From positions 1 through 38,474 of the IMG/VR virus record IMGVR_UViG_3300032116_013718: DNA of 38,474 nt. One strand, 5' to 3'. Shown in pieces: positions 1 to 38,474 of the stretch. The first letter of the stretch is position 1. Every line of letters begins with the position of its first letter. This DNA comes from a virus. The position numbers were made by a program, and so were the translations under genes. Under the pieces are notes generated by a model. That model was not told where the DNA came from. It did no database searches and saw only the letters and a list, made by a program, of their open reading frames with translations.

Positions 1-861
1 GAAACTGAAGAAGAAACTGAAGAAGAAATCGTTTACGAAATCGAAATGGATTCTGAAGACTTTTTCTCATCTGATGATGAAGAAGAAGAGGAGGAAGAAA
101 ATGAATTAGATATTGATTACATGGAAGAAGAAATGAATCCTGTTATGGAATCGTTTAAAGCAAAATTAGGTAAAGGTGCGGCTAAAACAGGTGACGCTAA
201 AAAAGCTTCTACTTTCAAAAAGACACAAGGTGGTTTTAATGAAAAGAAAAAAGCAGCTAACCCAACAGCTCACACAGGAAAACCTAAATTTGAATTTAAA
301 GAAGGAGAAGTGTTTGAAATGCCAAGTCCAAAAGGTGTTGAAAAATTCACTAAGGAAGAAGCTAAAGAAGCTGCTCGTACTTATGGATTCGGTTCTAAAA
401 AAGGACGTGGTTTAAGAAAAGCAATTACACCTAACAGAAATTTAACTTTCGAAAGCCGTGAAATCATGGAAGAACTTGAAATGTTAAGAGCTAAGAATGA
501 AGAATATAGAAAAGCATTAAATATGTTTAGAGATAAACTTAATGAAGTTGCTATATTTAATTCTAACCTTGCTTACGCTACAAGATTGTTTACAGAACAT
601 TCTACATCGAAACAAGAAAAAATTAACATTTTGAGAAGATTTGATTCTGCAGAATCTCTTAAAGAGTCTAAAGCCCTTTATAAAAATATCAAAGACGAAT
701 TAAATATTGATAATAATAAAAAATTCGTTAATGAGTCAATCGAGAGAGTTATTGAGAAAACCCCACAGTCAGGTTCAGCCGTTAATTTGATTGAATCTAA
801 GACTTATGAGAATCCTCAATTCTTGAGAATGAAAGACATTATGTCAAAAATAATAAAATAA
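1..861 (+). CDS. 22: Prohead core scaffolding protein, gp22-like (5' end missing)
   Basis: The reading frame is open from base 1 (Glu/Thr-rich codons), so the ATG at 46 is probably internal and the gene starts outside the window. Visible are an acidic Glu-rich start, a Lys/Ala-rich basic middle, and a coiled-coil helical second half in which a patch around KLNEVAIFNSNLAYATRLF matches what I know of T4-like gp22 core proteins. gp22 forms the internal scaffold of the prohead and is degraded by the gp21 protease during maturation. The major capsid gene follows after 28 bases, the T4 order 22-23. The assignment comes from composition, the conserved patch and synteny. The N-terminal length is unknown. 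Confidence 0.82.
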   Translation, partial: ETEEETEEEIVYEIEMDSEDFFSSDDEEEEEEENELDIDYMEEEMNPVMESFKAKLGKGAAKTGDAKKASTFKKTQGGFNEKKKAANPTAHTGKPKFEFKEGEVFEMPSPKGVEKFTKEEAKEAARTYGFGSKKGRGLRKAITPNRNLTFESREIMEELEMLRAKNEEYRKALNMFRDKLNEVAIFNSNLAYATRLFTEHSTSKQEKINILRRFDSAESLKESKALYKNIKDELNIDNNKKFVNESIERVIEKTPQSGSAVNLIESKTYENPQFLRMKDIMSKIIK

Positions 862-889
862 ACTTAAAAAATAAAAAACCTATAAAAAA

Positions 890-2770
890 ATGGGAGCATT
901 ATTAGAAAGTGGATTAGTTGGTAACATCGGTCTTAAGCACTTGAAAGTTATCAAAGAAGACACAGTAAACAAATGGGACAGATTAGGGTTCCTTGAAGGT
1001 CTTAAAGGCCACCTAAAAGAAAATGTAGCTCAGTTGTATGAAAACCAAGCATCACATTTGATTAACGAAGCATCTTCTACGGCAGATTCAGGTTCATTCG
1101 AGACTGTGGTATTCCCTATCATCAGACGTGTGTTCTCTAAGTTATTGTCTAACGAAATCGTTTCAGTACAAGCTATGAATTTACCAATCGGTAAATTGTT
1201 CTACTTCGTACCACAAATTCAAGGTTATTCTGGTGGTTCAGCTATTAACGGATTAAACGTAACTTCTGGTGACCACTATGCACCTGTAGGTTCTCCTGGA
1301 AACTATCCTGGTGACCCTAACGCAGGTTATGCATCTGGTACTGGAAGTGCTAACAACCCAACTTACGCTAAAAACCTTTATGATTTATTCTATGAAGGAA
1401 CTGAGCCAGGTTTAGACCCAGCAGGTTTATTCGATTACTCTAAAGGTAGATTTGTTACTTTAACGTCTGCAACTCCAACAGTTGCTTGGTCTAATGGAGC
1501 TTTAATCGCTTCTGCATATACTACTAACAGTAGTGCTGAATACAGAAAGATTATTGTTGCATTATCAGGATTTTCAACTGCAGGTATTGGTAAGTTAATT
1601 GGACCTGATGGACAAGAGCAAGATACTGAATCTTTCTTATCTAATTTAGTTCTTTATACTGACAACGCAACAGTTGCAAGTAACTTAAATACTAACACAT
1701 TTACACCACTATTATATCGTGTTGTAACTCAGAAGTATGGTCAAGCAATATATGGTCCTCAGTACACTTCAACACAAGCTGCTTTTGGTACTTCAAGTAC
1801 AGGTGGTAATGGAGGGTATTATGATAATGTTTGTAACCAAACAGGTTTCATATATTTAGAAATTGACGCTCAAGTTCCAGCATGTATTGCATGTGGACAA
1901 TCAACTCCTGATGGTTATTCTGGAGCTACTTTAACTCCATCTACAACTGCTTGGAGTGGAGCTTCTGCTAATACAAACATCAAAGCTGCTTGGAGACGTT
2001 ACGAAGAGTTAGAATTTGAAGATAAAATTGGTGAAGTTTCTTTTGACCTTGAGTCAGTAACTGTTTCTGTTACAGAAAGAAAATTAAGAGCACAATGGTC
2101 TCCTGAAATGGCACAAGACGTTGCAGCGTTCCACAACATCGATGCTGAAGCTGAATTAACAGCTTTATTATCTGAGCAAGTGGCAGCTGAAATTGACCGT
2201 GAAATTTTACGTGACTTACGTAAAGGTGCGGCATGGACATTACGTTGGGATTACAACGGATGGAAGCGTCTGAACAACCAATCAACTCCTTACACTCAAA
2301 AGGACTGGAATCAAACATTGATTACTGCAATCAACCAAATTTCAGCTCAAATCCACAAGTCTACTTTAAGAGGTGGAGCAAACTGGATTGTTGTATCTTC
2401 TGAAATCAGTGCTATCTTTGATGACTTGGAATACTTCCACGTATCAAACGCGGCTCCTGAGCAGGACCAATTCAACATGGGTATTGAGAGAGTTGGTACA
2501 TTAAGTGGTCGTTACCAAGTATACCGTGACCCATACTTCCCAGCTAACACTGTGTTGATTGGTCATAAAGGTACTTCTTTATTGGATACTGGTTACATCT
2601 ACGCTCCATACGTACCATTACAATTAACTCCAACAATGTATAACCCATTCAACTTTACTCCAATCAAGGGTATTATGACACGTTACGCTAAGAAGATGGT
2701 TAATAACCGTTTCTATGGACGTATCATCGTTGATGGTGTTCGTACATTCGATTTGAATGAATTAAGATAA
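890..2770 (+). CDS. 23: Major capsid protein, gp23-like
   Basis: 626 residues; forms the hexameric shell of the T4-type head. The N-terminal region ends in I58-N59-E60 before ASST, which fits the gp21 protease consensus (L/I-x-E), and T4 gp23 is cut at a similar place (Glu65). PIIRRVFSKLLSNEIVSVQAM (about 75-95) and the 385-450 region (EVSFDLESVTV, LRAQWSPEMAQD, IDAEAELT) match the conserved gp23 core, and the end (NRFYGRIIVDG) is typical. T4 gp23 has about 521 residues; the extra length lies in a Gly/Ser/Thr/Asn-rich segment at about 110-370, probably an enlarged surface insertion. ATG at 890 follows an A-rich stretch with no Shine-Dalgarno site. A terminator follows the gene. Confidence 0.95.
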   Translation: MGALLESGLVGNIGLKHLKVIKEDTVNKWDRLGFLEGLKGHLKENVAQLYENQASHLINEASSTADSGSFETVVFPIIRRVFSKLLSNEIVSVQAMNLPIGKLFYFVPQIQGYSGGSAINGLNVTSGDHYAPVGSPGNYPGDPNAGYASGTGSANNPTYAKNLYDLFYEGTEPGLDPAGLFDYSKGRFVTLTSATPTVAWSNGALIASAYTTNSSAEYRKIIVALSGFSTAGIGKLIGPDGQEQDTESFLSNLVLYTDNATVASNLNTNTFTPLLYRVVTQKYGQAIYGPQYTSTQAAFGTSSTGGNGGYYDNVCNQTGFIYLEIDAQVPACIACGQSTPDGYSGATLTPSTTAWSGASANTNIKAAWRRYEELEFEDKIGEVSFDLESVTVSVTERKLRAQWSPEMAQDVAAFHNIDAEAELTALLSEQVAAEIDREILRDLRKGAAWTLRWDYNGWKRLNNQSTPYTQKDWNQTLITAINQISAQIHKSTLRGGANWIVVSSEISAIFDDLEYFHVSNAAPEQDQFNMGIERVGTLSGRYQVYRDPYFPANTVLIGHKGTSLLDTGYIYAPYVPLQLTPTMYNPFNFTPIKGIMTRYAKKMVNNRFYGRIIVDGVRTFDLNELR

Positions 2771-2790
2771 TCTTATCTTAATAGATAATA

Positions 2791-2820
2791 AAAAAGGTCA
2801 GAGAAATCTGACCTTTTTTT
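2791..2820. terminator. Bidirectional intrinsic terminator after the major capsid gene
   Basis: A 12-bp perfect stem (2791-2802 with 2807-2818) closes on a GAAA tetraloop. It is followed by a T run on the plus strand and preceded by an A run that becomes a U run on the minus strand. It lies between the convergent capsid gene and the small minus-strand gene, whose stop codon overlaps it, so it can end transcription from both sides. Confidence 0.92.
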
Positions 2821-3073
2821 ATTTAGACAAAATTCTAAGTGATTTGGACAATACTTCAGATTCTTCCAACGAATAAACACCTCTTAAGAATGAATATTTA
2901 ACCGCCTCAATTAAACATAATTTTGCTTGTTCGTCAGTTAAGTTAGATATGAAATCATTTAAACCATCTAATGACCTATATTCAATGGAATTAAATAAAA
3001 TGCCTCCATCATTTAAATTATTTAATTCGTTTATAATTTCTGATTTTAATTTGTCTTCTTCTAAATGTTCCAT
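2819..3073 (-). CDS. Small hypothetical acidic helical protein
   Basis: 84 residues, predicted mostly helical and acidic, with an amphipathic start (LEEDKLKSEIINELNNL). I recognise no family. ATG at 3073 is the only sensible start. The gene is convergent with the major capsid gene and shares its terminator. It is divergent from the repeat-containing gene at 3115 across a 41-base gap holding promoter-like sequences. Isolation on the minus strand between two plus-strand structural genes suggests it is a single-gene transcription unit. Confidence 0.75.
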   Translation of the reverse strand: MEHLEEDKLKSEIINELNNLNDGGILFNSIEYRSLDGLNDFISNLTDEQAKLCLIEAVKYSFLRGVYSLEESEVLSKSLRILSK

Positions 3074-3082
3074 AGTGTTAGA

Positions 3083-3102
3083 TATTTATGTAAATATAAA
3101 CA
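3083..3102. promoter_or_regulatory. Possible divergent T4-late-like promoter elements
   Basis: The 41-base gap between divergent genes holds CATAAATA on the minus strand (3090-3083) and TATAAACA on the plus strand (3095-3102). Each is one base off the T4 late element TATAAATA and sits 9-12 bases before an ATG, which would give nearly leaderless transcripts. In DNA this A+T-rich such octamers arise by chance, so this is weak evidence. Confidence 0.3.
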
Positions 3103-3114
3103 ATTTTTTTGGGT

Positions 3115-4143
3115 ATGAAAAGTAATATAATTTTAGAAATTCTTAAAAAACTAACTGAATATGAGGAACATTTAAATGAGGCTGCGTCAACTTCAACCGT
3201 TCATGGTACATACAAGCCACCAATCAGACCTGGAATTAGAAAATGGTTTAAAGAAAATTTAGCACCATTTATTGAACCTGTATCTGATTATGTTGATGCT
3301 GAAATAAATTACGATTCATTAGATGGTGATATTAAAAAATCTAAAAAAGAAATTTCTAAAAGAGAAAAATCAGCAAAAAATATTCGAGATAAAGATTATA
3401 AACAAGACGCACCTGATGAAGGTGATGACGAATATGCGTATGCCCCATTTAAACTTTTAAAACCTAATTACAAAGTTGATAGTGTAAACGAGGCCACAAG
3501 TACTGGAGGTGTTGGTAGTTTTAGAGCCCCTTTAAGACCTGGTTTAAAACTATGGGATAAAAATACTTTAGAACCTTTCATTAAGCCTTTAAGTGGTTAT
3601 GATAATGCTGAATTATATGTTGATTCTTTAGATGGTAACATTGATACAAAAGGTGTTAAAAGAAAAGAAGAAATGGCTAAAAAAATATCAAAGTATGATA
3701 AAAAACATCCCATTCAAAATGATGATGATGGTAGTAATTTAAATGATGATACTTACACAAAAAGTAAAATTAAGAATAACATATCTAAACCATTTGTTAA
3801 TGAAGATTTAGGTGTTTGGTTTGGTACAAAGAAAAAACCAAAAGGTAGTAAACAACCTAAAGGTCCATGGGTTAATATTTGTCGTAAAAAAGATGGTAAA
3901 CATCCACCTTGTGGTAGACCTGAGGGTGATGAAAAAGGATATCCTAAATGTAGGGCGGTAGGTGTTGCAGCTAAAATGTCTGATTCTCAAAAACAAGCTG
4001 CTTGTCAACAAAAAAGAAAGGCCGAGAAAAAAGATACTCAAACAGGTAAAGGTCAAAAACCTGTTATGACTTCATACAAACCTAAAAAGAAAAAGACCAA
4101 CGAATCGGTCTTAATATCTTTAATTAGAAAAGCTTTAGATTAA
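3115..4143 (+). CDS. Repeat-containing basic protein with Cys-rich tail, probable virion protein
   Basis: 342 residues from the ATG at 3115; a TTG six bases upstream is possible but less likely. Parts in order: an N-terminal helix ending in L20-N21-E22, a gp21-type cleavage motif followed by AAST; two homologous units at 21-72 and 125-176 (NEA-ST, RPG, PFI-P, DSLDG conserved); then a very basic tail with Cys256, 266, 279 and 297 around PPCGRPEGDEKGYPKC. That last pattern resembles a small Cys/Lys/Gly domain I have seen in T4-like marine phages and large DNA viruses, function unknown. The C-terminus (NESVLISLIRKALD) echoes the N-terminal helices of neighbouring small proteins. Inference: a capsid-internal, DNA-binding or structural protein processed during maturation. 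Confidence 0.8.
   Translation: MKSNIILEILKKLTEYEEHLNEAASTSTVHGTYKPPIRPGIRKWFKENLAPFIEPVSDYVDAEINYDSLDGDIKKSKKEISKREKSAKNIRDKDYKQDAPDEGDDEYAYAPFKLLKPNYKVDSVNEATSTGGVGSFRAPLRPGLKLWDKNTLEPFIKPLSGYDNAELYVDSLDGNIDTKGVKRKEEMAKKISKYDKKHPIQNDDDGSNLNDDTYTKSKIKNNISKPFVNEDLGVWFGTKKKPKGSKQPKGPWVNICRKKDGKHPPCGRPEGDEKGYPKCRAVGVAAKMSDSQKQAACQQKRKAEKKDTQTGKGQKPVMTSYKPKKKKTNESVLISLIRKALD
3175..3642 (+). repeat. Two internal protein-repeat units
   Basis: Units at 3175-3330 and 3487-3642 encode two 52-residue copies, 104 residues apart, each starting NEA(A/T)ST and ending DSLDG(D/N)I. Shared features are R-P-G, a Trp, PFI-P and Y-x2-AE. The DNA copies have diverged, so this is an old duplication and not a recent slippage event. 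Confidence 0.85.
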
Positions 4144-4385
4144 TAAATACTTTTACTAACTCTAATACCTGGTTTAAGAGGTTCATAAGTTCTTTTAGGT
4201 CTTGAGTATTGTCCTGTACTAAATTCAGAATTTAATGCTTCTAAAGCCCCTCTATATCCACCTGTTTCATCTGATAATAATCTATCAATAACATCTTGAA
4301 TTAAACTTCTATCAAGTCTTCCGTATTCTGGTTCTTCTGACATTTCTCTTAATGCTTTTTTAATTTGTGTATCTAACTTTGACAT
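4140..4385 (-). CDS. Small protein with capsid-targeting-like N-terminus
   Basis: 81 residues, no recognised family. The N-terminus (LDTQIKKALREMSEE) closely parallels that of the gene at 4859 (LDNLIKKVLKEQNE), and both have L12-x-E14, a possible gp21-type cleavage point. The C-terminus (YEPLKPGIRVSKS) resembles the KPPIRPGIRKW and APLRPGLKLW segments of the repeat protein at 3115, so the two may share a partner or a processing route. Its stop overlaps the stop of that convergent gene by 4 bases, with no terminator between them. It is probably cotranscribed with the gene at 4396, 10 bases upstream. Confidence 0.75.
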   Translation of the reverse strand: MSKLDTQIKKALREMSEEPEYGRLDRSLIQDVIDRLLSDETGGYRGALEALNSEFSTGQYSRPKRTYEPLKPGIRVSKSIY

Positions 4386-4395
4386 TATTTTAATA

Positions 4396-4800
4396 TTAAC
4401 AATTTATTTTATTATAAATATTATCAAGTGAGTGATTAATTTGAGTTTCTAATTCTTTTTCAATCTCCATTGCTCTAAATTCCATTTCTTTACGGAATGT
4501 ACCAACCAATTTATCCCATTGAGTTTTACTCAATTTAATGAAATAACTGTATGTATGATTAGTTACTGTAACTTGTCCACCATCCATAGTAACAAAAATA
4601 CCTAATTTATCATTACGGATATATTTTTTATCAGATATTGGGGCAATTATGAGTTCAGAATCTTCTGAATGAATGAGTTTTCTACATATGGTGGAACATT
4701 TCCTCACGTTAGACATATAAATGTCAAAATCGGTACTCCCTCGGTCTAATCTACGTAGATATAGACGGTATTTAATCCACAGTTTTTTAATAATAGTCAT
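4396..4800 (-). CDS. Hypothetical basic protein with its own host-type promoter
   Basis: 134 residues, basic at the N-terminus (KKLWIKYRLYLRRLDRG), then a probable beta-rich middle (LGIFVTMDGGQVTVTNHTYSYFIKLS) and a helical C-terminus (FRKEMEFRAMEIEKELET). I do not recognise it. Unlike most neighbours it does not overlap the gene before it; a 58-base gap contains a promoter of Bacteroidetes type. That suggests expression by host RNA polymerase, possibly early, although it sits among structural genes. No signal peptide or membrane segment is visible. Confidence 0.75.
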   Translation of the reverse strand: MTIIKKLWIKYRLYLRRLDRGSTDFDIYMSNVRKCSTICRKLIHSEDSELIIAPISDKKYIRNDKLGIFVTMDGGQVTVTNHTYSYFIKLSKTQWDKLVGTFRKEMEFRAMEIEKELETQINHSLDNIYNKINC

Positions 4801-4819
4801 GTCATTTATGATTTGACTA

Positions 4820-4850
4820 CAAATATACTATGATTTTTCAATAATTCAAA
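4820..4850 (-). promoter_or_regulatory. Bacteroidetes-type (host sigma) promoter
   Basis: On the minus strand, TTTG (4850-4847), 19 bases, then TATATTTG (4827-4820) fits the known Bacteroidetes consensus TTTG-N19-21-TAnnTTTG exactly. The ATG of the downstream gene is at 4800, giving a leader of roughly 10-15 bases. It lies in one of the few real intergenic gaps in the block. Confidence 0.65.
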
Positions 4851-4858
4851 TTTTTTGA

Positions 4859-5314
4859 TTAACAATAAGCTCCTGAACAACGTTTTTTCCCGTCTAAACC
4901 AGGTTTTGTACCTTTACATACCTGTACCGCATAACCATTAGCATATGCTGAAGGATAAACATCAAATTTTGCTTTAGCTGCGGCTTTACCACGAGCACAT
5001 AATTTAGTACCTGCCTTTTTACGACCCTCCATCATAAAATCTTGTTGTGGTTCAACCGCATCGTCAGAACTAAATTTATCACCTTTAATTTCATTCATCA
5101 TAAAATCAAATACTTGGTCTAAATTATTTTTAGCCTCAGCTATATGGTCTTGAGCCCAATCGTGACCATTGTCTAAAATATTTTCAACATCATCTTTAGG
5201 GATAGATAAAAGTATTTCACATTGACGATGCATTTGTTCTAAATTGCTAAAGAACATATATCTTTCATTTTGTTCTTTTAATACTTTTTTAATTAAATTG
5301 TCTAAGTTTTTCAT
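4859..5314 (-). CDS. Small Cys/Lys-rich protein with capsid-targeting-like N-terminus
   Basis: 151 residues. The N-terminus LDNLIKKVLKE ends in L12-K13-E14, a gp21-type cleavage motif. The middle is acidic and helical. The C-terminal third (about 97-151) is basic with four cysteines (106, 133, 146, 151) and the segment FDVYPSAYANGYAVQVCKG, a motif I associate with small proteins of unknown function in T4-like marine phages; the cysteines could bind a metal. Only 1 base separates it from the upstream gene's stop. Inference: a virion-internal accessory protein. No enzymatic motif is seen. Confidence 0.78.
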   Translation of the reverse strand: MKNLDNLIKKVLKEQNERYMFFSNLEQMHRQCEILLSIPKDDVENILDNGHDWAQDHIAEAKNNLDQVFDFMMNEIKGDKFSSDDAVEPQQDFMMEGRKKAGTKLCARGKAAAKAKFDVYPSAYANGYAVQVCKGTKPGLDGKKRCSGAYC

Positions 5315-5315
5315 A

Positions 5316-5834
5316 TTAAGCTATCATATCATCTTCTTTTAGGTCATTACAGACAACATCTAAAAACACTTCAATATCGTGTTCTAAACCTTCATAATCT
5401 TCAAATACATTTGTTCCCTCAGTTGTATTTTCAAACATACAAGTTTGAAAATTACCTTCAGGGTCACAATAAATTTCACCATAATAGTCACTATCATCAA
5501 CTGTTAGATATCCTGTATGTATTTTTTCATCTTCAGTATCTTCAGTTGACTCATATCTAAATTTAAACGATGGCATTCCTGGAAATTCAAAAGACCAAAA
5601 ACCACCCGCCTTTGTTATTGAATCTTCTTTAGATGATGGTTCGTCTTCTATTGAAATACCTTTAGTAAATTTTTCAAGAGTCTCTCTTTCTTTAGGTGTG
5701 ATTGATTCCATACCTGATTGACTAATTTTATCTAAAATCGCGTCAATTTTATCTTCACCTGGTGTTGAAGCTTCAGATAAAACAAATTTCAATAACTTAA
5801 TGTATTCGTTTTCTTTTAATACTACTTTTTTCAT
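5316..5834 (-). CDS. Acidic hypothetical protein with gp21-type site and DUF6576-like helix motif
   Basis: 172 residues. The N-terminal helix YIKLLKFVLSEASTP contains L19-S20-E21 before Ala, a good T4-type prohead-protease site. At 28-55, DAILDKISQSGMESITPKERETLEKF resembles a short helical motif (ILDKI-x-G-x-SLT-x-EE) often found at the C-terminus of Bacteroidetes proteins such as rhomboids; its role is unknown. The rest is very acidic (FENTTEGTNVFEDYEGLEHDIEVF). The gene overlaps the structural gene upstream by 4 bases (ATGA), so the two are translationally coupled. No function is assigned. Confidence 0.78.
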   Translation of the reverse strand: MKKVVLKENEYIKLLKFVLSEASTPGEDKIDAILDKISQSGMESITPKERETLEKFTKGISIEDEPSSKEDSITKAGGFWSFEFPGMPSFKFRYESTEDTEDEKIHTGYLTVDDSDYYGEIYCDPEGNFQTCMFENTTEGTNVFEDYEGLEHDIEVFLDVVCNDLKEDDMIA

Positions 5835-7327
5835 TTCTTATCAACTATTTGGAATGTTAGTGTTTTTTTATAAGTATCTACTTCACCTGAAGTAAGCACT
5901 TTAATATCCACATTGTATTCATTTGGTATTTTATCTCTTGTATCAAATATGAAATAATATTCATTAGATGCTCTATTAATTTGAGTCCAGTCTTGAACTT
6001 GAACTTCAGTTGTCCCCTCATTTACATAAATTCTATAATATGCGGTAACGGGTGTTAATACTTGATTTGATGTATAAGCTTTTTTAATTATAACACCAAC
6101 TTTTCGTAAATCGGTATTTAATATTTTTTCATCTTGTTTAATACCGTAAAAATCAAATCCAAATAATTCAGGGTCTTTACTTTGTATTCCTAATGTAAAA
6201 TAATTTTGATACGGTAATACCGTTAAATCATTAACTATATCAGGTAATGAAACACCATTGTAAACTAAATCAGACCAAGTATCGGTATACATACATGGTG
6301 TTGAGGCGGTTATTGCACTTGTTGTAATTTGATAAACACCTTGTGTTATTTGACAACCTGTGTATGTCCCAACAACATTCCCTTGATTGTTCTCAATAGT
6401 AACCACTGGTAAATCATCTAAACTTGTTGGAACACCTCCAATGTAAGAATACAAATAAAGGTTATTATTGTTATGTGAATAAAATGAATTTCTATTGTCT
6501 AATATTAAATCGTTATATGAAGTTTCTAAAAATGGTTCATAAAATGTTTGGGTATGTCTTGTAAAAAACCCAACAGAATAGTTTTCAGTTAATCCTGTTA
6601 AATTTTCTAATTGAGGTAAATATGCAATTCCCCATCCTGTAAACCCTGATGTTGAACCTGTAAGATATTGATTTATTTCATTTGTCATATCAAATTCAAT
6701 ATCTTCATTACCGAACTCAAAATGTTGAGTATCAACAATAATTAAATCTGAATAATTAACATTACCTCCAGTTGTGTTATTATATATTCCGTTAGTACTC
6801 CAACCACTTAATGTTGTTCTTTGATACCAATTTGAAGGTCTTTGAGAGTATGATTTATCCTGAGGTAAAGTAATAGGTGTTAATAACCCATTTGATGAAT
6901 TAAGTGTGTTTTGAACATCATAATAATCATAACCAACTCCCTCGTCCCACGTTTGAGCTGAACCAGTATTACCTGAAGTTAATGGTATTCTAAATAATAT
7001 TAAATCAAATGATGTTGCTCTTAATCTACCTTGAGATGTGTATTCGTTTGACAAACCTTCTTTATCAAACGAAGATGTATTTGTCATTCTCAATGTATGG
7101 GTTATTCCTGAAAACCCAGTACATCCTGTAGATATTGTATTATCTGAAAATTTTTGAGTTAATAAACTTAAATCTAAATCAAATATAAATCTACTAAATC
7201 CTGGTGACGCAATTACATCTGACGATGAACCAAAATAAAGTTGTGTCCATGGAGATTTACCAGTATTGGTAAAGCTGTTGGATAATAACGTATTATTACG
7301 ACTAAAATATGAACGATGAATTGACAT
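5831..7327 (-). CDS. Large beta-rich virion structural protein
   Basis: 498 residues, rich in Asn, Ser, Thr and Tyr with short alternating strands typical of tail, neck or fibre components. FSRFIFDLDLSLL near the start and FYEPFLETSYND near 265-280 resemble DNRLRE/CBM96-like beta-sandwich domains; this is a weak visual match. The last third (TEVQVQDWTQINRASNEYYFIFDTRDKIPNEYNVDIKV) looks like an immunoglobulin-like beta domain. It lies directly downstream of the baseplate hub gene (19-base gap) in the same operon. No membrane or signal segments. Best guess: tail- or baseplate-associated structural protein. Confidence 0.72.
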   Translation of the reverse strand: MSIHRSYFSRNNTLLSNSFTNTGKSPWTQLYFGSSSDVIASPGFSRFIFDLDLSLLTQKFSDNTISTGCTGFSGITHTLRMTNTSSFDKEGLSNEYTSQGRLRATSFDLILFRIPLTSGNTGSAQTWDEGVGYDYYDVQNTLNSSNGLLTPITLPQDKSYSQRPSNWYQRTTLSGWSTNGIYNNTTGGNVNYSDLIIVDTQHFEFGNEDIEFDMTNEINQYLTGSTSGFTGWGIAYLPQLENLTGLTENYSVGFFTRHTQTFYEPFLETSYNDLILDNRNSFYSHNNNNLYLYSYIGGVPTSLDDLPVVTIENNQGNVVGTYTGCQITQGVYQITTSAITASTPCMYTDTWSDLVYNGVSLPDIVNDLTVLPYQNYFTLGIQSKDPELFGFDFYGIKQDEKILNTDLRKVGVIIKKAYTSNQVLTPVTAYYRIYVNEGTTEVQVQDWTQINRASNEYYFIFDTRDKIPNEYNVDIKVLTSGEVDTYKKTLTFQIVDKK

Positions 7328-7346
7328 TATCTTTTTTAGATAAATA

Positions 7347-8972
7347 TCAATTTATTCGAATATTTTGATTAATTACCTTTTGGTCAAATAAATTGAATTC
7401 TTCTAAAACTTGTTGACTAGTTATTGGTGCGGTTTCAGTAGTTGTTTCATAAGGTGGATAACGGTTATACAAGTGTTGGTGATTGAGTAAAAATCTAACC
7501 ATTAATGATAATAATTTTTTTAGAGACTCACCTCTAACCATACCCTCAGTTGCTTCCATATAGTTTGTTGATAGTTTTGTCTCACCAATACCGTAGACAT
7601 CTTCATCATCAACAATAATACTTGGTTTATCAGGTATCTGTGAAGTTCTTGAAATTAAGAATACTTTATCAGACCCTAATACCGCATAAGATTGTTCGGT
7701 AATTTCTTTATTTAAACTGTTTATATTTTGTAGTGATGTTCTATATAATTGACCAAAATAATTCTTTTTAGATATTAAACCCGCCCCAGGATTTTCAGTT
7801 CTTGATTGTGGAAATACTACTCTTGAAGATAATGCGTTTATAGTTTTTCTTTGATTAGCGTCCCCTTTATTTAATAAATTTTGGTTGGCGATACTTGGTC
7901 GGTAAAAAAACGGAAATCTATTATCTAAAATTTTTTGATAAACTCTTACTGTTTGTTCTACCCCATCAATAATTGATGGGTATTCAAAATCAATTTCACC
8001 TGAATTTAATCCTTTAAGGATTGAATTTACAATATATGATACTGTTTCTATGGTATAGACATTAACAAATTCATGTGTGAAATAAGGGAAAAAAGAAGTG
8101 TAGTCATCTAAAAGTGTATCACTTCTAAAATTTGTAGTTGTTGTTTTAGAATTTCTGCCAGGTAAATTATATATATTAATATTACCTGAATATGGTCCAT
8201 TTGTATTTTCATTAAATCCATAATCAATTTCATATTCAACCAATTTAACTATTGGTTGGTCAACTAGTTCTTCTTTAATAATTTTTTTTGTTGGGTTTTT
8301 TGTTGTTTTAAATTCAAAATCAGAAAGTTGTAAAAAAGAACGATTTTTATTAACTACAGGACTTTCATTATTTTTAAATTCTTTAGTTTTTCTGGCTCTT
8401 AAAATAACTTCAGTATCTTTAAGAATGATGTCAGACCTTCCTTTTGAATAAATTCCTATATCTTCAACTTCAGCCATAACACCCTTTGTTGAGGTATTAA
8501 AATATCCATTATTATTTTTTAATGGTTTACCGGCCCTAACATTAGCCAAACTACCCAATATTCCTTTTGTTTGATTACTATCTTCTTCTTTCAGAGCAGT
8601 TACTGTTGAAATTGGAGCTTTAATAAAAAATTGTCTTTTTCTACCTGTATTTTGAATTGAATTAAAGTAAATTAATAGTACCCCATCATTAATTGCTGGC
8701 ACAACATTTACGTTCATCGGTAAAAATGGGAAAAAAACAAAAGGGTCGTCATTTGTGAAATACAAATCTGCTCGGATATCGTCTTGATTGTCATTTAATA
8801 AAGAACCTTTTGAGTCAGTTCTGTCTTTATATGACCCTATGATTTCTAAAAACTTTTCGTGTTCAGGTATAACCCTTACTCTCTCAAGTAAATACGGGTC
8901 ATTATTATCTTTTACAGTACCAAAATATAGTGTTCGATTAAGATTTGGATTAAACATTACTTCTTGACTCAT
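7347..8972 (-). CDS. Baseplate hub / central spike protein with gp5-like OB fold
   Basis: 541 residues. At about 14-120 the pattern FGTVKDNNDPYLLERVRVIP ... DDPFVFFPFLPMNVNVVP ... GVLLIYF matches the OB-fold N-terminal domain of T4 gp5 and VgrG-like spike proteins (G-x-V-x2-N-x-DP-x2-xRVRV, then a DPF/P-rich turn). IYSKGRSDIILKDTEVILRA near 175-195 looks like the following spike beta region. No gp5-type lysozyme domain is evident, as in many T4 relatives that split or lack it. The C-terminal half is not recognised. The first 23 bases overlap the 65-residue gene upstream. Confidence 0.6.
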   Translation of the reverse strand: MSQEVMFNPNLNRTLYFGTVKDNNDPYLLERVRVIPEHEKFLEIIGSYKDRTDSKGSLLNDNQDDIRADLYFTNDDPFVFFPFLPMNVNVVPAINDGVLLIYFNSIQNTGRKRQFFIKAPISTVTALKEEDSNQTKGILGSLANVRAGKPLKNNNGYFNTSTKGVMAEVEDIGIYSKGRSDIILKDTEVILRARKTKEFKNNESPVVNKNRSFLQLSDFEFKTTKNPTKKIIKEELVDQPIVKLVEYEIDYGFNENTNGPYSGNINIYNLPGRNSKTTTTNFRSDTLLDDYTSFFPYFTHEFVNVYTIETVSYIVNSILKGLNSGEIDFEYPSIIDGVEQTVRVYQKILDNRFPFFYRPSIANQNLLNKGDANQRKTINALSSRVVFPQSRTENPGAGLISKKNYFGQLYRTSLQNINSLNKEITEQSYAVLGSDKVFLISRTSQIPDKPSIIVDDEDVYGIGETKLSTNYMEATEGMVRGESLKKLLSLMVRFLLNHQHLYNRYPPYETTTETAPITSQQVLEEFNLFDQKVINQNIRIN

Positions 8973-9147
8973 ATTCTTTCAATATTTGGTTATATAAAGA
9001 TTCTGCTTTATCTAATTTTTTTGTCAATTTAATTACAATTTCTTTTGTTTCATCAAAATCTTTCGACAAAAAATCTAAGGCAATTATTAACTCTTTATTA
9101 GATTTATTTTTAAAATCAGATATAATTTCTTTTATTTTATTTTCCAT
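8950..9147 (-). CDS. Small coiled-coil protein
   Basis: 65 residues, almost entirely charged helix with heptad-like spacing (IKLTKKLDKAESLYNQILKEYESR). It overlaps the baseplate hub gene by 23 bases and starts 1 base after the upstream structural gene's stop, so it is embedded in a structural operon. It could be a chaperone or a small tail component. No family recognised. Confidence 0.65.
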   Translation of the reverse strand: MENKIKEIISDFKNKSNKELIIALDFLSKDFDETKEIVIKLTKKLDKAESLYNQILKEYESRSNV

Positions 9148-9148
9148 T

Positions 9149-11098
9149 TTATATAGATTTTCCGACTATTCTAACAATTCCTGTTGGTTGACCTGTTGGT
9201 GCAATAGTTTCAGTATAGGCAACACCCTCAACTTTACCATTTTTAGCCCTTTCATTAAATAATGCTTGAAAAGTTGCATAAGTTGCAATAGATGCAATAT
9301 CAGGTTCTCCATTTATACCCGTACCAACAGGTAAACCTAAATTTTGCATTTGTGTTATATATTCAATTAGTTCTCTATCAGGATTAGAACCTGATAATGT
9401 TTGAGATAAAAAAAGAATAGGAGTAGGTATGAGTTCTTTTTTCTTTAATCTTTGTAGAGCCGCAATTCCACCTATAGAAAGTAGATTAAAAATGTAATCC
9501 AGTAAAGATTTACATTGTCTATAATCATTTATAGCATTCAACCCTCCTTGAACTATTAATTTTGTTTGCTGAATAATATTTTCAACTAATACGTAAAGAT
9601 ATTTATTTTTATTTTTTATAATATCTAAAACAATGTTTTCGGCTAATTTAATTAAATCTTTTCTTAGTCTATTCATTAATTCTTCAATAAAAACTGCACC
9701 TACACGAGAAATTACGTTAATCATGAAAGATTTATTATTTCTAGCGAACGCCATTGCACCTGGAAATTCGTCAGTAAGAGAATTCTCAACTGTTGAACCA
9801 AACTGAGATGCTGATAGTAATAATGATTGTGAAACTACAAATTGAGGGAATAATACTTTTGGTGACAATATTGAAGCGACAACACCTGAAATAAAATTTT
9901 TAATAATATCTTCATTAAAAGAAGCGTTAAAAATTTGTGGTAATTGTAAATTCCATCTTCTATCATTTGATAGATTAAAAAAAACTTCCTGTATAATTGT
10001 GTCAACGTTTGAACCATCATCATTTGTTTCGGTAATAATGTCTGATATATATTCAGTATCAGTCATTGGTAATATAATATTATTACAATCAATAAATTCA
10101 ACAACACCTCTTCTTATTAAATCAATTTCATTATCTATTTGAGATAATTCTGAAGGTGTAAATTCAAATAAACTATTTGTAGTATCATCATATTCGGGAT
10201 ACTTGGATGTCCCACCTACATCAATTTCTTTATCGTAGTCAAAACACATACCTAATATTCTTTGTAGAATAATATAGAATTTTTTTTGGTCGTTTAAAGT
10301 AACAGGACCAGTACCTGCGTTAACTGTAAAACTATTTAAAACTAAATCAACAATTTTAGTAATTGCGTTTTGAAAATCAAAAATCTTTAAACTTTTATAG
10401 TAATCCACTAAAAATGATGAAATTAAATTAGGTGAATTTAATCTATCTAATAAAATAACTTTAAAATAATTACCTTGCTCAACACCATTAAATGTTTCAT
10501 AACTTATGTTAAATAATGGTTGTCCTGAGGCTCCATTGTATTGGAAAACTAAACCATTACCTTGTATTACTTGATAAAAAAATCTATTTGTGCTTTTAGG
10601 TGGTGAATCGGTTTGACTTGTATATGGTTTCTTTTCATATATTGTTGCCCCAAGTTGGCCATCAGGGTCAAGTTGTAGTTGTTTCCATATATCAATCTTA
10701 GATATTGGAATATATATTTCTTGATTTGTGGGATATGTTTCGTCTTGAGCACACCCTGAAGACTTTAAAATTTCTTCTTCAATAATTTGTTCAACAATTG
10801 AGGGTAATTTTTGTAAGGATTCTTTAAGAATTTTAATTAATTCATCTTGTGTTGAACCATCATTAGATGTTTTAATCATCTCAATTAGCTCATCAAACGA
10901 AGTTGTGAATTTTTCTTTAAGCTCTCTAGCCTTTTCCGCACTATCCAAATTGATTTGGATATTATCTGCTCTTTTTTGAAAATTATTAGTGAACTTATCA
11001 ATTCGATTATCATACTCAGTTTTTACTTCATTGAGTTTTTTAAAAGAATTAATTTTTCTTTTGGCATCGTCATATGATTTACTAATATCTATTGCCAT
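9149..11098 (-). CDS. Large structural protein with coiled-coil N-terminus (tail/baseplate)
   Basis: 649 residues. The first ~110 are a charged helical coiled coil (DDAKRKINSFKKLNEVKTEYDNRIDKF and on to VEQIIEEEIL). The remainder is mixed, with Asn/Ile-rich helices such as KFMEELMNRLRKDL-like segments near 470-520 and a C-terminal strand region ending IVRIVGKSI. One Cys near 114 (SSGCAQD). I do not recognise the family with certainty. Position next to the hub gene and size suggest a baseplate or tail structural protein of the T4-like marine phages. It is separated from the gene upstream by 3 bases. Confidence 0.7.
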   Translation of the reverse strand: MAIDISKSYDDAKRKINSFKKLNEVKTEYDNRIDKFTNNFQKRADNIQINLDSAEKARELKEKFTTSFDELIEMIKTSNDGSTQDELIKILKESLQKLPSIVEQIIEEEILKSSGCAQDETYPTNQEIYIPISKIDIWKQLQLDPDGQLGATIYEKKPYTSQTDSPPKSTNRFFYQVIQGNGLVFQYNGASGQPLFNISYETFNGVEQGNYFKVILLDRLNSPNLISSFLVDYYKSLKIFDFQNAITKIVDLVLNSFTVNAGTGPVTLNDQKKFYIILQRILGMCFDYDKEIDVGGTSKYPEYDDTTNSLFEFTPSELSQIDNEIDLIRRGVVEFIDCNNIILPMTDTEYISDIITETNDDGSNVDTIIQEVFFNLSNDRRWNLQLPQIFNASFNEDIIKNFISGVVASILSPKVLFPQFVVSQSLLLSASQFGSTVENSLTDEFPGAMAFARNNKSFMINVISRVGAVFIEELMNRLRKDLIKLAENIVLDIIKNKNKYLYVLVENIIQQTKLIVQGGLNAINDYRQCKSLLDYIFNLLSIGGIAALQRLKKKELIPTPILFLSQTLSGSNPDRELIEYITQMQNLGLPVGTGINGEPDIASIATYATFQALFNERAKNGKVEGVAYTETIAPTGQPTGIVRIVGKSI

Positions 11099-11101
11099 TT
11101 T

Positions 11102-11464
11102 TTATATTGAAAAATTTTCATTATCAGAATTAATATCCTTTTGAAGTAATCCCTGTAAAATATCATCATCCATAGATGAGATATCAAAACTTGATTCGTG
11201 ACTTTGTTGTTTTTCCCATATACCCGATTGTAATTTTGAAAGAGTTAACTTCTTTTCAACACAGTCATTTATAATTTTTTGTTGTTTTTCGATTACAGGA
11301 CCTATTAGAGTCATATCTTCAGGTTCTTTCATCATTCCAATCATTTTATTTTGAATTCTGATGGCAGTAGTCCTTTGTTCTACTAATTCGTTATATATTT
11401 CTTGCATCAAAGCAAGAATAGAATCTTTACTAAAATTAATTTGTTTTTTTTTAGGTTTCGTCAT
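11102..11464 (-). CDS. Small helical protein in structural operon
   Basis: 120 residues, Lys-rich start (KPKKKQINF), then helices (ILALMQEIYNELVEQRTTAIRIQNKM; IEKQQKIINDCVEKKLTLSKLQ) and an acidic disordered end. No family recognised. A helical adaptor or chaperone is compatible with this composition. It is separated from the late sigma factor gene by 27 bases, a gap that holds half of a long inverted repeat. Confidence 0.68.
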   Translation of the reverse strand: MTKPKKKQINFSKDSILALMQEIYNELVEQRTTAIRIQNKMIGMMKEPEDMTLIGPVIEKQQKIINDCVEKKLTLSKLQSGIWEKQQSHESSFDISSMDDDILQGLLQKDINSDNENFSI

Positions 11465-11487
11465 ACTAATAAATAGATATTTAGTGG

Positions 11488-11529
11488 AAATTTACTCTTC
11501 CTTAACATCTATTAAAGAAGAGTAAATTT
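11488..11529 (-). terminator. Perfect 13-bp inverted repeat at the 3' end of the sigma gene
   Basis: AAATTTACTCTTC (11488-11500) pairs perfectly with 11517-11529. After one mismatch, TTAA/TTAA (11502-11505 with 11512-11515) can extend the stem. It covers the last dozen codons and stop of the sigma gene and ends just before the next gene's leader. No U tract follows on the minus strand, so it may be an RNA-processing or attenuation hairpin and not a classical terminator. Confidence 0.5.
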
Positions 11530-12229
11530 TCTTGAATTTTTTGATTGAAGCTCTAATTTCTTTAGTTGACATATTTGTCATTTCACGAATTGACAATAAA
11601 ATCACATTTTTATTAAATTTATTATTATCAGTTGCTGGAAATATTGTTTCGTAATTGTCTAAAATATCGATAAGTGCTAAACCTAATTTTAATTCATTAT
11701 CATTTAATTCATCTTCCTCTATTGTTGTTTTAATATAATCTTTTAATATAGGAATTACATTATATTCTTGAACAGGTTCAAGTTCTAAATAATAAATCAT
11801 TTCAGGTCGGTTTTCTAAATCGCTTGAAATGTCTTCATATGAAATTTTTCTATTTGTTTCTTTTTGGTCTTTTAATATTTGACCCATAAGATAATTCTTG
11901 CAAATAGTTCCAAAATATGAATAAGCTTTCTTTTCTTTTGAAGGACTAAATTTGTCAATTTTTGTCATCAAAAATGAATGTGTGTCAGTATGAATTTCAG
12001 TAAAATTCATATCTTTTCTATACAATTTATACCTTCTTATTATGGAAGATATCATCTTATCGAGAGGAAATCTTAAAAATTCATTATAAATTTTATTTTT
12101 TTCCTCAAAAGTAGATGCGGTTAGAAATAACCTAACCGCATTTTCCTCTCTTATATCGAAATAATTTTCTGTGGTCTGTTTTTTCTTCTTAGTTAAAGAA
12201 TCTTGGACAGACGATGCACTTAAAATCAT
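11492..12229 (-). CDS. 55: Late-transcription sigma factor, gp55-like
   Basis: 245 residues. The ATG at 12229 overlaps the preceding TGA by one base (TGATG); a TTG one codon upstream is less likely. Residues about 75-120 (FTEIHTDTHSFLMTKIDKF, KKAYSYFGTICKNYLMGQIL) match sigma region 2 of the T4 gp55 family, which recognises late promoters (TATAAATA) with the sliding clamp. The C-terminus (NVILLSIREMTNMSTKEIRASIKKFKKIY) looks like a helix-turn-helix of region 4 type, absent from T4 gp55 (185 residues) but seen in related phages. It directs host RNA polymerase to phage late genes. gp33 and the clamp are not in the window. Confidence 0.85.
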   Translation of the reverse strand: MILSASSVQDSLTKKKKQTTENYFDIREENAVRLFLTASTFEEKNKIYNEFLRFPLDKMISSIIRRYKLYRKDMNFTEIHTDTHSFLMTKIDKFSPSKEKKAYSYFGTICKNYLMGQILKDQKETNRKISYEDISSDLENRPEMIYYLELEPVQEYNVIPILKDYIKTTIEEDELNDNELKLGLALIDILDNYETIFPATDNNKFNKNVILLSIREMTNMSTKEIRASIKKFKKIYSSLIDVKEE

Positions 12230-13035
12230 CAAGCGTTTTCAGGTGTATATTTTATGTTTCTGTCTTGACTGAAAAAATATTCTTTTTTTGCAGTATTGAC
12301 CCAAAACTTCACTTCATTTTCTGTTAAGACATTTTCACCATTTTTATAATCCCAAAAAATTGAACCTTCTCTTAAATTCATGTGTTTATACCCAATTCTT
12401 GGAATTGTCATGAATTTAACTGAATTATAAGTCATTCTTAATAAGAACTCGTAAACAAATGTTAATTTAAACCCTGATTTAAATCCTCCAAAATCCTCAA
12501 CAATTTGTTTTTTAAATACCATTCCTGAAGTTTGGAAATTTTGGTAATTTAATAATGTTTCATTTGTTAATGTTCCCATTTCTTGAGAGAAATTAGCCGC
12601 AAATGTTGCTTCATTTGTGAATCCTGCAAATACAGATTTATTATCAACATCAACAACGATTGGCATAAATACGTCTATATCGGTATAGATTTCTGAATAT
12701 TTTTTAACATTTTTAAACCAAATTTTAGAAAACTCATCATCAAATTCTAAAATACTATTCCATTCAGTTTTTGAGTTTTTAATACCTGTGTTAACTTGTT
12801 CACAGAAATTAGGTTCCCCATTAAATTCAATTTTATTAACTTTTAAATTACCAAAATCAAAATCATTTAAATAACTAATTAAACTTTCTTCTTTAGAGTG
12901 AACAATTATAAGTTCGGTTGGTAGTATATCTTGTATTGTTAATGATTCAATACTCTTTTTGAAAAACTCGTCGAAATCTCTAACTACTGAGCTTTTTAAT
13001 GGTAGTATGACACTTAATTCAAATTCTTTTTTCAT
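12229..13035 (-). CDS. Glycosyltransferase, GT-A (family 2-like)
   Basis: 268 residues from the ATG at 13035; a TTG 12 bases upstream inside the preceding stop region is less likely. FELSVILPLKS starts a Rossmann-like GT-A fold, SIESLTIQDILPTELIIVHS matches the family-2 second helix and strand, and ILEFDDEF takes the place of the DxD metal-binding motif. TSGMVFKKQIVEDFGGF is the usual acceptor-side loop. It would transfer a sugar from a nucleotide sugar; donor and acceptor are unknown. The gene is 1 base from the GT-B gene upstream and overlaps the sigma gene by one base, so the sugar block begins directly after the sigma factor in this operon. Confidence 0.8.
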   Translation of the reverse strand: MKKEFELSVILPLKSSVVRDFDEFFKKSIESLTIQDILPTELIIVHSKEESLISYLNDFDFGNLKVNKIEFNGEPNFCEQVNTGIKNSKTEWNSILEFDDEFSKIWFKNVKKYSEIYTDIDVFMPIVVDVDNKSVFAGFTNEATFAANFSQEMGTLTNETLLNYQNFQTSGMVFKKQIVEDFGGFKSGFKLTFVYEFLLRMTYNSVKFMTIPRIGYKHMNLREGSIFWDYKNGENVLTENEVKFWVNTAKKEYFFSQDRNIKYTPENA

Positions 13036-13036
13036 A

Positions 13037-14095
13037 TTATTGTTCAATTAATTGTAGTTTATTTATTTCTTCTTGAAATCCCTGAGTTCTTTTAGTAAAA
13101 TAATTTGAGAATAATTCAATAACATTCTTTTCAAATTTTTCAAAATCCGAAAACTTAGATGATGTTTCTTGACCATTATCGTATAATTTTTCAGAGATAT
13201 TATCTTCTAACCAATTTTGTATAAATTCAGCAATAAAATCAACTAATTTAATTTCTTCTTGAATCCAAATACCATTCTCTTCATTTAACCATGATGGAAT
13301 CATTTTAGGTACAACTCCTAAAACAGGGACATTAGATTTCATTGATTCTAATGGGAACGTTCCAAAAGAACTTGTTTTATCAATCCAAACTGATAACATA
13401 CAATCTTTTAAAGTATTTGCAAATTCCTCTTCAGAAATTCCTCTCATATCTCTAAATGTTACCCATCTAAATTGAGGGTATTTTTGATAAAAAGTTTTAA
13501 TTAGATTAATAGCCTCACGTTGTTCTCTTGATGAAACCGCAATTATTGGTTTTGCTGGAAATTTAGATTTTGTAAATACAGGTGAAACAACAGGTTCTAA
13601 AATATCAATCGAGAAATTTCTCATAATCTCTGAAATATATTTTTTCTGATTTTCAGAAGTCGTGATACATTTTGTAAAACCAAATTGACTCCATACTTGA
13701 CCTGGTTGTAAAGTTTCGAAAATATGGTCATACGCTTGTGATAAAACAATCTTAGTACAAGGCAAATTAGTTAATTGAGACATAATATACCCAAAAATTT
13801 CAGGGATTATAATAAAATCTTCAGGTGAAATTGCCAAATTTTGACCCTCAACAGACTGATGAGGAAGATTTGAATATTTTTCACCCAACCACCCCGAAAC
13901 TCCAAAATAATCAGGTTTTTCATGTAACATAATTGGATTGTATCCGTTTTCTTTTAACGTTAATGCCATTTGGTAGATGTATCTTACCGAGGCATTAGCA
14001 TTTCCTTTAGTGTCTTGAACAAAAAAATAAATCTTTGATTTTTTATTTTTAAGATTTTCAATAGAACCTTCAATTTTTAAAATTCTTTCTTCCAT
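13037..14095 (-). CDS. Glycosyltransferase, GT-B fold
   Basis: 352 residues. The N-terminal Rossmann half starts KIYFFVQDTKGNANASVRYIY and the C-terminal half starts near PIIAVSSREQREAINLIK. The donor-binding segment SSFGTFPLESMKSNVPVLG (242-260, with E250) matches the E-x7-E type loop of GT4-like enzymes. Short N-terminal helix (EERILKIEGSIENLKNKK) precedes the fold. No transmembrane segment, so probably cytosolic. Substrate unknown. It sits between another glycosyltransferase and a small unknown gene, 3 bases from the latter. Confidence 0.78.
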   Translation of the reverse strand: MEERILKIEGSIENLKNKKSKIYFFVQDTKGNANASVRYIYQMALTLKENGYNPIMLHEKPDYFGVSGWLGEKYSNLPHQSVEGQNLAISPEDFIIIPEIFGYIMSQLTNLPCTKIVLSQAYDHIFETLQPGQVWSQFGFTKCITTSENQKKYISEIMRNFSIDILEPVVSPVFTKSKFPAKPIIAVSSREQREAINLIKTFYQKYPQFRWVTFRDMRGISEEEFANTLKDCMLSVWIDKTSSFGTFPLESMKSNVPVLGVVPKMIPSWLNEENGIWIQEEIKLVDFIAEFIQNWLEDNISEKLYDNGQETSSKFSDFEKFEKNVIELFSNYFTKRTQGFQEEINKLQLIEQ

Positions 14096-14098
14096 ATT

Positions 14099-14359
14099 TT
14101 AATATTTGTTTATTATTTTATTATTTAATAAAGTGTTAAACGCTAATTTAAACGGTATTGATAAATTTGATTTATTACCAAGTTTTTCATCAGTTTCTTC
14201 ACTTTCGGATAGAACAACATCTATCATAATTTTTATTAGTTCATATTTTACAACACTTATATGTTGTTCACTATCTCCGCTAGTACTCGCGTCATAGGTT
14301 ACACTGTCATTAATTAAGTCTAAATCAATATAATAGTGTTCGTTAAGAATTGGTAGCAT
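14099..14359 (-). CDS. Small hypothetical protein
   Basis: 86 residues, acidic middle (SESEETDEKLG) with a helical segment before it (VVKYELIKIMIDVVL) and another after it (FKLAFNTLLNNKII). No family recognised. It overlaps the HAD-like gene upstream by 17 bases and lies 3 bases before the GT-B gene, consistent with a cotranscribed phage gene. No catalytic motif seen. Confidence 0.65.
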   Translation of the reverse strand: MLPILNEHYYIDLDLINDSVTYDASTSGDSEQHISVVKYELIKIMIDVVLSESEETDEKLGNKSNLSIPFKLAFNTLLNNKIINKY

Positions 14360-14948
14360 CTAATTTATTTTTTAAAATTAACTTTAGTTCTTCGATAGAA
14401 TTAATTGATTTATCACAATTAATTTTTTCGTTATAAATTGTATTAAATTTAATACAATTATTATAATTAATAAGAATATCAGGGTTAGAAGTAACTATTA
14501 AATCAAAATCCCCTAAAACTTTAGTTTTATTAGAATCATTATAGAATAAAATTGACTCTAATAAACATCCAAATTTTGATAGAAAAAATAAGGTCGCGGG
14601 TTTTGTTTTACCAATCTCATCTGAGATTATAACAATTTCATGGTCATTTCTAAAATCTAAATAAAAATCATTGAGGTAATTAAAACTTAACAACTCAGTT
14701 GATGGTGAATGACCAAAAATTTCCATTGGGAATTCTTCATATAGAAAACTAAAAAACTCTTCTTTTGATTGGAATGAGAAATGATTCATTAAATCTAAAG
14801 AATCAATTGGTTCACTAACTTTATATTCAAACGGGTTTTCAGACTCGGAATTTTCTGAGTTATTTTCTATTAAAAATTTTTCATAAGTAGTTTTAAATTT
14901 ACCTATAGTATCTCTTAAAACTCCGTTAACATCAATTCCTATCTTCAT
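14343..14948 (-). CDS. HAD-superfamily-like protein (altered motif I)
   Basis: 201 residues. The N-terminus MKIGIDVNGVLRDT is the HAD motif I position, with D6 as nucleophile, but the second Asp of DxD is Asn8. EIVIISDEIGKTKPATLFFLSKFG carries motif II (Ser) and a Lys suited to motif III, and GDFDLIVTSNPD fits motif IV. HAD enzymes are mostly phosphatases; phage relatives include 5'-nucleotidases and polynucleotide phosphatases. Asn8 would weaken phosphatase general acid/base catalysis, so it may be another HAD type or inactive. It overlaps phoH by 17 bases and is probably translated with it. Confidence 0.68.
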   Translation of the reverse strand: MKIGIDVNGVLRDTIGKFKTTYEKFLIENNSENSESENPFEYKVSEPIDSLDLMNHFSFQSKEEFFSFLYEEFPMEIFGHSPSTELLSFNYLNDFYLDFRNDHEIVIISDEIGKTKPATLFFLSKFGCLLESILFYNDSNKTKVLGDFDLIVTSNPDILINYNNCIKFNTIYNEKINCDKSINSIEELKLILKNKLDATNS

Positions 14949-15672
14949 ATCTTTTTAAGATTTCAGTAATTAATGGATTTCTAACAACATCTTCATCCCC
15001 AAATTCATGAACACCAATTTCAGAAATATTTTTAAATTTTTCAATAGCATCCCACAAACCTGAATGTTTTTTATCTTTATATCTGTCAGTTTGTTCTAAA
15101 TCTCCTGATATGAAAAATTTACTATCAGTACCAATACGAGTTAATAATAACTTCATTTGTTTTGGTGTTGCATTTTGAGCTTCCTCAAATATTAAAATTG
15201 AATTATCAATATTCATCCCTCTCATATATGCCAACGCGAATACTTCAATAACTTCCATTTGTTTTAATTTTTCTCTCGCTTCTTTACCTATAATTTTATT
15301 TAATAGATAATAAGATGGAAAAATATATGGGTCCAGTTTTTCTTCAACATTACCGGGTAGTGAACCAAGTTTTTCTTCAGCTTCAACAGCAGGTCTAACT
15401 ATGATAATCTTTTCATAAGGTGAAGTATGGTCAGCAATTAAGTCAACTGCCGCTTTCATCGCAATAAAACTTTTACCGACTCCTGCGGGACCTGAACAAA
15501 TAGTAATTTGATTTTTCTTTAATTTATCGTAATACTCTCTTTGACTTTGAGTTAAGAACTTATCTTTACTCTTTTTAATCATACCACTAATTTGGTCTTT
15601 TTTAGACATTTTTGGTTTAGCTTCAGTAGGAATATACTGACCGTCTTTGCTAATTGTTTTTTTTCTTGTCAT
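14932..15672 (-). CDS. phoH: PhoH-like ATPase
   Basis: 246 residues. Walker A is GPAGVGKS (61-68), Walker B is SILIFEEAQN (158-167) with E163/E164, and TPKQMKLLLTRIG follows as in the PhoH family. A basic N-terminus (KKTISKDG, KMSKKDQISGM) precedes the ATPase. PhoH proteins are common in T4-like phages of marine and other bacteria; their role is not settled, and RNA-related helicase functions have been suggested. Its start overlaps the stop of gmd by one base (TAATG), tying it to the sugar operon transcriptionally. Confidence 0.92.
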   Translation of the reverse strand: MTRKKTISKDGQYIPTEAKPKMSKKDQISGMIKKSKDKFLTQSQREYYDKLKKNQITICSGPAGVGKSFIAMKAAVDLIADHTSPYEKIIIVRPAVEAEEKLGSLPGNVEEKLDPYIFPSYYLLNKIIGKEAREKLKQMEVIEVFALAYMRGMNIDNSILIFEEAQNATPKQMKLLLTRIGTDSKFFISGDLEQTDRYKDKKHSGLWDAIEKFKNISEIGVHEFGDEDVVRNPLITEILKRYEDRN

Positions 15673-16652
15673 TATTTAATTGTATAATAATCCATCCAGT
15701 AGTCAATCATTTCATCTAGCATTGTCTCAAACGTATAATCATGAGACCACCCAGTTAATTTAGTTAGTTTGGAAGAATCACCTTTTAAATCGTGTAATTC
15801 TTCAGGTCTTAAGAACTTTTCATCTTGTGTAACGTATTCTTTATAATCCATCCCTAAAGATGAAAATACATAATCACAAAGTTCTCTAACTGAATGGGAT
15901 ATCCCTGTTGAACAAACAAAATCATCAGGATTTTCTAATTGTAGAATTTCCCACATAGCTTTAACATAATCTTTAGCGTGACCCCAATCGCGAGTTGCGT
16001 CAAGATTACCTAATTTTAGTTCATTAGATAGTCCTAATTTAATCTTAACGGCTTCTTTACATACTTTATTGGTTACAAAGTTTGTTCCTCTTCTTGGTGA
16101 TTCGTGATTAAATAAAATACCATTAGAAACAAACATCCCATATGAGTTTCTATAGTTACGACAAATATTGTAACTAAAAACTTTTGCACATCCGTATGGT
16201 GATACAGGATTAAGAGGAGTTGTTTCTCTTTGATACCCATCAGTATCAATTGAGTTACCAAACATTTCGGAAGACGACGCTTGATAAATTTTAATATCAG
16301 ATTTAATAAGTTTTACCGCCTCTAATAAATTTAAAGTACCTAATCCTGTGACATTTGCAGTATAAATTGGTTGGTCAAATGAAATTCTAACATGTGATTG
16401 TGCGGCCAAATTATAAACTTCGTCAGGCATTACTTTTTGAATTATATTAATTAGTGACGATAAATCAGTCATATCGGCATAATGTAATATAACTTTACCA
16501 AAAACATTATCCAATCTTGATGTTTGATTTTCGGATACTGAATTACGTTTAAGTGTTCCATGTACCTCATAACCTTTCTCTATTAATAATTCAGATAAAT
16601 ATGAACCGTCTTGACCATTTATACCTGTTATTAATGCAATTTTATTTTTCAT
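15672..16652 (-). CDS. gmd: GDP-mannose 4,6-dehydratase
   Basis: 326 residues, full length for the family. Converts GDP-D-mannose to GDP-4-keto-6-deoxy-D-mannose with NADP. The NADP-binding motif is ALITGINGQDGSYL (6-19). Catalytic residues are S127/S128 region plus E129 (ASSSEMFG), Y153 and K157 (PYGCAK), and NHESPRRGTNFVT (182-194) is the Gmd signature. Downstream on the same strand follow a ColD-like and an Fcl-like gene, so the product is probably used for GDP-colitose and possibly GDP-fucose. The 19-base gap to the gene upstream is one of the few spaces in the operon. Confidence 0.95.
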   Translation of the reverse strand: MKNKIALITGINGQDGSYLSELLIEKGYEVHGTLKRNSVSENQTSRLDNVFGKVILHYADMTDLSSLINIIQKVMPDEVYNLAAQSHVRISFDQPIYTANVTGLGTLNLLEAVKLIKSDIKIYQASSSEMFGNSIDTDGYQRETTPLNPVSPYGCAKVFSYNICRNYRNSYGMFVSNGILFNHESPRRGTNFVTNKVCKEAVKIKLGLSNELKLGNLDATRDWGHAKDYVKAMWEILQLENPDDFVCSTGISHSVRELCDYVFSSLGMDYKEYVTQDEKFLRPEELHDLKGDSSKLTKLTGWSHDYTFETMLDEMIDYWMDYYTIK

Positions 16653-16671
16653 ATTAAGTTAATTGTTTTTA

Positions 16672-17826
16672 TTATTGATTTATAATTTCACATATAAAAT
16701 TTATTTCATCATAAGTTAAATCTTGATGGTTAGGTATGTAAAAACCATAGTTATTTACTAACTCACAATTTGGTAAAGACTGGTAACCATATTTCTCAAA
16801 CCACATTGGTTTTTTAGACATGTCACCAGCAATTAAGGGTCTAACTTCAATATTGTTTTCTTGTAATTTTTTAACAATTTCATTTTTATTTTCATTAACA
16901 ATGGGATATGAAAAACTTGATATAAAATTCATATCGAAATTAGAAATATTTAATTTATTATTTTTAATACTGCTTAGGTATTGTTTAAAATTATTATTTC
17001 TTTTTTTAGAGTAATCATCTAATTTGTCAATTGCTCTTAATCCAATAAAAGCTTGTAAATCAGTTGCTCTTAAATTAAATCCTGGAACGTAAAAATTATA
17101 TAATGATGAAAAATCATCAACTGAATATTTTAATCTTAATTCTTTTTGTTTCCATTCAGGTAAGTCTCTATCCCATCCATGACTTCTCATCATTAATAAT
17201 AGGTGATAAAAATCTTCATCATTTGTATTGATAAACCCACCTTCAATGGTACTTAAATGATGTCCAAAATACATTGAGAAAAAAGACGCTAATCCAAATG
17301 ACCCTAAAAATTTATCATTATATTTTGACCCCATACTTTCACAAACATCTTCAAATAAAACAACATCATATTTTTTACATAGTTCTAAAATTCTATCCAT
17401 GTCAGGAACAAGACCAAGTGGTGAAACTAATATAAATGAGGATGGAGAATGCTCAATAAATAATTCCTCTAAATGTTTTAAATCACAAGATAAGTCATGT
17501 AAATTACAATCACACATAATAGGTTCCATACCTAATAGAATTGGGGAACTTACATCTGTTGCCCAACTTAAAGATGGTACTATAATTTTTTTATTTTTAA
17601 TTTTTTTTGAATATAAAAACGCGGCTAAACTTAATAAAATTGATGATGAACCTGAGTTTACATAAACAGAATATTTTGTACCGATTTTATCGGCCCATTT
17701 TTTTTCTAAATCGATTGTTAAATTTCCTTTAGTTAATCTTGGAATATCATCCTGAGATAACCATTCAATTAAAGACTGGATATCATCTTTATTTATTGTG
17801 TCATTTACTAAATTAATTTTTTTCAT
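16672..17826 (-). CDS. colD: ColD-like GDP-4-keto-6-deoxy-D-mannose 3-dehydratase
   Basis: 384 residues, DegT/DnrJ/EryC1/StrS fold. KYSVYVNSGSSSILLSLAA (51-69) and VVLFEDVCESMGSKY (155-169) bind PLP phosphate and ring. The usual PLP-lysine position in S-F-H-x-x-K is occupied by His: SMYFGHHLSTIEGGF, H189. That substitution and the following RSHGWDRDLPEW are hallmarks of ColD (His188 in the E. coli enzyme), a PLP- and glutamate-dependent 3-dehydratase that removes C3 oxygen to give GDP-4-keto-3,6-dideoxymannose. Perosamine synthases keep the Lys. The position between gmd and an Fcl/ColC homologue fits a GDP-colitose route. It overlaps the next gene by 4 bases (ATGA). Confidence 0.87.
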   Translation of the reverse strand: MKKINLVNDTINKDDIQSLIEWLSQDDIPRLTKGNLTIDLEKKWADKIGTKYSVYVNSGSSSILLSLAAFLYSKKIKNKKIIVPSLSWATDVSSPILLGMEPIMCDCNLHDLSCDLKHLEELFIEHSPSSFILVSPLGLVPDMDRILELCKKYDVVLFEDVCESMGSKYNDKFLGSFGLASFFSMYFGHHLSTIEGGFINTNDEDFYHLLLMMRSHGWDRDLPEWKQKELRLKYSVDDFSSLYNFYVPGFNLRATDLQAFIGLRAIDKLDDYSKKRNNNFKQYLSSIKNNKLNISNFDMNFISSFSYPIVNENKNEIVKKLQENNIEVRPLIAGDMSKKPMWFEKYGYQSLPNCELVNNYGFYIPNHQDLTYDEINFICEIINQ

Positions 17827-18755
17827 TTTTTAATAGTATTATAATTTTTTATAAACCAATCAATAGTTTCATTAATACCTTCCTCAATAGGTTTAAATTT
17901 ATAGTTGTTTACATGTGATATCGCCGGTTTTCTATGTTGACCTTTTGGTTTTGATAGGTCAAAAACAATATCACCATCATTAAATTCGAATTTTTTCTTT
18001 ATTAAATTTGCGATTTCTAAAACAGATATTTCGGTTTCATTAATTAACATACAATGCTCTTCAGATTTCCAATTTTCTAATGACCATAGTATCAAATCTG
18101 CCAAGTCATCGGAATGAACAAATTGTCGTAATTGTTTACCATCACCCCATATGACAAATTTTTCATTATTTATTTTAGACAAATATGCTCTGTGAATCAT
18201 ACCAGCAATTAAATGACTTGTTTCTAAATTAAAGTTGTCATGTCGACCATATAAATTCGTAGGTATTACCGAAAACCAATTTTTGTTTAAAACATTTCTA
18301 AAAATTTTAGTTTCATATCCTGAAAGTCTTTTAGCGTAAGAATAACCATAATTAGTATTATGTGGTTTACCTCTATCAATTTGCTCAGGTGTTAAAGGAA
18401 ATTCTATATTATCAGATGGGAATATACATGTTGATAATACGTTTACAAAGTTTTCGACTTTAAATTCGGCCGCGACTTTTAAAATATTATTATTTATATG
18501 GTAATTAATTTTAAAAAATTCTTCATTACTATCCATATTTGCTTTAATACCACCTACTTTGGCTGCACAGTGAATAATCGTATTAACACCGTCATTTTCT
18601 ATCTTATTTTTTATGTAGTTAAATGTTTCATCGTAATTTGTTAAATCCGCATCTTTTCTTGTGTGATAAACATGACCTTCACCTAATTTTTCTTTAAGTG
18701 ATGTCCCTAGTAATCCATTTGACCCTGTTACTAAAATTTTTTTATTATTTTCCAT
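17823..18755 (-). CDS. fcl: GDP-L-colitose (ColC-like) or GDP-L-fucose synthase
   Basis: 310 residues, short-chain dehydrogenase fold of the GMER/Fcl type. ILVTGSNGLLGTSL binds NADPH (7-20). AAKVGGIKAN (64-73) is the family signature. Catalytic residues S108, Y138 and K142 and the epimerase pair C110 and H181 (PTNLYGRHDNF then SHLI) are all present. Fcl epimerises C3 and C5 and reduces C4 of GDP-4-keto-6-deoxymannose; ColC is a close homologue that acts on the 3-deoxy compound from ColD. Sequence alone does not separate them; the neighbouring ColD favours ColC. The two upstream steps are encoded just downstream in the same operon. Confidence 0.88.
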   Translation of the reverse strand: MENNKKILVTGSNGLLGTSLKEKLGEGHVYHTRKDADLTNYDETFNYIKNKIENDGVNTIIHCAAKVGGIKANMDSNEEFFKINYHINNNILKVAAEFKVENFVNVLSTCIFPSDNIEFPLTPEQIDRGKPHNTNYGYSYAKRLSGYETKIFRNVLNKNWFSVIPTNLYGRHDNFNLETSHLIAGMIHRAYLSKINNEKFVIWGDGKQLRQFVHSDDLADLILWSLENWKSEEHCMLINETEISVLEIANLIKKKFEFNDGDIVFDLSKPKGQHRKPAISHVNNYKFKPIEEGINETIDWFIKNYNTIKK

Positions 18756-18775
18756 AGAATAAAATATATTGAATT

Positions 18776-19537
18776 TTATGATATAAGTGTATGATAATTA
18801 TTAATCCATTGTTTAGGTATAGGTGTTTTGTTTAGTTTACATAAAGATTCGTTACAAATAACTTTATTTTTATTAAAAAATCCTGCGGATATACTAAAAG
18901 TACTTGAACCAACGACTAATATATCTGAATGAACCATGTAATTAAAATGTTCTATAAATTTTTCACCTGAACTTACAGTATGGTATGTTATGTTTGGGAT
19001 TGTTATTGATAAATTAGGGTCCCCCCATGAAAATATATGAAAATGTGGATTTTCAATTACATCATTTAATTTAATAATTAAATTGTCATATATTGACGAA
19101 TCAATCCATCTGTAAGATTTATCTTCTTCTTTAATATCATCACCTCTACGGATATGTATAGCGATGTTAGTATATTGACTATTATATATTTTTGGATATT
19201 CATAGTGGTATGATGAACTTAATTTATTTAATATATTATCAGTGAAGTAATTTTCAGGCCCTTCATCAAATATTACATCATGTAAAAAAGGTTTAATTTC
19301 ACAATTTTCACCATTATAAAAATCGAAACCCATGTTGGAAATAATTTGACTTATTACTTCATTTAATAATGTGATTTCTTCGTTCTGAAAAGAATCTTTA
19401 TCTACTAATTTAATATTTTCAATTTTAGAGTGTAAATATTTTATACCCTTACTTTCACAATAAGAAATTCCTGATATAATACTGAATAATTGTGAACCAA
19501 AACCATCATTTCCTCTTTTAATTGTTAAACAACTCAT
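18776..19537 (-). CDS. Fucosyltransferase-like protein (GT11/GT23 type) A
   Basis: 253 residues. DGFGSQLF (11-18) takes the place of the GGLGNQLF motif, and HIRRGDD (128-134) is the GDP-sugar-binding HxRRGD motif of alpha-1,2/1,6-fucosyltransferases and protein O-fucosyltransferases. DILVVGSSTFSISAGFF near 210-226 corresponds to the NSTFSWW region of GT11. Donor is probably GDP-fucose or GDP-colitose. It shares 4 overlapping bases with the GT11 gene upstream and lies 20 bases before the Fcl-like gene. Divergent, so the family label is approximate. Confidence 0.75.
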   Translation of the reverse strand: MSCLTIKRGNDGFGSQLFSIISGISYCESKGIKYLHSKIENIKLVDKDSFQNEEITLLNEVISQIISNMGFDFYNGENCEIKPFLHDVIFDEGPENYFTDNILNKLSSSYHYEYPKIYNSQYTNIAIHIRRGDDIKEEDKSYRWIDSSIYDNLIIKLNDVIENPHFHIFSWGDPNLSITIPNITYHTVSSGEKFIEHFNYMVHSDILVVGSSTFSISAGFFNKNKVICNESLCKLNKTPIPKQWINNYHTLIS

Positions 19538-20316
19538 ACCTTAATCCATTTATCACAATATAAATCTATTGTATTTAAATGTGTATTATTAACCCCAAAC
19601 CATTTGGTCGGTATTATTACTTTTTTATTGTTATTACGATTTAGCCACGCTCCCCACCAGCTAAATGTTGAGTTTGCAATAATGTTATTTTTACATAATG
19701 ACATTAAATATAAATCAATATAATCGTAATTTCCTGAGATAAAAATTTTGTTTTTTATAAAACTTAAATTTTCTTCACACCATTTAATATCATCTGAAAA
19801 TATTAAATAATATTTATTTTCACCAATTATCTCCACTGATTTTTTATAATAATCAATAGTTTGTAATGTATGGTAATTTTGTAAATTAACAAAATCACCT
19901 CTTCTAACATGTAATGAACAATTATCTAATTTTAAAATGTCTGAATATTTTTCAGTTATAATTTTTTGACTTTCATCGTCAATACTAAAGAGTTCTAAAA
20001 TTTCTTCTCGGTATTCCGTAAAATATTTTTCACTTTGGAAATACCCAACTAATTTTATATCTGACTTGAAATCAGGTATTTCAACATAGTTAAAACTTGG
20101 TTCATGATATACCTTATAATTTTGTTCTAATTTTAAAAATTTTATTTTACGTAAAATATTTTTAATATAAAATTGATAGGAATTGTGAGGTGATATAGTA
20201 TCGGATATATCACAAATAAATTTATTATTATGTTTAATAGAATATGCATAAGATGATGAAATCTGAAATAAATAATTACCAAGACCCCCCATTAATTTAT
20301 TTGTAACTAAAAACAC
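19534..20316 (-). CDS. GT11 alpha-1,2-fucosyltransferase-like enzyme
   Basis: 260 residues. GGLGNYLFQI (10-19), HVRRGDF (136-142) and NSTFSWWGAWL (215-225) are the three GT11 signatures. GT11 enzymes move L-fucose from GDP-fucose to O2 of galactose, and known colitosyltransferases belong to the same family, so GDP-colitose is a fitting donor here. The start is a GTG at 20316: the first ATG (M9) would cut into the strand leading to GGLGN. It lies 4 bases after the upstream gene's stop. Cytosolic, no membrane segment seen. Confidence 0.9.
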   Translation of the reverse strand: MFLVTNKLMGGLGNYLFQISSSYAYSIKHNNKFICDISDTISPHNSYQFYIKNILRKIKFLKLEQNYKVYHEPSFNYVEIPDFKSDIKLVGYFQSEKYFTEYREEILELFSIDDESQKIITEKYSDILKLDNCSLHVRRGDFVNLQNYHTLQTIDYYKKSVEIIGENKYYLIFSDDIKWCEENLSFIKNKIFISGNYDYIDLYLMSLCKNNIIANSTFSWWGAWLNRNNNKKVIIPTKWFGVNNTHLNTIDLYCDKWIKV

Positions 20317-20320
20317 GTTT

Positions 20321-21115
20321 TTAATTTAAAAGTTTTTTTAATTTATCTTCAACCATAACCCCAAAGTCAACAAAATTTTTACTTTTATTATAGTTATTTT
20401 CAATTGACTTTATTTTAGATTGATATGTATTTTCATCAATATTTGATAAAACATTTTTTATATCGTCAATTGAATTAACTATAAACATACCTTCAGTGTC
20501 AAACCAATTATGAATATTTGGACATCCCATATATATGGGTATAGTCTTAGTTTGAAAACAATCAATTAATTTTTCAGTAAACCAATTCTCCGAACATGAG
20601 TTTTCAATTACAATGTGAAATTGAGAGTAAAACAATTCGTTTTTACTGTGATTTGAAGTCATCTTTAATAATCTTTCATCATTAAATGGATTATTAATAC
20701 TACTAAAAAAATCACATTTTATTTTAAAATCAAAATTAAATAAGTCAATTAGTTTATGACGTAAATGATGATTTGGAGTCATGGTTTTACCACCAATAAG
20801 AGTAGTTACTGAAAATTCTTTTTGATTAAAATTAAAATCATTAATCCAACAGGTGCCGAATAAATGTAAATGTGAATTTTTACATTTTTCCAAAATTTCA
20901 GAATTATGAGTTAAAATTAAATCAAAATCTTTATATCTTGAGTTAATAACTGCGTTTTTTAAATTTGATATTTCATCGGGCTCAACTAATAATAATACTC
21001 TTTTAATAGTTTTTTCAGCGTTTGGTAATAAATCAATCCATAGTTCTACCGGTTCAGGTAAAAATATATCTCGATGGAACCCAAATGTATTATGTATTTC
21101 AACTTTATAGTTCAT
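20321..21115 (-). CDS. GT10 alpha-1,3-fucosyltransferase-like enzyme
   Basis: 264 residues from the ATG at 21115. An upstream extension to 21199 would bury 95 bases in the next gene; the chosen start gives an 11-base overlap. FHIVIENSCSENWFTEKLIDCF then IPIYMGCPN (166-200) matches the GT10 donor-binding signature (F-x4-EN, TEK, P-x-Y/V-x-G). The N-terminal half is poorly conserved, as usual. Donor is expected to be GDP-fucose or a related GDP-6-deoxyhexose. Second of four adjacent fucosyltransferase-like genes in gene order from the 5' end. Confidence 0.8.
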   Translation of the reverse strand: MNYKVEIHNTFGFHRDIFLPEPVELWIDLLPNAEKTIKRVLLLVEPDEISNLKNAVINSRYKDFDLILTHNSEILEKCKNSHLHLFGTCWINDFNFNQKEFSVTTLIGGKTMTPNHHLRHKLIDLFNFDFKIKCDFFSSINNPFNDERLLKMTSNHSKNELFYSQFHIVIENSCSENWFTEKLIDCFQTKTIPIYMGCPNIHNWFDTEGMFIVNSIDDIKNVLSNIDENTYQSKIKSIENNYNKSKNFVDFGVMVEDKLKKLLN

Positions 21116-21941
21116 TTTGTAAGAATATTGATAATTTGGCGAATGTACTTTCAGGATTATAGTACAAAAAATTTGTTTTAGATAAAAGATAAATGTCAAT
21201 TAAACCCTCAATAGTACTTTCTTCAGATGTATATACATTATTAATCCATCCTAAATTATCATTAAGTTTTTTAACAGAATCTTTTTTTTGCCGAATAATT
21301 ATATTTTCAGGAAATTGATTTTTAATGTAAGATTCCCATTCAACACTATCTGAACAAAATAATATTTTAGATTTTGGATTATTTAATAATATATTTTTAA
21401 TTATTTGTATATAATTTGATATATTTTCGTGTATAAAATCAGTCCCTCGAGCATGTACCCCTATAACTGTTTTATCTATTTTATACATCTCAACAAAATC
21501 ATCAATTTTATTTTTAATATAATCAGTGACCTTGAGTGATTTTAATTGTTTAGATATTGAGTTAATCTCTAAAAATGAAGTGTTATGATAAATTAAAATG
21601 TATTTTTTGTCTTCACTATAAATTTCATTTAATCTATTTAAATCTTTAACTTCACACAAATATGATAAATTTAATAAGTCATTATTATTATTTAATGACG
21701 CGTCATGTGTGATAAAATCTTTATTTGTGTAAATTACAGTTTCGGAAGGATTAAGATTATTTATTTTAATTTCTGTTATTTCATTTGAAAACAAATTTTT
21801 AAACTGCCCCATACATCTAATTGTTTCGGGCCATACAACACCTACCTTTCTATCTAATTTTTCACATAATTCCATTATACATGATAATGGGATTAATCTA
21901 TTACCTAATCCTCCTGAAGAATAATTAATAATATATTTCAT
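21105..21941 (-). CDS. Fucosyltransferase-like protein (GT23/O-FucT type) B
   Basis: 278 residues. SSGGLGNRLIPLS (8-20) corresponds to the glycine-rich N-terminal motif, and GVHARGTDFI (161-170) to the HxRxxD motif that binds GDP-sugar in NodZ, POFUT and GT11 enzymes. ILFCSDSVEWESYI then IEGLIDIYLLSKTNFLYYNPESTFAKLS near the end fits the late donor-binding region. Divergent, so the substrate is unclear. First of the run of four fucosyltransferase-like genes, 2 bases after the methyltransferase stop. Confidence 0.72.
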   Translation of the reverse strand: MKYIINYSSGGLGNRLIPLSCIMELCEKLDRKVGVVWPETIRCMGQFKNLFSNEITEIKINNLNPSETVIYTNKDFITHDASLNNNNDLLNLSYLCEVKDLNRLNEIYSEDKKYILIYHNTSFLEINSISKQLKSLKVTDYIKNKIDDFVEMYKIDKTVIGVHARGTDFIHENISNYIQIIKNILLNNPKSKILFCSDSVEWESYIKNQFPENIIIRQKKDSVKKLNDNLGWINNVYTSEESTIEGLIDIYLLSKTNFLYYNPESTFAKLSIFLQNEL

Positions 21942-21943
21942 TA

Positions 21944-22678
21944 CTATTTAAAAAATGATAATAAAATTTTTCTTTTATTAAAAATTTCCGGCCAATTAGA
22001 TATATTATTTTTATAGTCGAATGATTTCTTTTTTGTTATAAAAGTCATTCCTAACAAAGAATAGTTAGTTTCAACCATAATATAATCGTCTTCATAAATT
22101 TTTAAAATTTGGTTGTTTTCAATATCTCTTTCATTGGTATTAAGTTTAATATTGAAAAAATCTTCAACAGCTTTATCAGGTGTATCCCAATTAATCCCTC
22201 CGTATGTGTCATACCCCATACCTGAGTTTCCAGTTTTTTTACCTTCACAAGAATGTCCTGGTTTATGAATATACCCGTCCCAACTAGTATCATGAAATAC
22301 GGCATAACCATTCTCTTTTATCAATCCCCACCAATGGTAAAGTTCACATAAAACTTGTTCTTTTGCGTGCACAGAATCAAAAAAAACTAAATCAACTTGT
22401 CCATTTGTCCAAGTTTCGCCAACATAAACTGAATCGTCTTTAATGTAGTTGTAGTTTGGATGATTACTGTTAAATATAGGGTTTACAGGGTCTATTGCGT
22501 AAATAATATTATTATTGTTAATAGAGTTATTAATCATTATTCTTGAGCTTGCTCCTTCATAAATTCCAATATCTACTAATATACCATTTTGAATACTATC
22601 GGTTAATTCCATCAGCCTTTTAGATGAAACATCACCTAATTCTGATTTAATAAAATTTAATTCGTTTTCTGAAATCAT
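21944..22678 (-). CDS. Class I SAM-dependent methyltransferase
   Basis: 244 residues. VDIGIYEGASS (35-45) is motif I binding SAM, IIYAIDP (near 57-63) the acidic loop, DLVFFDSVHA (about 97-106) motif IV, and LIKENGYAVFHDT the following strand. This matches the Methyltransf_24-like group that includes sugar O-methyltransferases such as macrocin-type enzymes. In this context a sugar O-methyl cap is the likely product. A Gly/Trp-rich loop (CEGKKTGNSGMGYDTYGG) may bind substrate. It lies 17 bases after the AsnB-like gene stop and 2 bases before a fucosyltransferase-like gene. Confidence 0.82.
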   Translation of the reverse strand: MISENELNFIKSELGDVSSKRLMELTDSIQNGILVDIGIYEGASSRIMINNSINNNNIIYAIDPVNPIFNSNHPNYNYIKDDSVYVGETWTNGQVDLVFFDSVHAKEQVLCELYHWWGLIKENGYAVFHDTSWDGYIHKPGHSCEGKKTGNSGMGYDTYGGINWDTPDKAVEDFFNIKLNTNERDIENNQILKIYEDDYIMVETNYSLLGMTFITKKKSFDYKNNISNWPEIFNKRKILLSFFK

Positions 22679-22695
22679 TATTATTTGTTTTTTTT

Positions 22696-24024
22696 TTAAA
22701 ATCCTATTTTTTCATCCTTAGTAAAGGGGTAGTTATTTTCAGTTAAATAATTATATAAAACTGATTTATAATGTAAATTTTTTAAATCTGAATTTAACCA
22801 CAAAAATTCTTGTACAACTTTTTTATCTAAAAATGGATATCTAGCTTCAATACCATAAGACCCTGCGACATATTCTTCTTTAGCTAAATAGGATTCCATA
22901 GAACTATTAAAAAAACTTGGCCATGGGAATATTGTTGATAAATTATTTGGGTATAATCCACCAAAATTACTGTGATTGTATTTTTTAATACCCGCAAATC
23001 CATAATCTGAAAATATTTCATCCGCACCTTGTCCTGATAAAAATATTTTTTTACCTTCTTTAATTGCTTTTGAACATACATGTGATAAATGATTCGCCCC
23101 ATTGTCATCTACAAGTGATAACCAATATTCATTATAATTACTTGAGTTTGAATACGTGACATATTTAAATGGTTCAGTATTTGTTTCAATATAATCATGA
23201 GCAATTTTAATCTCATCAGGATTTTTTGTTAATCTTGTTGAGATTGCTTTATTTTCCATTAAACTAAATCTTTTATTTAAAACACTTTCATTCTCAGTAC
23301 CTATCACAGTATATGTTGAAAACGGTATGTTTTGATTTAACAATTCACAACAAATCGCTCCACTATCATATCCCCCACTTAAACCTAAAAATAATTTTTC
23401 TCTAAGATTTTTGGTTCGTTTTTTAATGGATTCTTTAAATGATATATTCCAGTCATTGTAATTATCCTTATGTTGATTTAAGTCAAATTCAGTAACTGTT
23501 AACGATTCAATTATATTACCATCAGTCAAGTCGATAATTAACGTTGTATTAGGTTCCATTTTTTTAATATTACTATAACCCATTTTTTCTAATGGTGTAA
23601 TATACGTTGAACAACTTAAATTATTTTTACCAACACTATAAAATATAGGTTTAGTTTTAAATGTATCTGTAGATAATATCAAAATATTTTTGGATAAATC
23701 CATTAATATTAATGCAAACTCGCCATCAAGTTCTCTAATAAATGTTTTACCATTTTTTATATATAATGGAATTAAACATTCTCCATCTGATTTATAATTT
23801 CCATATTTTTCATAATTATATATTTCACCATTATAGATACAAACAATATCATTGTTAAAAAATGGTTGTAAAGTATATTCACCAGTAATACTTAATAAAT
23901 TATGAACAAATGAATAACCTGATATTACAACATGATTTGTATTGTCAGGACCTCTAAATTTTGTAAAGAAATTTACATCATTTAAATTTACAATTTCTTT
24001 GTCCGCAAAAATAAAACTACACAT
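22696..24024 (-). CDS. Asparagine synthetase-like glutamine amidotransferase
   Basis: 442 residues, shorter than usual AsnB (about 550-630). The N-terminal Ntn glutaminase has Cys2 (MCSF), RGPD (24-27), NGEIYNY (65-71) and DGEFA (100-104). The ATP-binding synthetase domain has the PP-loop SGGYDS (216-221), then SGQGADEIFSDYG and GIEARYPFLDKKVV, all typical. It would use glutamine to amidate an acid: either aspartate or a sugar or uronic-acid carboxyl. AsnB-like genes occur in some bacterial O-antigen clusters, so a glycan amidation role is plausible. It begins 7 bases after the preceding gene. Confidence 0.87.
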   Translation of the reverse strand: MCSFIFADKEIVNLNDVNFFTKFRGPDNTNHVVISGYSFVHNLLSITGEYTLQPFFNNDIVCIYNGEIYNYEKYGNYKSDGECLIPLYIKNGKTFIRELDGEFALILMDLSKNILILSTDTFKTKPIFYSVGKNNLSCSTYITPLEKMGYSNIKKMEPNTTLIIDLTDGNIIESLTVTEFDLNQHKDNYNDWNISFKESIKKRTKNLREKLFLGLSGGYDSGAICCELLNQNIPFSTYTVIGTENESVLNKRFSLMENKAISTRLTKNPDEIKIAHDYIETNTEPFKYVTYSNSSNYNEYWLSLVDDNGANHLSHVCSKAIKEGKKIFLSGQGADEIFSDYGFAGIKKYNHSNFGGLYPNNLSTIFPWPSFFNSSMESYLAKEEYVAGSYGIEARYPFLDKKVVQEFLWLNSDLKNLHYKSVLYNYLTENNYPFTKDEKIGF

Positions 24025-24031
24025 AATAAAT

Positions 24032-24703
24032 TTAATAATGTTTATTTCTAACTTGTGGAATTATATCGTTACCATAAAAACCACAATTTGCACATCCCTT
24101 AAGAATGTAAGGTTTAATGTTTAATTTATCAAGGACATAAGGTAATGAAATTTGGTCTCTTGACGAATATCTACATATTATTTCCCACCACATTAAATTC
24201 ATTTTATTAATGACTTCAGTATTTTTTCTAATACTACATGGTAATTCGTAAAGACCGTTATTTTTAGGATAGTTATTCAATTCATAGTATTTTTTTTGCT
24301 CCTGAATTAAATTAATATGGTCATAATTTAAATTTATTAATTCATTCGCTTCATCATATACACAATTTCTTTGTGGATGTTTAAATAATGCAATATCTGA
24401 ATTATTTATAATGTTATTTACAACATGGTAAGGGTCTATAATTACTTCATGTGTTGAGTCGACCCAAAAATAGTAATCATAATTAGGTAAAAATAAATTT
24501 GGTAAAATTTTATATATTTTAGCATTTCTTCGACCTCTATACAGGTTGTCAATTGTGAAATCTAAATTTTTATGTTGTGTCCAAATGGAATTGTCAGTAA
24601 TGTTGTCAACAAATGCATGATAATCAACGTTATCAAAAATTTTAGATGGATTGATTAATTTATTATTAATACCACTAATTGATGTAATTACCGCAATTTT
24701 CAT
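24032..24703 (-). CDS. Glycosyltransferase-like protein (DUF616/TOD1-MUCI70 type)
   Basis: 223 residues. RRNAKIYKILPNLFLPNYDYYFWVDSTHEV (about 57-86) supplies the acidic D-x-T metal/donor region, and ALFKHPQRNCVYDEANELI (about 104-122) is the H-P-x-R-x-C-V-Y-x-E-A signature I associate with DUF616, a GT-A-like family found in plants and bacteria. The likely role is sugar transfer, donor unknown. It overlaps the epimerase gene upstream by 4 bases (ATGA). No membrane anchor. Confidence 0.72.
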   Translation of the reverse strand: MKIAVITSISGINNKLINPSKIFDNVDYHAFVDNITDNSIWTQHKNLDFTIDNLYRGRRNAKIYKILPNLFLPNYDYYFWVDSTHEVIIDPYHVVNNIINNSDIALFKHPQRNCVYDEANELINLNYDHINLIQEQKKYYELNNYPKNNGLYELPCSIRKNTEVINKMNLMWWEIICRYSSRDQISLPYVLDKLNIKPYILKGCANCGFYGNDIIPQVRNKHY

Positions 24704-25599
24704 AAATTTAACGATTCTTTATATTTTATAATCCACGATTTAATATCACCAATAGGCACCCAATTAAGTTTCTCTTTAATTTTTTTATTATCACACAATG
24801 TTATTTTAGGTTCAATTTTTTCACCAATGAATTTAGTATTATTTACACCAAAAAAACTAACAATTTCGTTAACTGAATAACATAATCCATTACCTACGTT
24901 GAATACCTCATACCCCCATTGACCATCATAAAATGCTGATAAAATATTTGCATTTACAACATCATTAACGTATGTAAAATCTCTTTTTTGTTCACCATCA
25001 TTAGTTATAGTAAATGGTTCATTTTTACGATATTGGTCACCAAAAATACTAATTAATGTACGATATGCGCCTTCTAACGGCATATTTTCACCATAAACAT
25101 TAAAATATCTAAGTGAAACAATGTCTAAATTGTATAATTTATTGAATAGTTCACAATATTGTTCACCAATTAATTTCTGTAAAGCATATGGACTAATAGG
25201 ATTGGTTATGTTTGTTTCTTTAGTTGGAAATTCGGTACAATCACCGTATACACTGCTGGATGATGAAAATATAAATCGTTTAATTTTTTTATTTTTACAA
25301 GATGTTAAAACTTTGACCAACCCATGAACATTAACTAAATCAAAATCAACAGGATTTTCAATAGATGGCTGAACTCTTGCTTTAGCCGCTAAATGAAATA
25401 CTATATCTCCTTCATCAATAATATCATCAATTGAATCTATACTTATATCTTTATTATAAAATAAAACATTTTCAGGTATATTACTAATTACACCAGTTGA
25501 TAAATTATCTATTACAACTACTTTATTATTTAGTTTTAACAATTCTTTAACTAAATGATGTCCTATGAAGCCAGCGCCCCCAATTACGATTGTTTTCAT
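24700..25599 (-). CDS. NAD-dependent nucleotide-sugar epimerase (GalE-like)
   Basis: 299 residues, extended SDR fold. IVIGGAGFIGHHL (4-16) binds NAD. FHLAAKARVQPSIENP is the conserved central motif, FSSSSSVYGD holds the catalytic Ser/Thr, and SPYALQKL the Y-x3-K pair; RYFNVYG and RDFTYVNDVV are typical of UDP-hexose 4-epimerases. It may make a galactose- or GalNAc-type donor, or another 4-epimer, for the neighbouring transferases; substrate cannot be read from sequence. ATGA overlaps link it to both neighbours. Confidence 0.87.
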   Translation of the reverse strand: MKTIVIGGAGFIGHHLVKELLKLNNKVVVIDNLSTGVISNIPENVLFYNKDISIDSIDDIIDEGDIVFHLAAKARVQPSIENPVDFDLVNVHGLVKVLTSCKNKKIKRFIFSSSSSVYGDCTEFPTKETNITNPISPYALQKLIGEQYCELFNKLYNLDIVSLRYFNVYGENMPLEGAYRTLISIFGDQYRKNEPFTITNDGEQKRDFTYVNDVVNANILSAFYDGQWGYEVFNVGNGLCYSVNEIVSFFGVNNTKFIGEKIEPKITLCDNKKIKEKLNWVPIGDIKSWIIKYKESLNL

Positions 25600-26294
25600 T
25601 TATATTTTAATTTCATTTTTATTAATTCATTATCTTTTATTGATTGCGGAATAGTGTCACTTAGTCGATTACCCCACAATCGATTAACCACATTAACTGA
25701 TGGTAATATTTTTGGAGGGCCATAACTATCATATAATTTTTTATACATATCACAGTCCATTAACCATATTAAATCATCATCAAATCGTTCTTTAACGTCA
25801 TTTTTAATTGACAACACACTTGGTGAACTGATTGTGTTAATTCCTAAGTGTATTTTATCATTCCATTTTGGATGATGTTCATTAAACATATTAATACCAT
25901 CATTAGTATGAAGACATGAGGTAATTAACCATTTATCATTTTCATCAAAAAAATTAACAATTAATTCTATACTATATTCATTATGTAAAAAATCGTCTTG
26001 AAATAATATTTTAATAATATCACCATCAGAATTATTAATTGCAAAATTTATGTTTGATGATGACGAACCAATATTGTTTTTATTTTTTAAGTATTTTATT
26101 AATAATTTATCTGACCATTTATCGCAAATTTCTTTTATATCATTATTAATGCTATGGTCTGAAACAACTACTTGAATATTTTTATATGTCTGATTATAAA
26201 TTTTAGTTAAACTATCATTTAAAAATGAGGCACCAAAACCGTTCATTTCATAACATGGAATTGCAATAGATATTAATTTATTTAATTCTATCAT
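25596..26294 (-). CDS. Glycosyltransferase family 2
   Basis: 232 residues. ISIAIPCYEMNGFGASFLNDSLTKIYNQTYKNIQVVVSDHS in two stretches shows the GT2 start, with the family's Q-x-Y-x-N-x-E/Q motif and first-strand acidic residue D46. NIGSSSSNINFAINNSDGDIIKILFQDDF (75-102) holds the second part of the fold, with QDD (99-101) as the metal-binding DxD equivalent. A C-terminal region includes SPSVLSIKNDVKERFDDDLIWLMDCDMYKKL, usual for acceptor recognition. Substrate unknown. It overlaps the next GT2 gene by 17 bases. Confidence 0.85.
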   Translation of the reverse strand: MIELNKLISIAIPCYEMNGFGASFLNDSLTKIYNQTYKNIQVVVSDHSINNDIKEICDKWSDKLLIKYLKNKNNIGSSSSNINFAINNSDGDIIKILFQDDFLHNEYSIELIVNFFDENDKWLITSCLHTNDGINMFNEHHPKWNDKIHLGINTISSPSVLSIKNDVKERFDDDLIWLMDCDMYKKLYDSYGPPKILPSVNVVNRLWGNRLSDTIPQSIKDNELIKMKLKYK

Positions 26295-26991
26295 ATGATT
26301 TTTTGTTTCTAATGTTATTAACAGTTTTGTTAACTAAATGAATGTTGACTTTATGGTCATTTAAAGGATTTGATTCATTGTAAATATAATTTATATCATT
26401 CATAAAACGATAATGTTCTTCCCCACACATCTCAATCATTGGATACATAAATGATAAATCACCAGCGACTGACCAATAATTATTGTTTTCATCTTTTAAA
26501 TCATCTATTTTAATTTTTTTCCATAAAAATGATTTCCATGTTCGTATGTGTGATAATGTAAAAACTTTATCTCTAATGGTTTTAAAATCTGATGGTGGAC
26601 TTGCGAACCCTTTTCTTCCATCATGGTATTTAAAACTACCGTTTGCCATCCATACTGTTTTATCTTCGTATATTTCTTGTATTCTTTTAAATACATTACT
26701 ATCGGGTAACCAATCATCACCATCAACCTCAACACAAATTTCATCATCACCAATATTTAAACCTCTAATTACTTGGTCATAGTTACCCGGTTGAAACATT
26801 TTTTCTTTATTTTTTATCAAAATAAAACGATTATCATTTTTAATTATTTCTTCCACAATATTCGTAGTTGAATCAGTAGATAAATCATCAGTTATATAAC
26901 ATTTAAAATCTTTAAATGTTTGACTCATAATGCTATATAAACATCTTTCGATATACTTTTCACAGTTATATGTTGTTGTTAAAATTATCAT
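26278..26991 (-). CDS. Glycosyltransferase family 2
   Basis: 237 residues. MIILTTTYNCEKYIERCLYS (1-20), SQTFKDFKCYITDD (23-36) and VEVDGDDWLPD (87-97, DGDD at 90-93) are textbook GT2 motifs for nucleotide-sugar and metal binding. Acts on an unknown acceptor in the cytosol. Coupled by ATGA overlap to the two-domain glycosyltransferase gene upstream and by 17 bases to the GT2 gene downstream. Confidence 0.9.
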   Translation of the reverse strand: MIILTTTYNCEKYIERCLYSIMSQTFKDFKCYITDDLSTDSTTNIVEEIIKNDNRFILIKNKEKMFQPGNYDQVIRGLNIGDDEICVEVDGDDWLPDSNVFKRIQEIYEDKTVWMANGSFKYHDGRKGFASPPSDFKTIRDKVFTLSHIRTWKSFLWKKIKIDDLKDENNNYWSVAGDLSFMYPMIEMCGEEHYRFMNDINYIYNESNPLNDHKVNIHLVNKTVNNIRNKKSYDRIK

Positions 26992-28625
26992 AAATTTAAT
27001 AATTTGATATATTCATTTTTTATTTTTTTTGATACATTGATTGATTTGTATTTATCAGTATCTTCAGGTACTTCGTATAATTTTTTATCTATAATATTTC
27101 CTAAATTATCCACGATATAAATCCATCCAGGTTTACCACACATCCATCCTTCAATAGTTGTTCTACCTAAAAGTATTCCTGCAGTTTCAGAACATTTGTG
27201 AATGTATTTGTCAACATCTAAAGTTGGTCCATGAAATTTAACGTGTGAATTTTTAGTTATTTCTGAAAGAAAATTCGATTTGTTTTCACCAACTAACCAT
27301 AATTCTTTATTGTTTTTTTTAGTATACTCAATTAAATCTCGAATAGTTTTTTCTCGTAAATAATCAATTGACCCGACAAATAAAACATAATTTTCAGAAT
27401 TTAAATTTTTATTAAAAAATTTAGTTTCATCTATAGGATTATAGATAACATCAACCACATTTTCAGGTATATTAAAATTAGAAATAATATGTTCTTTAAT
27501 CTCAGGTCTAATTGCAATGTATTTTTTAATTGATTGATGAATAACTGGATTTTCTAATTCAATCACTTCAGAATGAATTGTTGATATTTTATCAACACTT
27601 GGATATAACATATTCATTATATCTACAATAGGTTTATGTTGACAATGAATAATGTCAAAATGTGTTTCTGAAACTTTATAGTAACTATTTGGGATTGAGG
27701 GTTTGGGTCCTTCGGGGGTCATTATTGTCCATTTGCCATCGCCTAATTTATATCCAGGTGTTTCTTTTATGTTTTTAACTTTAATACCTAGTTTATTTGC
27801 CATTAAGACTAATGGTCCATTTGTTTCAGATGCAACAATTGTAACGTCACAGTTTTGTTTAACTAAATTTTTTGCAAGTTCAAATACATACATTTCAGAA
27901 CCTGTAAATTTTTGAAAAAACAAACATGAAATTAATACATTTAATCTACTATCTTGAGTGAATTTTATTTTTTTAGGTAAAAATTCAGAGTATTTCTCCA
28001 CAAATAAATTTCTATTTTCTTCCCATTTTTCATTTGTCATTCCAATAGACTTATGTGTTAATCTAATGTTAGTTAAAACACCAATTTTAACATTTTCCAA
28101 AAAATTTCTAAAACAAAAATTAACATCATACATGTGAAATCCACTAACTGTTTCATCAAAATTTGATTTAATTTTTTGTTTGTTAATTGCGATAAATACA
28201 CCATCAACAACAACAACTTCTTTAATATCATTCCCCAATGAATCGGAATATTTTGATTCCCATTTTCTACCTTCAGATTCATGATTTACTATTCCATACA
28301 TTTTTGACCTATTTTCCCACCACATTCCACTTTTTGGCATTTCAGTTGTTCCAGCCATACCTAAAATTCCGTAATCAGAGTTTCTATCAAATTGTTTTAG
28401 TAATTTTGAAACCCAATTTGACGTATCAAAATAAATGTCATCATGACACAAAACAATTATATCAAAATTAGATTCAGATATAATTTCATTATAAACTTGG
28501 GAAAGATTTTTTTCACCATTATTAATTTTTTCAATAATCTGAACTTTAGGGTGTCCCGAAGATTTTTTTAAATATTCCTGAAATTTAGGATTAGAATTTC
28601 GTGTACTATATCCAATTGTAATCAT
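26988..28625 (-). CDS. Two-domain glycosyltransferase (GT-A StrF-like plus GT4)
   Basis: 545 residues from the ATG at 28625, which overlaps the upstream stop as ATGA; a TTG 12 bases earlier is less likely. Domain 1 (about 1-215) has VLCHDDIYFDTSNWVSKLL (58-76) and VVVVDGVFIAINKQK, matching the StrF-like GT-A domain (Glyco_tranf_2_5). Domain 2 (about 224-545) is GT-B/GT4: VLISCLFFQKFTGSEMYVFELAKNL, then DVIYNPIDETKF, LFVGSIDYLREKT and GILLGRTTIEGWMCGKPGW. The fusion could add two sugars in succession. No membrane segments. Confidence 0.87.
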   Translation of the reverse strand: MITIGYSTRNSNPKFQEYLKKSSGHPKVQIIEKINNGEKNLSQVYNEIISESNFDIIVLCHDDIYFDTSNWVSKLLKQFDRNSDYGILGMAGTTEMPKSGMWWENRSKMYGIVNHESEGRKWESKYSDSLGNDIKEVVVVDGVFIAINKQKIKSNFDETVSGFHMYDVNFCFRNFLENVKIGVLTNIRLTHKSIGMTNEKWEENRNLFVEKYSEFLPKKIKFTQDSRLNVLISCLFFQKFTGSEMYVFELAKNLVKQNCDVTIVASETNGPLVLMANKLGIKVKNIKETPGYKLGDGKWTIMTPEGPKPSIPNSYYKVSETHFDIIHCQHKPIVDIMNMLYPSVDKISTIHSEVIELENPVIHQSIKKYIAIRPEIKEHIISNFNIPENVVDVIYNPIDETKFFNKNLNSENYVLFVGSIDYLREKTIRDLIEYTKKNNKELWLVGENKSNFLSEITKNSHVKFHGPTLDVDKYIHKCSETAGILLGRTTIEGWMCGKPGWIYIVDNLGNIIDKKLYEVPEDTDKYKSINVSKKIKNEYIKLLNL

Positions 28626-29251
28626 TTTATCAACCAATTATAATCTGTAACTTTATTTTGTATGTCTGAAAAATCAACTAACTGTGTTGATAACCTTGGG
28701 TAGAAAGTATAACAATTATTTTCTTTTTGTAATCTTTCATAAACAACATCAACTTGAAATTGATTAGTTTTTAACAATGACAATATTTTTTTGTAAATTT
28801 TAATATTAAATCCAATCATGTGTGATGAATATGTATATAAAACTTTTTTAACGTAATTATTAATTGTGGTTGGTTCTGGATAATTGGAGTGTAGGTTATG
28901 GTTACCTCCAAAATAAATCATATCCCAATCAGAAGGTAAACTTTGAAAAAATAAATCAACATTTAATAATTCATTTTCAAAAACACAGTCATCTTCTAAT
29001 ATTAGAATTTTTTGATAATTATTTTTTATTGAATCCTCAAAAATTTTAATTACAGTTAGTAATAAACCTAATTCTCCTTTATTTAATGGAGAACTAAAAT
29101 CTGAAGGATTTAATTTACTACCATCAACTGCCGAAACTCTCTCAAATAATTTTAAACCAAATTTTTTTGATTGATTAGTAAAATGTTCCCATCTGTCAAT
29201 TCTTCTATCAAGATTTATACAATAAATTTTATCAAAATATTTTTCTAACAT
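28622..29251 (-). CDS. Glycosyltransferase family 25 (LOS-type)
   Basis: 209 residues. IYCINLDRRIDRW (9-21), a Gly-Glu-x-Gly stretch (KGELGLLLTVIKIFEDS, 58-74) and ILILEDDCVF (82-91, EDD at 86-88) are the GT25 signatures. Family members add galactose or glucose to lipooligosaccharide, or to hydroxylysine in collagen and in some giant viruses. The start overlaps the dUTPase stop by one base (TAATG). Acceptor unknown. Confidence 0.9.
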   Translation of the reverse strand: MLEKYFDKIYCINLDRRIDRWEHFTNQSKKFGLKLFERVSAVDGSKLNPSDFSSPLNKGELGLLLTVIKIFEDSIKNNYQKILILEDDCVFENELLNVDLFFQSLPSDWDMIYFGGNHNLHSNYPEPTTINNYVKKVLYTYSSHMIGFNIKIYKKILSLLKTNQFQVDVVYERLQKENNCYTFYPRLSTQLVDFSDIQNKVTDYNWLIK

Positions 29252-29820
29252 TATATTCCTGTACTACCAAATCCGTTTTCACCTCGGTCTTTGTCTTTTA
29301 TTTGATTAACCTCAACTAAATTAACCCATCTACCTGTCACACATCTTGAAACAACCGCTTGAGCAACTTTCATACCTTTTTCAACCTTAAATTCTGATTG
29401 ATTTGTATTAAAAATAATTACTTTAATTTCTCCTGTATATCCTTCATCTACTGTACCAGGTGAATTTAAAACCATTAAACCTTGATTAATTGCTAACCCA
29501 CTTTTTGACCTTACTTGTATTTCAAAATCTTGAGGTAAATCAAAATATACTCCTGTAGGAATTAACGCTCTTCCAAATGGGGGTATAGTAATTTCTTCAT
29601 TTGAATATAAATCAAATCCACTATCTGATGGGTAATTATATTTTAATTCTTTATTATTATTTGATTTGTATTTTATAGTTATTTTACCGTCAAATATTTT
29701 TTCAAAATCACCTTCAATATCACCCATTTCTAAATTTAAATTTTGTTCACTTTCATCATCCATTTTTTTTAACATTTTTGAAAGTTCGTCTAATTTTAGA
29801 TTAAATTGTTCTTGGTTCAT
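29251..29820 (-). CDS. dut: dUTP diphosphatase
   Basis: 189 residues. Hydrolyses dUTP to dUMP and keeps uracil out of phage DNA. All five motifs are present: I SDSGFDL (65-71), II RSKSGLA (104-110), III NSPGTVDEGYTG (119-130) with catalytic Asp and Tyr, IV GMKVAQAVV (149-157), V DRGENGFGSTG (178-188). The first ~45 residues form an acidic helical extension not found in standard enzymes. Coupled by ATGA overlap to the exonuclease gene upstream. Confidence 0.96.
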   Translation of the reverse strand: MNQEQFNLKLDELSKMLKKMDDESEQNLNLEMGDIEGDFEKIFDGKITIKYKSNNNKELKYNYPSDSGFDLYSNEEITIPPFGRALIPTGVYFDLPQDFEIQVRSKSGLAINQGLMVLNSPGTVDEGYTGEIKVIIFNTNQSEFKVEKGMKVAQAVVSRCVTGRWVNLVEVNQIKDKDRGENGFGSTGI

Positions 29821-30515
29821 AAGTTAGTTAATTTTATTAAAACTTTAATTAATACTTCAACATCTTTTTCACAATAATCTTGGATTTCTTGGTATTTGTT
29901 TTCATTCCAAAATGCGTTGTGAACTTTATTTCCCGTTACTTCCATGTTTTTAGAAGTTTCAATACCAAGAGACACACACATTAATTCTAATGAACTTATC
30001 GCCCCAAATTGTCCGTATTGCCAAATTTCTTTAGTATCGATTGCTTTAATCTCCCAAGGTTTAGTATCATAAGATGGAAGAATAGATGATGGTAGAATAC
30101 CATTAACTAACATTCTTTTAGCTAATACAGGAATATCAAAGTTTTTAAGATTATGTCCACAAAGGATAAAGCCTAACTTATCAACTCGATTTAACAATGT
30201 GTTTACATCTGTAAGTAATGTTTTTTCATCTGAGTTAAAAAAACTTTGTTTTTTAATATCACCCTTTGGGTCAAGGAATCCTACTGAAACACAAACAATC
30301 TTTGAAAACTCAGGAACTAAAGCTGCACGATTAACAAAAATTTCATCAATACTTTTTTCAGAGTCTTCAGGAAACCTTTTTTGAAACCAATCTAAATAAT
30401 TAATAAATTGGAAATGAAGTTCAGGATAATCCTTTTTAAAATTTTCATAGTTACTTGAAACTCCAACAGTTTCAATATCAATAAATAAAATTTTGTGTAA
30501 TGGGTGTTTTATCAT
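29817..30515 (-). CDS. DEDD 3'-5' exonuclease (PolB-type)
   Basis: 232 residues. Exo I is LFIDIET (D13, E15), Exo II is CGHNLKNFDIPVL (D127), Exo III is YCEKDVEVL (Y214, D218), giving a complete DEDDy site. The family is the PolB-like 3'-5' exonuclease found in phages and many Bacteroidetes; it trims single-stranded 3' ends in replication or repair. No polymerase domain is attached. ATGA overlaps connect it to a glycosyltransferase gene upstream and to dut downstream. Confidence 0.9.
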   Translation of the reverse strand: MIKHPLHKILFIDIETVGVSSNYENFKKDYPELHFQFINYLDWFQKRFPEDSEKSIDEIFVNRAALVPEFSKIVCVSVGFLDPKGDIKKQSFFNSDEKTLLTDVNTLLNRVDKLGFILCGHNLKNFDIPVLAKRMLVNGILPSSILPSYDTKPWEIKAIDTKEIWQYGQFGAISSLELMCVSLGIETSKNMEVTGNKVHNAFWNENKYQEIQDYCEKDVEVLIKVLIKLTNL

Positions 30516-31726
30516 ACAATTGATTTATAAAATTCTGCTCTTGTTTTTGTTACTACATCTAAACTATAGTGTTTAGAAACATACTCATATAATCTTTCAC
30601 CCATATCAATTCTCATATTTGGGTTTTGAACTAATTTCTTAATGTATTTTGCCCAATCACTATGATTTCTTGCGTCATCAACTAAAAGAGCATTCCCATC
30701 TGTAAACTCACCATTTTTCAAGGAATGTTTTAAATCAATAGTATAAGGTCCGTAATTAGTTGCAATTAACGCCTTCTTATAAAAACCCGCTTCAATAACT
30801 TTAAGCTGTGATTTTACTTTATTAAACATATGTTGTTTAATTGGTGCTAAAGATATATCAAATTTTGAATAGTTACGAGCATAAGATGTAACAGGTTTGG
30901 TCCAAACTCTTCTATACGGTTGATTTTCTTCATTTTCGTAAGGTGTTTGAATAAAAAGTTCTAAATGTTTTTTATATTCAGGTGTAACAATTGAATAATT
31001 GTTTGTGAATATTTTTTCGTAATCATACCATACAGTTTCGTGTGGTTTGATTGGTCTTCTTGTTTGTTCACCTGTTTGTTGATTAATCTCAGTCATCATA
31101 CCACGAGTATCAAAACCACAAACAACAAATTGTAAATTTTTCTGAATATCAGAAAGTTTAGATACCATCCCATCAAGTAACATTAAATCATGTAGGTGAG
31201 ATGAACCACCCAACCAACCAACTCTTACCAAATCTGATTCTTCGGTTGGTTCATTGAATTGAGACTCTTTTGGGTCAATTGCGTTAGGGAAAATTACAAC
31301 ATTTTTATTATGTTTTTTTATTTCATCTGCAAATAATTCAGTGGTTGTTGTCACATATTTTGCGACTTTTAAATTCGCAACAATTTTTTCATGTATTTTT
31401 TCTTGTATAATTAATTGATGAAGAGGATGTTCCTTACCAGGTAACCAATAATCATCCAAATCACATACTGTAATAATACCTAAAGAATTAAGAATAGGAA
31501 CTATTTGTACTGACCTATCCATATCTTGTCCAAGAGAACGATGGTAATGTATAATTTGATAGTCTTTAAAATAATTTAAATTGTTTAAATCGGGATTGAA
31601 TTCAATATCAATGTGAAAATCTTCACCATATAGAGTTTGTAAATGTGTGTGAGGTGTTATAGACCTAAATCTACCAACTCCCGTAGTGTCAGATGGAACT
31701 ACTAAAACTTTTATCTTTTCTTTCAT
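30512..31726 (-). CDS. Glycosyltransferase, GT-B fold (GT4-like)
   Basis: 404 residues. The N-terminal half includes GVGRFRSITPHTHLQ and VCDLDDYWLPG, the C-terminal half VRVGWLGGSSHLHDLMLL (167-184) and KVIEAGFYKKALIATNYG, which fits the donor site of GT4-like enzymes. VIFPNAIDP marks the inter-domain hinge. Substrate unknown. It is first in its transcription unit: an 88-base gap upstream contains a terminator for the preceding gene, so its own promoter should lie within that gap or read-through must supply it. Confidence 0.85.
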   Translation of the reverse strand: MKEKIKVLVVPSDTTGVGRFRSITPHTHLQTLYGEDFHIDIEFNPDLNNLNYFKDYQIIHYHRSLGQDMDRSVQIVPILNSLGIITVCDLDDYWLPGKEHPLHQLIIQEKIHEKIVANLKVAKYVTTTTELFADEIKKHNKNVVIFPNAIDPKESQFNEPTEESDLVRVGWLGGSSHLHDLMLLDGMVSKLSDIQKNLQFVVCGFDTRGMMTEINQQTGEQTRRPIKPHETVWYDYEKIFTNNYSIVTPEYKKHLELFIQTPYENEENQPYRRVWTKPVTSYARNYSKFDISLAPIKQHMFNKVKSQLKVIEAGFYKKALIATNYGPYTIDLKHSLKNGEFTDGNALLVDDARNHSDWAKYIKKLVQNPNMRIDMGERLYEYVSKHYSLDVVTKTRAEFYKSIV

Positions 31727-31770
31727 AAGTTAAATGATAAACAAAAAGAAAAGATATTTCAATAATAATA

Positions 31771-31794
31771 AAAAAAAAGTCCCATAAGGGACTT
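31771..31794 (-). terminator. Intrinsic terminator after the 31815 gene
   Basis: A 7-bp perfect stem (31777-31783 with 31788-31794) with a 4-base loop, followed on the minus strand by eight or more U residues. It lies 21 bases past the stop of the 31815-32390 gene and separates the small-protein group from the sugar and replication operon downstream. Confidence 0.85.
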
Positions 31795-31814
31795 CTATAT
31801 TTTTTTAAGTTTTT

Positions 31815-32390
31815 TTATTGGACTTTTTTAACTTTAGATATTTTTCCTTCAAATATATGTTTACCTACTTTAATTGTCATTGTTTCATTAGATTTTTGAG
31901 TTGACTCAACCATTAATCCGTTTTCACTTAATACCTCTTCAACAGTTTCTCTAACAATTTTCTTTATGTCTTCAGCACTTAATCCAATATTAACATTTGA
32001 AGGTTGATATTGTGTTTTGTTTTCCACAACAGTTTCTTTATGATTACCCATAAGTCTTGATGCTTTTTCAATAATATCGTTAGATAGTGTTGGTTGATAT
32101 TGTTGTTGTTGTTGTATTGGGTGTTCCATCATTAACTTTTTAATTGCGTCAGGCAACTTAGAATTTTTTATTCTATCTTCAGTTATTACTGGTGTTGACG
32201 ATTTTGGTGTTTGAGGAGATGAAGACAAATATTCTTCAGGTATGTTATAGGTTGACGGGATTGGGGCCTCGTCATATTCTCTAACTAATTGTTGTTGATT
32301 TGATTTTTTAGGTGTGATACCTCTATCCATATCATTATGTCTATCCATTATCTGTTTAGACACCATTAATTTTTGCATTAAATCATTCAT
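31815..32390 (-). CDS. Hypothetical virion-type protein with helical and beta-tail segments
   Basis: 191 residues. Low-complexity Gln/Pro/Ser-rich middle (including a run of five Gln), then helix DIKKIVRETVEEVLSENG (about 140-157) and a C-terminal strand pattern MTIKVGKHIFEGKISKVKKV. This arrangement looks like small structural proteins of T4-like marine phages; no function is known to me. It overlaps the WYL-like gene upstream by 8 bases and is followed by a terminator. Confidence 0.72.
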   Translation of the reverse strand: MNDLMQKLMVSKQIMDRHNDMDRGITPKKSNQQQLVREYDEAPIPSTYNIPEEYLSSSPQTPKSSTPVITEDRIKNSKLPDAIKKLMMEHPIQQQQQYQPTLSNDIIEKASRLMGNHKETVVENKTQYQPSNVNIGLSAEDIKKIVRETVEEVLSENGLMVESTQKSNETMTIKVGKHIFEGKISKVKKVQ

Positions 32391-32775
32391 TTTCTAATTC
32401 AAATTTTGTACAAACTTTTAATCCTACCATTCCTTTATCATCAGGATTATAATTTGGTCTGATTACATCAAATTTATCTCTTGGGTCAACTGAAAAGTTA
32501 CCAATTCTATCGACCCTAAATAATCTCCATCCCGGTAATGGTTGGTCTCCAATCTGAGCAGTGTGAGAAGCTCCTTCTCTTTCCCAAGCTCTTATTACTC
32601 TATTTCCTCTTTTGGATGTTCCGTAACAAAAAGGTTCAATGACACGAAGTCCTTTACCTCCATTATCATTACCATTGTAGTAAATTGTAACCAAATTTCT
32701 ATTTTTAATAGCATTGGTTATTTCATCGCTACTTGCTTCAAGGATAATTTGTTTTATTACGTTGTAAAGCTTCAT
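32383..32775 (-). CDS. WYL-domain-like protein with capsid-targeting N-terminus
   Basis: 130 residues. MKLYNVIKQIILEASS strongly resembles the capsid-targeting sequence of T4 internal proteins (IPIII begins MKTYQEFIAEA): I11-L12-E13 before Ala is a gp21-type cleavage site. The rest (about 25-110) has LVTIYYNG, RVIEPFCYGTSKRGNRVIRAW and PGWRLFRVDRIGNF, the pattern of the WYL domain, an SH3-like ligand-binding fold. No helix-turn-helix precedes it, so it is not a normal WYL regulator. Inference: a virion-packaged WYL-like protein injected with the DNA. It is coupled by ATGA overlap to the gene upstream. Confidence 0.65.
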   Translation of the reverse strand: MKLYNVIKQIILEASSDEITNAIKNRNLVTIYYNGNDNGGKGLRVIEPFCYGTSKRGNRVIRAWEREGASHTAQIGDQPLPGWRLFRVDRIGNFSVDPRDKFDVIRPNYNPDDKGMVGLKVCTKFELENE

Positions 32776-33065
32776 TCTGCAGATGGAAACTGATATGGTT
32801 TACTTGAGTTAAATTTATTAATTTTAATATCGTCTTTTCTTTCGATTTGGTCTTGTCTTGAACCTCCATTTGCGACATCTAAGAAAATACCTGTTCCTTT
32901 TCCTTTATCATCACCATCGGCAATTGCATCAGGATTTGTAACTCCGTATTCATTTTTTTCAGGCTTATAGTCATTTCTAACTATTAAATCTTTTCTAATT
33001 TTATCGGCTATTGTTGATAAATTATTAGATGGTTGTTCTAAACTTATTGGGTCATTTGTTGCCAT
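32772..33065 (-). CDS. Small hypothetical protein, polar and likely disordered
   Basis: 97 residues, rich in Asp, Lys, Asn and Gly (NPDAIADGDDKGKGTGIFLD), one possible helix near LSTIADKIRKDLIV. No family recognised. It overlaps the WYL-like gene by 4 bases and lies 4 bases past the next gene's stop, so it is in the same operon. Could be a minor virion component. Confidence 0.65.
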   Translation of the reverse strand: MATNDPISLEQPSNNLSTIADKIRKDLIVRNDYKPEKNEYGVTNPDAIADGDDKGKGTGIFLDVANGGSRQDQIERKDDIKINKFNSSKPYQFPSAE

Positions 33066-33069
33066 AGTT

Positions 33070-33480
33070 TTATAATTTTTTCATTATTTCGTTTATTCGT
33101 TTCAAACTGTTAACCACTTCTTGGTTATAGTTTTCATATAATTTTGAATGTGGTTTATCAGTTATATTTCTTGGGTCGTTTTTTGAGTGTGATGATAAAT
33201 ATTGGTTTTGCATACCTGAATCACTAGCATCTCTCTTTTGTCTACGAATACTTCCTCTACCTGAACCTAAATTTTGTGTTATAAATGATTTTAAAGTACT
33301 TAAATCTTTATCACCAAATTTACCATTATCAATATCGTGAAGTATTTTTTTCATATTTTGATATGTTAGATAACCATTTGTAAAAATATTATGAATAGTT
33401 TTTTCGTCTTTAAAATTTTCTAAAGACGTTAATACGTTGTGTGGAACTTCGTATTGATTTCCATACATTTCACTGTTCAT
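33070..33480 (-). CDS. Small hypothetical helical protein
   Basis: 136 residues. Helical segments VLTSLENFKDEKTIHNIF and TYQNMKKILHDIDNG are followed by a basic Ser/Arg-rich stretch (GSGRGSIRRQKRDASDSG) and a C-terminal helix (EVVNSLKRINEIMKKL). No family recognised; basic region could contact DNA. Coupled by ATGA overlap to the gene upstream. A later ATG (M5) is possible but the overlap favours the chosen one. Confidence 0.68.
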   Translation of the reverse strand: MNSEMYGNQYEVPHNVLTSLENFKDEKTIHNIFTNGYLTYQNMKKILHDIDNGKFGDKDLSTLKSFITQNLGSGRGSIRRQKRDASDSGMQNQYLSSHSKNDPRNITDKPHSKLYENYNQEVVNSLKRINEIMKKL

Positions 33481-34346
33481 TTTTTTAATATTTTAACCAA
33501 GTCATTTATTTCAATACCTTCTTTATCTGCCAATTTTTTTATGTTTTCTAAATTTTTAATTAGAATTTTACTTAAACCTGTTTTTTTTGATATGTCTTTA
33601 TCAGAAGATTTTTTTTTCATTACAATATCTTCTACCATCTTTCTCATCATTTCTTTTTTTTCTTCTTCCAAATTTTCTTTTTCAGAAATAGTCATTCTAT
33701 CAATAAAACCTTTTTGTTTTTTAATCTTTTTTGGTACTCTTTCTAATTTTTGTTTGTGTTTTTTTGGGTCAGGTTCTTTACCTTGTTGTCTTGTTCTTTC
33801 AGCTGCTTCATCTTCATCTAAACCTAATTCTTTAACAAATGTTTTAAAAGTTTCAGGTCCGTTTTTATCTTTTGTTTCTTCATATCCAAAAGCGTCGGAA
33901 AAATCAGTCTCATTAATTACTTCATCAGTTTCTTCTTCACCTTCACCCCAATATACACGATATCCACGAGTAATAGGATTGTTTGTTTGTCTTGTGGCAA
34001 CAATTTCTTGGTCCATAGTACCCTTTGGAGAAAGGTAAGGATTGTGAATTTTAATTTTTGAACTTAAAAAACTTCCGTCATAATCAACTAATTCCCCAAG
34101 TTCATCTTTCTTTTTTGTCAAAGTTTTTTTAACGTCAGAATTATTTTTTAACTTTTTTTCTTTTTGAATTTTTGAAATTGTTTTTTCAACTTCTTTTCTA
34201 TTTTTTTTATCAAATTTCACAATTTCATCTTTCTTTCTAGCCTCAGTTAAAGTATTACTAACACTAAAATAAACGGAAATAGTATCTTTACCCTCTTTGA
34301 TAAAGAAGTAATAAGGTGATGAAAAATATTCTTTATTAAATTCCAT
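33477..34346 (-). CDS. Hypothetical highly charged protein, possible virion core component
   Basis: 289 residues. The N-terminal ~32 residues are beta-like (YYFFIKEGKDTISVYFSVS), then L33-T34-E35 before Ala (NTLTEARKK), another gp21-type site. The rest is very Lys/Glu-rich with coiled-coil helices (KNRKEVEKTISKIQKEKKLK; EKENLEEEKKEMMRKMVEDI), a central beta stretch (GYRVYWGEGEEE) and a HTH-like end (KDISKKTGLSKILIKNLENI). Composition resembles prohead-core proteins. First gene of the minus-strand group, divergent from the adhesin gene across a 47-base gap. Confidence 0.7.
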   Translation of the reverse strand: MEFNKEYFSSPYYFFIKEGKDTISVYFSVSNTLTEARKKDEIVKFDKKNRKEVEKTISKIQKEKKLKNNSDVKKTLTKKKDELGELVDYDGSFLSSKIKIHNPYLSPKGTMDQEIVATRQTNNPITRGYRVYWGEGEEETDEVINETDFSDAFGYEETKDKNGPETFKTFVKELGLDEDEAAERTRQQGKEPDPKKHKQKLERVPKKIKKQKGFIDRMTISEKENLEEEKKEMMRKMVEDIVMKKKSSDKDISKKTGLSKILIKNLENIKKLADKEGIEINDLVKILKK

Positions 34347-34359
34347 TTGGTATTTTACA

Positions 34360-34367
34360 TATAAATA
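34360..34367 (+). promoter_or_regulatory. T4-type late promoter for the adhesin gene
   Basis: TATAAATA matches the T4 late -10 element exactly and lies 26 bases before the ATG at 34394, in the 47-base divergent gap. A gp55-like sigma factor is encoded in the window. The octamer is not rare in DNA this A+T-rich, so position is the main support. Confidence 0.55.
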
Positions 34368-34379
34368 CTTGGATTTAAC

Positions 34380-34387
34380 TATTTATC
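34380..34387 (-). promoter_or_regulatory. Possible late promoter for the minus-strand virion-type genes
   Basis: GATAAATA on the minus strand, one base from the late consensus, 33 bases upstream of the ATG at 34346. With the exact element at 34360 it makes a pair of divergent, interleaved promoters in one 47-base gap. Confidence 0.4.
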
Positions 34388-34393
34388 AATAGA

Positions 34394-37300
34394 ATGGCTC
34401 AACAGAATATAAATCAGTTCAATTTTAAAAAGTGGTATGTTAAACCTGTCCCAAAAATTTTTGACATTTGTTTAGCATCAGATGAAAAAGATTATAACGA
34501 AGAAGTTGTGTTTTCAACTAATCTTATTGGTTATAATGATGGTAATAGATTACCCATTTATTTTGATTTAAATAATCCTTTATCATCACAAGAACTAACA
34601 ATTAACTATGGTAATTTTTTATCAGGTAATACTTTAGTTTCATTAAATTATTATAATCCACTAAATGAAGATTTAAATTGTTTAACCGCATCTACATTAT
34701 GTGATATTGGATTAACGGGTATAGATAATGCTTTGGTACCACAAATGACTGGTGAAACAATTAATTATACAATGGGTTTATTCACTGGCTCAAGTAAGTG
34801 GGATAGATATCATTTTGATAGAAGAACAAAATTATTTCAAGTAACAGGTTATACAAATCCTCCAAACGAAAGATTTTCAGGAAATACAAAACAAACTCTG
34901 TATAATATGGTTTCAGAATCAGGTTATACTATCACATATTACAATCAATTGTATGGAGGGTTTTACCAAGGATTTTTTAGATTGTTTGGATATGATTACG
35001 AAACATTTCCAAGTAGAACAAACGAAGGATGGACTGTTGAGATGTTAATTAGACCAAGATATGTTGATGAATTTTATCCAACAGATTCTCAAACAACTTT
35101 AAATTTAACATATCCTGAAAATGAAAATACTTTTTTCTATTTTGGAGCGAGAGCTGAGAATAAATTCTATCACCATGCGTCAGGTTCACCTGAATCAGAT
35201 AGTGGATATACAAGAGTCACAGGTGTTTTAGAAGGATGCTTAGAAACTTGTGCTTGTTCTAACACAGGTGTTACCAACTCAAGATGTGTTGAAGTCTACG
35301 AACCTTTAGTTTATACTGCCCAACACAATACTGATTGTAATTGTGGTTGTAACTCAACTACACAAGTCCCAAATAGAGACAAAGACCCGTTATACGACTC
35401 AATGTCAAATTCATTTTCATTGAGGTTATCAGGTGACCCTAAAAATCCAAAAGTTTGTGTTAAAGTATTAACATTTACAGGTGGATGTGTCACTACAGGT
35501 ACTTGTCCAACAACTGGTATTACATATCAAACAGGATATACTATAACAGAATACTGTTCATCAAATCAAATTTTTGATTATTGTGAAAATTTAAATTCTG
35601 ATTATACAACAAAAGAACATTGGATTTTAGTTGATTGTGTGTGGGAAAGAAGTACCTATTTTGATACTTGCGATTTATATTATCGAGGAGGATTAGGATT
35701 AATTAGTGAAACAGAATATGTTGATAGCTTATCAAATAATAGTATTTTACTTATTCAGCCACCTATTACTCATACAGGTTCAACACCTGCGGAACAAGTC
35801 GAAATAGTTAACCTAAACGAGAGATGGTTAATCGAAAGAGAAGATAGGTTAGGGGTTTTAAAAATTTATATTAACGGAAGATTATTTTATGTTATAAATG
35901 GTTTTGAAGAAGTAATTCCAAGAGCTCTAAACACAGAAAAAGAAAAACAATTAGGAGTTCCGTTTAATATTTCTTGGGGTGGAGGAACACAAGGTTTAAG
36001 AGAAAGTTTAACTTTTACAGGATGTCCAACAACCTTAACAGGACTGACATACATGCAAGACCCTGAGGTTATGCCAAATCAAATATTGTCAGGAACTTCA
36101 TTATCAGGTTTATCAACCAATATATTATTAGAACCAACTTTTGGTGGAACGTTTGATGGGGCAATTTCTCAATTTAGAATGTATACTGAACCATTAAGTT
36201 ATCCTGAAGTTATACACAATTTTGATATTTTAAAAAGTCCGTTTTTACTTTTTGATTACGGATGTCCCGATTGTTCTGACGGATTAATTAACGATATTTG
36301 TTTGTTAGTTTCAGGTAATAATCTTACTGTCACCTCAACTACTTTTGCCGATAGAACATTTAATCTATATTATGAAGTTTCAGAATCAAATCCAAGATAT
36401 TTGATTACATCAGGTCAGACATTCCCATTTACAGTTAATAATACTACAATACCTAATTGTTGTTATAATAACTTTTATTTACATTTAATTGAGGATGACC
36501 AAACTTTAATTTTAACTTGTTTTATACCAAGTGAACCAACCCCAACCCCAACACCAACTACAACACCAACTATAACTCCAACTAATACAATAACACCAAC
36601 ACCAACTGTAACGTCAACTAAAACACCAACACCAACTATAACTCCGACACCAACTATAACTCAAAGTTCTGGGGCATTAGTTGTTCCTTTATGTTCGGTA
36701 ATTTATGTTGATGATGTCAATGACATTTATAGTTATAATGTTAGTACAAATACTAGTACACTATTGCCGATACCATTTACAATTTATAACGCAGATATAG
36801 GACATACTCAAAATAAATTATGGACAACTAGTTTTACTTCAGTTAGAGAATGGAATATTACTTTAAATCCATTTACATCGACTTATAGTAGAGATTTAAA
36901 TTTCCCATTCTTTATTGGTGCGGGATTAGGGGTTATTGATGATACAACACTTATTGTTACAAACATATCTGCACCTCAATCAATTTATGAAATGGACATT
37001 ACAACAAATACTCCAGTCCCAACATATAAATTTGACTTACCTACAGGACATACTGTGTCTGGAGATATTTTACTAACCACAACTAATAAACTTTTAGTAA
37101 CAACTTCTGAAAGTCCTAATATATACTTATTACAATATGATTACTTAACAGGTAATTTAGAATTAACTATTACTCTTAATCCAGTAGTTACCGGTGGTCC
37201 ATGGGGTATATTTGAAAATTCAGGTAATATTTACGTTGCAGATGGTAATGGTAACACATATTCTGTTGATACAACATATCCGTATAATATTACTTTTATT

Positions 37301-38305
37301 AATAATACAGGAAACCCAATATATGGAGCATCTCAAATACCATCTTGTTTAGATAGTGAATTTATTATTCCTACAGTTGAATTAAATTCATATATAAATC
37401 CTGGGTCTATTGTTGTTAATTACGAAGCGACGTTAAATGAAAGTATTGGGGTTAATACAAATATATCATTTGAACAATCTTTAGGTATAATTGGTGGAGG
37501 TTTTTATAGTATTACATCGGGAATTACTATAAATTCAGGTACTACTTCCGCAACAACTTACGTTAATTTATCGTCGGCGAATTTTAATTTATTAGATAGA
37601 ACATCAACAATTTCATTATCAGGTTTATCACCTATTATTTTATCGGTATCATCTAATGAAATTTTTGCAACACCGACCCCAACACCTAGTATCACGCCAA
37701 CTAATACTATAACGCCAACAGTGACTCCAAGTGTTACACCAACAATGACTCAAAGTCAAACCCCTACAAATACACCAACAGTAACACAAACTCCAACAGT
37801 AACTAAAACACCAACTAACACACCAACAGTAACTAAAACACCAACGGTAACACCTACAACTAGTTTAACTCCATCACCATCACCAGCAGAACCTTTAAAT
37901 ATGTATGTGATTGGTAATGAAAAGAATGGTGACTGTTCAGTATCAAGTATGGTTATTCAGTATAGAAATATAAATGGTAATTATATTAGTCAAACTTTAG
38001 GTTCTCTTAGTGATATTGGTTATATGACAGTTGTGTCTTATGCGAGTTACCCACCAAGATGGATATCAGGACCTGCCTCACCTGATGGATTTGATTTAAT
38101 TGATTTAGGAACTTACTCATCTACAAATTGTTATAATTTCCAAGCAACAACTTATTGTCAAACATTACCACCTGACTTAACTTTAAATTATGTAGATTGT
38201 AATGGTGTGAGTCAAACTATAGACTACGCCGGTGAAAGTGTTTACACATTCTCAGCTAAAACATTCACTGCTGAAAACAAAATACAAATTCAGAAACAAC
38301 CTTAA
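34394..38305 (+). CDS. Multidomain adhesin / tail-fibre-like protein
   Basis: 1303 residues. Parts in order: N-terminal strands; a LamG/concanavalin-like fold (GWTVEMLIRP at about 215, LGVLKIYINGRLFY at about 490, FDGAISQFRMYTEPLS at about 590) split by a Cys-rich insertion (about 280-395); a Thr/Pro tract (715-756); a propeller-like region of about 220 residues (IYSYNV, KLWTTS, LIVTN, LLVTTSE, IYVADGNGNTYSV); a Calx-beta-like sandwich (about 995-1090, SIVVNYEATLNES); a second Thr/Pro tract (1093-1164); and a beta-rich C-terminal domain of about 140 residues. Carbohydrate-binding folds and mucin-like spacers fit receptor binding. No signal peptide. A late-type promoter lies just upstream. Confidence 0.8.
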   Translation: MAQQNINQFNFKKWYVKPVPKIFDICLASDEKDYNEEVVFSTNLIGYNDGNRLPIYFDLNNPLSSQELTINYGNFLSGNTLVSLNYYNPLNEDLNCLTASTLCDIGLTGIDNALVPQMTGETINYTMGLFTGSSKWDRYHFDRRTKLFQVTGYTNPPNERFSGNTKQTLYNMVSESGYTITYYNQLYGGFYQGFFRLFGYDYETFPSRTNEGWTVEMLIRPRYVDEFYPTDSQTTLNLTYPENENTFFYFGARAENKFYHHASGSPESDSGYTRVTGVLEGCLETCACSNTGVTNSRCVEVYEPLVYTAQHNTDCNCGCNSTTQVPNRDKDPLYDSMSNSFSLRLSGDPKNPKVCVKVLTFTGGCVTTGTCPTTGITYQTGYTITEYCSSNQIFDYCENLNSDYTTKEHWILVDCVWERSTYFDTCDLYYRGGLGLISETEYVDSLSNNSILLIQPPITHTGSTPAEQVEIVNLNERWLIEREDRLGVLKIYINGRLFYVINGFEEVIPRALNTEKEKQLGVPFNISWGGGTQGLRESLTFTGCPTTLTGLTYMQDPEVMPNQILSGTSLSGLSTNILLEPTFGGTFDGAISQFRMYTEPLSYPEVIHNFDILKSPFLLFDYGCPDCSDGLINDICLLVSGNNLTVTSTTFADRTFNLYYEVSESNPRYLITSGQTFPFTVNNTTIPNCCYNNFYLHLIEDDQTLILTCFIPSEPTPTPTPTTTPTITPTNTITPTPTVTSTKTPTPTITPTPTITQSSGALVVPLCSVIYVDDVNDIYSYNVSTNTSTLLPIPFTIYNADIGHTQNKLWTTSFTSVREWNITLNPFTSTYSRDLNFPFFIGAGLGVIDDTTLIVTNISAPQSIYEMDITTNTPVPTYKFDLPTGHTVSGDILLTTTNKLLVTTSESPNIYLLQYDYLTGNLELTITLNPVVTGGPWGIFENSGNIYVADGNGNTYSVDTTYPYNITFINNTGNPIYGASQIPSCLDSEFIIPTVELNSYINPGSIVVNYEATLNESIGVNTNISFEQSLGIIGGGFYSITSGITINSGTTSATTYVNLSSANFNLLDRTSTISLSGLSPIILSVSSNEIFATPTPTPSITPTNTITPTVTPSVTPTMTQSQTPTNTPTVTQTPTVTKTPTNTPTVTKTPTVTPTTSLTPSPSPAEPLNMYVIGNEKNGDCSVSSMVIQYRNINGNYISQTLGSLSDIGYMTVVSYASYPPRWISGPASPDGFDLIDLGTYSSTNCYNFQATTYCQTLPPDLTLNYVDCNGVSQTIDYAGESVYTFSAKTFTAENKIQIQKQP
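36536..36661 (+). repeat. Thr/Pro-rich repeat tract 1
   Basis: Encodes residues 715-756 of the adhesin, an imperfect run of Pro-Thr and Thr-x-Thr-Pro units from repeated cca-act/aca codons. It joins the LamG-like part to the propeller-like part and is a likely extended linker. Confidence 0.9.
37670..37885 (+). repeat. Thr/Pro-rich repeat tract 2
   Basis: Encodes residues 1093-1164 of the adhesin, 72 residues of T-P-T-x type units with a few Ser. It precedes the C-terminal domain. Mucin-like composition, almost no charged residues. Confidence 0.9.
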
Positions 38306-38340
38306 ATTTAATTTGACTTATAATATTTGATTGGTTAAAC

Positions 38341-38377
38341 TTACCACACAAGGTAAATTCCGACCTTAATTTCGGAA
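38341..38377 (+). other. Two small hairpins in the leader of the last gene
   Basis: TTACC (38341-38345)/GGTAA (38352-38356) and TTCCGA (38358-38363)/TCGGAA (38372-38377) form adjacent short stem-loops between the adhesin stop and the ATG at 38401. They could be a leader structure or an end of the adhesin transcript; no U run directly follows. Confidence 0.35.
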
Positions 38378-38400
38378 GCAAATACACCATTTTAAATTTT

Positions 38401-38474
38401 ATGATATCAAACGAAGAAATTGAAAATTTCCTTCAGGGAAATGATGACGAAAAATATATCGTCAGTGTCGAATA
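38401..38474 (+). CDS. Start of an unidentified gene (cut by the window edge)
   Basis: The ATG at 38401 opens a frame of 24 codons that runs off the window (MISNEEIENFLQGND ... EKYIVSVE). Acidic helix followed by a strand. The start resembles the beginnings of phage replication or packaging proteins only vaguely; I do not assign a family. A 95-base gap to the adhesin gene contains TATAATAT (38319-38326) and two hairpins, so it may have its own promoter. Confidence 0.6.
   Translation, partial: MISNEEIENFLQGNDDEKYIVSVE

Follow-up and report, generated by a model that had tools for sequence, protein, structure and literature searches.

Genes and features of the locus

The window, by which we mean the whole stretch of DNA analysed (38,474 nucleotides), derives from a T4-like virus, of which it represents a 38.5-kb fragment. 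It contains the end of a presumed scaffold gene, a major capsid protein gene, and five genes whose N-termini resemble one another. The scaffold gene had no Pfam match and was assigned from its position in relatives, between the protease and capsid genes. In the features below, a slash follows the Glu of each candidate cleavage site.

46..861, + strand: C-terminal part of the presumed prohead scaffold (gp22-like, CL1), its gene interrupted by the contig end; C-terminus ENPQFLRMKDIMSKIIK
890..2770, + strand: major capsid protein, gp23 family
890..1069, + strand: capsid protein propeptide, residues 1-60, ending LINE/A, conserved in relatives
3082..3090, + strand: promoter-like ATATTTATG before the 3115 gene
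3115..4143, + strand: 3115 gene (CL4 family), 342 aa, with a duplicated module and a Lys/Cys-rich module (phrog_23735)
3115..3180, + strand: 3115 putative leader, residues 1-22, ending LNE/A; N-terminus MKSNIILEILKKLTEYEEHLNE/AAST, P1 = E22
3490..3492, + strand: E126 codon, internal candidate cleavage site VNE/A before the second module copy, with an E/A[ST]ST context as at the first site
3802..3804, + strand: E230 codon, internal candidate cleavage site VNE/D before the DL[AG]VWFG module, a conserved [LIV]xE or xxE
4140..4385, - strand: 4140 gene, tagged 81-aa protein (CL51)
4344..4385, - strand: 4140 putative leader, residues 1-14, ending LRE/M; N-terminus MSKLDTQIKKALRE/MSEE, P1 = E14; tag model 13.7 bits
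4413..4421, - strand: promoter-like ATATTTATA before the 4140 gene
4859..5314, - strand: 4859 gene, tagged 151-aa protein (CL9), with a C-terminal basic Cys module (phrog_27331) after an invariant [MLV]xE/G (E96-G97)
5273..5314, - strand: 4859 putative leader, residues 1-14, ending LKE/Q; N-terminus MKNLDNLIKKVLKE/QNER, P1 = E14
5316..5834, - strand: 5316 gene, tagged 172-aa protein (CL34), with a DUF6576 segment at residues 28-58 and a beta-sheet domain at about 79-168
5772..5834, - strand: 5316 putative leader, residues 1-21, ending LSE/A; N-terminus MKKVVLKENEYIKLLKFVLSE/ASTP, P1 = E21; tag model 18.6 bits
32383..32775, - strand: 32383 gene, tagged 130-aa WYL-domain protein (CL18), found in 25 related loci
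32737..32775, - strand: 32383 putative leader, residues 1-13, ending ILE/A; N-terminus MKLYNVIKQIILE/ASSD, P1 = E13; tag model 21.9 bits
34361..34369, - strand: promoter-like GTATTTATA, lying 14 nt before the gene run 34346-31815, of which the tagged WYL gene 32383 is a member

All five N-termini read as a preliminary description of this DNA had stated, that is, as an amphipathic segment rich in Lys that ends in [LI]xE, and the following residue is Ala in 3115, 5316, and 32383 only, with Met in 4140 and Gln in 4859. The mature parts are unrelated, as had also been claimed (best E = 0.15 in all-against-all blastp). The same motif precedes the mature part of the capsid protein (...ENQASHLINE/ASST, P1 = E60), where LINE/A is conserved in at least 75 of 80 relatives. 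The idea of five small proteins fared less well, given that the 3115 product has 342 aa and additional internal sites at E126 and E230, and that about 20 or more tagged genes are present per genome.

Among annotated cultured phages, those closest by capsid protein comparison are Flavobacterium phages of the immuto group. Head genes in the relatives follow the order terminase, T4 portal, bS21 (ribosomal protein S21, PF01165, on the strand opposite to the head genes), gp21-type prohead protease, and then scaffold and capsid; in one relative (L025), the protease matches Peptidase_S77 (PF03420) with E = 5.9e-25 and the portal matches Portal_T4 (PF07230) with E = 5.2e-76. The protease gene lies outside the window fragment, and in a near relative, G003, it is found two genes before the scaffold. 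The freshwater Bacteroidota jumbo phages that encode bS21, as described in the accessible text of PMC9723584, have the same order of head genes, likewise with bS21 on the other strand, and the window very likely belongs to that group.

Frequency of the N-terminal tag

Genome-wide tests were carried out on two long near relatives, the jumbo genomes G003 (240 kb) and G001 (294 kb), using a 13-residue position model trained on the 4859, 5316, and 32383 families with a threshold of at least 12 bits. This search, which the preliminary description had proposed, returned 21 N-terminal matches in the 270 genes of G003 and 21 in the 388 genes of G001, compared with 0.1-0.4 expected from shuffled proteins. 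In each genome 18 of the 21 matches lie outside the training families, and these 18 + 18 matches therefore represent an independent test. Internal matches numbered just three to four in each genome. Four of the 43 window genes reached 12 bits at the N-terminus, compared with 0.0 expected in shuffles, so that the tag exceeds chance here as well, in a scan that includes the three training families. The same model gave four matches in immuto (0.1 expected) and none in the control genomes, namely the crAss-like Cellulophaga phage phi14:2 (0/113), cyanophage S-SM1 (0/214), and 44 kb of T4 (0/54). An unguided MAFFT alignment of 44 tagged proteins, training families included, yielded a single invariant column, the tag-terminal Glu, which serves as an illustration rather than a test because the selection of proteins favours Glu. 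A 22-residue tag used as a tblastn query against cultured phages found no match, the query being too short, and no earlier report of such tags in Bacteroidota phages was found in the open literature.

It is highly improbable that this similarity stems from composition or chance, with AT-rich starts producing Lys, Ile, Leu, and Glu, or from a translation-start constraint linked to bS21. The genome is AT-rich and relatives do encode bS21 (see also PMC9723584), but only 0.2-0.5 matches arise when the first 35 residues are shuffled, as opposed to 21, the Bacteroidota phage phi14:2 is devoid of matches, and a constraint on the translation start would be unable to fix Glu at positions ranging from residue 7 to 46.

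The terminal Glu as a candidate cleavage site

All 22 distinct leaders of the 3115 family end in [LIV]xE immediately before a conserved mature start, mostly A[TS]; these leaders are 10-46 aa long with a median pairwise identity of 11%, and [LIV]xE is found at most other offsets in only 0-1 of the 22. Among 21 homologues of 4859, E14 is the sole invariant leader residue despite 8-residue leader indels. Removing the last three positions of the tag model gives a helix-only model and a non-circular test, in which [LIVM]xE follows 35 of 46 N-terminal matches versus 1 of 15 matches elsewhere (p = 2e-6). The P1 Glu is also kept where the helix is lost, in leaders of 7-12 aa such as MTNKINE/GTG. On these comparisons, the terminal Glu behaves like a cleavage site.

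The tag could instead be a docking helix for a target outside the head (e.g., a host protein, a membrane, or a replication compartment) whose resemblance to the capsid site is convergent. We consider this unlikely. Most tagged genes do lie on an accessory island 30-70 kb away from the head genes, as such a role might predict, but it would explain neither the P1 Glu retained in helix-less leaders, nor the same site at internal domain junctions, nor the match between immuto tags and the scaffold C-terminus, both of which are described below.

The residue after Glu is more variable. It is Ala in 26/32 of the 3115 family and in the 5316 and 32383 families, Gln or Glu in 21/27 of the 4859 family, and E, S, Q, or N in most island tags, unlike the Ala of the capsid site. 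It is possible, although somewhat doubtful, that the set is mixed, with class-1 leaders (Glu followed by A, S, or G; 3115, 5316, 32383, and the capsid protein) being cut in the prohead and class-2 tags (Glu followed by E, Q, N, or M; 4859, 4140, and most island genes) docking only and staying on. The sharp difference between families at this residue speaks for two classes, as does the AlphaFold model of 4859, in which the tag helix is continuous with the next helix at low confidence. However, class-2 tags keep the Glu as strictly as class-1 leaders do, the helix is the same in both classes, and T4 substrates such as gp24 tolerate Ser and other residues after Glu. In the AlphaFold model of 5316, the tag helix is separate and Glu stands at its end, with low confidence for the tag helix and modest confidence overall; a fold search with this model gave no match at E < 0.001. 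Under the preferred reading of cleavable leaders, cleavage is least sure where Glu or Gln (4859) or Met (4140) follows the terminal Glu of the tag; in 4859, both the class-2 residue and the modelled helix contribute to this uncertainty. Depletion of LxE in mature parts, considered as a mark of protease exposure, was not seen (43 observed versus 31.5 expected, ratio 1.37; untagged ratio 1.13).

Internal sites and upstream element

Across the 3115 family, the DL[AG]VWFG module occurs in 32 distinct sequence contexts, at the starts of short proteins as well as in the interiors of long ones; all 32 have xxE before the module, in 28 of them as [LIV]xE. In 4859 homologues, the basic Cys module always follows [MLV]xE/G, and the linker before it varies greatly in length. 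Since internal domain junctions are also preceded by xxE, both proteins are probably polyproteins, with predicted cuts at E22, E126, and E230 in 3115 and at E14 and E96 in 4859. The cyanophage family T4-GC119 combines relatives of the 3115 and 4859 modules within a single protein, in which Glu again occupies the junctions. The 3115 protein also carries a tag-like helix, NESVLISLIRKALD, at its C-terminus. The CL6 gene, which precedes the protease, encodes an internal tag-like helix that scores 25 bits in one genome; this candidate was rejected, as it is not conserved across the CL6 family.

The element NTATTTATN (TATTTAT), located at most 60 nt and mostly 5-28 nt before the start codon, is present in 21/24 tagged genes with free upstream space versus 72/269 other genes (p = 5e-9), and is also found before terminase and portal. 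Its role could be that of a late promoter or, alternatively, of a translation signal.

Tag flavours, scaffold mimicry, and cargo

The main tag flavour is LTESxLxxLIKKVLxE. A second consists of SExEKxRILxLHExATKxxYLxE leaders, and immuto has NFDLKKFLVENKLTxNSKxLxE and SEQFRRMQKLAGIITE leaders; only the ending is common to all. Two immuto tags of the SEQFRRMQKLAGIITE type match SEQVSRWQKLAGII, the C-terminus of the scaffold of immuto itself; their BLOSUM scores are 48 and 41, compared with 26 for the next best proteome segment. This match suggests that tags may dock by imitating the scaffold's own binding end. A tag copied from the window group's own scaffold C-terminus was looked for in G003 and G001 and gave no match above background, so that mimicry was seen in immuto only; for the window phage, we infer scaffold docking by mimicry. 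The preliminary description had mentioned neither this mimicry in a relative, nor the scale of tagging, nor the polyprotein sites of 3115 and 4859.

Most mature parts of tagged proteins match no family. The recognised cargo includes a phage lysozyme, peptidoglycan-binding domains, an HExxH protein, the window's WYL protein, and a protein containing long hydrophobic helices. All of these could reasonably be injected proteins, and the lysozyme, peptidoglycan-binding, and HExxH cargo is of the kind expected, which is not proof. When defence-protein families were compared with the tagged proteins, only the WYL domain matched usefully.

Interpretation

The N-terminal segments are probably cleavable prohead-loading leaders that work in the manner of the capsid-targeting sequences carried by T4 internal proteins. 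This reading is supported by the terminal [LIV]xE, the sole feature kept when leaders are replaced or resized; by the same site in the capsid protein, with a gp21-family protease encoded beside it in relatives; by the upstream element that tagged genes share with terminase and portal; and by a cyanophage protein of the same grammar that has been reported in virions. The preliminary description had predicted a prohead-packaged, gp21-processed set. Comparative evidence favours its cleavable prohead leader, and processing is uncertain for class-2 tags, including those of 4140 and 4859.

According to this model, the tagged proteins would be expressed late, probably along with the head genes, and the short amphipathic tag would dock on the prohead scaffold or inner shell during head assembly. 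A gp21-type protease would then cut after the Glu of [LIV]xE, as in the capsid protein, with 3115 and 4859 probably being processed at additional xxE junctions to yield small basic modules. The mature proteins would remain in the head with the DNA and be delivered on infection. We infer the docking partner, actual cleavage, packaging, and injection.

If this is true, a simple sequence rule would list the head-carried proteins that abundant uncultured lake phages deliver at the onset of infection. Lysozyme-like, peptidoglycan-binding, protease-like, and WYL proteins, which otherwise resemble hypothetical genes, would become candidates for injected effectors. Dozens of orphan genes could be tested, exact mature N-termini could be predicted, and new packaging tags would be on offer; tags may also arise through copying of the scaffold's own docking peptide. 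More tentatively, it is conceivable that Bacteroidota jumbo T4-like phages possess a general address system, in which several interchangeable tag flavours, at least one of them copied from the scaffold C-terminus, load 20-40 different proteins and polyproteins per head, where the address is taken off by a single protease. The cargo of the head would then form a large, fast-changing, and sequence-predictable part of the genome.

Comparison with known systems

The cleavage motif of the giant phages SPN3US and phiKZ is SxE, not LxE. These phages resemble the window group as jumbo phages with many head-internal, protease-processed, and ejected proteins, and they belong to the phiKZ-type lineage, whereas the head genes of the window group are T4-like (gp20, gp21, gp23). 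Their prohead-processed ejection proteins are described in the accessible text of PMC5694885, PMC7411985, and PMC10052503. For bS21 jumbo phages, the accessible text of PMC9723584 suggests that bS21 itself is possibly packaged, and N-terminal tags and other internal proteins go unmentioned in that text.

The cytidyltransferase T4-GC190 of cyanophage S-SM1 starts with MKKFSAFLNE/A and has been reported in purified virions (PMC3037559). It is the one virion-detected tagged example outside T4 and comes from a distant T4-like phage; the tags of cyanophage T4-GC119 and T4-GC190 belong to the short T4 type and lack the long helix of the window group.

T4 provides the closest parallel. The leaders of IPIII, IPI, and gp24 are established gp21 substrates (PMC9958956) and have the same grammar as the window tags, and the likeness to T4 internal proteins that had been pointed out holds for IPIII (MKTYQEFIAE/A) and also for gp24 (MAKINELLRE/S). 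As in the T4 system of capsid-targeting sequences (IPII/IPIII) and gp21 processing (IPI-III, Alt, gp23, gp24), the window proteins have a short leader at the N-terminus, at least about 10 aa long, that ends in [LI]xE and in T4 is cut by Peptidase_S77. The capsid propeptide ends in the same motif, cargo proteins are mutually unrelated, and T4-type head genes (gp23 in the window) occur with a gp21-family protease in relatives. The mature parts are not homologous to T4 internal proteins as far as compared: the 44 tagged proteins had no Pfam or PHROG match to IPI, IPII, IPIII, or Alt. The window group departs from T4 in that its Lys-rich helix is longer (13-22 aa), its tags come in several flavours, its multidomain proteins carry internal sites, and about 20 or more genes per genome are tagged rather than a handful. 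Our best reading is that a T4-type capsid-loading and cleavage signal, known for a few T4 proteins, is used on a large scale in a group of Bacteroidota jumbo phages.

Most of the tagged genes, whose N-terminal Lys-rich leader ends in [LIV]xE, are clustered in a single accessory island in the two long near relatives (2.5–37 kb in G003; 0–34 and 284–294 kb in G001), apparently a reservoir of rapidly changing head cargo. In the family of the gene at 3115, the tag helix often recurs at the C-terminus (e.g., TVRLTESDLVRLVKKIINEQIG), and 10 of 40 distinct C-termini score at least 8 bits in the tag position model. A similar helix, SAEDIKKIVRETVEEVLSE, lies inside the gene following the tagged WYL gene and is conserved in 15 of 26 relatives.

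Tag-like helices outside N-termini
Window 3115-4143, C-terminus: 3115 family
L012:5165-5905 (related locus), C-terminal: 3115 family
L056:8484-9176 (related locus), C-terminal: 3115 family
Window 31815-32390, - strand: internal, SAEDIKKIVRETVEEVLSE

A long stretch of genes for glycosyltransferases, sugar epimerases, and aminotransferases (window 12229-31726) separates tail-type genes from the WYL gene; in G003 the content of this stretch is not the same. At a related locus (L038:12535-16397), genes have N-termini resembling signal peptides (e.g., MKKQILFLTLMMFVSIFAIGQ), with the capsid gene on one side and tagged genes on the other.

An oriented element, NTATTTATN, precedes start codons in the window and is also found across G003 and G001.

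NTATTTATN before start codons
Window 3082-3090, + strand
Window 4413-4421, - strand
Window 34361-34369, - strand

Upstream of the tagged genes, and likewise of the terminase and portal genes, its distance to the start codon is mostly 5–28 nt. With so short a spacing, it could be a promoter with nearly leaderless mRNA or a ribosome-binding element tied to phage bS21.

Ribosomal protein S21 genes within the head gene cluster, opposite strand
L025:6733-6918 (related locus), - strand
L073:6458-6649 (related locus), - strand
G003, near 65.8–66.0 kb

This placement in relatives connects the window with the bS21-encoding phages described from freshwater Bacteroidota (PMC9723584).
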